Positions 1 to 64,000 of a stretch of DNA of 64,000 nt are shown here, in pieces. A model generated the notes under the pieces. It saw nothing but the letters and a program-made list of their open reading frames with translations, made no database searches and had not been told where the DNA came from. The position numbers and the translations under genes are program-made. The stretch spans positions 7,316,501-7,380,500 of the forward strand of contig OX485805.1 in the NCBI GenBank assembly GCA_950295325.1, written 5' to 3'. Source of the DNA: Polytrichum commune. Its lineage: Eukaryota; Streptophyta; Polytrichopsida; Polytrichales; Polytrichaceae. Within the stretch, counting starts at the first letter, position 1; each line of letters begins with the position of its first letter.

Positions 1-1
1 G

Positions 2-1456
2 ATTGACAAGCGGCTACTTGAGTTGGCATCACCTCGGATTATCCTCGACTACGAAGGCAGAGCTACGCTTGCACAAGCGTTTGCCGTGGTTGAGAGATGT
101 GATCGGGCTCTCTGTCAACATGATGCCACAGACATGGTATCTTGGATGACAGAAAGTACGAAATCAAGAAGAATTGTCACAGCTACTAGTAGTTTAGCTG
201 AGACTCAACCCGTGAAGGAGCAAAGGATTTTGCATTGTTGGGGTTGTGGAGAAGCTGGTCATTCGAAAAATGATCCCAATTGTCCTAAGAAGAAGAAAAC
301 TCAGCCTTTGGGAAAATTAAAACAAAAGATAGAATCAGTAAAGGCAGGGGACAATTCTAAGAAGAGACAATTGAAATGTAACCATTGTGGTGGCACTAAT
401 CACGATGTGGATCATTGTTTCCAACTTCATCCTGAGATGCGGCCTGCCAGTTATGTCACTGGAAAGTCTCCAAGGGAGCAGAGTCTTGAGGCTAAGGTGG
501 CAGAGCTTGAGCAAAAGCTCAAATCTTCTGCATCTTTTGCTCAAATTTCTGAGCCGCATGTGGGTACTGGCACCTCGGGTTCGGACATGTATATGTTTGG
601 AGCAGCTGGAGAGGTGGTGGCGGCGGCTTCTACTCGCTCACAAACATTGGCAGATGCGGTGGCTTCCACGAGTGGTGGTAGCAACGAGGTGCTACATCCT
701 CGCCGTGCCGGACCAGCTGATCAAATTGGTCAAGCATGTTTACCTCTTTCATTTGGATTGGTAGACACCACTGTTGTTGGGGCTAAAAACCCTGTACCTT
801 TGAGAGATGGGGATTCCATCTCGAAGGATGTTACGCAGGCATTGGCATATAAAATTCTCCATATGCCAATTTTCTCGGGTTCAGAATTTATGGCTTCGGA
901 TTTCAAGCCTGCTGCAGTTTTTCATTTAGCTGGGAGAATGTTAGAAGGTAAGGTGGATTTGCCATCCCTTCAAGTATCCCAAGCTGTGGTTGACGTACCT
1001 GTGGCTGAGGAGGTGGAGGACTTAGCCAATTTGCGAGCGAGTCTTGCGGATGCGGCGATCATTGCTTTTGGTAAGCAAACTGATATTCCTCCATCATCAA
1101 TTTCAGCAGTGGATACGTCATTTTCGAATTATGCGGCGGGAGCGGCATACCTTGCAGACATTTCTGCAAGGCCTGCTCGCGAACGGCATAATTTGCAACC
1201 TGGAGTTGTACGGCTGGTGAACGACAAATCCTTGTTTGTCGTTTCACGCACGGATATGCCTACTATCCGTGCTACACCACTGAGAGTTATGATGGATTCC
1301 GGTGCTCAACCGGTTATGATTGGCAAAGGACTTGCTGACAGTCTTGGATTAACGCCAGCAAGCTTGGATCCTTGTCCATTCACTATTGTGACTTCAGTAG
1401 GGGACACTGAACGTGCAACAGGTTACACCAAGGCACCTCTATGCTACCAACTATGA
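2..1456 (+). CDS. gag with retropepsin start, 5' truncated by window edge
   Basis: The frame is open to the left edge, so the true start is outside. Gag forms the virus-like particle and binds element RNA; retropepsin matures the polyprotein. The early residues resemble the end of a gag capsid domain (RATLAQAFAVVERCDRA). Two zinc knuckles follow: one at about 235-290 spaced C-x2-C-x4-H-x6-C (slightly non-canonical) and a canonical C-x2-C-x4-H-x4-C at about 379-421. A short coiled coil (EAKVAELEQKLK) follows the second knuckle. Near the C terminus the aspartic protease motif MMDSGAQPVMIG contains the D-S-G-A catalytic triplet. The frame closes at 1456, while recognisable protease sequence continues in another frame from about 1430, so a frameshift separates the two halves of the protease. 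Confidence 0.85.
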   Translation: MDKRLLELASPRIILDYEGRATLAQAFAVVERCDRALCQHDATDMVSWMTESTKSRRIVTATSSLAETQPVKEQRILHCWGCGEAGHSKNDPNCPKKKKTQPLGKLKQKIESVKAGDNSKKRQLKCNHCGGTNHDVDHCFQLHPEMRPASYVTGKSPREQSLEAKVAELEQKLKSSASFAQISEPHVGTGTSGSDMYMFGAAGEVVAAASTRSQTLADAVASTSGGSNEVLHPRRAGPADQIGQACLPLSFGLVDTTVVGAKNPVPLRDGDSISKDVTQALAYKILHMPIFSGSEFMASDFKPAAVFHLAGRMLEGKVDLPSLQVSQAVVDVPVAEEVEDLANLRASLADAAIIAFGKQTDIPPSSISAVDTSFSNYAAGAAYLADISARPARERHNLQPGVVRLVNDKSLFVVSRTDMPTIRATPLRVMMDSGAQPVMIGKGLADSLGLTPASLDPCPFTIVTSVGDTERATGYTKAPLCYQL

Positions 1457-1706
1457 TATACTTGTTGGTCAGCAAGCTCTTTACCCACTTGGCTTTGGTT
1501 TGGATAATTGGACGGAAGAGGCATGGATTAAACCGGGATGGTCCACTGGAGATGGCAGGAAGGTATTTATTCCCGTCACATTTGCAGCCACTGCTATGAC
1601 TATGGTTGCGGAGGCAATGTTTGGTTGCAGCTGTTCAGTTGCAGATTTGCCTTGTGCTCCAGTTTTATTGGAGGAAACAATGGACTACACTTGTAATACG
1701 GCATAA
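1413..1706 (+). pseudogene. Retropepsin C-terminal part, frame-shifted from gag
   Basis: This frame continues the protease after the frameshift: TNYDILVGQQALYPLGF resembles the conserved 'D-(V/I)-(I/L)-L-G' strand at the C-terminal end of gypsy proteases. It ends at TAA (1704) and a second TAA (1710) follows one codon later, separated by CAA. It is in the same frame as the methyltransferase, which starts immediately downstream. Both TAA codons are one C-to-T change from CAA (Gln), so this could be an eroded Gln stretch linking protease to methyltransferase. No independent start is needed if it was part of a polyprotein. Confidence 0.6.
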
Positions 1707-1712
1707 CAATAA

Positions 1713-2861
1713 TTTGTAGCATCTTTTCAAATTCCTGCTCCACATTTCAAGGATCCACCTCCACCATGGCGAACTCCTAAGGAGTTATCCGACCATTGTC
1801 GACACATTGTAGCGGATTTGAAGCTTGGAGAGGCACCTCCAACTTCATCCTCATTTTCTTTTGCTCAACCCATTCGTTGGCAACCATCACCTGAAGGTAT
1901 TGTCCTTGTGGAGATCTTTGGAGGCATTGGCACAGGTTTGGCGGCAGTGTTGGAAGCTGGAATTACAGTTTGGCGATATATTCATGTGGACAATGGGTAT
2001 GCAGCCAACAGAGCCGTCCGACACCACATCCAACAATTGTTGTTGAGATACCCCGCACAATTGTCAGCCTCTGCCATTCATGGATGTTGTGGTCAACTTC
2101 CTCAAGATGTCACTATGATTAGTGATGAGGATTTGAGAAGGTTGGGCCACGTGGATTTGATTATTGCAGGATGGCCTTGTCAAGGCCATTCGCGGGCAGG
2201 AACTGGCCAAGGATTGGATGATCCTAGGTCTAGTTTGTTTGCGGATTTGATGCGATTGACGCAATGGTGGTTTACCCACCAATCAACTTCGCCAGGGTAC
2301 ATTTTCGAAAATGTACCATTATTGGGTGATACCCGGTACAAAGTGGTGAAGGATGGTGAGTACATTAACCAAATTCTGGGTACTCCAACATTTCTAGATG
2401 CTGCATCTTTGGGATCCTTTGCTCATCGGCCTCGTTGGTTTTGGACCAACTTGGTATCACCTCGGGTTTCAGCGGCGATTTCCCGCATTCCCCGCCTTAT
2501 GGATCGCAAGGTGGATGACATTTTAGATGATCATCGTGTTTCCTTGGCAGTTACCCAGGATGACACCTTGCCATTTGCATTAATTAACAAGGTGGGAATT
2601 CCGAGAGGTGCACTACTTACTTTTGTGACATATCCACAGTCTTTTGCATTTCGATCTCGTGGACCTGGCATGGTTTGGGATTCAAAATCCCAAACTTATG
2701 AGGAGCCTACGGCAGATGAGCGGGAACGCGCCATGGGTTTTCTTACAGGTACCACGGCTGCTCACGGGCTTCAGGAAGGTCAGAGACGTTTCCTATTGGG
2801 GCAAGCTATGGATCTTAATAGCATTGTGTGGATAATTGGAATTTGTCTTGCTGCTCAATAA
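1713..2861 (+). CDS. Cytosine-5 DNA methyltransferase domain inside the retrotransposon
   Basis: A domain of about 350 residues carries the C5-methyltransferase motifs in canonical, non-permuted order. Motif I is FGGIGTG (about 1917-1937). Motif IV is GWPCQGHSRAG, with the catalytic Cys codon at 2178. Motif VI is ENV (2307). A motif VIII-like RPRWFWTN lies near 2430, and IX/X-like ERERAMGF and LLGQAMDLNS are near the end. The short target-recognition region resembles DNMT3-type more than DNMT1/CMT enzymes, although PCQ differs from the PCN usual in DNMT3. Canonical order excludes the rearranged plant DRM class. All key residues are present, so the domain could be active. It shares the frame of RT and lies between protease and RT. 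There is no good ATG near the N terminus, consistent with expression as part of a polyprotein. Family: high confidence; subfamily: uncertain. Confidence 0.88.
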   Translation, partial: FVASFQIPAPHFKDPPPPWRTPKELSDHCRHIVADLKLGEAPPTSSSFSFAQPIRWQPSPEGIVLVEIFGGIGTGLAAVLEAGITVWRYIHVDNGYAANRAVRHHIQQLLLRYPAQLSASAIHGCCGQLPQDVTMISDEDLRRLGHVDLIIAGWPCQGHSRAGTGQGLDDPRSSLFADLMRLTQWWFTHQSTSPGYIFENVPLLGDTRYKVVKDGEYINQILGTPTFLDAASLGSFAHRPRWFWTNLVSPRVSAAISRIPRLMDRKVDDILDDHRVSLAVTQDDTLPFALINKVGIPRGALLTFVTYPQSFAFRSRGPGMVWDSKSQTYEEPTADERERAMGFLTGTTAAHGLQEGQRRFLLGQAMDLNSIVWIIGICLAAQ

Positions 2862-3200
2862 CGTATGGATGACCAATTGCTTACTCTGAGGGCAGAGAAC
2901 AATGGTCAGGGGGCAATGGAGCCGCAATCCAAGGATCACATTGAGGTCAATGACACCGAGGGATTATTTCCTTTGAAACTTCATGTTGCAGAAGAGCTTC
3001 GAGCCCAACGTGTTTTTTCGGCTTTGGACCAAGAGTTTGGGAAGTTGGAGGCCCATAAAATGTTTCTACTTCTATTTCTTGGTGATACTTCATATGTGGG
3101 TAGCTATTTAGCTACACAAACTAATTGTAGTGGAGAGGATACGCATTTGGATTCAAGTACAGATGATGGGGGCAAAGGTGTTGCCCTCTCCACGGACTAG
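2862..3200 (+). CDS. Linker segment between methyltransferase and reverse transcriptase
   Basis: An open stretch of about 110 codons lies in frame with both the methyltransferase and the RT, bounded by TAA (2859) and TAG (3198). It begins near MDDQLLTLRAENNG and is acidic towards the C terminus. I recognise no domain. Its preservation in the same frame as both neighbours supports a single ancestral polyprotein. It could be a tether, a degenerate target-recognition extension, or an RT N-terminal extension. Confidence 0.5.
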   Translation, partial: RMDDQLLTLRAENNGQGAMEPQSKDHIEVNDTEGLFPLKLHVAEELRAQRVFSALDQEFGKLEAHKMFLLLFLGDTSYVGSYLATQTNCSGEDTHLDSSTDDGGKGVALSTD

Positions 3201-6200
3201 CAATCACAGGCTGTGCTGGCACCAAGTGGCAATCCTTCTATGAAGAAGGAAACCACGGAGTTTGACGATTGGCCAATTGAAGTGGGGCCAAAGCTTACTG
3301 GTGCCGAAGCACGAAAGGTACGGGCATTTATTCGCTCTTACCGTAATTGTTTTGCCTTTAGTCTTCATGATCTTGAAGGATATAAAGGTAAACATGTTCG
3401 TATTCAACTTGAGGACGACCACCCTATTTTCAGACGGCCGTACAGACTTAGTACATCTGACAGGTTGGGTGTTCAAACTCGATGTCAAGAGTTATTGGCA
3501 GCGGAATTGATTGAACTCTCCAATGGAGAGTATGCTTGTGCCACGGTTATGCCGTCAAAGAAGGATATCTTTGGCAACTGGACGGAAAAACGGATGTGTG
3601 GTGATTATCGTCCAGTCAACCGCAAGACCAAGTCGGATCGATATCCAATGCCGATGCCGGAGGAGTTGTTTGATGCACTGGGATTTTCTAGAATCTTCAG
3701 CACTCTGGATTTGAGGTCTGGTTATCACCAATTATCTTTGTTGTTAGGTGATCGGGTGAAGACCGCATTTTGGGGAATTGATAAAGATGGCAATGATCAA
3801 CTTTATCATTGGAAATTTTTGCCATTTGGTCTCAAGAATGCACCAGCTGAATTTCAGCGGGTGATGGACCAATTATTGGCTGGTTTGTCGTTTGCTAGAT
3901 GTTACATTGATGATGTTATCATCTTTAGTAATAGTCCACAAGATCATGTGAGACATTTGCAAGCGGTATTTGAACGACTTCAACGGTGGGGACTCCGTTT
4001 ACATCATGGAAAATGTAAGTTTTTCCATGATCAATTGCCCTATTTAGGCCACATGATTGTTCATGGCGGTCTTGGTGTGCAACAGGCGAAGGTGGATGCT
4101 TTGCACAAAATTCCCGCACCTAGTGATGTACCACGGCTTCGTGCATTTCTAGGATTGGCAAATTATTATAGGAGGTTTGTCAAAAACTTTAGTTTGATTG
4201 CCAAACCTCTTACCATTCTCACGGGGAAAGACCAACCATGGATTTGGAGTCGGGAACAACAACATGCATTTGATACATTGAAGCAGAGGCTCGGTTCAGC
4301 GCCAGTGCTTCGACGCCCGGATGTGTCTAGAGCTTTTCAATTGCACACGGATTGGAGTGCAGTGGGATTGGGAGCGGTATTGACACAGAAAGATGAAGAA
4401 GGAAAGGAATATGTGGTGGCTTATGCATCTAGAAGCAATAATAGTGCTGAATCTAATTATTCTTCTTATGAAGGCGAGGCCTTGGCGGCCGTTTGGGCCA
4501 TTGCACATTTTCGACCTTATTTGTATGGGCAAAAGTTTACTTTGGTGACTGATCATCAGCCTTTAAAATGGCTTATGGAATCAGATAAGCTCACCGGGAA
4601 ACTTGCTAGGTGGGCATTGTTACTTCAGGAATATGATTTTGAAGTTGTTCACCGAGCAAGAATTGCCAACTTGGATGCAGACGGATTGTCTCGCAATCCA
4701 AGTCTTTCAGATGAGGATTTAACTGGAGCCAGGTGGCATGGAGATTGTGATCGTGAGGCAGTGCCGGGTTGGCATGCTGCCACATATCTCACAATGATGT
4801 CGGGATTGGCTGCTGAGATCCTTGTGGAAGAACAAGATGAGGAGGTTGATAAATCTCTCGTTGTTAGTGATGTGATGGAAGACCAGGCGGTCTTGCACAA
4901 ACTTCAACAAGGGATATTTCCTCTTGGACTATCTGCTATGGAGCGAGATAGAGTTAGTCACCGGATAACAAGGTTTCGTTGGGCAAACAGCTTGTTATTT
5001 CGTGTGTGGCCAAACGGAACGAGGCGCATCGTTCCAAGGCCAGATCAAAGAGCTTCTTTGGTGCGGCAAGTGCACGAGGAGCTTGGACATTTTGGAGTGC
5101 GAAGGACGCACTCTATGTTGCGCAACCAATATTGGTGGACTGGTATGTATCAACAGGTTGCCACTTATATTTCTAGGTGTGAAGTATGTGACCGGGTCAG
5201 GTCAAGTTTTAATACTTTATCACCTCAACTTCAGTCTTTACCTATTATGGGCTTGGGATATCGTTGGTCTTTGGATTTTGCCGGACCGCTTACTATCACT
5301 CCACGAGGGGCAAAGTATGTACTTGTGATGGTGGAGCATTTTAGTAAGTGGATTGAACTCGTGGCTCTTCCGCAAAATTCCTCAGAATTGGCGGCTATGG
5401 CATTTCTTGATCGAGTTTTGGCACGGTTTGGAGCACCTGCAGAGGTGTTGACGGATCAAGGGAGAGAATTTTTTGGATCTTTCGAAGCTTTGTGTACCAA
5501 GGCTTTGATTGATCATCGGACAACTTCCAGAGATCACCCTGAGGCAGATGGCTTAGCTGAACGAGTTGTTCAGACGGTTAAGCGCGGTTTGCAGAAGTAT
5601 GGATTGCTTCATGGCAACCATCGCGATTGGGACTTGATGTTACCATGGATAGCAATGGGTTATCGTTTCAACAGGCAAGCATCTTTGGCATCCTATAGTC
5701 CTTACCAACTCTTGTATGGACGGGAACCAATTTTATCTAGCTCGGTGCGAGAGAAATTGGCTCCCGTGGTAAACTTGGATGATCCAGATGTTTGGGCTCA
5801 ATGTCTTCATGACCGAGCAGCGTTCTTCCAAAAGGCCATGCCTATGGCTATGGATAACTTAAATATTGCTCAACATCGTGATACATTACGGTATGCCCGG
5901 ATCCGCAGTGGAGCTTATCGACCTCAGGTTCGTAGATTTTCCAAAGGGAATTATGTTTACTTGCAACGGGAGGCGCCTACGACATTGGATGTCAAGGCTG
6001 GGCGCACGATTTTGCGGGTAAAAGATGTCTTGCCAAGTGGTATATTATTGCTTGAAGGCAAGGATGGACGGGAATGTTGTGAGCATTCAAAGAATTGTGC
6101 TCCATGTCACCTTCCCATCGACGGCTCTGTGCATCCCGAGTTGGCGGTTGTACCACAGGGTCTGCCTTGTTATGTTTGTGGAGAGAAGAAAGGAGCTGCA

Positions 6201-6344
6201 ACAATGTTATTGTGCGACCAATGTCAACGTGGATGGCACATGGCATGTTTGACACCTCCCCTTTTGACTCTTCCTTCTGGCAACTGGGTTTGTCCTCGTT
6301 GTCGGAAAGCTTCTCATTCCGTGGCCGTTAATGGTCATGATTGA
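3201..6344 (+). CDS. gypsy pol: reverse transcriptase, RNase H, integrase and C-terminal PHD finger
   Basis: A continuous frame of more than 1,040 codons ends with TGA. RT has KRMCGDYRPVN, the FSTLDLRSGYHQ block, LPFGLKNAPAEFQR and the catalytic YIDD (3903-3914). RNase H shows HTDWS, YEGEALA and TDHQPLKW with their acidic residues. The integrase HHCC zinc site spans HEELGHFG...CEVCDRV. The core DDE residues sit in SLDFAG, LTDQGREFFG and GLAERVVQ. A GPY/F-like C-terminal domain follows. The last about 50 residues are a PHD finger (about 6159-6306): CYVCG, LLCDQC, GWHMAC, GNWVCPRC give Cys4-His-Cys3. Chromoviruses carry a chromodomain at this position; a PHD finger would be a different histone-tail reader, with a likely role in choosing integration sites (inference). 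All catalytic residues appear intact. Confidence 0.93.
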   Translation, partial: QSQAVLAPSGNPSMKKETTEFDDWPIEVGPKLTGAEARKVRAFIRSYRNCFAFSLHDLEGYKGKHVRIQLEDDHPIFRRPYRLSTSDRLGVQTRCQELLAAELIELSNGEYACATVMPSKKDIFGNWTEKRMCGDYRPVNRKTKSDRYPMPMPEELFDALGFSRIFSTLDLRSGYHQLSLLLGDRVKTAFWGIDKDGNDQLYHWKFLPFGLKNAPAEFQRVMDQLLAGLSFARCYIDDVIIFSNSPQDHVRHLQAVFERLQRWGLRLHHGKCKFFHDQLPYLGHMIVHGGLGVQQAKVDALHKIPAPSDVPRLRAFLGLANYYRRFVKNFSLIAKPLTILTGKDQPWIWSREQQHAFDTLKQRLGSAPVLRRPDVSRAFQLHTDWSAVGLGAVLTQKDEEGKEYVVAYASRSNNSAESNYSSYEGEALAAVWAIAHFRPYLYGQKFTLVTDHQPLKWLMESDKLTGKLARWALLLQEYDFEVVHRARIANLDADGLSRNPSLSDEDLTGARWHGDCDREAVPGWHAATYLTMMSGLAAEILVEEQDEEVDKSLVVSDVMEDQAVLHKLQQGIFPLGLSAMERDRVSHRITRFRWANSLLFRVWPNGTRRIVPRPDQRASLVRQVHEELGHFGVRRTHSMLRNQYWWTGMYQQVATYISRCEVCDRVRSSFNTLSPQLQSLPIMGLGYRWSLDFAGPLTITPRGAKYVLVMVEHFSKWIELVALPQNSSELAAMAFLDRVLARFGAPAEVLTDQGREFFGSFEALCTKALIDHRTTSRDHPEADGLAERVVQTVKRGLQKYGLLHGNHRDWDLMLPWIAMGYRFNRQASLASYSPYQLLYGREPILSSSVREKLAPVVNLDDPDVWAQCLHDRAAFFQKAMPMAMDNLNIAQHRDTLRYARIRSGAYRPQVRRFSKGNYVYLQREAPTTLDVKAGRTILRVKDVLPSGILLLEGKDGRECCEHSKNCAPCHLPIDGSVHPELAVVPQGLPCYVCGEKKGAATMLLCDQCQRGWHMACLTPPLLTLPSGNWVCPRCRKASHSVAVNGHD

Positions 6345-6884
6345 GAATTTTGTGGATGTTTACCACATGTTTTAGTGGTGAAGTTGTTATTTAGTTGGTT
6401 GGAAATTTTATGGAATTAAGATCACATTGAAAGAGTTATCCAAGAATTCAACATTAATTGTTGAAGGCGATTAAGGATGGGGCTCACATTGCACCCAGCC
6501 TACAGTTCTTGGATTATTTTGTCAATCACGAGTTTAATTCCTTCGATTACTACTACCCAATTAAATATGTATAGATGTAGCAACAACTTCATCATGTTCA
6601 ACATCTCTACCGATGAGTGTGTTTGTTCCTAGCCGATTGGAGGGGCTCGTTATCTGCTAGTGGAAGCACTTGAAGAGGTGGTTGTTTAGCATTTTAGTTT
6701 GCTATTTTATTTTGCTAATTGATGTTGACAACGACACTCGATCTGTTGTGTTTAACGATCTTAGTTTACACGACATGCATCTTAGGCCCATAATTTTGTC
6801 CTTCATTGAATGTGTCCATGTGAGTGGATCATAGATTAATATTTGAATCAAATTGTGTTGCTCAAATCGACTATATAGAATAAT
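6345..6884. other. Non-coding flank downstream of the retrotransposon
   Basis: This is AT-rich sequence without a convincing ORF. It probably contains the element's 3' untranslated region and part of its 3' LTR, but no copy of the 5' LTR is in the window for comparison. Purine-rich runs that could be polypurine tracts lie near 6472-6482 and 6671-6680; neither is followed by a clear TG..CA LTR that I can delimit. Confidence 0.3.
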
Positions 6885-7040
6885 AGCCCACTCACACTTA
6901 CTGGTGCGGGCCACTAGTGAATGATGAGTACTAGCAGTTGTTACATCCAGTGGCTCTCACTGGCTAAACCAACTCTAACAATGACCCCTGCTAGTAGGAA
7001 CCTTTCAGTGGTGGCCCACACCAGTAACTGTGAATGGGCT
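6885..7040. repeat. MITE-like element with about 35-bp terminal inverted repeats
   Basis: The left end AGCCCACTCACACTTACTGG and the right end, read on the minus strand as AGCCCATTCACAGTTACTGG, match at 18 of 20 positions. Similarity continues inward through GTGCGGGCCACTAGTGA against GTGTGGGCCACCACTGA. The unit is about 156 bp and has no ORF. A clean target-site duplication is not visible, so the superfamily is not assigned. Confidence 0.65.
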
Positions 7041-8239
7041 CTAAGACTGTTGCTAGCAGTCCAAGTTCCATCTTATTAGTCTATGTGGAAGTCTATTATA
7101 TGTCAAGTGCCACACAAAAGGCAAGAATACAATGAAGGTGTGTTAAAAAAAAGTTTTGGACAATGTTAATTATAATGCAACAATTACAAGGGATTGTCAT
7201 TGTGTTTTTAAATATAATCATATATTTCATTAATATATTTTATCAAAGCAATACTATACAACATCAAACTGTTCAAAAGTGTATAGAGTCATAATTTGAC
7301 CACAATAATATGTACTGCTTGAATTTATGTTGTCATTTCATAAAGCACACATATCGTGATCAACGTTCCTTCATCAACCAAAAGTTCAAATCTTGAAACC
7401 ATCAGTGTCAATCAAAATGACATTATATTGTGAGACAAATTCCAATCCAATATTTATTGCTATCATTTTACCATATTTTGTCACCCACTTCCAATGCTCT
7501 TGATAAACTAAGGAACAAATTATTCTAACCAATCACAATTTAAATTGTTGGGGCAAAGCTTCATGTGCTTAGCATCTTGTTTTAATAATAATATTAGGGT
7601 CGCTTCACACACGAGACTTGAGGTGCATGAGCATTACATTCTAACATCCATCATTGATCGAAAAGGCTGAGACTGTCCAAGTTTACTTCACACAAGAAGG
7701 TGAAGGTCTAAGGGTCCTAAGAAATTATCATGGATGAAAAGTCTACATGGCATACTTTAAATAATGTTTCATGGTTTGCCGGATTTAGCATCAGGCCTGC
7801 CTCCAAGAGACAGGCATGACACAAATTATGGTTGACCATCGAGGGCCCTCACAATTCACTATCATGGCCCTTGGCTGATGTATGCACTGGGCCTTAGTTA
7901 TAGGAATACAATATAAATGTTACAACTATTTCTGAACAAACCTAGGAGCCAACTTGTTTTCTAATGTACATAAATAACAATCTTGAATGAATCTTTGGTA
8001 ACTTTGATTGTGTGATCATCATTATCATTTGGAATGCATACACATAACTTACAATGCTCCTTTTTGACGGGTCCACCTTCTTTTCATGTGACATGTTGTT
8101 TCTTCTTTTGCCTTTCAATGTGACTAACAACATCAAAAACTACCTTTCAAATGACATGTTGTTAAAATCTTAATCTATCACACAAAATTGAACATCAAAT
8201 CATATTTTTTTCAAAAAGATAAATGTAGTGAACTATGAA
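7041..8239. other. Gene-poor AT-rich stretch
   Basis: I see no gene here. Frames are short and lack recognisable motifs. It may be old transposon sequence. Confidence 0.4.
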
Positions 8240-9000
8240 CTTCTTACAATGTTTGGTCCAAACTAAGAATTCTCCGAGACCTCATGTTGCACCATAACTC
8301 AAATATTGCCCTCCAATCCATATTCTCCAACTTTATCCCGCATAATGATACTCACATCAAAGCATCCAAAGTGTCCAACTTCAATGAAGCTCGCAAGTGG
8401 TCTTTGATAGGATATTGTTAAGTTTCATGAGATGTGGCCAATTGGTATACCACTCATTAATGGCCCCACAAAATTGCCATGCTGCATACACAAATTTATA
8501 TTCACATTCATGCCTCAAAGTTTCGTCAACCTTGAGCAACTCAGCTATACTTTCATCACTTTCAACCGCCATCAATCTCTCCAACCATGGCTCTCCAATC
8601 TTTCATGAATGAACTTCTTCATCACTTGGATAATACTTTGAACTTAAAAGTTTTGACGCGTTGAAAACAAATAGAACATTAAAAAAATCTCATTCAAGCT
8701 ATCCACATTTGTTTGCTCATACATGAAAGTAATAGAAACCAAACTAGTTGGAGGAAAATGAAGAGCCTCCCATCTACCACCACGATTTGTAATCATGTCT
8801 TATCTTGTGGTCACGTAGGGATGAATTATGGATATTTTTGCAACCTACTCTCAAACTCCCATGGTGAGTTAACACCAAATTCCTCACATGGAAAGCATTT
8901 CATAGAACCATGTGTAGGCCCACCACGTGGTCTTATATGTACAAGTCATTTCCTACCAATTTTCTAAGATGATCTAAACTTCCTTTCATATATTCGTGCT
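8240..9000 (-). pseudogene. Eroded hAT transposase relic
   Basis: On the minus strand, the segment around 8381-8584 reads AWQFCGAINEWYTNWPHLMK. This aligns by eye with AWVFCGNDREFMINWPTMMS in the better preserved hAT transposase at 13.9-16.2 kb. Further right (about 8840-8960, the N-terminal side) MKCFPCEEFG resembles that protein's zinc-finger block MKCEACEEFK. The two blocks are much closer together than in the intact frame, and there are stops and frame changes, so the relic has lost most of its middle. It belongs to the same family as the 13.7-19.8 kb element but is far older. Confidence 0.55.
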
Positions 9001-10469
9001 CGAGCTCTTGTGGGTGCAGGTTGTTCAACTTCTTGGGAGTCTAATAAATCATCATTAGAATGTGAATGTTCGCTTGACTTGTGATGCAATTTGTACAAAC
9101 TCATCCTTCATTGATTAAGTGGAAATAATTGAAAACTAAAATACTTCTATGAAATAACATACAATGGAAGAACACTTAAAAATAAATGAATAAATAAATA
9201 AAGATAAAACTTATATGGTATCATTTTATAAGTAAGATGATATAAAGTACAATTTTTCTTTGCATATTACTCACAAATCCATCATCCATATATAGAAATG
9301 TACATAGTCAAAGGTTGAAAATTTACATTGCCTACATGAAGAATATGTACCTTTTGAGAAGATTCATGTCTTTGTAAACCTTGAAAACCAAATAAAGATC
9401 GTGTGAAGAATAAGTGAGGATACTTGGTTTGTCCAACCTTCAATTAATTCCCAATGCCATCTCAAGGTTAACTTGATAATCTAGTTTGATAAAAAACAAT
9501 CAATTTAGATGTACTCATGTATAATAATATGGTATCTTTATGTGGACCTCTAGTTGTGGACATAATATGAACTCATACACCCGGTATGTATCTCTAACAA
9601 CAAAATTCCTCACTCGTACAAACACATGTGCATTTTCTTATATGTCTTTGCAAAAAAACATTGGTTTTTTTTACTAGATCCCCATTCATGATTTAGACTC
9701 ACAACTATCCTTAACAAATACCCTAAACCACAACATTATACTTCTGTCACAACAAGTGACAAGCTATTGAACACACCAACTATGTAGAGAGATACGCACA
9801 CACCTTCACCTGACACAACATAATGAAAATTAATTATTTAGTAACTAGATTGCTCACTAATGATGGAACCACCCTACCTAAGAAAGATTAAAATTTTCAT
9901 AGAAGTCAACTAATTCCACTACCAAAAACATTTTTTTCCAGGACAAAACGTTTGCAAAACTTATCCCTAGACAAAAAAAATTAAAAATTGTTCTTAATAT
10001 TCAATGCTCATATTGCTCCAAGCTCTACTTGGTCAATACCACTTAGTGTAGAAGATGTGGAAATCCTATAGATAGGATTTGATTTGCGAGGGGTAGGTCA
10101 AGAGATTGCAAGGAAAACTCGTACAAGATGCAGAAAACTTACGAGTGCATAAACTAATTCGTATTGTTAAAGTCACCGTGATATGGAAGCGTGGCTTATA
10201 TATTATGACATACAACGTTTATCCATTTCTGCTTTTATTTCGACATGCAAGATTAATTTCAAACTTTATATGCCTTTCTTTTTGCTTGTGACGGGTGCAA
10301 AAAAGGAGCCTTGCATATGAATGATAACTTTGTGCACTAAGGGAACATGCCTATGGCTTGGCTGTGTGGATGATAGGTAGGTCATATCTTTCCTTGGCTT
10401 GGCCACACATGTTAATTTAGTCAATGGGGAGGGAGATGTAGTTGAGGGAAAGGTATGTAAGTTCACAAG
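9001..10469. other. Gene-poor AT-rich stretch
   Basis: No gene is supported. Short frames have no recognisable domain. Poly-A/T runs and plain AT-rich sequence dominate. Confidence 0.4.
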
Positions 10470-10899
10470 TACACCCTAAACTCCATAATATCAACCCCCA
10501 TAATGTCACTCACTCTGTAATATCCTGAAACCATAGGGAATGTTCGAAGTTCAAATCTCACTCCTTATTGTCACATTTTTCTCCTTATATCACAATTTTT
10601 GTCATTAATGCAAACCACCAAAGAAGTCAACTCACATCTTCGCATTGCACCATGTGTCAACATGTGGAGTGTCACCTTCTTCTTCTTCTGTCACTTGTTG
10701 AATGTTGGTGTATGCATATGCCACATCGCCCAGGAAGGCCAAGTGGAGTGGACTAAAATGTTACACTTTGTGTTATTCCATGGTGTCACATGCTACACTA
10801 ATTCTATAATATCATGCATCCGCGTTAACACTACAAAACTCCGTAATATCACGTGCACTGTGGTTGCCACAGATGTGATATTACGGAGTTTAGAGTGTA
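10470..10899. repeat. 430-bp inverted-repeat element with an inner 17-bp hairpin
   Basis: The outer arms are TACACCCTAAACTCCATAAT (continuing for 4 more bases) at 10470-10493 and its near-perfect complement at 10876-10899. Inside, AAACTCCGTAATATCAC (10836-10852) is exactly complementary to GTGATATTACGGAGTTT (10875-10891), giving a 17-bp stem with a 22-nt loop. The motif ACTCCGTAATATCA and variants recur between. There is no coding sequence. This looks like a foldback or MITE element. Confidence 0.6.
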
Positions 10900-13718
10900 T
10901 CATCGTCCCAAGTTTCTTCTAATCCATGCAAATGCCAATTTATGAAATAAATTTTGGTGTATTATGCATCTTAACATTTATGTAATGAGATATTGTCATG
11001 GGTGATTGAATTTGGATTGAAATTCACTTTGTAATTGATAATTATTGTAAAAAATTGTAAGTCTATAATGAATGCACAATCGTTTTACAAGGAATGACAA
11101 ATAATGTTGGGTTTACATATAGTATTGGTGACACTGCACATACAACTTACAATTAGTAGTGAGCAAGACAAATAGAATTGGCATGTTTGACATGACTAGG
11201 ACCATACTACACTACTTGTCTGAAGCGACTAGTCGTTTTTAATGGCAGTGAAGTCCGTGTTTTCTCACTTGTAGAGGTAAAAAAATCTAATAAAAAAAGA
11301 CGTGTTTTGTTGTAGTGTGGTGATACTAAACACATTATTTAGTGCACTAAGAACTTGAGGTGCATTGGGACTTGGACATCAGAATTTGCACGAGATCTAT
11401 CATGAGGTAGTAGCTACACCTATTATATCCACTATATTTTGACATACCACGATAATTTTGGTCAATGTGACTTTTCATGGCCCGTGCCATTTTGAGCCCA
11501 CAATATCATATTTTAGGACTAGGAATATGGAATCAATGTTTCTTAAAAAAGTGAAAATATTATGGATTAAAATATGTTATAGCCGAAATACTAATATATA
11601 TTTTTATCATTTTATCATTTCATATTTGAATATTAGTTAATTTGTTTAATAAATACCACCATAATTTTCAACCCATACACAAACTACATTGGGCCACAAT
11701 ATTTTCTACCCACACAAACTTCTAGACCACAGTATCATGAACCAAAATACCACGACAATTAATCTAACTTAATGTTCATTAGAATTCAATGTGAGTCAAG
11801 ATGATCATAATTCAATCAATAGGGGGTGGGGGGGGGCAATACTACACACACTAAATAAGGTCATTAGTGTGACTAATGCTAATTTCTCTACCATTTCAAA
11901 AAAATCTATAATACTTACTTTCACTATGATAGTAATTATAATATTGGACCAAAATGACTAGAGAAAATCAATTATTGCAATTAATGAGTAAGAAAACACA
12001 CTCACACGGTTCCACATGTCTCCACGTGTCGAGAAGTGAAATTGACTTTATCTGGGTAACTTGGAACCACAAGTCAATGCAACAAGTCACTCTATTCAAA
12101 AGGTTGCACTAACGACCCTATTTGGTGTACATGGCAGCTAAGTTTGACTTGAGCCCACCCACCACAAGGTAAGCAGTAAATCCTAGGCTTCTACCAAGGG
12201 GACTCAAACAAACTACACCAATTTCCCCAAAATAGTGTGTCTACTACTAATTCCCAAAACACTCACTATTTCGCCAAGCCTCAAAATTAGCGAGGGTTGA
12301 ACTTTTGATTTGAGTGATACTAAATTCACGAATACATCCTCATTTACCATACAAACCAAGAAAATCAGTGCGTGGTCTAAGGTATTTGTGGAGTGGTAAC
12401 CAAAAAAATCGTATGTAAAAGTGATTATTGTCAGGATGAATAGTGCCATGATGAACATTGCTTCCTAGATCTTTTGGTGGCACTAATTAAGTCCATAGCG
12501 TAAAGAAATATAGTATCACCTTCACTAACTTCCACCGCTCGTTATTAGCCCTCCTTCACTCACAAATCGGGATAATGAGTGTAGAGCCAAATGGGCTGAG
12601 TGTGTATGTTTGACAAATTTCATTTGACGTTCAAATTCAAATCCAAAGTGTCACGTGACATTTTCAAAAACAAAAATGCATGTTAATTGACATCTACAAT
12701 TTCTTTCAGATTGTCACCTCAAATATCATATGCATGGCAGTAAATGTCAGTGTAATTTCTAAAGTGTCAATTCACGTGTGGATTTTTTCTTCACAAGTCA
12801 CACTACATGTCAAAACCTTAATTGTGCATGTCAATTGACATGCACTTCATTTTTGTGCAAGTTTTTTCGTGTCAAATGTCAAAAACTTGCAAAAAAACTT
12901 GTCAAAATTAGACACTGAAAGGGGCTCATGGACACCGACGTATTTTCCTTTTCGTTGGATCGAGGTGGTCGGGGAGTCTCGACCATACTTTGGGTTTCCA
13001 TTCCTATCCGACCCAAACTTCCTTCGAGAGCCTGTCACCTTGGTCAAAAAGTATGACCATGCAGAGATTTTGGAGAACGACAACCTTTGGACTTTGGCCT
13101 CTAGTGTGAAGGGTCGAGAGGCTGAGTTCTTGGTTTCTTGCAGTCTGATTGGTGGAAATCGACGGCCTCTTGACCTTCGGCCATAGTGTGAAGAAGCCCT
13201 AATTTGTTGATGCAAACTCAACAAGATTGTTGTTTCAGAGGTGCTTAGGGTTTCTTAACAACCCCATGTGCTTACTCTTTCCAATTCTTAGTTAGGGCCT
13301 TGCTCCAAACACGGGTTTCGCATAAAAAAAAACCAGGCAGTCTCCATAATCCGGCTGAAGATCTGTCTATAGAGTTATCCGTAAAGTCCCTAAAAGGAGG
13401 GAAGGAACCATGGGGTTGACCCTTACCTCTATTAGGAGCTCCTCAAATCGTTGTATATCGGAGCCTATTTTGAAAGTTGGGTGAAACTTTTTGGCACTTC
13501 CTCTTTTCATTAGAGTTATCCGTAAAGTAAGCTTGTGTTTTGACAGATTATGAGTGCACTATTCACACAAACCCATGGAAACGCAAAGTAAGGCTCTTGA
13601 ATTCCGGGGCATAATACACAAGGCTTGGGTTTAGGGTCAGAGCTGGTTTGTTTGTTTTTGGATGAGAGAATCGGGGTCCGCCTATTCGTGGTTGAGGCCG
13701 TCATGCGTGCCTTGGTGG
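10900..13718. other. Gene-poor stretch, one unexplained open region near 12.87-13.22 kb
   Basis: Mostly AT-rich non-coding DNA. Between about 12850 and 13220 both strands are open for over 100 codons and GC is higher. Neither translation has a motif I recognise, so no gene is called. The phrase AGAGTTATCCGTAAAGT occurs twice (about 13372 and 13513), hinting at repeat-derived sequence. Confidence 0.35.
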
Positions 13719-13911
13719 CAGTGTTCAAGATTGAAGCCCTCATATGAGTTTCATTTTGAAGGGCTCTAAAATTTGAGCCCTTCGGTTGAAGGGCTAGTTC
13801 AAATTCAAGACGTCAATTCAGTAATATAGAAATAAAATATAAAAAACTCATATTAAACTTATGGATGATTTATATGGTGCATGCTTCCAATACAATGTGA
13901 AGAATTAAGAA

Positions 13912-16179
13912 TCAACCATCTAACTCCACCTCTTCTAGTGATAATGCCCTACGCTTGTTGGTTCTTGTGCCAATTTTCCAAGATTCAAAAACACTATCCC
14001 AATCCATGAATTCAACTCCTAACCCATTTAGACTAACCCTCATTAAAGCATCTAGTGTGTCAAGGTTGAGTCTAGTTCTCCTTTCACTCTTAACCCAATT
14101 TTGCTTTGAAAAACCACGCTCACAAACAACAGTGCTAGTTGGGATCACAAGTATGGCTTGCCATAGCGACATCATAGTTGGCCAATTAATCATGAACTCC
14201 CGGTCATTGCCACAAAAAACCCAAGCTTCTTGCATACTTCGGCGTTCACAAACGGAACATAACATCTCCACGAATTCTAGCAATTCCGCATTGCATTGAT
14301 TAACAAGGTCATCGCTCCAACGGAAATGTGTCACCAACCGGTTCAACCATTGTTCCGTTAATGTCCCTCTGTCCAATTCATCTACGGGATAGTGCTTCGG
14401 GCTAAAAAGCCGGGCCGCATTGAAAATGGACAAGTCAGGAAATCGATCATTGAGTGAATCGATGATCTTCTGCACATACTGCCTCCCCAACATGATGCAT
14501 GCCTCCAATGAGCCTCCTACGTCACACTCGGGCATGGAATCATAATGCAAGATATGCATTTTTTCACACCCAAAACTATCAACATACAATATCTGCCCAT
14601 TGGGTACCACCTCGCGGAGAAACTTTCCTAGGTGTTTGGTTGTCAGGCCAAAACTTACACCCAGATAGTGTCTACGAAACAAGCTGATTGTTACATCAAT
14701 CGTAGAAGCTATGCTAGTGATATCTACAAGATCAAACTGAAACTTGCGATTGACCTTATTCAACTCTGATAATATATCAGCTAGCATGTGAATGAAAAAT
14801 TGGAACTGAAGAGAAGTTAGATCCTTGTACCATGTGGGTTCTTCAACCTCCCAAATTTCTAAAATTGCAGGCATACAAAATACCAATCTCTCCATGACCA
14901 AGCCACGGGATAACCATCTCACCGAATGGATCTGTAAAGCTGCACGGGACTCTTCACGGAATGCAAGCAATAATTTCTCCAAAACTCCACGACGAATTAC
15001 TGATTTACCCAACCACTCGTACACCTTATTGGCCACCCGATCAATAAATCCCAAGCACGGAAATTCATCGTTCGCATCCTTTACAGCTAGCGCCTCACGA
15101 TGAGCAATACAATGTGTTCCAACAAGATGAGGTACCAATACACGAAGTCGAGCCACCACACCTTGGTGCACTCCAGTCATACAAGATGCACCATCAGTAG
15201 CTATAGCCACTAGTTTCTGTAAATCCAATCCAAGTCTGACCAACAAACTTTTGATGCATTCAAACATAACCTCCCCAGTTCCGCGTGAGAGAGGCATGAG
15301 CTCCACAAACTGTACACATGGCGAATGAAAACCTCCTCCCGTCAAATAGCAAATGTATACTATTAGATGAGGTTCACATGTACGATCAGTTGATTCATCA
15401 ATCAATGTTGAGTACATAGAGCTGCGTTTCACTTCATGAACAAGGTTGGAACTTAAATGTTGAGATATGGCATCCAAAAAGCCCATTGCTGCAGTGACAT
15501 TTGTATAAGACGAATACTCTGTATTGGTAGGCATATCCGGAGTAGAGAGGAGCATATGAATCTTGCATTGTTCAACATAATGTAACAATGGTAGATCATT
15601 ATAAACAACAAAATACAAGAGTTTCATGACAATGAGAATTCTGCCCTTTTCACGATCCACCATATTCTGAAGACCTGGTTCAATTGGCGTAACTGGTCCT
15701 CCAGTCCTAGGATAATGCCTTGCCATCCATCGTGTGTAGCTCCATTTGTGATCATCAGATTTCTCATGTTGTTTAATTGCAGAGAGTTGAATAGTTGAAC
15801 ATCCACTCCCACCCCATGATTTAGATCCCCTTCCACCAAGCTTGAATTCCTCACAAGCTTCGCACTTCATCACTCCAGTAACTGGACCATGAGGAGGTTT
15901 GGACCAATACAACCAACGGCGGCCAATCTTCCATTTATTGTTGAATTTTCGTATCAAAGCTCTAGATGGATTTGGCAACAAAGTCACTTCAGTTGCATCT
16001 GGTGTGTTTTCGATATCAACCTCCACGTCCATATTACAGTCTTCTTCGTTGATCGCCGTGGACTCTCTAGAGTCGGATCTAGCAAAACAAAAGTTGAGAT
16101 CCAGTTGACGTGCATCCCGCGATGGATGACCCCCCCCCCTCTTCGTGAACTTGAGGCCATCGAATTTTGGACACACCAA
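13912..16179 (-). CDS. hAT transposase (ZNF862/TTF-type zinc finger plus hAT dimerisation domain)
   Basis: An uninterrupted frame of about 755 codons ends in TGA. The N-terminal part has a zinc-finger-like block around CEACEEFKLGGRGSKSWGG, similar in layout to the TTF-type/ZNF862-like finger. A hAT RNase H-like core follows, with acidic positions in LIDESTDRTC and IATDGASCMTG, then THCIAHREALAVK. The C terminus has the hAT dimerisation signature TSTVVCERGFSKQNWVKSE and LDTLDALMRV. No ATG opens the first 40 codons. Either translation starts at the Met in CNMDVEVDIE or an upstream exon supplies the start. The lack of stops over 2.2 kb suggests recent activity or domestication; the flanking terminal repeats favour a recent transposon. 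Confidence 0.85.
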   Translation of the reverse strand: MVCPKFDGLKFTKRGGGHPSRDARQLDLNFCFARSDSRESTAINEEDCNMDVEVDIENTPDATEVTLLPNPSRALIRKFNNKWKIGRRWLYWSKPPHGPVTGVMKCEACEEFKLGGRGSKSWGGSGCSTIQLSAIKQHEKSDDHKWSYTRWMARHYPRTGGPVTPIEPGLQNMVDREKGRILIVMKLLYFVVYNDLPLLHYVEQCKIHMLLSTPDMPTNTEYSSYTNVTAAMGFLDAISQHLSSNLVHEVKRSSMYSTLIDESTDRTCEPHLIVYICYLTGGGFHSPCVQFVELMPLSRGTGEVMFECIKSLLVRLGLDLQKLVAIATDGASCMTGVHQGVVARLRVLVPHLVGTHCIAHREALAVKDANDEFPCLGFIDRVANKVYEWLGKSVIRRGVLEKLLLAFREESRAALQIHSVRWLSRGLVMERLVFCMPAILEIWEVEEPTWYKDLTSLQFQFFIHMLADILSELNKVNRKFQFDLVDITSIASTIDVTISLFRRHYLGVSFGLTTKHLGKFLREVVPNGQILYVDSFGCEKMHILHYDSMPECDVGGSLEACIMLGRQYVQKIIDSLNDRFPDLSIFNAARLFSPKHYPVDELDRGTLTEQWLNRLVTHFRWSDDLVNQCNAELLEFVEMLCSVCERRSMQEAWVFCGNDREFMINWPTMMSLWQAILVIPTSTVVCERGFSKQNWVKSERRTRLNLDTLDALMRVSLNGLGVEFMDWDSVFESWKIGTRTNKRRALSLEEVELDG

Positions 16180-17959
16180 CCAAACAACATAATCATTGCA
16201 TTTTTTATCTCATTGTAGATCACATTAGTTTTTGTAGTGTATTCATAAACATTTATGACCTATAGATCCTAGTAAATCAGTTTACAAATGCACATCAATT
16301 TGTTCAATAAAGGTAGCCAAACTTAAATGTCCGTAGTTAACCAAAGAAGTAACATGAGATTATTGTCAAAGTCAATTAGTACCTTGCTAATCCAACCTCT
16401 ATATAGGTATTGTCCTCAAACATGCCACCTCAGTGGTGACGGTGTAGCTGATCTCAAGCCTGGAAACGGTAAAAGAAAAAACAAGAGAAAAAAGATGAAT
16501 TATATTACAAACTGCACCCCACAACTGAAGCACTTCACTGACTGTACAACCTCTCAACCTTGAAGGTTTTTCAATTTTCATCTCTCCACAACCTACAGCT
16601 GTGACTCCAAACGATTTAATAAAATGCAGCACTCAAGGGAGAAGAACACCAAGCCAAAATCCACGGGTAGATCACTCCATTGTCAAGTTGAACACCACGT
16701 GCGACCAAAAAAAATCTTCTTTTGGTAAGTTGCACCACCAAAATGGGTCAAAATGTTATCAAATTTTTTTCATGAGTAGATATACACAGTACCTATGACA
16801 TAGTTAAAAGTGGTAACTAAATTTGATGATTTGTTTTTTTCATAAAACATACCATTTCTAACTAGAATGACACATAATTGAACTAAAAAAATTACTAAAA
16901 AAATTTAAGATGACTAAAAATTTCAAAAGAGTATACAAAAGATACTATCAATGGTTATGTATATGTAGAAAAAATATCATAAATTTTAAAATTATATATG
17001 GCATGTAATATAGGGGTAGCAAACTTTGTCCGCACGTGGTGTCAACTTGACAATGAAGTGACCTCCCCGTGCCAAAATCTCCCCTCACCAGTGAAACCTA
17101 AGCTTTCAAGACTACCTACTGCCTCTAGTCAATCAATAATCTAACTCTAAGCTGCAGTGACACACAATATCATTGATTGCTCACCACCGTCTTCAGTTTT
17201 GGATTCTTCTGCAAACATTGGCATTGCAACAAACAATGAACACAATTGGCTTCAAAGAAAATGGACAATAATAATATTTCTGCTCATTCAAAAAGGGGAG
17301 GCATGCAGAAAGTTCATGTTCCAAACATCCTTTACTTGTCCTCTTCGAATGACACAAGAGAAAGCCTGTTAACACTACAAAATATAGAGTCCTGAGGTCA
17401 TTTTGGCCCACATAATTGATCCTCAATCTATTCATTATAAAGACAGATACCCAAAAACACCCAAGAATCTCTTTCTTTTTTATAACCATAACCTCAAGTC
17501 TCAAGTATGTACTATGGATCTCTAAGAGCAAATATGTGAGCACATCCTACAGTAAACAACCTTTGTATAATAAACATGTAGTCTCAGATACGTATCCAAG
17601 AGTGGACTTCAAGTGAGTAATGTATTCACTCCACATGACTTACCAATCGTCTCAAATGAAGATGGCACCTCGCAGCCACAAGGTAAAATCTCTTTCAGAA
17701 TGTGCTCTGCACCCCCCATGCCAACGTGTACCTGATAAGAACCGTGTGTTTTTCATCAGAAGCATTGATGTTGATCGGCAAGTTACAACTGTAATTGCTT
17801 CTGATGTAAGTCACTCCCCCACTCTGCAAAGTTCACATGAAAAGTTCCACCCACACAAAAGCAAAAATAAAGTGCAGGAAATAACTTGGAGAAAGAAAGA
17901 TGGTGGTCTAACAGGTAACGATCCATTGTGAGATCAATTTTGTAGGGTAGTGAAGGTAC

Positions 17960-18268
17960 CTCATCTCGTTCAATGTAGCCAGTTTTTCGCAGGTTGTAGA
18001 GGTGAAATGCGATTGTATCCATCAGAAGAAAAATTCATTATTCAGTGCTAGTGAGTACAAGTTTGGTCTAACTTGCATACTATCATCACGTGACTCTTTA
18101 CAACCAGAGGATTGCATTGTAAACCATAGAAACTTTAGAAAGAATGTGAAGAGGCTTACATTGTATCTTGTCTTCCAAATCAACATGAGGATGAAAGACA
18201 CTGAGAGAACACACAAATTCTCCAAACTCAATCACTCCATTTTGCTTCACATCAAACAAATCAAAAAC
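17960..18268 (-). pseudogene. Calcineurin B-like (CBL) calcium-sensor gene fragment, two exons
   Basis: Exon 18159-18268 follows a CAG acceptor and encodes VFDLFDVKQNGVIEFGEF followed by SLSVFHP and LEDKIQ. This is the EF-hand region typical of plant CBL proteins, which bind Ca2+ and recruit CIPK kinases. It ends at a GTAAGC donor in phase 1. The next CBL exon is recognisable at 17960-18012 (AFHLYNLRKTGYIERDE, then a GTACC donor). Its phase fits exactly, but the base pair before it is AA instead of AG, so the acceptor is destroyed. I could not find the earlier or later CBL exons nearby. The fragment lies between the hAT ends and is best read as captured host sequence. Confidence 0.75.
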
Positions 18269-19225
18269 CTGCCAAGCCAACGATACATATTTGTTTTTGG
18301 GTCAAAGGTGGAATAAACCCGAGCATAGGAAAACATTTAAAGGGCCAAAAACAAGACACTTGAGGGACATTTGAAGAGGGCAAGCTGAAACTCTTCCTGT
18401 CAAAGAGCATTAACAGACACAAATTTGGAATAATTTTTCATCTGAAGTAACATAGCAAAGTACATGGCAAAGCGGTTTCATGTCAGAACAAAACACAAAC
18501 TACAGAAATATCACTCGTAACTTCACTCAAGTTTTCCTACCATCTCAAACAATGACAACGTCATGTTTCCTTTTTGACACCCATTTTCTTGAGTTCAACA
18601 TAAGTCCAAAATTTTCTTGAATATATTACCCAAAACCCTAACACACATAACACAACCCCCTGAATCTTCTTCACGAGGCACATTTAGTGGGCAAAGCAAC
18701 ATCATGAACTGCCGAGCTTTTTCTAGTCCACATCCACTGTAATATCTCACCTACCTCTGGTCTGATCGGACCACCTCCTCATCACTGCCAAGAGCCACTC
18801 AAACTGAGTTTGCAACCCTAACTTATACATCTCCATGACTGGCTAAAATTCACATGCATCCAACCACAAAATGACATGCATGCATATACTTCACTAGTCC
18901 ATCCACACAAGAGATGCATAGCCGACCTATGAAGGACATGCTATATTAGATATCTAAATAATAACCTAATTCATCAATTTGATCGGTTGCATTCACAATA
19001 AGATGACGAAACCGGTCTCTGGCACAAGAATGCAACAGACTTTACTCTCACCCTTAGAAGTGGTGTTTAACCTAAGAAGCTCATGCTTAAAAGATGCAAC
19101 AGATTTCACTCTCACCCTTAAAAGTAGTGTATAACCTAAGAAGCTCAACCTCAAAAGTGGTGTAAATCCTTAAGGAGCCAGAGCTATAATTGTAAACAAC
19201 AACATTTCAAAGCCTGAATCAGTAC

Positions 19226-19353
19226 CTTATCAATAGCTGGATGGAGCTTGGACTGTGCTTCCTTCCCCTAATGCACTCGCAGCTGCAATTGCACTAATTG
19301 ATGATCCTTTCAGAACCCCACCATCATGCTCCACCACTACCAGTGTGCTGGCC
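19226..19353 (-). pseudogene. Electron transfer flavoprotein alpha-subunit (ETFA) gene fragment
   Basis: The minus strand encodes ASTLVVVEHDGGVLKGSSIS, continuing AIAAASALGEGSTV. This resembles the start of the mature ETF-alpha domain, after the mitochondrial presequence. ETF-alpha passes electrons from acyl-CoA dehydrogenases to ETF:ubiquinone oxidoreductase. The frame then runs into TGA TAA just before a GTACTG donor-like site, and no further exon is seen. It lies inside the hAT interval on the same strand as the CBL fragment. The assignment rests on one short exon, so moderate confidence. Confidence 0.55.
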
Positions 19354-19772
19354 TTCACCCCACAAAAAACATTCATTCGTGATTAGCCTGTGAATTACAT
19401 CACAAACCTTTAAATTTGTAGACCCAAATCAGCACTGATTTCACATTGATTGAATCACATCACACTACAACACTGACTCAATGCTTACCAAAGAAAGGGT
19501 TGGATTCCAATCTTTTGCAAGACCTAAAAAGTTGAATTCCAAGTCAGATCGATGTTGAATGAATCATTTGCTAGGTGTTGAGGTTGTCACTGTAGCGACC
19601 TCCTCGTTACTGTAGCGCTACAGTGTTGACGGGTGTAAAAATTTTGAGGACATCAAGTGAAGTTTTCATTTTGAGTTTGGGGTTGCATTTTGAAGGGCTG
19701 TTTTGAGAGAGGTATATTTTGAAGGGCCAAATCGCGTTTGAAGGGCATTGAAGACTTCAATCTTGAACACTG

Positions 19773-20479
19773 GTCGAGAGGCCGTCGATTTGTTTTATTA
19801 ATTGGTCGTTAAATTGGAGGGGTTGTTTTGGGTAGGGAATAAAGTGGGATGCTCCTTCTTCCATTGGACTTTGGGCTTGGCCTTTGGAGGCTTCATACTA
19901 TGTGGACTAAGAGAAGCGACCATGCACCAAAAAATGGATGTGCTGGTTTTTCTAATATATGTCCAAAAAAGGCAAACTTAGGAATTTTTCTTTGTGTTTG
20001 ACCTTCTCCCCTTCTTCGTCCCTTCTTTCCTTGTAACTATGAAAAATGTTTGCCCCCCCCCCAAAAAAAAAAACCACAACACTTCTCTGGCATGGTCCCT
20101 TGAGATTTGCAGCTAGAGAACATTTTTTGCCTCTTCCACTACAAAACATGTTGGACCATGACAATGGATAATGTAGGCCTAAAAATGTGCCTTTTGGGGA
20201 CCTCAAGCTCCATGATCACTCTTACATTGTGTTCTTGATGTAAATTGAAGTGGTCCCAAGACAAGTTCAACGGCTAATCACATATTTTAGAGGAGCAAGG
20301 GATGACTTCATGGTCCATGATACAAACAAGTAATGGTCCCTCAAGGACTTCTGCCTTTTAGCCATGAGGTCTGAGCGCCTGGGGAGGTTGAGGAGGAAAA
20401 GGACAAAAATGAAGGCGACCTGGAAGAAGCTAGTGGCAGTACACTGATTCGCAGTCTCAGAAAAAATATGCACTCATTG
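19773..20479. other. Non-coding stretch
   Basis: No gene is supported. The right flank of the hAT element (about 19773-19800) contains the complement of AATCGACGGCCTCT, which also occurs in direct orientation near 13157 outside the left end. The surrounding DNA is therefore repetitive. Confidence 0.35.
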
Positions 20480-20730
20480 CACTGTTGCCGAAATTAGCAC
20501 ACAGCCACAAATGAACTATGTCGCCGCTGCCCTCTCTGTCTCTCTGTCTATCGCCGGGATTAGTGACCACTGTCGCCGAAATTAGCAACTCAACCACAAA
20601 TGAACTCTGTCGCCGAGATTCCTTCCTCCGCCCTCTATGTCTCTATGTCTGTCGCCGGGATTAGAGACCACTGTCGCCGAAATTAGCAACTTAGCCACAA
20701 ATGAACTCTGTCGCCGAAATTCCTTCTTCC
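20480..20730 (+). repeat. Imperfect tandem repeat, unit about 90-100 bp
   Basis: The phrase TTAGC..CCACAAATGAACT..GTCGCCG recurs with CCACAA at about 20505, 20594 and 20695. Between copies are CTCTCTGTCTCTCTGTC-like runs and GTCGCCGGGATTAG. Roughly two and a half units are present. No coding function is seen. Confidence 0.55.
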
Positions 20731-21052
20731 TACCATCAGCTAGACACACAGACAGACCTCTCTCCCCTCAGCGAAACTCAACCTATCTGTCCTCGGCGAC
20801 TGAAACATGAGGTACTTACTACTTACAGAAATGTCGAATTTAGGGTTTGGGTTTACGGAGCAAGAGAGATGAGCTCACACGGAAGCACTAGCCCACGTCA
20901 AGATCGAGTACCGTATCGATCTGCAAGTTTGCTGGTTTCAAATTTCAATGTAAGCAACCACCAGTGCCGACCACAATCAACAATTTCACTAGTACCGAAG
21001 TTTGCTGGTTCACTACAATCAACAATTTCTAGACTTTAACGAACACATGCCT

Positions 21053-21112
21053 GTTAGGGTATTCAAACTTAGGGTATTCAAACTTAGGGTATTCAGACTT
21101 CAGAGAGTTAGG
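21053..21112 (+). repeat. 15-bp tandem repeat (TTAGGGTATTCAAAC)
   Basis: Three successive copies and a diverged fourth of TTAGGGTATTCAAAC. It contains TTAGGG but is not a telomere repeat because the unit is 15 bp. Confidence 0.6.
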
Positions 21113-22049
21113 GTGTTCAACATTATTTTATGAGGTTAACACAATTAATCACTTATATGTTGTATGGATAGTATGAAAATTAATTCCTATAAAGTATGAG
21201 ATTGGCCGGCTACTAGCCTACAAAAACTATTTACAGTAGGTAAATTTCCCCCTTACACTAAAGGTAAAAGGCAAAATTCCTACACATAATTTTCTAGACC
21301 GGTCCATTTCCTACAAAAAAAAATTTCATCCGGAAGCTCATCCTACACTTTGCTATTTCATTCGGAAATTCTCAATTTCAACCGGCTAGGTCGTAACTAA
21401 ATGCCGGTACTCCCCGTTCATAGGAGCACACAATACGTCTCTTTAAATATATGGTAAATGAGCACTTATTCATGGATTTAGTATCACTCGATAAAGATCT
21501 CAACCCTCACTAATTTTGAAACTTGACAAAATAAGATGTGTTTTGGGATTAATCAATGCAACCACTACAATCAGGAGGACATGGATATCCCATTTACGAC
21601 GAATGAACACACACGTGCACTTCCAATAATCATAACTATATCAAAAGACTTTCGATTTTCAATCCGATTTTTAGTGACGCTTCATCGTAGATTGGCTAAC
21701 ACAACACAAAGTTTCAATGCGTAAAGATGATCACTAGAACTCGGAGACTATTGAAAGTGAGCCACGGAACACCCACATAAAGCTTAGCTTATCGGAAGCT
21801 CTCTCTCTTACACTCATGAGAGAGAGAGAGCTCTAGTGTAAAAGCGACCCTAACAATCCGGATAGCCAGACACAAGACGACGTAGATGATGGCGGCCCCG
21901 CACCCCGCTTCCCCGGCGCCCTCGGGGCCCAGCAGCCAGCCAGCTCAGCACTCCCCGGTCTCCCAGCATGCCTTACTGACCGTCCGATCCCCCGATCCTA
22001 GGCCCTGAATCGATGGCTGTCCGCGAATTGGCTCCCCTCTCCTCTCCCA

Positions 22050-22136
22050 ATGCGATTCACAGCCCCTGCTAAGCCTTTCCTTTGCGTTTCCAAGCACTTC
22101 CCCCTCCGCTCTTCGCATGACATTCTAATGACCCAG
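22050..22136 (+). CDS. Possible first coding exon of an unidentified gene
   Basis: After a GC-rich stretch typical of plant 5' regions (about 21880-22045), an ATG opens MRFTAPAKPFLCVSKHFPLR (29 codons in total). It ends at CAG followed by a strong GTGAGT donor. The peptide is basic, Ser-containing and free of acidic residues until its end, which would suit an organellar transit peptide. No matching second exon could be placed with confidence. It might belong to the membrane-protein gene downstream. Confidence 0.35.
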
Positions 22137-22785
22137 GTGAGTACACACCAATCCTTGCCTTAAATCTTTCTTTTCGTCGCCCTGTATCCAAACTCCGAGG
22201 TTTGCATTTTGCATTTGGATTCGGATTTTGATCCGCGCACTCGCCGTTACCTCCGTCACTTTCGTTGCTTGTGTGGAGAATGAATGGCGAAGTTTCGGTA
22301 GGGTTTGGGATTGACTCGAGTGAGGGAGAGCATGGTCCAAATCCTGAATCCTTATGTCGTTTGAATCGCCGGGGTTTTAGGGTTCAGGCTGTCATGTTAG
22401 TTGTGGATCTCACGGAATGATGCATTGGTAGGCTCTCTGGGAGGAGGTGTTGCCACTTTTGCGGGGCTTGACGTTCTATTAGGTACTTCCCGTCGGGATA
22501 TGCTAAAAATTCAAAACGGGGTCCTATGTCCTCCTTACATGACGATAATGATGTTGTATCATGTGGAAGTCATTTTGAATCGGAGGATAAGAGACATTGG
22601 TTTTTTCCTTGTAACAGATCTAGCCAGAAGCAATATAATATCCCAGATGATAAATAAAATTTCAAGTGGCCCGTTTCAAGTAGAATGTTTTGACTTGCTA
22701 GGTTTTTGCAGGGTTAGTAGATTGGTACGTTGGTGATGTTCTGGGGCTCCTTGCATGGGTGTAGTGTTTTGGGATTGTGTAATAG

Positions 22786-23127
22786 CGAAGTGGGAGATTG
22801 ATAACGTACTTTGGATCAAGAGGTCACGGAGGCACCGGGTGGCACTGGAGGAGTGGGAGAAGAATGTGGACCGCAAGCGCAAGCAACGTCCACAACACCC
22901 TTGGTGTCCACACCCGTGCTTTGAATTGCCTTCTCAGCCTGTTGCTCCAAGTCCACTGCTACAGGCAACACAGCCTTGTATGCTGCATCTGCTGTTTGCT
23001 TCACGTAAGGAGTGGCCACATCCACGGCAGGTTTCACAGCAGTGAATACTTGCTGGAGCACATCCTTTGCTACTCCAAATGCACTCCCTGCAGTTTGGGT
23101 GACTTGAGTGGCAATAGATTGCACCTG
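22786..23127. pseudogene. Chimeric locus: partial copy of the 24.5-kb gene fused to another gene's exon
   Basis: Positions 22786-22884 (plus strand) duplicate 24483-24604 with a 21-22 bp internal deletion, changing EKKDELFAQRVDRKRKQ to EKNVDRKRKQ. They abut, at a short microhomology around GCAAGCAACGTCC, an exon read on the minus strand (about 22885-23127). That exon begins after a CTTCAG acceptor and encodes QTAGSAFGVAKDVLQQVF followed by AVKPAVDVATPYVKQTADA and STGVDTKGVVDVA. The repeating Ala/Val-rich helical pattern reminds me of the chloroplast calcium-sensing receptor (CAS), but this is a weak identification. Neither half is a complete gene. It looks like filler DNA or a gene-capturing transposon product. 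Confidence 0.5.
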
Positions 23128-24423
23128 AAGCAGAAAAACTGAACCATCAGCAGATGCCCAGAAGTGACAAAACCATGCTGTAGAATGTGAAGTGAGCCAG
23201 AAAACCTGCAGCAGTAGTAACTTTTTTAAAGTCTTCCAGGATGAACATTCAAGGGTATTTCCCTGGTCTAGGTGTAGGATAAGAGAAAAGATCTCATCAC
23301 TTTTAGTGCAAATCCTCCTAAAAGTACTATCACTAGAATGGGGCAATACTTAAATTGCTGAACTTAATGCCACTTCCAATGCCTGAGGTGTGTTACAAAA
23401 TTTTGGCAAGATGGTTTTCATTGCTTGTCCACAAAGAATTTTCAGCTTGCCAACTTTCATCCTCTTATCAAGGTTGTAGATATGTCGCAGAGATATGGGA
23501 GTCCAACCGTGGCCTTGGGAATGGGTACCGGGACTGCTTGGCGGATGCCGCGATGAGACGCCTGCCCAGCCCCCTCCTCATGTCACTTGTCCGCATTACC
23601 CCGGAGGCCTCGTCAAATGACCTTTGACAAACGCAATTAACAGGCGCCCATTGGCGATGCTCTTATAAAGTACACCTCAAATTGATAGAGGAAAACCCAA
23701 AGATGTGCACATGTACATGAGCAGTTGGACTTGGAAACACTGAGCCTGATCTCTACCGATTATGCCCACAAATCTCCCTGGATACTGGGACGTTGTACAA
23801 AGGAAGAATGGCGCGACTTTGGTGACACACCATCGGCGTCAGATTCCTCCCAGCCTGGCTAGCAGCACAGGAAACAGCTTACCGGCAACCCCAGAAGCAA
23901 ATCCCTCCATCTGCCGCCCCACCCACATGTTCGGACCGGACCTCCCCCCCCCCTGGGCCACCCCTCGATTCATCATTGAATTCTGTGCAAGTTTCAAGCC
24001 TAAGTTCAGGCCCACAGACTAGGTTAAAGTTTATCGAATACCCAACAGACTATCTGATATATGGTCCACAGTCATGCAGCAACATCGAATGAGTCTTCTC
24101 AAAGCACATGGATGGCAAGCGTGAATGGGGGAACTTCCCGTGCACCAACTCCAACATCGTCCGTAGAGCTGGTACGCGTAAGTGCAATTAGTTCGGACCC
24201 GACCCCGAAGTTTCACGTCGTCGACATAGGAGCGGAGGAGGCCGGCGGTGCAGAGGATCAAACCCCTGCGTTTGAGAGTAGTGCAGGAGTTTCTGGCGTT
24301 GGCTCAGTTGGCCTTCTGTCTCAAAAAAAAAGAAAAAGAAAAAGAAAAAGTAGTGCAGGAGCAAGGGGAGTAGGAAGAGGTGCGCTCGAGGCGGCGGGGG
24401 AAAGTGCCAGGCGGAGGAACCGT

Positions 24424-24835
24424 GGGAGTTCGAAGATACCGACAGCAACAGCGATCCGGAGGCGGCCCAGTGGGAGAATCTAGCGAAGTCGGAGATTGAC
24501 AACGTACTTTGGATCAAGAGTCACGGAGGCACCGGGTGGCACTGGAGGAGTGGGAGAAGAAGGACGAGCTGTTTGCACAGCGTGTGGACCGCAAGCGCAA
24601 GCAGAGTTTGTCTGTCAAGAACGAGATCTACCAGTTCATAGGGTTTTATAGTGTGTTCCAGGGCGTGTTGCTCACCGCCGTCTCGCAGTCCAACCTACTT
24701 CACTGCAATAACTGGTGGACTGCCTTTTTCTTGTCTGCGTTTGCTTCGATTGTGTGCATCGCGGGAGTGATTCAGAAGTTTCACACCATCTGGGGCTGGG
24801 AGAAGACCATCAGATCCGAAGACAGCGCTCGCAAG
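24424..24835 (+). pseudogene. Predicted plant membrane protein, exon interrupted by a frameshift
   Basis: The upstream part reads EEPWEFEDTDSNSDPEAAQW and SEIDNVLWIK. The frame then shifts by one base near 24521, where GATCAAGAGTCACGG lacks a G present in the duplicate at 22.82 kb (GATCAAGAGGTCACGG). It continues as ALEEWEKKDELFAQRVDRKR, then NEIYQFIGFYSVFQGVLLTA and WWTAFFLSAFASIVCIAGVI. The latter two are probable membrane helices. The exon ends SEDSARK at a GTATCC donor. I do not recognise a named family. The single-base loss means either a young pseudogene or a sequencing error. A retrotransposon is inserted immediately after the donor, and repeated versions of a following exon lie beyond it at about 32.0-32.5 kb. 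Confidence 0.55.
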
Positions 24836-24838
24836 GTA

Positions 24839-24843
24839 TCCTC
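24839..24843. repeat. Target-site duplication, left copy (TCCTC)
   Basis: TCCTC directly precedes the left LTR and is repeated directly after the right LTR (31914-31918). A 5-bp duplication is standard for Ty3/gypsy integrases. Confidence 0.9.
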
Positions 24844-25818
24844 TGTCGCAACCCTTGCTAGCCCCCCCTTGACAATCTTGCCAATTTTCAATTCTAGCAA
24901 AGGTTACGAGTCGCTAACCCTTCACATTCCGCCATGCTAATGGATAGCTCCTCTTACCCCGGACCAATAGTTCATAGGAGGGAACCAACCCTCCTACTTT
25001 GCTTTCGGGACTCACCCCTTAATCGGTAACCCATTTCCCCAATGTGGACTTCCATCCATGGAAGTCCAATCCTATGTTGATCATCGCGTTGCCGGAGCAA
25101 CACTACAACAACCCGAACCATACTAGGCAACTATGGCCTCACAATAGGCCAAAGCCCATGGAGGCCTTGCCGTTCGGCCTCGGGTGGGTGAGGCCACACC
25201 ACCTCACCCATATAAGCCTCTAGGACTTCACGCGGGGCCCCTACCCCACCGTCAACCAACCTCTTGTCTCCCTACCAAGAGTTGGGGCCAAGTGGACATT
25301 TTCCTTTAGCTGCTGGGCCTAGAACCCCCCAGCAGCTTCAGACCATCATAACTTCCTTGTATGATGTCTGATCATAACAACCAACCACTCCATCCTCATC
25401 TACGCTTCACGTAGATGCCGATGGACTCCTCACTTGCTCCATTCGAGCAAGTCTTGAGGAAGTTATGCCTGTTTGAACCTTGGCAGTCCCGGGAATCCCT
25501 CCCAGGCACTGCTGTACCAGGGCGCTGTCCCGGGACAGCACCCCACTCAAATGGCCATAACTCCTAGCTCACACCTCCGATTGAGGTGTTCTTGAGCATT
25601 CTAGAATCACCACGCCATGAGCTACGCATAGCTCATGGCCTTACCCTTGTGCCTCCTAGTCTTCGTGGGTGGGAGGCGTTCCCAACGCCCGGGGCCCTCA
25701 CCCACACTAGGATCACTTGGGCCCTCTCACCAACGGCGCCACAAGTCCCGGGTGTCACTCCGGGGTCCCCCTTGTGCCCATGGTGTTTCGGCCACTCCTC
25801 ATGGAGAGGTGCGCGACA
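24844..25818 (-). repeat. Left LTR (3' LTR of the minus-strand element), 975 bp
   Basis: Starts TGTCGCAACCC and ends GGTGCGCGACA. It matches 30939-31913 in length and, as far as can be read by eye, in every base. A purine-rich tract on the element strand, GGTGGGGGTGAG (complement of 25819-25830), lies immediately inside and fits a polypurine tract. Confidence 0.92.
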
Positions 25819-27060
25819 CTCACCCCCACCAAACGGAGTCGATGCCCTCATCGACTATACTCGTAGTCGGCACACCAATTCTCAAGTTGCCATCCTCTAT
25901 GGTGCGGCATTGTGTTTACCTTAGGGCGCGACCCCCACAATGCATCTTCAAATTTGGCATAGTCCCAAAGGTGTCGTTACTAGGTGGTCCATTAGCGACC
26001 TTGGAACTCCTCCAAGGACCTAACCTACAATAGACCCACCTCCTTTGAGACTCACTTGGGTTGCCCCTCCTTTGGGGCCTCCCCCGTTAGGCTTCACTAG
26101 CCTAACATGACACATCTAGGCGAGACCTCAACGCTTCCACTAAGTTGTCTCGGTTGCAACTCCGAGATGGCTTTCCATTGTTAAGCCACGCCTCGATCGC
26201 ACGGGGGTGATGCCAAGTCCCGCCCGACTCGGTTCCCACTTTGCTCTTTCGAGACATGGGTTCATGACTCCCATGCGCCAACTCTCGTTAGCTCGCGGGT
26301 AGCACTTTTATGAGCACGCGCCATCACCTTGTCCCCGCCCGGACAAGCCCACAACTAAGAAGTTTCTTGGTTTTATCCAAGGCCCCTCCAAGCCATGGCC
26401 CCCAATTACTCGGCTTACCCAACCTAGTTTGGCATATCTATTCCCCCTCTTCCATTAACCAAGCACAAGTACAAGACTAGGACCTCATCTCATACTTTTC
26501 TCTTTGCACCACTAAAGTTTGGACTTTATTCCCTCAAGCCAAAGAACAAGTTAATGTTGTGGAGCAATTAACCTCGAAGCTATGTTTGCTACTAGAGTCT
26601 CTCCCCCACTAAAGGAGATTGATGTCCTCATCAATGCCTACGCTTCTTTTTATTGGAATCCTTAGCCTTAGTTTCTTCAAAGTGCTTCACCAATTCATTG
26701 GTGTTCACCATGTCTCTTGCCGCCACCCAAGCGGTTTCTTTCTCATGGTATCCTCACCATTTCACCAAGTATTCCTTTGTACTTTTTCTTTTCTTTTCAC
26801 TTGGGCTTCCTACACTTGAGGATGCCCTCTTACCTCATGTTCCAAATGACGTCCACAATGTCGGGAGGTGGCCTAATCACTTGCTTGTGATTGGGCCACA
26901 AGGTGTCGTCCTAAAATGACTTTCGTAATGAGACATGAAATGTCGGGTGCACTTTGATCTCCGGCGGTAATTCCAACTTATATATGTCCTTGACCACTTG
27001 TTCCACAATGGGAAACGGAGCTCCAATTTTGGACATGAACTTTGGAGTGAGGCCTTCCGG

Positions 27061-28048
27061 CTAAGTGAAGTTGTTCACATTCAACAACGCCTTTTGGCCC
27101 ACCTCATTCTCCACTTCGCGTCTTCCGGCATTGACTTGCACTCCGTACCACCTTCGGGCTTTCTCCACCAACAACTTGGTCATCTCCAAGACTTGTTCAC
27201 GCTTCTTGGCCAAGTCCTCACCATCTTGGTTGAACTCTAGTGTTGAATGTGCCCCCTCGAGAGCTAGGTTAATAGGTTGGAGCGCATCCACTCCATAAGC
27301 CACCACGAAAGACCACCCCTTGGTAGCCAAATGCGTGGCTACATTGCAATTACACTCCGCTCGACCCACATAGTCCGCCCAATCTCCTTGGTCCGCCCCC
27401 ACCAAGTTCCTCAAGTATTGCTTCAAGACTCCATTCACATCCTCCGCTTTCTCATCCACTTGGGAATGCAAGGTCGTGCTAAACCTTAGTTTCATTCCGA
27501 CCTCCTTAGAGAAATGCATTGAAAATGCACTTGTGAACTTTGGATCTTGATCCCACACAATCACTCTTGGCAACCCGTGGTGCCTCAACCATCCTTTGAG
27601 AAAAGGCTATGCGGTCTCCAACGCGGTGGCGGTTTCCACAATCGGCACCATGTGTACCAACTTGGCAAACCGCTCAACCATCAACAAGATGGCATCATAC
27701 CCATGTGACTCCGGCAAACTTGTGATCAAGTCCATGCACATACTATGCCATGGAGCCGACGGGATAGGCAACGGTTGCAAGAAACCGCCTTGCTTTTGGT
27801 AAGAGGCTCGGTTCACTTGGCACTTTGATTCAAGCCTTCACAAAGTAGGCTATATCTTCCTTTATGCACCGCCAATGGTACCTCCATGATACCATTCTAT
27901 GGCGATTTTTTCTTTCTCCTCTAAGGCCGGCAATAGGACTATCAAATTCCTCCTTCAAAACCGATAGCCGCAACTTGCCTTGTGGCACATACACCCAACT
28001 TTGCTTGCACTTGAACAATCCGTCCACCAACTTAACCTCTTTGAGCAC
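27061..28048 (-). pseudogene. Integrase remnants of the LTR element
   Basis: Three consecutive minus-strand frames read integrase in order. About 27830-28048 is the zinc-binding N-terminal region (RHRMVSWRYHWRCIKEDIA, with a mutated HHCC). About 27607-27816 is the core start (MCMDLITSLPESHGYDAILL, including the first catalytic Asp context). About 27061-27588 has IVWDQDPKFTSAF (second Asp), a degraded glutamate helix (STTLHSQVDEKAEDVNGVLK) and the following core. The typical NG..ER motif has become EKAEDVNG. Frames are broken between the pieces, so no functional enzyme can be made. Confidence 0.75.
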
Positions 28049-28439
28049 CTTGCTCTTGCGAAGCTCACCTAAAAGCTTTTGTGCTTTGGGGTAGTTAATT
28101 TACCCCTCCCGTATCTTGCATCACAAGTTTCCTTCGCCGGCACACATTAGCCACAAGGTTTGGATGGTTCTCATTGCTTGGAATTTTTCCGGTCTACTTC
28201 GCGCATCCGGCACCACATTTCCACGGTCCGGTTTGTGGATCAAATCCACCTTCATAAGCGCCAAACTATCATGTCACCGCAATGACCTGGCGCTCACTTG
28301 CGCTTGAATGTCAAAATTCTTTTAGGACACATTGTCCATGTAGACCTTTGCTTTGTGCGACCCCAAATAGTGTCGCCACATCTTCAAGCAATGCACTACG
28401 GCAAAGAAATTCTTTGTCATGAGTTGGTTGTCTTCTTTG

Positions 28440-29100
28440 ACAACCATCGAGCTTCATGCTCCCATATGCAATGGCCATCCAATTACACATAATCCACCAT
28501 TGACAAAGTCGCTCACCCCCGTATGCACCTCAAAAGGTTTGTCAAGCTCCGCGAACTTGAGCACGGGCGTCTAAGAACACTTGCTCTCAAGCTCCCCAAA
28601 GACTTGGTGGCAAGGCTCATCCCACTCTTGGGATAGTCATTTCTTCCACAAGTCGGATAAGGTCGGATAACCATCAAGCTTAACGCTCTCATATGCAATG
28701 GCCATCCATCCTACGTTAACCATCCGCCAATGGCAAAGTCACTCGCCCCCGTATGTACCTCAAAAGGTTTGTCAAATTTCGCAAACTTGAGCACGGGCGG
28801 CGAAGAGAACTTCGTCTTAAGCTCCTTAAAGACTTGGTGGCAAGGCTCATCCCACTTTTGGGATAGCGATTTCTTGCATAAGTTGGACAAGGTCGGACAA
28901 CCATCGAGCTTCATGCTCTTATATACAATAGCCATCCATTTTGCCTCAACATCCGCCAATGCTAAAGTCACTCGCCCCCGTATGCACCTCAAAAGGTTTG
29001 TCAAAGTCCGCGAACTTAAGCACGGGCAGCGAAGAGAACTTGTTTTTGAGCCCCCCCAAAGGCTTGGTGACAAGGCTCATCCCACTCTTGGGATAGCCAT
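28440..29100 (-). pseudogene. RNase H region remnant, triplicated in tandem (unit about 230 bp)
   Basis: The minus strand has FKELKTKFSSPPVLKFAKFD followed by KPFEVHTGASDFAIGG, the start of a gypsy RNase H domain with its D-A-S-D-like block. The same block recurs three times; the phrase GTATG(C/T)ACCTCAAAAGG occurs at about 28521, 28751 and 28980, giving a 229-230 bp period. Copies differ by point changes and frames. The duplication is internal to the element and would by itself disable pol. Confidence 0.7.
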
Positions 29101-29429
29101 TTTCCTCAATAAGTTGAATAAGGTCCTAGCAACCTTAGAAAACTCTCGAATGAAGTTGTGGTACTAATTGGCTAGGCCAACAAATGACCTAAGCCCTTTT
29201 TGAATCAAGGGCCAATTCTCCTTTTGGATTGCCTTGACATTCTTCATGTTCATCCACCAACTTCCTTTGTCACCACATACCTCAAGAACTCGATCTCTCG
29301 TTGAGCAAAGTTATTTTTCACTCCTTGGCGGTAATTTTTTTTTTTTTTTTTTTGCGCAACACATTGGTGAATACATCTTTGTATCTCACCAACATCGCAC
29401 CAATGTTGTTTGGGGGAGGCCCATCTTTT

Positions 29430-29819
29430 CTAGCCTCCCCATACGTTCATTGGAGTTGCTCCAATTGAACCACGACTATTATGTTTTCTATTTTTCATTT
29501 GGTCCATTAAGACCAAATTCAACTTGGGTCCTCCAACCATAGGAGTCCTTGTCAATTTGAACTTCAATTCTTTGCCATTATGACACATCATAATGCACCG
29601 CAAGCTCACTGGCTTGCACCTCACATCTATCATGTGAGTTTCAAAGTAGGCGGCCTTCACAATGACATGCATTTCATCTATTTCACATGGTGTGAAATTT
29701 TGACAAAAATCCAATGTCCCACATTGAAAGGTTACATGCATCGCGGCCTCCTTTGTCTCATGCGGTTCGCCCTTTCCAAACCGCACCTTGGTGGGCTTGC
29801 CCGCTCTATCAATCGGCAA
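29430..29819 (-). pseudogene. Degenerate gag/protease region of the LTR element
   Basis: A minus-strand frame includes FTPCEIDEMHVIVKAAYFET, which resembles the late strand of gypsy proteases (consensus '..D-V-I-L-G..-F-L') in degraded form. It lies upstream of RNase H and integrase on the element strand, as expected for gypsy order. It has no DSG motif that I can see. Confidence 0.45.
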
Positions 29820-29969
29820 GCCCCAACTTCCTTGTGAATTTTGGGCTCAAGAAGGAGTGGTAGCCTCTTTGTCAACACATGAGACATTTCTCCCATTCAT
29901 TGAGCCTCAAGGTACAAAAGATTTGGCCTTGGCTTAAGGCTACTAGCCTTGGCCACAATGCCATTGTCT

Positions 29970-30280
29970 TACATTCGGTCCTCGGCAACTTGGCTTGGCT
30001 TGGTCCGCAAAGCCAACTTTAAACATTTTGTCCGCGGGACAAATTGGTTTGGTGCCACAAAACCAATTTCTAATAGTTTGTCCGCAAAACAAACATGTTT
30101 TGCCTTGGTAGCACAAAGCCACCTTCCCACACTCCGTCCGCGGCACGAACATGAATTGCCTTGGTAGGACAAACCCACCTCCCAACATTCCGTCCGCGGC
30201 ACAAGTATGATTTGCTTTGGAAGCATAAAGCCACCTTTCAACATTCCCTCCGCGGCACCAACATGTTTTGCCTAAGTAAA
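29970..30280. repeat. 56-bp minisatellite within the LTR element
   Basis: A unit marked by GTCCGCGGCAC and TTTTGCCTTGGTAG(C/G)ACAAA recurs with GTCCG at about 30024, 30080, 30136 and 30192, and a diverged TCCG near 30248. The spacing is a regular 56 bp with five to six copies. It lies near the 5' end of the element interior, in the gag region. Confidence 0.65.
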
Positions 30281-30920
30281 ATGGACCAAACAATTTGCAC
30301 TCATTTCTTTGGGACCTAAATTGGCTAAAACCACTTGTGGTGATGCGCCGCCAAACTTCTCTTTGGGACCATCGGCTTCAATGCTCTTGCAAATTTGATG
30401 GTCCCCACCATGTCCTCAAGAAGCCTTGGGGACTTAAAGAAGGCATCCACCACCCGCTTTTAAAACCCCACCTAAAAGGATGCATTTCTTAGAAAGTTCG
30501 TCCGTTTTAGGTGTATCCTTCATTTGTGCGTTTGAATAGCGCACATAGGCCTTAAGAGGCCCCGGGTGCCTCATTAGCACCAAAATCAATCCAAATTCAA
30601 TACCTTCCAAGCATTTCGAATTGGAATTTCAATCCAACATTAATGCCCTCCAAGGTTTTGGGTGCTTTCGGTATTCTAGGCCCCAAATGTTTTTTGAGGT
30701 TTGCGGGAGCCCTTTTCAAAGCACTCCTCCATTTTCCTTACCAAATCCACCCTCATGCCCACCATTGTCATTTGAACCAATGGTATGGTCAAAATCCACT
30801 TGCACATGATCCTTGTTGCAATTTAAGCCTCACAACCTTTTGGAAACCACCTGCTCACCATCACAACCCGCATTTTTTGATAGCCATGTTTCCCTCAAAG
30901 TGCGAGCTCAAAATTTGGAA

Positions 30921-30936
30921 CCCTGCTCTGATACCA
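30921..30936 (-). other. Primer-binding site (initiator Met tRNA type)
   Basis: On the minus strand TGGTATCAGAGCAGGG begins two bases inside the right LTR. TGGTATCAGAGC is the common plant retrotransposon primer site complementary to the 3' end of initiator tRNA-Met. It fixes the right LTR as the 5' LTR and the minus strand as the coding strand. Confidence 0.92.
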
Positions 30937-30938
30937 CG

Positions 30939-31913
30939 TGTCGCAACCCTTGCTAGCCCCCCCTTGACAATCTTGCCAATTTTCAATTCTAGCAAAGGTT
31001 ACGAGTCGCTAACCCTTCACATTCCGCCATGCTAATGGATAGCTCCTCTTACCCCGGACCAATAGTTCATAGGAGGGAACCAACCCTCCTACTTTGCTTT
31101 CGGGACTCACCCCTTAATCGGTAACCCATTTCCCCAATGTGGACTTCCATCCATGGAAGTCCAATCCTATGTTGATCATCGCGTTGCCGGAGCAACACTA
31201 CAACAACCCGAACCATACTAGGCAACTATGGCCTCACAATAGGCCAAAGCCCATGGAGGCCTTGCCGTTCGGCCTCGGGTGGGTGAGGCCACACCACCTC
31301 ACCCATATAAGCCTCTAGGACTTCACGCGGGGCCCCTACCCCACCGTCAACCAACCTCTTGTCTCCCTACCAAGAGTTGGGGCCAAGTGGACATTTTCCT
31401 TTAGCTGCTGGGCCTAGAACCCCCCAGCAGCTTCAGACCATCATAACTTCCTTGTATGATGTCTGATCATAACAACCAACCACTCCATCCTCATCTACGC
31501 TTCACGTAGATGCCGATGGACTCCTCACTTGCTCCATTCGAGCAAGTCTTGAGGAAGTTATGCCTGTTTGAACCTTGGCAGTCCCGGGAATCCCTCCCAG
31601 GCACTGCTGTACCAGGGCGCTGTCCCGGGACAGCACCCCACTCAAATGGCCATAACTCCTAGCTCACACCTCCGATTGAGGTGTTCTTGAGCATTCTAGA
31701 ATCACCACGCCATGAGCTACGCATAGCTCATGGCCTTACCCTTGTGCCTCCTAGTCTTCGTGGGTGGGAGGCGTTCCCAACGCCCGGGGCCCTCACCCAC
31801 ACTAGGATCACTTGGGCCCTCTCACCAACGGCGCCACAAGTCCCGGGTGTCACTCCGGGGTCCCCCTTGTGCCCATGGTGTTTCGGCCACTCCTCATGGA
31901 GAGGTGCGCGACA
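30939..31913 (-). repeat. Right LTR (5' LTR of the minus-strand element), 975 bp
   Basis: Identical by eye to the left LTR, with the same TGTCGC start and GCGACA end. It is followed by the target duplication TCCTC at 31914-31918. Read on the minus strand, it should contain the element's promoter; I did not identify a TATA box with confidence. Confidence 0.92.
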
Positions 31914-31919
31914 TCCTCC

Positions 31920-32530
31920 CTCCTCCCTCTCCAACCTTGAATCAATCGACCTCATCAAACGTTTTTTTCTTCACAATTTTTTTTTGAACAAAGTCTCTGA
32001 AGCTTCATAGTGTTCGATGAATGAGCATGTGACCGTTATGTCTTTCAAGAATTCTAGTTTATTACCCAAGACAATGCTTTTCAACGCTGGAGAAGACTTC
32101 CTTTCTTGCCATAGCTGCCCCCAAGGTTAGCCTAGTCGGCTTCGACCTTCAATCGACCTCATCCTGAACAGAGTCTCTTAAGCGTCATCTCGTTCGATGA
32201 ATTAGCATGTGCCGATTAGGTCTTTCAAGTTTTCCAGTCTGTTACAAGAATGTTACAGTCTTTTTTTCAGCTGGAGCAGACCACCGGTACCGAAGACATC
32301 ACTCGCAAGGTTAACTGCTTAGCCCTCCTCCCTCTCCAATCTATTTCTTATTTTATTTTCACCCTGAATGTTAGCCAAGCCTCCTCCGACCTTCAACCAA
32401 CCTCATTCAGAACATAGTCTCTTAACATTCATCGTGCTCGATGAATGAGCATGTGCCCATCATGTCGTTTTAGAGTACTAGTTGGTTACAAGAATGTTAT
32501 AGTCGTCCAAGCTGGAGTTTTGCAGCTTTC
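31920..32530 (+). repeat. Three tandem copies of an intron/exon block of the membrane-protein gene
   Basis: The block CCTTCAATC(A)AACCTCATC ... GTTCGATGAATGAGCATGTG ... GTTACAAGAATGTTA ... GCTGGAG occurs three times, with GATGAAT(G/T)AGCATGTG near 32019, 32200 and 32438. The middle copy has a credible exon (about 32270-32309): after TTTTTTTCAG it encodes LEQTTGTEDITRK and ends CGCAAG/GTTAAC. This closely resembles the end of the 24.8-kb exon (SEDSARK, CGCAAG/GTATCC). The outer copies have weaker splice sites. This looks like exon duplication within the gene split by the retrotransposon. Confidence 0.5.
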
Positions 32531-35500
32531 CAACCGAGTTCTAGTTTCTTACAATCTAAATGTGAGGAAACCAACTTACTATGACCTGTTGTTGTCTGCA
32601 ACCAAACACTTTTTCTTTGATATCCTAGGTTGTTATAAAAAACATGAGTGCTTAAATGTCCTAAGAGCTTCAAGACTTACTAAGAACCATCTATCAGAAA
32701 GAAGATATGGATGACTTGCAAAATTCCGTGTTGCCTGCCATGATAGTGGCCCCCTCAACCTTTTCTGAAATTGAGGTTGATCGACCTTCGGCTCTAAAAG
32801 GCAAGAAGTTTCGGGCTTTGCACTCGATAAGAAATGCAGTGCAGAAGGGAAAGAGGAACATTTACTGTGGAAATGGAACGTCCGTAGGCTCCTAGTACGC
32901 CTCAGTGGTTTTTCTAGGCAGTTTGGGGTTGGATCCTCACAACAATGAGTTGGATTCGGGGTTAGTGCTGCAGAAGGGACCCCATCCCTCTCAGACCGCC
33001 GTTGGGTTGTAGCCTCCTGCAACCTTCTGATCTCACCACCTCCATATTGCTCACTTCACCTTCTACTTGCTCATTTTTACTATAAGAAACATTATTGTTT
33101 AAGGTTAACCTTAAGGTTCCATCCAAGAACCTGAAAATAGGATGGCTTGCATGGAATTAGGGTTTGGAGCAAGCGACTAAGGGCAAGAGAAATGGGATCC
33201 CCCGTGCAACACTCTACCCAACATAAGGTAGTTCGGACATGTAAAGGGATTAGAATTCGTCTTTTCCAGCTAAGTGGGGGTTATGTAGACCTGCTAATAT
33301 GACCTTCAAAGAAGTCAAGAGGGGTTCGGATTTGCCAAATTGTGAGGAACTGGTTTATTGTTTTGTTTTTGGGGGCACGCACAACACCTTGACCCGACAA
33401 GACTTACCAGCTCTTCAATAATCTTGGAAGCAGATGAGTACTGCAACGAAATGTTGTGAAGATATACAACGTCGAAGGGCTTTGTTGCTCATAAAGTTGC
33501 ACTCCTGCCATTTTCGTACTTTAGATCAATGTTAAATAAACAGTAAATATTTGAACTGATGTTGAATTAGCCGTTGGGCAAATTTTGGATCACCCATGTG
33601 AAGACATTGAGCCGGAAATGGTTTGTAACGACATTGATTCAACATTACATGCTGACCGCTTGCATTTGTAATGGAAACCCTGACCGATGCGTAGTGCGGA
33701 CTCCAGACGAATTTGGCACAAGCTGCGAGGAGCCAATATGGTAAATTTTAATGCTTTTGGAGGTTGGGAAGAGATTCTCAGAGTATTCAAACCTGGGACA
33801 GGTGGAGACATCTAACAATGTGTATGCTTCGTTTGTAGTGTGCAGTGTCTTTGATACATTTCTTGCTTCAACAAATTACCAGATTTTGTGCCACCCAAGC
33901 TTCTTCCTCTTGTGTGGCGTTTTTCCACCATCTGTGGCTGAGCTATTCCTATACAAAATGAACACCTGGAGGATCCCTATCAATGGCTTGGTGCGTAATT
34001 CCTTACTTACGCAATGCGGGTGAAAAATTCGATTGTTTGCAATTATCTATACCATTCTCTAGAAGTACTTCAATAAAACTGTTTGCCTGTTCAACTGCTT
34101 TTGATGATTTTTTGCTTTAGTAGACAAGGACGGATGGACTATTAGGAAAAACAAAATGCATTTTTGCAGAGATTCAGAATTCAGGTTTTGTGTAGTTCGT
34201 GTAAATGTCAATAAGCTGATTGCCTCCTGTTTGGAGGAACTTTAGATCTTTTTGCATTATGTGCTCTGCAAGAGTGCCAGTGGATCGAGTTTAAAGTTGA
34301 TCATGATGACGACTTGAGGATTAGTTCAAGAACTGATCGGGATTGAAGACGAGGTGGTTATTGCATCTTTTGAATAGCACATCACTTATATTCCATAGTA
34401 TTATGGTAGTTTGAAGTTTCAACACTTTGCATCTCAAATTTGTGCCACATCCGCATTTGAAGATCCCGAATTCCGCATTTGACATGGGCCAATACTATGC
34501 GTTGATTAGAATCGGTACTCCTTTATGGCCTTTTTAAATCAAGTAAGTTACATATTTATATGATGGGTAGAGAAAATCATGATCAAATTTCTTCTTACAA
34601 TGGATTGATAATGTGAACGAGATCTTTGCTTTTTATATTTTTTGGAAAACTTATTTTGTGGCAATAATTCCAATTTTCATGAGCAGGAATGCAATATATG
34701 CAACTAAAAACCTTATTAACTTGATTGTACATCTTTCTTTGATTGAGAGAGTGTTGTAATCTTCAAATGTTGAGACATTCTAGGTACTTTTATACCTCTC
34801 ATCTTCACTGCATCCAAAGTCAATCTCCATTGAAGTAAGCACAAGGATGATGATATTGGGTTGATAACGGGGAGAAAAATAGGAGTATGATTATCAACTA
34901 AAACCATGAATTTGTACATAGAGAGTTTTAATTTTCAAGAGGTTGCTTGAAGTTGATAGGGAGATTGAATGGAGTGTTGCTCCTAGCACTTGAGGACTTG
35001 CATTTGGGTGACCACCCATTTTTAGCGGCAAGTGGCTTATAAGTTGATTCAGAGGAGCCTATGGGATATGTCGAGTTGATAAGTTCGCCTTATTTTTCAT
35101 TGACTAAAAATATCATAAAGTAGAATTTTTATTCTTGTATTTAATCTAGAACTCAATTCTTATCTCGGGGGACCATTGTGTAGTTATTCATGTTGTGCAC
35201 TTACTCATTTGATGAATGAAGCCATGAAGTTTATGAAATATACTACACTTATGTAGTGTAAAGTGTATTGAATTTGTACTTCCAGGATTGCTATTAAATG
35301 TTATATTTTTAGGGATTGGGGAGTATTTTGAAATAATATTGAATTTGAGCATGTTAGCCCCTATCTAAATACTCAAAAAATGCATGTGTATAGGAAACAA
35401 AAGGGATGGTGCTCTTGTCGTGTTTCACATGCTGGTAATAAGAGAGCATTTGGGGCAAAGATTAACAAGATTTATATGCTTGCATTTTTTATTGACTACT

Positions 35501-35701
35501 TCAATGCCAATTTGTGTGTACCTATGTCAATGTAAATTTGTAGTTGTGGAGATATGAAGTGGTTGTTGCTTTGACTTTTTGTTACATGGATGTTTGCAGA
35601 TGGAGTGACCACTTTTATATGGTTGGAGCCACGTTGATTCTCATTTCTTTGGACACTTGTTGGCGATCAAGACAATATGGTTTTCTAGGAAATATTTCAT
35701 C
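32531..35701. other. Mostly non-coding stretch with short open regions
   Basis: No gene is firmly supported. An open region at about 33572-33735 (plus) encodes ICNGNPDRCVVRTPDEFGTS and ends near a possible GTAAAT donor. Another at 33840-34020 is hydrophobic. Either could be a late exon of the membrane-protein gene, but no family was recognised and phases could not be linked. From 34020 to 35700 I see only AT-rich sequence. Confidence 0.3.
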
Positions 35702-37423
35702 ATGGCGAAGCTTTTGGAATTGTTGTGTGAGCACCTATCAAGGTTTTGGAATTTTATTGGAACTTGCTTTTGGACAAATGAGCAAAGAGGAATCATTGAC
35801 AAATATGATGTTGGAGATTTACATCAAAGAGGAACAATTGACAAATATGATGTTAGAGATTTACTGCAATGGCAGGAGGAAGAAATATGTAGACTTGAAG
35901 GGATTTCAAATGGAAATGAAGTATTGAATAAGAAGCAATGTAAGAATCTTCTCACCAAGCTTAAAAAAATTGAAGTATGTGTTCGGGAGATGATCAGGTC
36001 GAGTAGTGAGGTCCAAGAGCTCGGTGTTGCAATTGAGGAGCTATGTTGCATTACACAAAAATTTGGAGTTGTGATGAGTGAATGCGGAAATCAAAATCAA
36101 AGTCAAGCAATTGCATTCCAAATAAATAACAAGGAGGCTTTTCGAGAACTTGTGTCCGATTTGAGGTGTTGTTGGGATGTGATACTTGAGATGCATTCAA
36201 CAAGCCATCCATAGTCGCAACCTTTCATGTCTACCATTGACTTAGACATGCCGACCTTGAAAGATATTGAGGACGACGAAAAATTTCTTCAAGAAAGTCT
36301 CAAAGATGGTAGCAAGTATGAATGGAGAGAACATTTATGGCAAAGATTGGAGGACTTGCAACTTGACGGTGGAGAACTCGACAGTGTGAAGGTTCCAATT
36401 GTCATTGATTCATTGAAACCAGAACTTTTGAAACAAATTGGGAAAAGAGGATATGGTGTTGTGTATGAATCAATGTGGTTGGGATTTAAATGTGCAACAA
36501 AGATTTTGCCAATTCCAGATGGAATCCAAAATGACCGCAAAGAGGTTGGTATTTTGGCAGGCTTGAGCCATCCGAATCTCATCAAATTCATCTATTGTGG
36601 AGTTGGTGGGAGCATAGACGAGTTGTGTTCTTCGACTCTTGGGAATTCACCAAGTGTTGAATATTCAACATTTGAAGCTCCTTTTAAGAATTTGTATTTG
36701 GTGATGGAGTTCATGGACATGAGCTTGAGTGGCATGTTGGAGAAGCAGTCCAAACCGTTATCATATCTTCTTGCAATTGATATCATGCATCAAATTGCAA
36801 GTGGCATGTGTTATCTTCATGACATGCATGTTGCTCATCTTGATTTGAAGCCGGACAATGTGCTCATGAGACCCAATTCCATCGAAGGAGGAGAATTGAA
36901 TTCTAGGCGATATTTGGTCAAGTTGGCTGACTATGGTACTTCCAACATTGAGGTTCCAAGCAAAGTTCCCGAGGGAAAACCATGCTATCGTGTTGGTACA
37001 CCTAGATACATGGCACCAGAGATAATTGATCGAAACCTTGAACCTCATGCAAGTCTATTTCAAGCTGATGTATGGTCCTTTGCTATGACATGTTCAGAGA
37101 TCTTGTCACAAAGTGCTCCATTTGGCAACCTTCATGTGAAAGCCGACGACATTTTGATAAAAATTGAGGAATTTGACAGGCCGCAATTGCCAATGAATTG
37201 TGAAGAGCTTACGAGGTTGATCGAGGAATGTTGGGTGGAGGATCCTTTACAAAGGTTGACATTTTCGAAAAATTGTGAAAAATTGATTGATTTGAAGAAA
37301 ATGTTTTTGAAAGGATCATATTTGGCAAGCCTACGTCCCAAGTTTGAAAAGGATGGAGCTTCGCTCCAAAAGAAGTCAAGAATTGAGAAGGCAAGGAAGG
37401 CCAAGGAGAAACATGTTATAGAG
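35702..37423 (+). pseudogene. Kinase-NB-ARC-LRR resistance-type gene, exon 1 (N-terminal helical region plus protein kinase)
   Basis: ATG at 35702 opens MAKLLELLCEHLSRFW. A helical region follows, and then one in-frame TAG (36212-36214, SHP*SQPFMSTIDLD); the frame continues on both sides. The kinase domain has a glycine loop (IGKRGYGVVYES), the ATP-binding Lys context (CATKIL), HLDLKPDN (HRD changed to HLD, catalytic Asp kept), DYG instead of DFG, and RYMAPEI. The exon ends HVIE at a GTATGT donor in phase 0. Kinase fused to NB-ARC-LRR is the PNL class described in mosses, an intracellular immune receptor. The TAG is one base from CAG (Gln). If translation instead starts at the Met after it (36227), the kinase-NB-ARC part could still be made. 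Confidence 0.8.
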
Positions 37424-37554
37424 GTATGTACCATTTTGGTGTTTAATAGTCTAATTATAGCTTGTTATTTCTATTGATTTGGATTAAATGCAGGTCTTTG
37501 AGGGTGTAATATTGAATGAGAATTATGTTCTTATTGCATGCGCTATTTATGTAG

Positions 37555-38628
37555 GTGAATGAGGCAACCATGCAAGTGAACAACATGGTATTTGGTCTTG
37601 AACAAAACCTTACAAAAGTCAAAGATCGTCTCAAGGAAGTGAGGATTTTGGGTGTCATTGGCATGGGTGGAATTGGGAAAACTACATTGGCAAATCACAT
37701 ATTTCATGAATTGAAGTCCACATACAATGCATCATATTTTGCCAAAGATTTGAAGAATAAAAGTGGTTCACTTGGAATTATATGTGACATGTTAAAAGAC
37801 TTTGGAGAAGATCCTAAAAGCTTGCCAACAAATTTGGTGGATGCACAAAACAAGTTGAAGCAATTCATGGTTGGTAAGAAGGTTCTCATAATATTGGACG
37901 ACATAAGGGATGAAGATCAACTAGATCATCTTCTCTGTCCGGATATTTTGAGGGACAACGCGGGCATCACATTGATTATGACAACCCGCCATTGGGACAA
38001 GATTAAACATCGTGTCGGGGAGAATGACAAGATAGAGGTTGAGAAATTGGATGGAAATGCAGCAAAGGAGCTTTTTATCCTTCATTCATGTGGGTCCGGA
38101 GGTTCTTTACCAACTGGATTTTGTGATATAGGAGGAAGAATAGTGGAAGCTTGCAATGGCTTGCCTTTAAGCCTAGGAGTATTGGGTGCATTTTTGCGGG
38201 ATAAATGGAGGTTGCGATGTTGGGAGCGAGCATTACGAAGAATGAAAAGGGGAAGATGTTTGGATGGTGACGAAGAATTTGAAGACACAAAGCTTTGGAG
38301 CACATTGAAGATAAGCTTTGATGGATTGGGAACGGATGAAAAAAATATGTTTTTGGACATAGCATGCTTCTTTTGCAAGGATGTGTGGCCGGAAGGCATG
38401 GCAATAGATAGAGCCTTGCACGTGTGGACCGTGAATGGTATCCTCCCAACACAATCCTTCAATATGTTGATAGAGCGGTCATTGGTAAATGTTGACGAAT
38501 ATGGACACATAGAAATGCACGACCAACTACGTGACATGGGACGAATGATTGTGGAAAAGGATGGAGAATACTTGGGCACTCGAGTTTGGAGCGTGGACTT
38601 GAGTTCTTCAACTCAATTTTCAAAGGAG
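37555..38628 (+). CDS. Kinase-NB-ARC-LRR gene, exon 2 (NB-ARC domain)
   Basis: The exon begins after a TAG acceptor, in phase 0 with exon 1 (VNEATMQVNNMVFGLEQ), and ends SKE at a GTATGA donor, also phase 0. NB-ARC motifs are complete: P-loop GMGGIGKTT, kinase-2 KVLIILDDI, RNBS-B TLIMTTR, GLPLSL, RNBS-D FLDIACFF and MHDQLRDMG (MHD). The Asp after kinase-2 and the FLDIACFF motif resemble the TIR-type NB-ARC lineage. This is the ATP/ADP switch that controls receptor activation. No stop or frameshift is present in this exon. Confidence 0.88.
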
Positions 38629-38886
38629 GTATGAAATGTAAAGAACGATTTTTTTTACATTGTTTGTTCCATGTTGTAAAGTCTATGCAAACAAAGCGTG
38701 TAATTCAATTTGGATTTTATTGGAACATTAGTTTAATGTTAATGATGGTCAAGATGTTCATAGAGAAATTAGATTCTTGTGTAATCTTTGCAATGATTTG
38801 CTTTATTCCATATTTTTGCAAAATAATATATGATTCTATTGAGACTCTATTTGTTTTTGATATAATGTTTCCATCTTGCAAAGCAG

Positions 38887-41426
38887 GGCAATAAGAAAGT
38901 TGAAGGTATATTGTACAAAATATCGCAATGCCATTTACAAGGTCAAAACTATTGTTTAGACATGGATCTAAGCAATTTTTGATTATTGACAATTCATAAT
39001 CATACCAACAATGCATCAACCGACTTCCGACTATTCAAAGATCCTCATTTAAACAACCAAGAACATTCATGTCAATTGAAGGCCATTTTTATAAATGGTA
39101 ACTTTCAACAACTTCCTAAGGAACTGTGGGAATTGCATTCTTTGAATAGCTTTGATATAGAGGGATTGAGAAAGCTCAAAGCATTGCATAAGGGACTTGG
39201 AAAATTGACTTCCTTGACACACTTGAATTTGTCAAGATGTTCCAGTTTGACAACATTACCCGAGGGACTTGGAAAATTGACTTCCTTGACACACTTGAAT
39301 TTGTCAAGATGTTCCCGTTTGACAACATTACCCGAGGGACTTGGAAAATTGACTTCCTTGACACACTTGAATTTGTCAAGATGTTCCCGTTTGACAACAT
39401 TACCCGAGGGACTTGGAAAGTTGACTTCCTTGACACACTTGAATTTGTCAAGATGTTCCCGTTTGACAACATTACCCGAGGGACTTGGAAACCTCACCTC
39501 TTTGACGGCGATTAATTTGGGGGGATGTTCAAGCTTGACAACATTACCCGAGGGATTTGAAAACCTCACTTCTTTGACGGAGATTGATTTGCAAGGATGG
39601 AGAAGTTTGACAACATTACCCGAGGGACTTGGAAACCTCACTTCTTTGACGGAGATTGATTTGCAAGGATGGAGAAGTTTGACAACATTACCCGAGGGAC
39701 TTGGAAACCTCACTTCTTTGACGGAGATTGATTTGTTCAAATGTTCTAGCTTGACAACATTACCCGAGGGACTTGGAAACCTCACTTCTTTGACGAAGAT
39801 TAATTTGGGGGGATGTTCAAGCTTGACAACATTACCCGATGGACTTGGAAACCTCACTTCTTTGACGGAGATTGATTTGCGGGAATGTTCTAGGTTGACA
39901 ACATTACCCAAGGAACTTGGAAACCTCACTTCTTTGACGAAGATTAGTTTGGATGGATGTTGGAGATTGACAACATTACCTGTGGGACTTGGAAACCTCA
40001 CTTCTTTGGTGAAGATTGATTTGGGGGGATGTTGGAGCTTGACAACATTACCTATGGGACTTGGAAACCTCACTTCTTTGACGAAGATTAATTTGAGGGG
40101 ATGTATAGAGAACATTACCCAAGGGACTTGGAAAGCTCACTTCTTTGACGGAGATTGATTTGCATAAATGTTCAAGTTTGACAAGATTACCCAAGGGACT
40201 TGGAAAGCTCACTTCTTTGACGGAGATTGATTTGCATAAATGTTCAAGTTTGACAAGATTACCCAAGGGACTTGGAAAGCTCACTTCTTTGACAGAGATT
40301 GATTTGCATAAATGTTCAAGTTTGACAAGATTACCCAAGGGACTTGGAAAGCTCACTTCTTTGACGAAGATTAATTTGGGGGAATGTTCAAGTTTGAGAA
40401 CATTGCCGGAGGGACTTGCAAAGCTCACTTCTTTGACGGAGATTGATTTGCAGGGATGTTGGAGCTTGACAACATTACCCGTGGGACTTGGAAAGCTCAT
40501 TTCTTTAACGAAGATTAATTTGGGGGAATGCTCAAATTTGACAACATTACCCGATGGACTTGGAAACCTCACTTCTTTGACGAAGATTAATTTGCGGGAA
40601 TGTTCTAGGTTGACAACATTACCCGAGGAACTTGGAAACCTCACTTCTTTGACGAAGATTAATTTGGAGGGATGTTCAAGCTTGACAACATTACCCGAGG
40701 GACTTGGAAACCTCACTTCTTTGACGAAGATTAATTTGGGGGAATGTTCAAGCTTGATAACATTACCCGAGGGACTTGGAAACCTCACTTCTTTGACGAA
40801 GATTAATTTGGGGGGATGTTCAAGCTTGACAACATTACCCGAGGGACTTGGAAACCTCACTTCTTTGACGGAGATTAATTTGGAAGAATGTTCAAGCTTG
40901 ATAACATTACCCGAGGGACTTGGAAACCTCACTTCGTGGAATTGATCAAGCTTGATAACCTTACCCGAGGGACTTGGAAACTTCAGTTCTTTGACGATGA
41001 TTGGTTTGGGGGGATGTTCAAGCTTGACTTCATTACGCGAGGCACTTGGAAGCCTTTGTTCAATGACAAAGCTGAAATTGACGGGATGGTCAAGCTTGAC
41101 AACCGTATCCGAAGGACTTGGAAACCTTACTTCTTTGAGGGAGGTTGAGTTGGGGGGGTTGTTCAAGGTTGGCAATATTATTGGAGGGATTTGGAAACCT
41201 CACTTCTTTGACGAAGCTTGATTTGCGTGATTGTTCAAGCGTGACAATGCTACCTGAGGAACTTGGAAAGGACACTTATTTGATGGAGTTTCAATGCAGG
41301 GGATGTTCAAGCTTGACAAAATTAGCGGAAGGACTTAGAAACCTCACTTCTTTGACGAAGATTGATTTGGGGGGATGTACAAGCTTGGTAACATTACCCC
41401 AGGGACATATGTGCTTACTCTCTTGA
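38887..41426 (+). pseudogene. Kinase-NB-ARC-LRR gene, exon 3 (LRR array, disrupted)
   Basis: After a GCAG acceptor the exon starts NKKVEGILYKISQC, the conserved linker after NB-ARC in this class. An in-frame TGA follows at 38980-38982. From about 39190 to 41400 there are roughly 30 leucine-rich repeats of 24 residues (LTSLTEIDLxGCSSLTTLPE-type), encoded by near-identical 72-bp units. The frame breaks near 40110, where a unit has lost 5 bp, at a TGA at 40943-40945 next to a deletion, and again around 41145. The repeats would form the ligand- or effector-sensing solenoid. With two stops and two frameshifts this exon is probably non-functional in this copy. Confidence 0.85.
39193..41400 (+). repeat. 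About 30 tandem 72-bp units encoding LRRs
   Basis: Units contain TTGACAACATTACCCGAGGG and ACTTGGAAA(C/G)CTCACTTC with few changes between neighbours. Several adjacent units, for example four from about 39196 and three from about 40140, are almost identical, indicating recent duplication. The antisense strand also stays open for over 300 codons here, simply because the repeated unit has no antisense stop in one frame. Confidence 0.9.
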
Positions 41427-43670
41427 AAATTAGATGGTAACAAATTCTATGTAGATTTTGAACGCGTAGTTGCACCATAAGAATGCTCCTCCAAAAACTA
41501 ATGTTGTCTCACGTAGTTCCAATTTCCCGGAATGCAAAAGTGCAAATGATTCATACCCCATATGCCAGAAGTTTGTAGTTTTTTTATGAGCACTTTGAAT
41601 CTTCATGGGCACTGGGATGACTTCTTAATGAGCACAAGAATCTTCACTTTGATACTGAATAAGATTTGCCACTAACAAGTGGTTTGTGTCTTGTGAGGTG
41701 ACAATTTAGATTGATCAATTATTGGCATGCATGATATATTATGTACTACTATCTACATGAAATGTCCACATATTTATCCAAATTTAGCCATATGAAACCA
41801 AATGCTATATGAACCTTGTTCTTGGGAGGATTCATGTGAGTTCGATGGAAGGAAGGGAAGTCATAGTTGAGCATCATCATCCTACATGTGTGCGACTCTA
41901 CAATGCTAATGGTTTTGTCACAAAGCTCGTGACACAAACATAATCTGCTCAAATTATAAGTGCACTATGAGGTAAAGAAGAGGGGCTACTCGAATGTGGA
42001 CAGGGTGATGAAAAGAGATGGAAAAGAACATGGCGGGAATTTCAACTTCAAATTTCCAAAGACTTGTGTTTGGGCAGAGCCAAATGCATGTGTATCATGT
42101 AGTCGGATTTGAGGACCTGAAGGTTTGGACAATAAGTAAGCTACATTGAGGGTGGTAGTTTCTAGTGAAGGTATATCAAATGGATGGTGCCTATTGTGAA
42201 TTGCTTTAAAGTTTGATGCCCAACAACTCACGAGTCCTTGTAACGTTGGGTTTTCTTGAATTCCCTCATGCACCTTCTATAGTGGTTAATTTGCAAGAGG
42301 CACAACATTCACCCATTTATCATAGGAATTTCCACAATGGTTAACAGGCTTTCAGACCTTCACAATGAACAATAGCAATGAGTTTAGGAATGAAAAATAG
42401 CTTCAAATTCAAGAACTATCTATGTAAGTGTGTTTAGAAAGTTTCATGGATGGCTTTCATTCCTTCAATGTACACAATCCTATATGCGGTACACGACAAC
42501 AAGGATGAGTTGATGTGCAGTAGCCGAAAGTTGATTTAGATACAGTAACTTTGCATAATGCACATTGTCGTAGGGTTGAGTGTGGCATCTTTGCAAACAA
42601 CATCTATGATTTGTTGTGATTTATTGTAATTTATCCTTCACGAACCTCGTAGGAAGGAGAGATATCAGGGACAATTTGAACTCAATTTGTGGCAAAAGCG
42701 TAATAATAACCTCTACAAACAACTTCAATCTGAATTCATCACTCGGAGAATTGAAATTCTCTATATCTTAGCTTAGTTGCATTTGCACATAGGCTTTCAC
42801 ATCACATGTGCACAATCTCCAGGGTGGTGTTCAATCAACTCGATTCTTAGTGTACATGGGCCTTACACTCCTTGAGCATCATTTCCTTGCATCATATCAC
42901 GAATGCACTTCCAAGGTTTATTTTATTATTTTAATCAATAAAATAAACCTTAAATCATCAAATCTCATGCTCTTAAAAATAGACCTCTACCAAAGAGGTA
43001 AATAATTTAAAAATATTCTCTATTTGAATCTTATATGGGATGCTTACATGTTGAACTGCATTAAGCATGTCTACACTTTGGTGGCCTTTAGCAAATCCTT
43101 GCATGACCAAAAACTTGAATGCGACGGTGGCAATCGCCCAAAGGGAGCACGATTGGATTGAGCTAAGGTAGACATGCCTAATTCGGTGTGAGGCCCAAAC
43201 CCCCACCCTTAAGCGTTGTAATCCGGGTGAGGGAGTGAAGCCCACATACAATGCTCATGGCATTCTTCCCCTCCAATATCATCAACCCCCACCACACTCA
43301 ACATCAATGTTGGCACACCAGTTTATTCCATGAAGGGAATACAAGCATTAAACAATGTTATTCTCTACTCCTTCCTTACTTCCTACTCTCCCTTGCAAAC
43401 TAACATTAAAATCCCTACCTAAGGCTCCCTTACTAATGCCACCCTTTGCACTATGTGGCCCGCCTAATTTACTAATAACCTAATTACTAACTAAGTTCTT
43501 CACCCTTCGACTAATCAACTAATCCCCACACTAATATCACCTTAATACTACTTGCCCCTCCCCATTACTGCCCCTCAGTCTCGGAATTGAGTTCAGAAAT
43601 CAACGCTGTTGGCTCGGGGCCGGGCCCGTCATCGCCCGTCAAGGGTCGGCCCGGTAGTTCCAAGGCCAGC
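41427..43670. other. Non-coding stretch, with a short perfect hairpin
   Basis: No gene is supported. At 42913-42951, AAGGTTTATTTTATT is followed after 9 bases by its exact complement AATAAAATAAACCTT, giving a 15-bp stem. The rest is AT-rich and probably repeat-derived. Confidence 0.4.
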
Positions 43671-43975
43671 CAGCCTCTGAGCCTGCTCCTGTTTTATGTC
43701 TGTGTTGGGATCTCTCCCCTCCGAACTCGCATTAGCCCCTGGTCGAGCTGGGATTCACCGCCAGCCTCTGAGCCTGCTCATGTTTCATGTCTGTGTTGGG
43801 ATCTCTCCCCTCCGAACTCGCATTAGCTCCTGGTCGAGCTGGGATTCGCCGCCAGCCTCTGAGCCTGCTCCTGTTTCATGTCTATGTTGGGATCTCTCCC
43901 CTCCGAACTCGCATTAGCTCCTGGTCGAGCTGGGATTCGCCGCCAGCCTCTGAGCATGCTCCTCCTTCATTTTTC
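43671..43975 (+). repeat. 91-bp tandem repeat, about 3.3 copies
   Basis: CAGCCTCTGAGC(C/A)TGCTC recurs at about 43671, 43762, 43853 and 43944, an exact 91-bp period, with GGGATCTCTCCCCTCCGAAC inside each unit. Copies differ at only a few bases. The period is not a multiple of three, so the open frames across it are coincidental. It is GC-rich compared with its surroundings. Confidence 0.85.
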
Positions 43976-46900
43976 CTGAGAGTCCCCTCATCTCCCTCGT
44001 CCCTGCCTCTACCTTCCCGTTTGCACCCCAGCCGAATGCTTATCCATAAACCCCCCAAGCCCTTAGACTAACAGGAGAAGGTCCTAATTCGGACGCTTAA
44101 ACCCTAAACCCCCTTCCCTCTACCTAACCTTCCCACATGTAATTTACTCATTAATTCACTAGTTCCACTAATCCCTCACACTCACACCCACACACAAGCC
44201 TAAGCTTAAAACATAATCTCACACCACACTTCACTTTTTTTATATTGTAAACACTGAAAATCAAATAAGACTCAATTCCCAATAAACTCCTAAGGGTTAG
44301 ACAACACATGTGGGCACCATTTTGGGCTCACATTCGGTTACCCTATTTTTTGGACACTTATATTTCAGTGGAATGTGATTTGGTGTAGTTCCAAGAACAC
44401 ATATCAAAAAGACGTGTTTGTAGCAGAGATTAGATTGCATGTTGTAAATATGATACTCATTCTAGACTCATATAGTCATTTTAACTAGGGGAACCTAAAT
44501 GACCATAGAAATATGCACGAGAATGTTAGCTTTGTGAATAATATATTCATATGAGCTCTAAAAGTTAAGAGAAAGTGGCTACAACATCGAATGGATATGT
44601 TAACCAACCCGTACTACTTGTGTGTTTCATATCTTAGGAGAAGTGGGCTACACGCAAAGATCAACCATTTAACACCTCTCTACTTTTACAACATCTTCGG
44701 TCTTGTGATTGTGTGCAAAGCAGAACCTACATTTTGTGTTTGCTAGGTGGCGGCTTTTTGCATCATTTATTGGCGAAGTGTGAGTAGCCAATAGGTCATA
44801 ACCCATATAAGGTAGAGGGTGCTAAAACCAACACCCCACCCAAAACCTATAAACTTATAAACGCCTCCTAATCGCCAACACTCTACTACCTTGAACCACT
44901 CCCCATGGTGTAGGATTGTCCGGGCCCATGGAGTGATGGACTCATGTACCTCCATGTAGAATAGGTAACGGGTCTCATTGTATCTCAGGTAGGTAACGGG
45001 TCTCATTGCCTTTGCGAATAGGTTCGACCCTTTATCCATCCACTTACCTTGGGTGAAAATTAGATAACAAAATGTACAACTTTGTTCATTAATCCGTATA
45101 AAAACTACGATATAAGTTATAGTAGTTACTAAGTTTTGTTACTATGGTAATAATTATTCACATAGTGTGGAATGTTGATAAATTAACATGGGGCAACCTA
45201 ATTGCACGTATCAATTTAGGTAACCTTTATAGTTGAGGCTTGTAATGAACTTCTCAAACACTACATTGATTATCCCAATTAAATGCATGTTATTGTTCAC
45301 AGTCAATAGGATCTTACTCAAGACTTCATTTTTTCCTTAGGAAAATTCAACAGGTTGTTCGGACATTATAGAACATAAATGACTTTACTTGGAAGAATAT
45401 TACATTCTCATTGAACAATTGTAGCGATGTGTAACTCCGAATAGTAACACATACTAATTTCGCCGGGGGGGGGGGAATAGTGTGGTGGAGGTGGGGTTAG
45501 AAGTGCAACATGACTAATTTTTTTGAACAAATAAATAATTTTAATTATTGTGCGTAAGCTCACTAGTAGGTGCGGTTGCATGTCATTATAGCTCTTGGAT
45601 CGTTTAGCACCAACAACCAACCAATTTTTTTTAATATTATATATATATATATATCAAGAGTGGTGTCATTTTCATGACATTGTCCATAAACACACCCTAC
45701 GCAATCGTGCACCATGACTATGTACAAGATGATGTCATTTGAAAGTGTCTTGCGGACCCCCCCCCCCCTTCCTTCCTACTAGTGCATGCACAATGGATAC
45801 ATGATCCAATGTTAAGGCCCGGTCAGTAATTAGCGTAACGAGAAAGTCTTGTTTCTTGGGTTTTCTTATATACATCTTGAATTTCGTTCTCATGATATTA
45901 TTTAGCTGCAAATTTGTTTCATTCTATATTTAGATTATGATTTTATTGTACCTTCATGGGAAAAAAATATAAAGTATGAAGAAATTTATACCGGTATGAA
46001 TGACGAAATGTGCAGGTTTGAATAGTAAGATTATTGTGAATAATGTTGGCATTTTAAGTGATATTTTTTTATTAATAATGTTTACATGGAATAATATTGG
46101 GATGAATAGTATTTCCTACGAATATTCCTAGGGTGAACAATAATTCTTGCGCATTGTGTTGGGAGTACAACTCCACCCAAATTTCCATGTTTAGTATGAA
46201 TGTATGAATATTTTATGAATATTCCAATTTGTTCAAGGGCCACAAAATATAATAATTGACATATTCCACCATCATGGAACCGACCCACATGGTTGAATTA
46301 TGTTAGGCTTGCCAAACATTCACCGAATACAAAATCTTTAAAATAGAAATATCCTTGGGAGAGGCAGTTCTTCTTGTATATTTGTATGTAACCGCAATCG
46401 GATTTCATCTAATAATTATTCCAAATGAGTGTAAACACCAAAAACTCCTTACAAAATAGTCCATTAGAGGAGTGGCCATGAAGGATTGTTGGTGAACTAG
46501 TTATTTCCACAGGAGTAAACAAAGTTATTTGGGAAGAAATGTGGTTTGGAGACTGTCGTACAATTTTTATGGTTTAGTCTAAGTAAATTAGAAGTAGATG
46601 TGAATAGGGGAGAATATTAGCCTGTTAAAATTGAACTGAATTGTGGAAACGAGGCTATTATCTCGAGATTCAAGGAATCGGTGATTCAAAGGGCCATAGT
46701 GTGATATAGAGGGGTGTAGCTTCCGAGTTCTCTTCTAAATAGACTTGAGGAAAGTATATAGACTAGCAGTACTATTGTTTTGATTATAAAGCTATCTGGC
46801 CATAGAGCCATTATTTGATTTTCTTGAGTGATCCTTTCTCTTCAATTATCTTTTGGATTTGTTTTGCAATTGGGAGTGGCCATTGTTTGTATGCAGTGTA

Positions 46901-47062
46901 TCGAAAGTGGCCGAATTGAAAGGTTATAGGCTGGTAGTTGGTGGATTCATTGCCGAACCATGCAGGAGATTGAGAAGTCAGTTTAGGATTGATTCCTGAG
47001 TTTGTTACCCCTGTGTCTTTGGAAAGATCCTCATTGAGTATTCCCTCTTGTGAATAGATTGG

Positions 47063-47117
<55 letters not shown>

Positions 47118-47767
47118 CACCATAGCCTGAAGTAGAAGAATGTTAATGGAATTGTAAGTGTCAACTCAGTTAGAGAGATTGTGCTGATTCGAGTGTAGTA
47201 TCCGAGTATAATTAGGGGAGGAATTTACTTCTGAGATTGTCAATTCTCTCTTCTGCCTATTCCCATTCAAATGGATAGCCTGGGAATGAAATATATGACA
47301 AATTGTCTGTGAACAGAGAGGATAATAATTTAGTCCATCGACTGGAAAATGATCAAGGCATTGTCTACAGAATGCTGTGAGTGCAAGAAAGAAGGGGCTA
47401 TGGACTAAGCTAACCAGTTACAAAGGATTCAACGCCAGCCGACAATCCAGTCCAAGGTGACCTTTGGTAACTTTTCAGAGTGTTGAAGGGACAAGTAAAA
47501 AGTCCATTGCCTACAAGGAGGTCTGGAGCCAGGGCTGAAGCTGTCGAATGCCATTGCCTGGATTCCTTGCTCGATTCCTTGGCAGGTGCAAAGACACTAC
47601 AGAGTATAGTGAAGGCATGATTTGAGATTAATCATATAAGTAAGTGCCATTAAATGATGAACTTGATATCTCCATAAGCTTATGGAAATTACTTAAGTGG
47701 AAAAATGAATTACATTGGAATATTGTTAAAGCAATTATGTGAACTAGTAGTATATCATAGCATGTTG
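43976..47767. other. Repeat-derived non-coding stretch
   Basis: No gene is supported. Positions about 44195-44340 (AAGCCTAAGCTTAAAACATA ... CCATTTTGGGCTCA) are an inverted, diverged copy of about 49465-49580, so both are members of one repeat family. Dinucleotide AT runs occur at about 45637-45653 and 47066-47110. The sequence around 46600-47050 has the look of an old LTR but could not be delimited. Confidence 0.4.
47066..47110. repeat. (AT)n microsatellite
   Basis: About 22 uninterrupted AT dinucleotides. Confidence 0.9.
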
Positions 47768-48276
47768 TGTTAGGACAGAAGACAAGTCAACTGTCGGACT
47801 GCCAAATTAAAAGAGGATTATTAATCAATGAATACAAAGCAACCTTGGAAGGATACTTGTACAGACCATTTCAATTTACATAAAAAAAATGATTAATGAA
47901 AAAAAAACTATGGGTTTCTCCAGAGGGCCCTTGCCTCTGGAATTAGACTAAAATGTGGTACTTTGTACATGACAATTGACTACAGCTGTGCCTATGCTTG
48001 TGCACCGCATTGTTGTCCAATTAAAATGAACCCACTGTCAGATTATTGTCTAGGGATTTAAAGTGAGGTGAGTGACTGTCACCATAGCATGTACTGATGT
48101 CAAGAGATTTATAAACTCATATTCAAATGTACACTTCAAACCGGAAACAAAGTATAATAACCCGGTAATTTCCCTAAACAATTTTATTTGAAACACCTAG
48201 ATATCACAACAATCACCTTTTAAGTCTTCCCTGAGTGTTTCCCTGGGTTTTATTTGTAACCAAAAACTAAACTACA
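47768..48276 (+). repeat. LTR-like arm, plus orientation
   Basis: The arm ends ...AACTACA at 48276, four bases before a primer-site-like sequence. Its content (for example TGCCTATGCTTGTGCACCGC, CCTTTTAAGTCTTCC, GTAACCAAAAACTAAACTACA) recurs in reverse orientation at 48579-49095. The left boundary is approximate. Confidence 0.6.
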
Positions 48277-48279
48277 TTT

Positions 48280-48297
48280 TGGCGCCGCTGCCGGGGA
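48280..48297 (+). other. Retrotransposon primer-binding-site-like sequence
   Basis: TGGCGCCGCTGCCGGGGA differs at one base from TGGCGCCGTTGCCGGGGA, the sequence found just inside the 5' LTR of Athila/Tat-type plant gypsy elements. It follows the end of the plus-oriented LTR-like arm, supporting the LTR reading. Confidence 0.7.
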
Positions 48298-48578
48298 AGG
48301 CTTCGGTCAATTGAAGTCTAAGCAAATAGATGTGTTAGGAAACATGAATAGGCCTGGATTTTGAATAATGAATTTAAATTAATCTTTCAGGGGATTCGAC
48401 AAAGCAAAGAAATAAGTTGTCAACTATTTTTAAAGCTTTGATATCAACCTGGAATAATAATTTAAAATTACCATTATCGAAATACTTAAATGCCTAGAGT
48501 CAAAATCAATTGCCCATTTAGATGGACCAACCCAAAGTGTGGAAATTTAGAGGCCACCGGGATTCTTTAAATCAGTCC

Positions 48579-49095
48579 TGTAGTTAGTTTTTTGGTTACA
48601 AACAAACCCAGGGAAACAATCAAGGAAGACTTAAAAGGTGACTTGTATATCGTCTAGGTGTCTTAGATAAGGTTTATTAGGGAAAACACAAGTTTATATC
48701 ACTTCACTTTGGATTATGACTGACAATTGGTTTATGGGTAAGGGATAAAAACTCTAAAAACCACTCCACGTCAGTACATGCAAATGTGACAGTCTCTCGT
48801 CTTACTCTAATTTCCCAGGCAATTGTCTGGCAGTGAGTTCATTTTAATTGGACCAAGTGCGGTGCACAAGCATAGGCACAAGCATAGTCAATAATCTTGC
48901 AATAGTATCCCATTTTTGTCTCTTTACCGAAGTCAAGGGCACTTCGGAGTAGTCCATAATCTTTCATTGATTAAACCCATTTAGTGTAACTTGAAAAGGT
49001 CAGTGCGGTAATCCTTTCAGGATAGTCAATCTTCTTTAATTAGATTCCATCTTAATTAAACAGTCCGACAATCGTCTTTTACTTGACTTGAATCA
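48579..49095 (-). repeat. LTR-like arm, minus orientation (inverted partner of 47768-48276)
   Basis: Begins TGTAGTTAGTTTTTTGGTTA, the complement of the end of the left arm. It then carries the complements of the other shared phrases in the same order, through GCGGTGCACAAGCATAGGCA to CAGTCCGACAATCGT. The two arms are clearly diverged. About 300 bp separate them. Right boundary approximate. Confidence 0.6.
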
Positions 49096-50610
49096 AAGTA
49101 ATTATGCGCTCTTTCATTGCAACAATAGGTCATCACCACGTATGCGCGTTAACATATCCTCACGTCACTCATCAATCCATTTCGTTCATTTAAGATTCCA
49201 ATTTCACATCCTTGAATATCAAACGGTTAATTCAACAATTCATTTCCTCATTCGCAAATTATGTTTAAACCATTCAATTATTAAAGAGGATTAAACTTCA
49301 AGTTACCCTTAATTCCCTTAAGGTTTTAAGTCACAAGCAAAACTTACCGGTGTCACAATCGGTACGTCCTTTTGTTTTCTCCTTCACCGGTTAACCTTCC
49401 GAAGTCAATGGTCTTGACCCATTGTCTCTTCATGTTCCATCAAGAGTTGGTATGAGCCCAAAATGGTTGCTCATATTTGTTTTATGTTTAAAACTTACTT
49501 GAAGTTGCAATTGACGTCGTTATTGAAACAACAAAAAGTATTAAAAAGAGTGAGGCTTGGTGTGGAGTTATGTTTTAGGCCTTAGGCTTAGGTGGGGTGG
49601 TTAATTAAAGGATTAGTGGCATTAGGGGGTTGGGTGAATTAAGTTGATAGTATGTGTGTTAAGTAAGGGGAAGGGCCTTGGGTTTAAGTGTTTGAATTGG
49701 GACCTATCTTGTTGGTTTAAGGGGTGAGGGTTTAGTGGATAGGATGAGGTCCTATTATGTAGGAGAGGGGTAAGGGGTTAAGCCCTCTTGGGTTTTTGTG
49801 TGTGGCTTTCTTTTAGTTGAGCGGGAGGGGGAGCTCAAGGAGCTCGGAGAGCTACCGGGTTGAGGCTTAAGCTCGGGAGTTACTGGTTCGAAGATTGAGC
49901 CGATTTGAGCTACTGGTTGGGCTTAAGCTCGGGAGTTGCTGGTTCGAAGATTGAGCCGATTTCAGCTACTGGTTGGGCTTAAGCTCGGGAGTGTTGGTTC
50001 GAAGATTGAGCCAATTTGAGCTACTGGTTGGGCCTAAGCTCGGGAGTGCTGGGTCGAAGATTGAGCCTGATTTGAGCTACTCGTTGGGTTTAAGCTTGGG
50101 AGTGCTGGTTCGAAGATTGAGCCTGGGAAAAGCTATTTAGTGAGCAGTGAGCGGTGAGCGGTGAGCGGTAAGTTTTCTAGAATATTGAAATTTTGTCAGG
50201 CGAAACATGCCCTATGACCGTGGTGTAGAGCCAACTTTTGAAATATTTACCAAATTTATTGACAAAAAGATCCTATATCCATGGTGGAGGGAAAGGGTTA
50301 AGGGTTTAGGGTTTAACGGTTATGGACAGAATTGTAACATGTTAACATAAATTATCTATATGTACTCAATGTATGTTAGAATGCGAATAAACAAATAAAT
50401 TGCTCTCGAAAAGGAAAAACTCATAAATGGGAGCATATGCGGCATTGAGAAATGAATGGTAGTCAGTATAATGAGATTGAGTAAAATCATTTAACATAGT
50501 ATGTAAAAGTTTCGTCGTACTGATTAGAGGTACTGGACCACACTGTCAAATGAACCAATAAACCAATAAACGAAACCAATCAGTAGAGGATGCCGTGACC
50601 GTTGAATAAC
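49096..50610. other. Repeat-derived non-coding stretch with 56-bp tandem repeats
   Basis: No gene is supported. Between about 49865 and 50130 five copies of a 55-56 bp unit (AAGCTCGGGAGTT.CTGGTTCGAAGATTGAGCC) are arranged in tandem, followed by AGCGGTG heptamers at about 50147-50170. Positions 49465-49580 are the inverted partner of 44195-44340. Confidence 0.5.
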
Positions 50611-53600
50611 TCAGCTCCCATCCGAAGAGTCTTCACGATCAGACTCTAGAGCTTCAATATCACAGAATTCTATACAACTACCTGGATAAGATTTAGGAAT
50701 AACAATACGATAAGATCCACTAGCTAGTTCAATTGCAGTGTCATTTGCGTAGGAAGGGAGAGCCCAAGTCTTTGGAGGACTTGGATAAAACGTAGGGTCA
50801 CAGAAGAAAGGGCAGTGACTAGAATAGCTCATTGGTCCATATCTGCAAATTCCAAAAGTATCATATTTAGGTTTCGATATTAGATACAATGACGCTCAAA
50901 AGTAAAACAAATGTATGAGAAAATGTTCAACAAACTCACTTACTGAATCGAGACTTCTTCACAATTCTCGGGACCACAAGTACATCGCCATTCGGGTCCT
51001 CACTAGTTGTCGTTGCTCCAGAAGTGGCCTCAGGAGCAACACTTGAACGAATCAAGGATTTAAGTAAGGCATGGAAAATGGCCTCATCAGCCTCTAATGC
51101 AACGATGTGACGCTCGACGTTGCGGGACGCATGGATGGAAGATCCTACAAAAAAAAAATGACAATAAAATTAGTGTGATTTCTCTGGAACTAAAAACAAA
51201 TAGTTAAAGATGTGATATGGAAGATTGAATTAACATACCCGTAGCAGCAGTGCAGTCTAAAACAACATCCCCAGGAAAGGTAGAACTCTGAATTAACATT
51301 TGCATTAAAAGAGTAGACTTCTCTCTTGGACCTCGCCACGGCGTGGGTCCATTCATGAGCTGATCCTCACGAGAGACGAGGTTCTGTAGAATATCATCTC
51401 TTGATACATTTACCCCGTGTCGGTCAAGAGCGGGGACAGGCTGAAATGAGAATTTGGAAGCAGGCTTGCCATGCATAGTCCTCACCACCAATGTAATCCC
51501 GAAACGCATAGTCTGCCATGGTCCAAAATTATTGAGTTCAATATACAGAACAAAGCAGTTCAGAACTCCACATCAACCAATGAGATTCCAAGACCTATGG
51601 ACTGAGTTATATACCAGCCATTGCAAGCAACACTTGTCAACTGAGAACAATGAACCAAAAATATGAGAAAATCATTATGTAGCATTCGTGTCAAACAATG
51701 TTTAAAAAATGTTTAAAAATAAAGAGTAATTAAATTAGAGAATTAACTTACAGTGACACTCTAGTTAATCGGGGACGTCAGATGAAGGCGGTTCATTCCC
51801 CACCAATCCTTCCGAACTTGAAAACCGAAACACTCACAATATCCAAGAATCATGGCTTTTGTAGTCATTCGAAAAGGGTGAAATAAAATGATTGCCCTGT
51901 CATCATGCAAATGGTTATCTGCAAAATCAAAGATTGGCTGAAGCCACTCGTGAGTTTCTTGATTCCAGGTAGGAATCGACGTTGGTGGGTTGGAGATCCC
52001 TGGAACGGGCAAGCCCTCTGGGATATCAGCTAGTATCAAGTCCACACAGGGTTGGACACCAGTAGTCCCCTTGTAGAATCGAGCTTTGCTTTTGGAATGC
52101 TGCTAGGTAAACAAACACACCCAGAAATTAGTACATCTACACCAAATTAACGGCTTTCAAATGGCTAAACAGACGTACATCAAAATTACCTGAACTGGTA
52201 CCTAAAAATAATTAGAGCCGAATTTAATATAGTACACTTGGAAGTTGAACAAATGATGACAATAGTGAAGTAAATTCATATCGATGCTAAGTAATAGAGA
52301 AAAAATGTATTGTCTATTCAGCTTTAACAAGAATTAGCCAGCATAAACGAACAGAACAACTCCGAATATGGCTATGAATACGTATAATTGTTCTCACTTT
52401 GTATACTATGAAAATTGAAAACGTTACTATTGGCATAACAGGTAAAAGCAAAAATACCTTAATCACGAAGCTTTTTAAGTCCTTGTAATAAGAGGTGTAG
52501 TCATCTGAGCTACCGCCAAGGACTTCCTTCATGGAGGCATTGAGAATGAGCTCGTCAATGTGGCTTTCGTTCTCCTCTCCCAAATTAAAAACAGGACTCA
52601 ACTGGTTGTATGAGGAATCCCATTTTGTACCTCGGGAAAAAGTAGGAGCTTGAGATCTAGAATCATTAGTCGGGCTTGGAGAAACAAGACTTTTATCTTC
52701 TGGCTCAGAATGGGGGTTCATCTTCTTTTTCCCCTTCATGTTAGTCTTCTCCAATGACTTCTGGAGTTTTTCCATCTCTTTCTGTGCCGCTTTCTCCTCT
52801 GCTTCCTTTACTCTAAGAGCCGTCTTCCTATCCTCTTCAAGACGTTGCGAGAGGGCCTTTGCCCTCTCATGCTCGTCTTCTATGCCCTGTAACTCAACCA
52901 TCTCAACACTAGATTCTCCAACTGCCTCCCTTGACTTCCTAAGTTCAGTTTCAAAGGAAGGAGTGAAACTAGGAGCACAGTCAAGGTACCAACCACCTCC
53001 TGTAAGATGTGAGGTGGACCACGTACGCTGTTGATTTGCTGAGAATATGCATGTTGAGTTAGACCTATCAAGCCATGCAGAGAGAAATATGGGGAGATCT
53101 TCTTTTGTTATTGCTCCTTTTGCAAGGAGTTCGTACTTGAAATACCTGCGGGTAAGACACAACCCATCATTATAAACCTTGCAATCGAAATAGCTGTCAT
53201 ATGTAAAAACAAAACACTATGCCAAATATAAGAACTCTAGTAGGTAAAGGAGAGAAAGAGTACTCTTCGCACAATTAAGTCAGTCCCGTTAAATCTAACC
53301 TCACATCAGATTACACAAACCTAACCTCATATCTATCCTCACATCAGATTACACATACATAACCTCATATCTAACCTCACATCAGATTACACATACATAA
53401 CCTCATATCTGACCTCACACCAGATTACACATACATAACCTCATATCTGACCTCACATTAGAGTACACATACCTAAGCTCATATCTAACCTCACATCAGA
53501 TTACACATACCTAACCTCATATCTAACCTCACATCAGATTACACATACATAACCTCATACATAACTTCATATCTAACCTCACATCAGATAACACATATAT

Positions 53601-56600
53601 AACCTCTTATCTAACCTCACATCAGATTACACATACATAACCTCATATCTAACCTCACATCAAATTACACATAAATACCTCATATCTAACCTCACATCAG
53701 ATTACACATACATAACCTCATATCTAACCTCGCATTAGATTACACATACATAACCTCTTATCTAACCTCACATCAAATTACACATACATAACCTCATATC
53801 CAACATCACATCAGATTACACATACATAACCTCATATCTGACCTCACATCGGATTACACATACATAACGTCATATCTGACCTCATATCAGAATACACTTT
53901 TTACACACAAATCTATTCCAAAAAGACTGTCTCGGTCCCGAGACACTCATACTCAGAACTAGAAAACAATTTCAGACCTATCTATCCTCACATCATATTA
54001 CACATACATAACCTCATATCTAACCTCACATAATATTACACATACATACCTCATATCTAACCTCACATCAGATTACACATACATACCTCATATCTAACCT
54101 CACATCAGATTACACATACATAACTTCATATCTAACCTCACATCAGATTGCACATACATAACCTCATATCTGACCTCACATTAGAGTACACATACATAAC
54201 CTCATATCTAACCTCACATCAGATTACACATACATAACCTCATATCTAACCTCACATCAGATTACACATACATAACCTCATACATAACCTCATATCTAAC
54301 CTCACATCATATAACACATATATAACCTCTTATCTAACCTCACATCAGATTACACATACATAACCTCATATCTAACCTCACATCAGATTACACATACATA
54401 ACCTCATATCTAACCTCACATCAGATTACACATACATAACCTCATACATAACCTCATATCTAACCTCACATCATATAACACATATATAACCTCTTATCTA
54501 ACCTCACATCAGATTACACATACATAACCTCATATCTAACCTCACATCAGATTACACATACATACCTCATATCTAACCTCACATCAGATTACACATACAT
54601 AACCTCATATCTAACCTCACATTAGATTACACATACATAACCTCTTATCTAACCTCACATCAAATTACACATACATAACCTCATATCCAACATCACATCA
54701 GATTACACATACATAACCTCATATCTGACCTCACATCGGATTACACATACATAACGTCATATTTGACCTCATATCAGAATACGCTTTTTACACACAAATC
54801 TATTCCAAAAAGACTGTCTCGGTCCCGAGACACTCATACTCAGAACTAGAAAATAATTTCAGACCTATCTATCCTCACATCATATTACACATACATAACC
54901 TCATATCTAACCTCACATCATATTACACATACATACCTCATATCTAACCTCACATCATATTACACATACATACCTCATATCTAACCTCACATCAGATTAC
55001 ACATACATAACTTCATATCTAACCTCACATCAGATTGCACATACATAACCTCTTATCTAACCTCACATCAGATTACACATACATAACCTCATACATAACC
55101 TCATATCTAACCTCACATCATATTACACATACATAACCTCATATCTGACCTCATATCAGATTACACTTTTTACACACAAATCTATTCCAAAAAAATTGTC
55201 TCGGTCCCGAGACAATCATATTCACAACTAGAATCAATTTCAGACCTATATAACCTCACATCAGATTACACATACCTAACCTCATATCTAACCTCAAATC
55301 AGATTACACATACATAAGGTCATATTTGACCTCATATCAGATTACCCTTATAACACACATATCTAACCTCACATCAGATTACACTTATAACACACATACC
55401 TAACCTCATATCATATTACACTTATGAAACACATACCTAACCTTATATCAGATTATGCTTATAACACACATATCTAACATTATATAAAAACTCTTGTAGG
55501 TAAAGGAGAGAACTCACCGAAAAAGTACTCTTCGCACAATCAAGTCAGTCCCGTAAAATCCCACAAATTCGAGAGTTTTGTTAAAAGCCTCCTACCCTCG
55601 GAAGAAGGTTGGAAACGCATTGTCCCATAATTTCATTCTACAATCCTCGATGTATGCAGCCAAGGTCAAGGACTCGCTGGGTATTTCAAAGTTGATAGCT
55701 AGTCTGTCTTGGCGCAAAGTGTCTGCAAAGATAATGGAAGCCTGATCGGATATTTGTAGCAACAGAGTGAGCAAGGCCGAGAACAAGAATCAGAAAAAAC
55801 CGATTCATATATTGAAATAAGCGTGAGCCAAACCAAGAGAAAGACAGAGAGAAAGGCCAACTTAATGTAAGTGATCAAATCAGGTCACACAGAACTAAAG
55901 GGTACATAGGGGGTTATGTACTCACTCCGTCCCAAAAACATGCCTTGGATAGAAATGCTTGCAATTTCTCCTCGTTGGTGGGCTTAGTTGGCAGTTTGCG
56001 GGCCTCACGTGTTGATGCAGATGAATTGAAATATTCCAACCATTTGATTTTAGAAGCGGGTGATGCTTTTGCAGTAGCGATCAACTGCAATTTCTCTAAG
56101 TTGAGCTCGGGTGCAATTGAGTTAAGAGTATAGTGACGCGCAATCTGTGAACCATAGAGCAATATATTGGAATCATGGAGTTTAATGAATTACTTGAATA
56201 ATGAAAAATGGGCCTTAAAGTAGTGGACATACCTCCCGAAGCCATCCATCTGTCAAATATGGGTTTGCCACACAAACTAGTTTTGACATTTTCTTATGAA
56301 GTGCCTCGGCTCTCTTTGAAGCAGCGACCTTCATGGCGGTGTTTTTTCAGCAGCAGACACCTCTCCATCCGTTTGCTCAATAAGTTGACGAACACCCTCA
56401 TTTGCAGTTTGTGCCAGTTCGTGCTGCAAAGGGATTACCATACTTAGTTTGTAATCAAACAACTGCGAAAGTACATAAAGGAACAATAATATACGAACGT
56501 CAATTACAAATACCAAATGTTGCAAGGGATCAGATATAAGAGTAATCACATCATCAAGCATCAACATCAGATCATACCTGGAAGATGAAACTCGTAAATA

Positions 56601-57487
56601 CATGTAGATTTAATGAATACCACGACTTCTTCGAATGTTGAGATTTCTTGCACCTTTTAATTTTAGAGGGAGTCAAAATGTCTTGGTACTGTTCGAGCGG
56701 CATAAGTCCATACTTCTGCACCCTAAATAGAGTGTGAACTGTGTTCGTCTTGACGTGAGAGTCTTTCGTATGTCTACAAGTAACAATCATAGATTAAAGA
56801 CAAGGACAACATAATATATGTACATTACATAGATGAAAACCTTACATAATGGACTTACAAAACTTACTTGTTGATATTATGCATAACTTGCATAACAACA
56901 CCAATTTTTCCCTTCGTGTCAAAGAGGATGCTATCCACCAAAAAATGCCATGCCTCTTCTGTTTTGTGAAGTCGTTCAATATGATTCAACCAAGCCTGCC
57001 GCCGATGGTTCCCGTCACAAACAAAGAACATCAAATTCTTAAAACTGGCTAACTCCGGAATGGACAGAAGAAAGGAGTTGAATTCTTCATTTTTGACACT
57101 CCAAATGGGACCCCACGATGCCTTATCAGCTTCTGTAACCTCATGTGTTTTGCCTTCTTCATCTGTTATTGTGACATAAAATACTGAGGCACCCTCTCTA
57201 TACCCATGCACAAACTCCTGCTCCAATTTAGCAAGATCACTTGGGAGAGTTGGCCTCACCATAGGCATGGCCAACATTCTGCATAACGGAATATGGAACC
57301 TGGAGGAACTCAGGGGTTGGACTCTCAGTCCATAAATTGTGGCAACGGAATTAAGTTTCTGTCGGGTCTTGATATCATCTTCATCCCCTTCATATCGATC
57401 TCTATCTCCAAGCCCCTCTTCATCCTCATCCTGACCCTCTCCAGAATACTCTAGAGAAAACAGAGAAAGAGCAGGAACATCCTCCAT
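50611..57487 (-). CDS. ParB-like / amino-methyltransferase-like multidomain gene (11 exons, two TAGs and one frameshift)
   Basis: Exons (minus strand): 57487-56868, 56773-56578, 56423-56233, 56144-55926, 55741-55518, 53145-52458, 52201-52190, 52099-51752, 51512-51239, 51144-50940, 50842-50611, ending TGA. All junctions are GT-AG and the phases match throughout, giving about 1,069 residues. Exon 1 has an acidic stretch and then a ParB-like segment with LMFFVCDGNHRRQAW. Exon 6 encodes a Lys/Glu-rich coiled coil. Exon 8 has CVDLILADIPEG, at the place of the DPPY motif of N4/N6 amino-methyltransferases; exon 9 has GDVVLDCTAATG, at the place of their SAM-binding LDPFxGSGT loop. Motif IV before motif I is the beta-class order. 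Disruptions: TAG at 55592-55594 and 51761-51763, and one missing base in an A-run of exon 3. A TTTTGCAG acceptor just upstream of the ATG suggests a 5' intron. Catalysis is doubtful because DPPY has become DIPE. Confidence 0.7.
52190..52201 (-). other. 12-nt micro-exon of the ParB/methyltransferase-like gene
   Basis: GTACCAGTTCAG (VPVQ) lies between TTTTTAG and GTAATTTT. It joins the coiled-coil exon (ends VIK, phase 0) to the methyltransferase exon (starts HSKSKARF, phase 0) without changing frame. It could be optional, since skipping it keeps the frame. Confidence 0.5.
53236..53290 (-). repeat. Partial duplicate of an exon end on the far side of satellite A
   Basis: AGTACTCTTCGCACAATTAA followed by GTCAGTCCCGT matches the end of the exon at 55518-55560 (AGTACTCTTCGCACAATCAA, GTCAGTCCCGT). 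The preceding GGTAAAGGAGAGAA is shared with the start of the intron. The satellite array is thus bounded on both sides by copies of the same exon-intron junction. Confidence 0.75.
53270..55490. repeat. Satellite A: 38-bp tandem array inside an intron
   Basis: The unit ACCTCATATCTAACCTCACA + TCAGATTACACATACATA is 38 bp, in some 50 copies with point changes and small gaps. A sequence from satellite B (dyad CTCGGTCCCGAG) interrupts the array near 53926, 54812 and 55198. A longer period of about 887 bp is visible because the stretch 53780-54030 is closely repeated at 54680-54910. The whole array lies within the intron between the exons ending at 55518 and starting at 53145. Confidence 0.9.
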
Positions 57488-57539
57488 TGCGTTGTTCTCT
57501 ACCTGCAAAATAAATGTACTAGTTAATTAAGGAGACAAC

Positions 57540-57754
57540 GGATTACCCAAACCTAACCTCATCTCTAACCTCACATCAGATTACACATACCTAACCTCAT
57601 ATCAGAGCTCACATCAGATTACACAAACCTAACCTCATATCTAACCTCACAGTAGATTACACATACCTAACCTCATATCTGACCTCACATCAGATTACAC
57701 AAACCTAACCTCATATCTAACCTCACATCAGATTACACATACATAACGTCATAT
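57540..57754. repeat. Satellite A block upstream of the ParB-like gene
   Basis: Five to six copies of the 38-bp ACCTCATATCTAACCTCACA unit directly next to the first coding exon of the ParB-like gene, grading into satellite B. Confidence 0.85.
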
Positions 57755-60380
57755 CTGACCTCATATCATAATACACTTTTTACACACAAATTTGTTCCAA
57801 AAAGAGTGTCTCGGTCCTGAGACACTCATACTCACAACTAGAAAAACATTTCAGACCTATCTATCCTCATATCAAAATACACTTTTTACATACAAATATG
57901 TTCCAAAAAGAGTGTCTCGGTCCCGAGACACTCATTCTCCCAACTAGAAAAACATTCCAGACCTATCTATCCTCATATCAAAATACATTTTTTACACACA
58001 AATCTGTTCCAAAAAGAATGTCTCGGTCCTGAGACACTCATACTCACAACTAGAAAAACATTCCAGACCTATCTATCCTCATATCAAAATACATTTTTTA
58101 CACACAAACCTGTTAAAAAAAAAGTGTCTCGGTCCCGAGACACTTATACTCACAACTAGAAAAACATTCCAGGCCTATCTATCCTCATATTAGAATACAT
58201 TTTTTACACGCAAATCTGTTCCAAAAACAGTGTCGCGGTCCCGAGACACTCATACTCACAACTAGAAAAACATTTCAGACCTATCTATCCTCATATCAGA
58301 ATACACTTTTTACACACAAATCTGTTCCAAAAAGAATGTCTCGGCCCGAGACACTCATACTCACAACTAGAAAAACATTTCAGACCTATCTATCCTCATA
58401 TCAAAATACACTTTTTACACACAAATATGTTCCAAAAAGAGTGTCTCGGTCCCGAGACACTCATACTCACAACTAGAAAAACATTTGAGACCTATCTATC
58501 CTCATATCAAAATACACTTTTTACACACAAATCTGTTCCAAAAAGAGTGTCTCGGTCCCGAGACACTCATACTCACAACTAGAAAAACATTTCAGACCTA
58601 TCTATCCTCACATCAAAATACATTTTTTACACACAAATCTATTCCAGAAAGAGTGTCTCGGTCCCGAGATACTCATACTCACAACTAGAAAAACATTTCA
58701 CACCTATCTATCCTCATAAAAAAAAAAAAATTTTACACACAAATCGGTTCCAAAAAGAATGTCTCGGTCCCGAGACACTCATACTCACAACTAGAAAAAC
58801 ATTTCAGACCTATCTATCCTCACATCAAAATACATTTTCTACACACAAATCTATTCCAGAAAGAGTGTCTCGGTCCCGAGATACTCATACTCACAACTAG
58901 AAAAACATTTCACACCTATCTATCCTCATAAAAAAAAAAAATTTTTACACACAAATCGGTTCCAAAAAGAATGTCTCGGTCCCGAGACACTCATACTCAC
59001 AACTAGAAAAACATTTCAGACCTATCTATCCTCACATCAAAATACATTTTCTACACACAAATCTATTCCAGAAAGAGTGTCTCGGTCCCGAGATACTCAT
59101 ACTCACAACTAGAAAAACATTTCACACCTATCTATCCTCATATCAAAATACACTTTTTACACACAAATCTGTTCCAAAAAAAATGTCTCGGCCCGAGACA
59201 CTCATACTCACAACTAGAAAAACATTTCACACCTATCTATCCTCATATCAAAATACACTTTTTACACACAAATCTGTTCCAAAAAGAGTGTCTCGGTCCC
59301 GAGACACTTATACTCACAACTAGAAAAACATTCCAGGCCTATCTATCCTCATATCAAAATACATTTTTTACACACAAATCTATTCCAAAAAGAGTGTCGC
59401 GGTCCCGAGACACTCATACTCACAACTAGAAAAACATTTCAGACCTATCTATCCTCATATCAGAATACACTTTTTACACACAAATCTGTTCCCAAAAGAA
59501 TGTCTCGGCCCGAGACACTCATACTCACAACTAGAAAAACATTTCAGACCTATCTATCTTCATATCAAAATACACTTTTTACACACAAATCTGTTCCAAA
59601 AAGAGTGTCTCGGTCCCGAGACACTCATACTCACAACTAGAAAAACATTCCAGACCTATCTATCCTCATATCAAAATACACTTTTTACACACAAATCTGT
59701 TCCAAAAAGAGTGTCTCGGTCCCGAGACACTCATACTCACAACTAGAAAAACATTTCAGACCTATCTATCCTCACATCAAAATACATTTTTTACACACAA
59801 ATCTATTCCAGAAAGAGTGTCTCGGTCCCGAGATACTCATACTCACAACTAGAAAAACATTTCAGACCTATCTATCCTCATGTCAAAATATATTTTTTAC
59901 ACACAAATCTGTTCCAAAAAGAATGTCTCGGTCCCGAGACACTCATACTCACAAGTAGAAAACAATTTGAGACCTATCTATCCTCACATCAGATTACCTT
60001 TACATACCTCATATCTAACCTCACATTAGATTACACATACATAATGTCATATCTGACCTCATATCATAATACACTTTTTACATACAAATATGTTCCAAAA
60101 AAAATGTCTCGGTCTCGAGACACTCATACTCACAACTAGAAAAGCATTTCAGACCTATCTATCCTCATATCAAAATACACTTTTTACACACAAATCTGTT
60201 CCAAAAAGAGTGTCTCGGTCCCGAGACACTCATATTCACAACTAGAAAAACATTTCAGACCTATCTATCCTCATATCAAAATATACTTTTTACACACAAA
60301 TCTGTTCCAAAAAGAGTGTCTCGGTCCCGAGACACTCATACTCACAAGTAGAAAACAATTTCAGACCTATCTATCCTCAC
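57755..60380. repeat. Satellite B: 106-bp tandem array with a dyad core
   Basis: The monomer is 106 bp, for example from the dyad at 58441 to that at 58547. About 21 copies run without a break to about 59985, then further copies mix with satellite A. Each has GAGTGTCTCGG-TC-CCGAGACACTC, two 11-base arms in perfect dyad around 2 bp, followed by CATACTCACAACTAGAAAAA and CAGACCTATCTATCCTCATA. The arms are well conserved; rare variants (GTCGCGG, TCCTGAG, loss of TC) occur. No coding potential. Confidence 0.92.
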
Positions 60381-60985
60381 ATCAGATTACACAAACCTAG
60401 CCTCATATCTAACGTCACATTAGATTACACATACCTAACCTCATATCTAACCTCACATCTGATTACATATACCTAACCTCATATCTAACCTCACATCTGA
60501 TTACACATACCTAACCTCATATCTAACCTCACATCTGATTACACATACTTAACCTCATATCTAACCTCACATCTGATTACACATACATAACCTCTTATCT
60601 AACCTCACATCAGATTACCTTTACATACCTCATATCTAACCTCACAGCAGATTACACATACATAACCTCCTATCTGACCTCATATCAGAATACACTTTTT
60701 ACACACAAATTTGTTCCAAAAAAAGTGTCTCGGTCCTGAGACACTCACACTCACAACTAGAAAAAAATGTCAGACCTATGTAACCCCACATCAGATTACA
60801 CATACCTAACCTCATATCTAACCTCACATCTGATTACACATACCTAACCTCATATCTAACCTCACATCAGATTACACACACATAACCTCATATCTGGCCT
60901 CACATCAGATTACACATACATAACCTCCTATCTGACCTCATATCATAATACACTTTTTACACACAAATCTATTCCAACAAGAAAC
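60381..60985. repeat. Mixed satellite A and B
   Basis: Mainly 38-bp satellite A units (CCTCATATCTAACCTCACAT) with one more satellite B dyad near 60726. The array ends at about 60985. Confidence 0.85.
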
Positions 60986-61109
60986 ACTATATTCGTTAAA
61001 TTGAGACTTTTTGGGCATTTTGAGACATTCACATAAATAAGAACAAGGATAAATAGAACACATATTGGAGAAAGTTGTAAGATGCGAACACTTTGAAGCG
61101 GGTGTTTAG

Positions 61110-61420
61110 ACCAAGAACCCCATTAATATCTCATATTCGTGATTGTTTAGGGTGAGCAATCCAAACCTTAGGCCACGTTGAATGGGAAATCTTAAAACAT
61201 TCATATTATCACACACAAAATATGAGAGCTTGTATGAATATGGTTTAGGCAGCGCAATCCAAACCATAGATCATATTGAAGGGGAGATATGTCAAGCAAT
61301 ATAATATAACATACAAAATATTCCAAACTCATATTTGTGATGGTTTAGGTAGGGCAATGCAAACCTTAGACCATATTGAAGGGGAAATCATGTGACAATT
61401 ATATTATTGCAAAAAAAACA
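61110..61420. repeat. Imperfect tandem repeat, unit about 100-115 bp, three copies
   Basis: A phrase like GTTTAGG.AG.GCAATCCAAACC followed by TAG(A)CCATATTGAAGGGGAAAT occurs near 61147, 61243 and 61348. No coding sequence. Confidence 0.6.
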
Positions 61421-61522
61421 TACAAAGTATGGCATGTAAAATGCATAGCATGCTAACACCACACATCCATTGGATAGTGCGACCCAAAATCATATTGCCT
61501 ATGGCCCAAAACCCTACGCCTA

Positions 61523-62332
61523 CTATGACCTATCTAGCCTCGGAGATTGCCTCTTTTCTTTTGTTTTTTTTTCTTTTGCCTCTTTTTCTTTTGCATCTTT
61601 TTCTTTTGCTGCGGCTTCTTTTGCTCGCATTGCTTCAACATTCCTGAAAATCTCCGCCCCGCGACTATAGCCATTCTTGGGGTGACCGCCATCAATAACA
61701 CATTTTGGATTCCGTCGGCCGCCCGAATTATACGACGAAGAATTCGAATACGATGAAGTGGACTGTCTTGCATTTCTGGTCATGGAGTAGAAACGCTCCA
61801 ACTCGACGGACACACTAGCCCGCATAGGTTTACGGGTGGGAGCAACCTGCAACGTGTGAATGCAAGAACACACGTGTTAGTTTAGGGAGGAAGACCCAAA
61901 CGTGTCACACGTTCATTTTTTAAGTGCGGGATGATTGTAATGCGCGGTTAACCATGTTTTGGGGGGGGGGGGTTTCACCTTGTCACCGGGGGCGTTCCCG
62001 TCGGAGTTGGCGAGGAAGGGCAAGGCGTCCCGCAAAGGAATAGGAAGGGTTCCACTCTTCGTTGGCCGAGCGTCCATCCGCAGCCGCCGTTGAGGTGTAA
62101 TACTGCCGCCGGGCCGAGAGGGGGATGTCCGGACGCATTTGCGATTTATGCCCTTGAGCGGCGACGGGGACGGAGATCGCCGGAAGATTTGCTTGGGTGG
62201 GGGGCTATCGACGACACCGGCGTCAATAGGCTCCTTGGAGTAGTCGATGGTGGACGCGGCATCGTAGACGGTCTCGTAGAAGAAGCTCCCCAAGTTTGAT
62301 TCGCTGACGATCTCAATCGAGGGCTCCAAACG
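61523..62332 (-). CDS. Unknown gene, two exons (5' part not located)
   Basis: Exon 61979-62332 begins after a CATCAG acceptor (RLEPSIEIVSESNLGSFFYE) and ends NAPGDK at a GTGAAA donor, phase 0. Exon 61523-61846 begins after TTGCAG (VAPTRKPMRASVSVELERFY) and ends RLDRS-TAG. The product so far is 225 residues: Ser/Pro/Arg-rich (FRRSPSPSPLKG), probably disordered, with a C-terminal Lys/Glu/Ala coiled coil (AKEKDAKEKEAKEKK). No family was recognised; phosphorylation-type SP sites suggest a nuclear or cytoskeletal protein. An ATG-bearing exon must lie to the right of 62332. It could in principle be a 5' part of the ParB-like gene, but its end does not splice in phase to it. Confidence 0.5.
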
Positions 62333-62399
62333 CTGATGGCAAAATTAAAACAAACAAAACCCAAGGGGAGGGGGGGAGGGGGAAACATGTGAAAATCGA

Positions 62400-63250
62400 T
62401 ATACATTTGAGGCATAATATATCACACAAATGGCACACCATATACTATCTCAAATGAGTTTATTATATTTTGCGTGAGAGTACAACTCTCTGTACATATA
62501 GTCCCTCGGATCCATGTATCTTTCGCCTATCGGATTACAACTAAGGAACCGGGGCACGGGTAGTCCGCTCCCCACGAGCGTTTGAAGGTACTTAAGTAGG
62601 GGGAAAGTTAGTATGCGAGCAGAGAGCAGAGAGCAGAGAGCGGAGAGCAAAAAATGGAGAGCGGAGAACTCAATTTGAGACATGAATTAAGAGGAAAAGT
62701 GCACCTATAACCGCGGGATTTACTGAAAATATCAAACTATTTTTAGAAAAGTTTAAGGTTTAGGTACTCTATTACCGTGGAAATAGGCCAACATTTCCTG
62801 ATTCATAACGTTTATAGATTTTTGAAACATAGAAATATTTTAATAAAATACAAAATTAGGGCTTACATCAGCATGACATCACCAAGACAATATCCAAACA
62901 CGTGTACTATAGCAAATATTATTGTAAATTAAAAACATTTACTATTTGAAGTAAACACAAAGGAGGTCTGTTAAAATATTTTCTCCACATAATTTGAGAG
63001 AATTATTATGTATAACTGCAGGAACATTTGTTTAATATTCTATTTTCTGATGTCATAATATTATCCTCAATTTCTCATTTATAATTTAATAAACATGGAG
63101 ATTTTTTATTTTTGCATGATTTAATTGTTGAGCATTGTTTTCCCATTCCACCACTATAATTTCAATTTTATATTATGATTATCTTCAAATTTGATTTTTT
63201 AGAATTTTTTTTGCTTCGTATTTAATAATCCTATGTCATCATCTTCAAAC
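62400..63250. other. AT-rich non-coding stretch
   Basis: No gene is supported. GAGAGC(A/G) heptamers lie at about 62618-62665. From 62700 the sequence is very AT-rich. Confidence 0.4.
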
Positions 63251-63254
63251 TACT

Positions 63255-64000
63255 AGATTCAAGTGTAAAGGAGTCCAGTTCATAGAATAATACAATCCAA
63301 AGCATAGAATAACTCATCCTCACTCTTCGAAGCACTCTGATCTATGAATATGAGTACTCTTGGATCGTATCTTTGACGTGGACTAGAAGAGACACTACAA
63401 CTATGGAAGGAGTCTTTGGCATAAGCTACTGCCATATCCTCTGCATAACAAGGAAATTTCGCATGTTATAACTAGAAGGTGAGCCGTAGTCTACGCAGCA
63501 TAGGCCTGGAACCATCAGACTGTAGCAACAAAGACCAAATTACGATTGTTAGAATCCTTCCAATTAAATGCAACATATTCAAAATACAATTTTCAGATGA
63601 CAAAAGACTTACTCACATAGATTAACTACACCCTGTTGAGGAGGGGTATCTTCGTTGTCGTCAAGGTCTACAATGTGGGTTGGATCGACCCCCTGACACT
63701 CCGACGCTGCGACCTGAAGTGGCTGCAGGAGTTTTTCAATTCGTACATTTCCTTGTCTCCCTCAAGTACCACTATTGCCCTGTTAGTAGAGTGTGCTGCA
63801 AGAACCAAGGCACCTACAAAGACCCAAACAAAGGAATTAGTCGCATGTGATTGAATTGGCTAAGTCTAAAGACATGGTAATTTTGAACAAATTACTCATA
63901 CCAGTTCTAGCAGTGAGTTCACATATAATCCCCCCTGGAGGGCTAAGGCCACTAATCAGAAGTTGGAGCAGGGATACTGCCTTCTCCTTTGGGCCCCTCC
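63255..64000 (-). pseudogene. Diverged paralogue of the ParB/methyltransferase-like gene, 3' part (runs off the window)
   Basis: The exon at 63902 to beyond 64000 encodes RGPKEKAVSLLQLLISGL and GGIICELTARTG, matching RGPREKSTLLMQMLIQSS and GDVVLDCTAATG of the gene at 50.6 kb. Both end in phase 1 at the same residue. The next exon (from 63813) reads ALVLAAHSTNRAIVVLEGD, matching SSIHASRNVERHIVALEAD. The frame then shifts near 63750, continuing as IEKLLQPLQVAASECQG. A last exon around 63260-63500 has VDYGSPSSYN and, in another frame, FPCYAEDMAVAYAKDSF, matching YGPMSYSS and LPSYANDTAIELASGSY. The frameshifts suggest a pseudogene, although the right part is outside the window. Confidence 0.6.

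Follow-up and report, generated by a model that had tools for sequence, protein, structure and literature searches.

Why would a transposon carry its host's kind of silencing enzyme, and is that enzyme a lasting part of the element or a gene caught up in it by accident? The question is raised by a stretch of 64,000 nucleotides from the moss Polytrichum commune (the window; C3:7316501-7380500 of a 408-Mb assembly in 64 contigs, seven of them, C1-C7, large at 77.9 to 42.1 Mb). At its left end lies one decayed copy of a Ty3/Gypsy-type retrotransposon encoding zinc-knuckle Gag, protease, a C5-methyltransferase (MTase), RT-RNaseH, integrase, and a PHD finger. Both Pfam domains and motifs bear out the sequence-only reading of this DNA as a Gypsy-type element with a cytosine-5 methyltransferase of its own. 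The account favored here, judged likely when taken as a whole with its proposed mechanism, is of a multicopy Ty3/Gypsy-type element that keeps a DNMT3-type C5-MTase in its Gag-side polyprotein.

The coding parts all lie on the plus strand. The C-terminal part of Gag and the protease occupy 2-1456, with zinc knuckles at 236-283 and 377-418 and the protease motif DSGA at 1295-1306; the sole Pfam match in this frame is an aspartyl protease, below the cut-off. The frame is broken near its 3' end, and the remainder of the protease lies in the MTase frame at 1401-1706, where relatives P0121 and P0131 read on past the premature stop of the window copy. The DNMT3-like C5 cytosine methyltransferase follows at 1713-2861 (382 codons from stop to stop; PF00145 DNA_methylase, E 7.8e-11) with motifs I-X in linear order and the catalytic PCQ and ENV intact. 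Individual motifs are located at 1917-1937 (FGGIGTG), 2172-2183 (WPCQ), 2307-2315 (ENV), 2424-2435 (HRPR), and 2793-2813 (LLGQAMD). A weakly constrained linker, the C-terminal part of ORF1, runs from 2862 to 3200 and closes with TAG, followed by CAATCA. ORF2 (3201-6344) encodes RT (YIDD at 3903-3914), RNaseH, integrase (H2C2 and rve, D-D-34-E), and a C-terminal PHD finger (~6168-6302), with Pfam matches to RVT_1, RNaseH, Integrase_H2C2, rve, and PHD. The element had been taken to span 1-6344, an extent that has to be revised at both ends: its A1 repeat starts 2.5 kb upstream of the window, and its B repeat (6669-6775, plus strand) ends at 6775. The window copy terminates there, and most other copies read continue as B1-GC-A2-B2. 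There is very little doubt about this anatomy.

The placement of the MTase between protease and RT, in the RT reading frame, holds for position and frame; the continuity implied by it does not, as TAA at 2859-2861 and TAG at 3198-3200 intervene. The protease frame break (1401-1456) and the extra stops at 1704 and 1710 mark the window copy as decayed. The stop at 2859 is present in the window copy and its near-identical neighbor; other copies, where ORF1 is open, read across it. P0121 and P0131 are open across 1704 and 1710, and P0121 is open across 2859 as well and ends exactly at the position of the window TAG. A nonstandard genetic code was considered as the reason for the in-frame stops and rejected because relatives and other copies are open at 1704, 1710, and 2859 with the standard code. 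The TAG before RT is the only in-frame stop that recurs among copies. The neighbor (C3:7299321-7308226; L018, L009) stands head to head with the window copy about 6 kb upstream, is 99.8% identical over 7.07 kb with an MTase match of 100%, and reflects either recent duplication in inverted orientation or an artifact of assembly.

Among solved structures, DNMT3A comes closest to the MTase (E 1e-7), and bacterial enzymes and chain 4onj ("DNA methyltransferase"), a plant DRM, rank lower at 4e-4 or worse. The motif order I-IV-VI-VIII-IX-X is linear, unlike that of DRM, and by similarity the enzyme is predicted to belong with the DNMT3-like family. In an alignment of the window sequence with 33 relatives (34 sequences), W154, P155, and Q157 do not vary, and C156 and E199-N200-V201 are almost invariant. 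The motif IV catalytic residue, covered by 95 of 122 matched homologues, is Cys in 91, Tyr in three, and Ser in one. The likeness to animal DNMT3A/3B consists of the best solved-structure match and the linear motif order, but the E value is only 1e-7 and no regulatory domains accompany the catalytic domain in the element; PWWP and ADD are the domains named for the animal enzymes (PMC12344493).

The sequence-only reading noted that a methyltransferase block confined to this single copy would point to a chance insertion. That explanation, an MTase gene landing in one copy, is refuted, with next to no probability left to it, by at least 108 MTase copies scored in the host genome (from 599 candidates; identity 86-100%) and by relatives in five named streptophyte genera. 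At least 44 RT copies were scored from 3891 candidates, and in a comparison of the listed matches, an MTase match lies at the expected distance in at least 35 of these 44, and in two of these it spans part of the MTase. One of the remaining nine is readable (L011), and in it another LTR-type repeat, the one that also stands at window 24844 and 30767, is nested at the MTase site. The commonest MTase-side frame is 1386 aa, in 22 of 108 rows (matches being read on through internal stops), and the RT frame is 1047 aa in 40 of the 44 scored rows.

How the two coding frames are joined bears on how much of the enzyme would be made. The junction sequence TAGCAATCA is present in all 20 fetched loci, the window copy and its inverted, nearly identical neighbor among them, and the context UAG-CAA-UCA is a full match to the readthrough motif UAG_CAR_YYA defined in PMC3542737. 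Extended flanks are available for 10 copies, and in nine of them the MTase-bearing frame terminates at TAG-CAA-TCA; the tenth has an earlier stop. From stop to stop, the full ORF1 is 1386 aa and ORF2 is 1047 aa; both are open in some copies, not all. The MTase sits in ORF1 with Gag and protease, on the Gag side of the stop. Conservation of a stop among young copies is weak evidence for readthrough, and, with the motif match, readthrough of the UAG to give a longer product is considered probable.

Relatives give a mixed picture of this junction. In two groups, the MTase protein stops at a common alignment position, 95 to 134 residues beyond the motif X match. The last residues are STD or SMD in one (P0121-P0123, P0136, P0171, P0176, P0178) and ATK in the other (P0124, P0125, P0127, P0128, P0134, P0154), and a shared stop would give such a common end; the ends of other relatives' MTase proteins may be contig ends. 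In P0011, P0026, P0041, P0043, and P0047, the MTase is fused to RT. Both states are found in Marchantia, where P0195, P0196, and P0203 stop before RT and gene models P0087, P0089, P0198, P0199, and P0206 continue into RT or integrase; these models may reflect splicing across a stop.

The repeats are split rather than ordinary LTRs, which were rejected as a description given a 5' end that lacks B. All 10 copies with fetched 5' flank have the layout A1 (~0.44 kb)-coding-B1 (~0.105 kb)-A2-B2, with no B before A1. The copies start with TGTCACG and end with ACGACA, and A1 and A2 are 94.6-99.8% identical within copies, which suggests recent insertion. Among 12 copies with both ends, target duplications are exact over 4 bp in 10, match at three of four positions in one, and are absent in the window copy; with the window copy excluded, the chance of at least 10 exact 4-bp duplications in 11 is 9e-24. 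Such a layout could in principle be accidental, with ordinary LTR copies losing the 5' B by deletion after insertion, and some copies, including that of the window, are indeed rearranged at an end. This is very unlikely, since the 5' B is missing at the same base in 10 of 10 extended-flank copies and exact 4-bp duplications lie directly outside A1 and B2 in 10 of 12. Among copies with the 3' end covered, the B-GC-A joint is present in 14 of 18, and in one of these a base directly flanking the palindrome described below is altered. Three (L027, L032, L033) stop after one B, like the window copy, and B is absent from L034.

At the internal B1/A2 joint, an extra GC stands between ACGACA and TGTCACG and makes the palindrome GACAGCTGTC, whose core is GACA-GC-TGTC. 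The central GC is missing from the integrated ends. If an integrase cut both strands of this palindrome at CA|GC, the resulting ends would equal processed retroviral ends. The palindrome may thus point to integration from a circle-like joint, a model drawn from the joint sequence alone and given an even chance of being right. No tyrosine recombinase domain was found in the scanned frames of the window element, which encodes an rve integrase instead. A search for a tRNA-iMet primer site near A1 found none in 10 copies with up to three mismatches, which counts against the mechanism proposed below.

The mechanism proposed from these features runs as follows. ORF1 (Gag-PR-MTase) would be the main product, and UAG readthrough would yield a longer product that adds RT-RH-IN-PHD; the protease would then free the parts, so that the MTase would be packed into particles at Gag-like amounts. 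B plus A would act as one LTR, and reverse transcription would lead to a circle or circle-like molecule with the joint B-GC-A. The integrase would cut the palindrome on both strands to give two CA-3'OH ends, each with a 5' overhang of two bases, and insertion with a 4-bp stagger would produce A1-coding-B1-A2-B2. In the same particle, the MTase would methylate the double-stranded cDNA before integration, and the new copy would enter the genome already methylated.

Whether the MTase has been under selection can be asked of the copies. The selection set holds 19 sequences (the window copy, which stands for L017, and L019-L036; L017 and L018 were excluded from these runs) and 18 for RT-RH and IN, where the rearranged copy L034 was dropped because of segment identities of 0.51 (RT) and 0.42 (IN), and for PHD, where a gap filter removed one sequence. 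Shared variants are those found in at least two copies, and counts are small. For the MTase, pN/pS is 0.43 pooled, 0.29 for shared variants (16 S, 15 N), and 0.77 for singletons. RT-RH gives 0.19, 0.10, and 0.38 in the same order, and IN gives 0.26, 0.22, and 0.42. The PHD finger stands at 0.56, 0.29 (3 S, 3 N), and 1.17, and the linker at 0.92, 0.63 (4 S, 9 N), and 1.95. Singletons should largely reflect decay after insertion, and shared variants should for the most part be older. On that view, the MTase was probably under constraint while the family was active, though more weakly than RT. Purifying selection on the MTase, a check that the sequence-only reading had put forward, is accordingly seen in both the shared-variant value (0.29, on small counts) and the pooled one (0.43). 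C-to-T variants in the copies are found at 1.93% of CG and 1.95% of CHG versus 1.28% of CHH sites, an excess that is expected from host methylation and does not need the element's own enzyme.

The same data bear on a rival reading in which selection on the MTase is weak or relaxed and a successful family carries it along as a passenger. Its pooled pN/pS is more than twice that of RT-RH and many copies carry stops, as this reading would predict. The shared-variant ratio (small counts again), a motif IV Cys kept in 91 of 95 covering homologues, the named ones among them from charophytes and bryophytes, and MTase and RT trees in which no fork well supported in both conflicts all speak against it, and the passenger reading is disfavored as improbable.

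The relatives were drawn from the best 120 of 3537 matches in an RT search and from 74 and 27 proteins in two MTase searches. Named sources of MTase-bearing proteins are Marchantia polymorpha, Calypogeia fissa, Sphagnum (two species), Closterium, and Klebsormidium nitens; Riccia is matched by RT only. One MTase match (P0122) is labeled as a bacterial metagenome-assembled genome (MAG), most likely through contamination. Many relatives show a PHD motif or a precomputed PHD domain. In a midpoint-rooted RT tree of 98 rows, a clade of 83 (SH-aLRT 99) contains the window element, 18 further rows with an MTase match in the same protein (short, weak ones in P0092 and P0115), and 64 undecidable rows, and none is shown to lack it; K. 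nitens P0047 is a member of this clade. The other group of 15 holds all 10 long-N-terminus rows without MTase, two MTase-bearing long-branch rows (P0082, P0101), and three undecidable ones. In paired trees of 16 rows, the four best-supported MTase forks are all recovered in the RT tree; most deep MTase forks are weak, and one RT fork with good support (P0041+P0026+P0058) has no counterpart in the MTase tree.

A further check put forward by the sequence-only reading was to look for the order gag-PR-MTase-RT-IN in other streptophyte genomes. MTase-bearing relatives are found in streptophytes. In seven relatives (P0054, P0062, P0064, P0090, P0215, P0216, P0217), the order differs and the MTase follows RT-RNaseH. 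Six of these form one MTase clade, and P0054 is too short for the tree. For P0062 and P0215, Pfam does not report PF00145, and the MTase call comes from the analysis's own profile (E 2e-74 and 6e-86). The MTase-bearing Gypsy lineage appears, from these comparisons, to be old and widespread in charophytes, liverworts, and mosses, which turns a case from one alga into a lineage that includes the laboratory model Marchantia and makes the reason why a transposon carries its host's silencing enzyme testable in a land plant. A scan of viral contigs found no relatives of the element, and a literature search (titles and abstract starts, with subscription journals thinly covered) found no report of this kind of element in bryophytes. 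Marchantia proteins P0195-P0201, P0203, P0206, P0207, P0209, and P0210 carry hypothetical-protein names in public records, one also being called DNA (cytosine-5) methyltransferase, and such element proteins could be mistaken for host DNMT3; P0122 is entered there as a bacterial methyltransferase.

Several roles can be proposed for the enzyme. Methylation of the element's own cDNA is the likeliest of the roles considered, held tentatively at slightly under an even chance. It may instead act elsewhere, on host chromatin at the target site together with the PHD finger, or on RNA, damping or directing host silencing. A PHD finger follows the integrase in the window element and is found in many relatives, an enzyme made at Gag level could act in trans, and an RNA substrate was raised by de Mendoza and colleagues for their LINE family (PMC5890265); yet DNMT3-like motifs in linear order fit DNA and no tie is seen between MTase and PHD finger, which leaves action elsewhere a possible but distinctly less likely role than cDNA methylation. 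A third role is a long shot. Full-layout copies retain a second, internal integrase cutting site, and on this basis the MTase could mark the duplicate site (B1-GC-A2) or the cDNA circle; the integrase would then use one joint and would not cut itself or resident copies. If true, this would be self-protection like the modification half of restriction-modification and would explain repeated MTase uptake by retroelements with DIRS-type repeats (DIRS with an adenine MTase, SymbioDIRS-Dnmt3, KnitGypsy-Dnmt3, and the moss element), although the LINE-borne Symbiodinium MTases do not fit.

Elements of the DIRS order are not known to make target duplications. The moss element has a DDE integrase and 4-bp duplications, whereas DIRS, PAT-like, Ngaro, and VIPER elements rely on a tyrosine recombinase (PMC6681497). 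Ngaro, PAT-like, and VIPER elements, like the moss element, open with A1 and close with B1-A2-B2, and some DIRS elements carry a methyltransferase (PMC6681497). In the moss element, a Gypsy-type DDE integrase works with split repeats and proper target duplications, and the joint sequence may point to a specific integration intermediate. SymbioDIRS-Dnmt3 is similar in its DNMT3-type MTase, A-coding-B-A-B repeats, and two domain orders, but has a tyrosine recombinase and is described as an independent acquisition (PMC5890265).

Of known elements, KnitGypsy-Dnmt3 of Klebsormidium nitens (PMC5890265) comes closest, and we infer that P0047 is this element itself. The same paper bears out the statement of the sequence-only reading that retrotransposon-borne methyltransferases are reported in dinoflagellates and a charophyte alga, DNMT3 in streptophyte and dinoflagellate retrotransposons is also cited as previously reported in PMC12344493, and the suggestion that a bryophyte-like genome would extend the charophyte case with a Gypsy-type element of this kind proved right. 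The two elements share Gypsy coding domains, a DNMT3-like unrearranged MTase in many copies, constraint on that MTase, and a DIRS-like A-coding-B-A-B layout (Fig. 4 legend of PMC5890265; 10 of 10 moss copies). They differ in that the K. nitens MTase lies in the Pol ORF and that of the moss in ORF1, on the Gag side of the TAG (PMC5890265). The Ka/Ks of the K. nitens MTase is below 0.2 (PMC5890265), and constraint in the moss is weaker. The term PHD is absent from the main text of PMC5890265, whereas the moss element has a PHD finger, and the sections of that paper on the Gypsy element make no mention of target duplications or of a B-GC-A palindrome. The KnitGypsy-Dnmt3 domain gave no methylation in yeast, a result its authors call inconclusive (PMC5890265). 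Different from KnitGypsy-Dnmt3, or newly resolved, are the Gag-side MTase, the combination of split repeats with a DDE integrase and 4-bp duplications, the B1|A2 palindrome, and the post-RNaseH MTase of some relatives.

The rest of the window holds further mobile DNA and one candidate gene. Identical 975-bp direct repeats at 24844-25818 and 30939-31913 are probably the LTRs of another recent retrotransposon, and the repeat nested in L011 is 96% similar to them. On the minus strand, 13912-16209 is an open frame of 765 aa with a zinc finger and a hAT dimerization domain, a hAT transposase. Tandem arrays at 57535-60980 and 53293-55490 have ~106-bp and related shorter periods, with sequence common to both. 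On the plus strand, neighboring frames at 36215-40155 encode a protein kinase, NB-ARC, and LRRs, and the LRRs, a long and regular array of 24-residue repeats, extend to ~41400. Together (36215-41400) they make up a predicted resistance-type gene of the kinase-NB-LRR class, which is typical of mosses.
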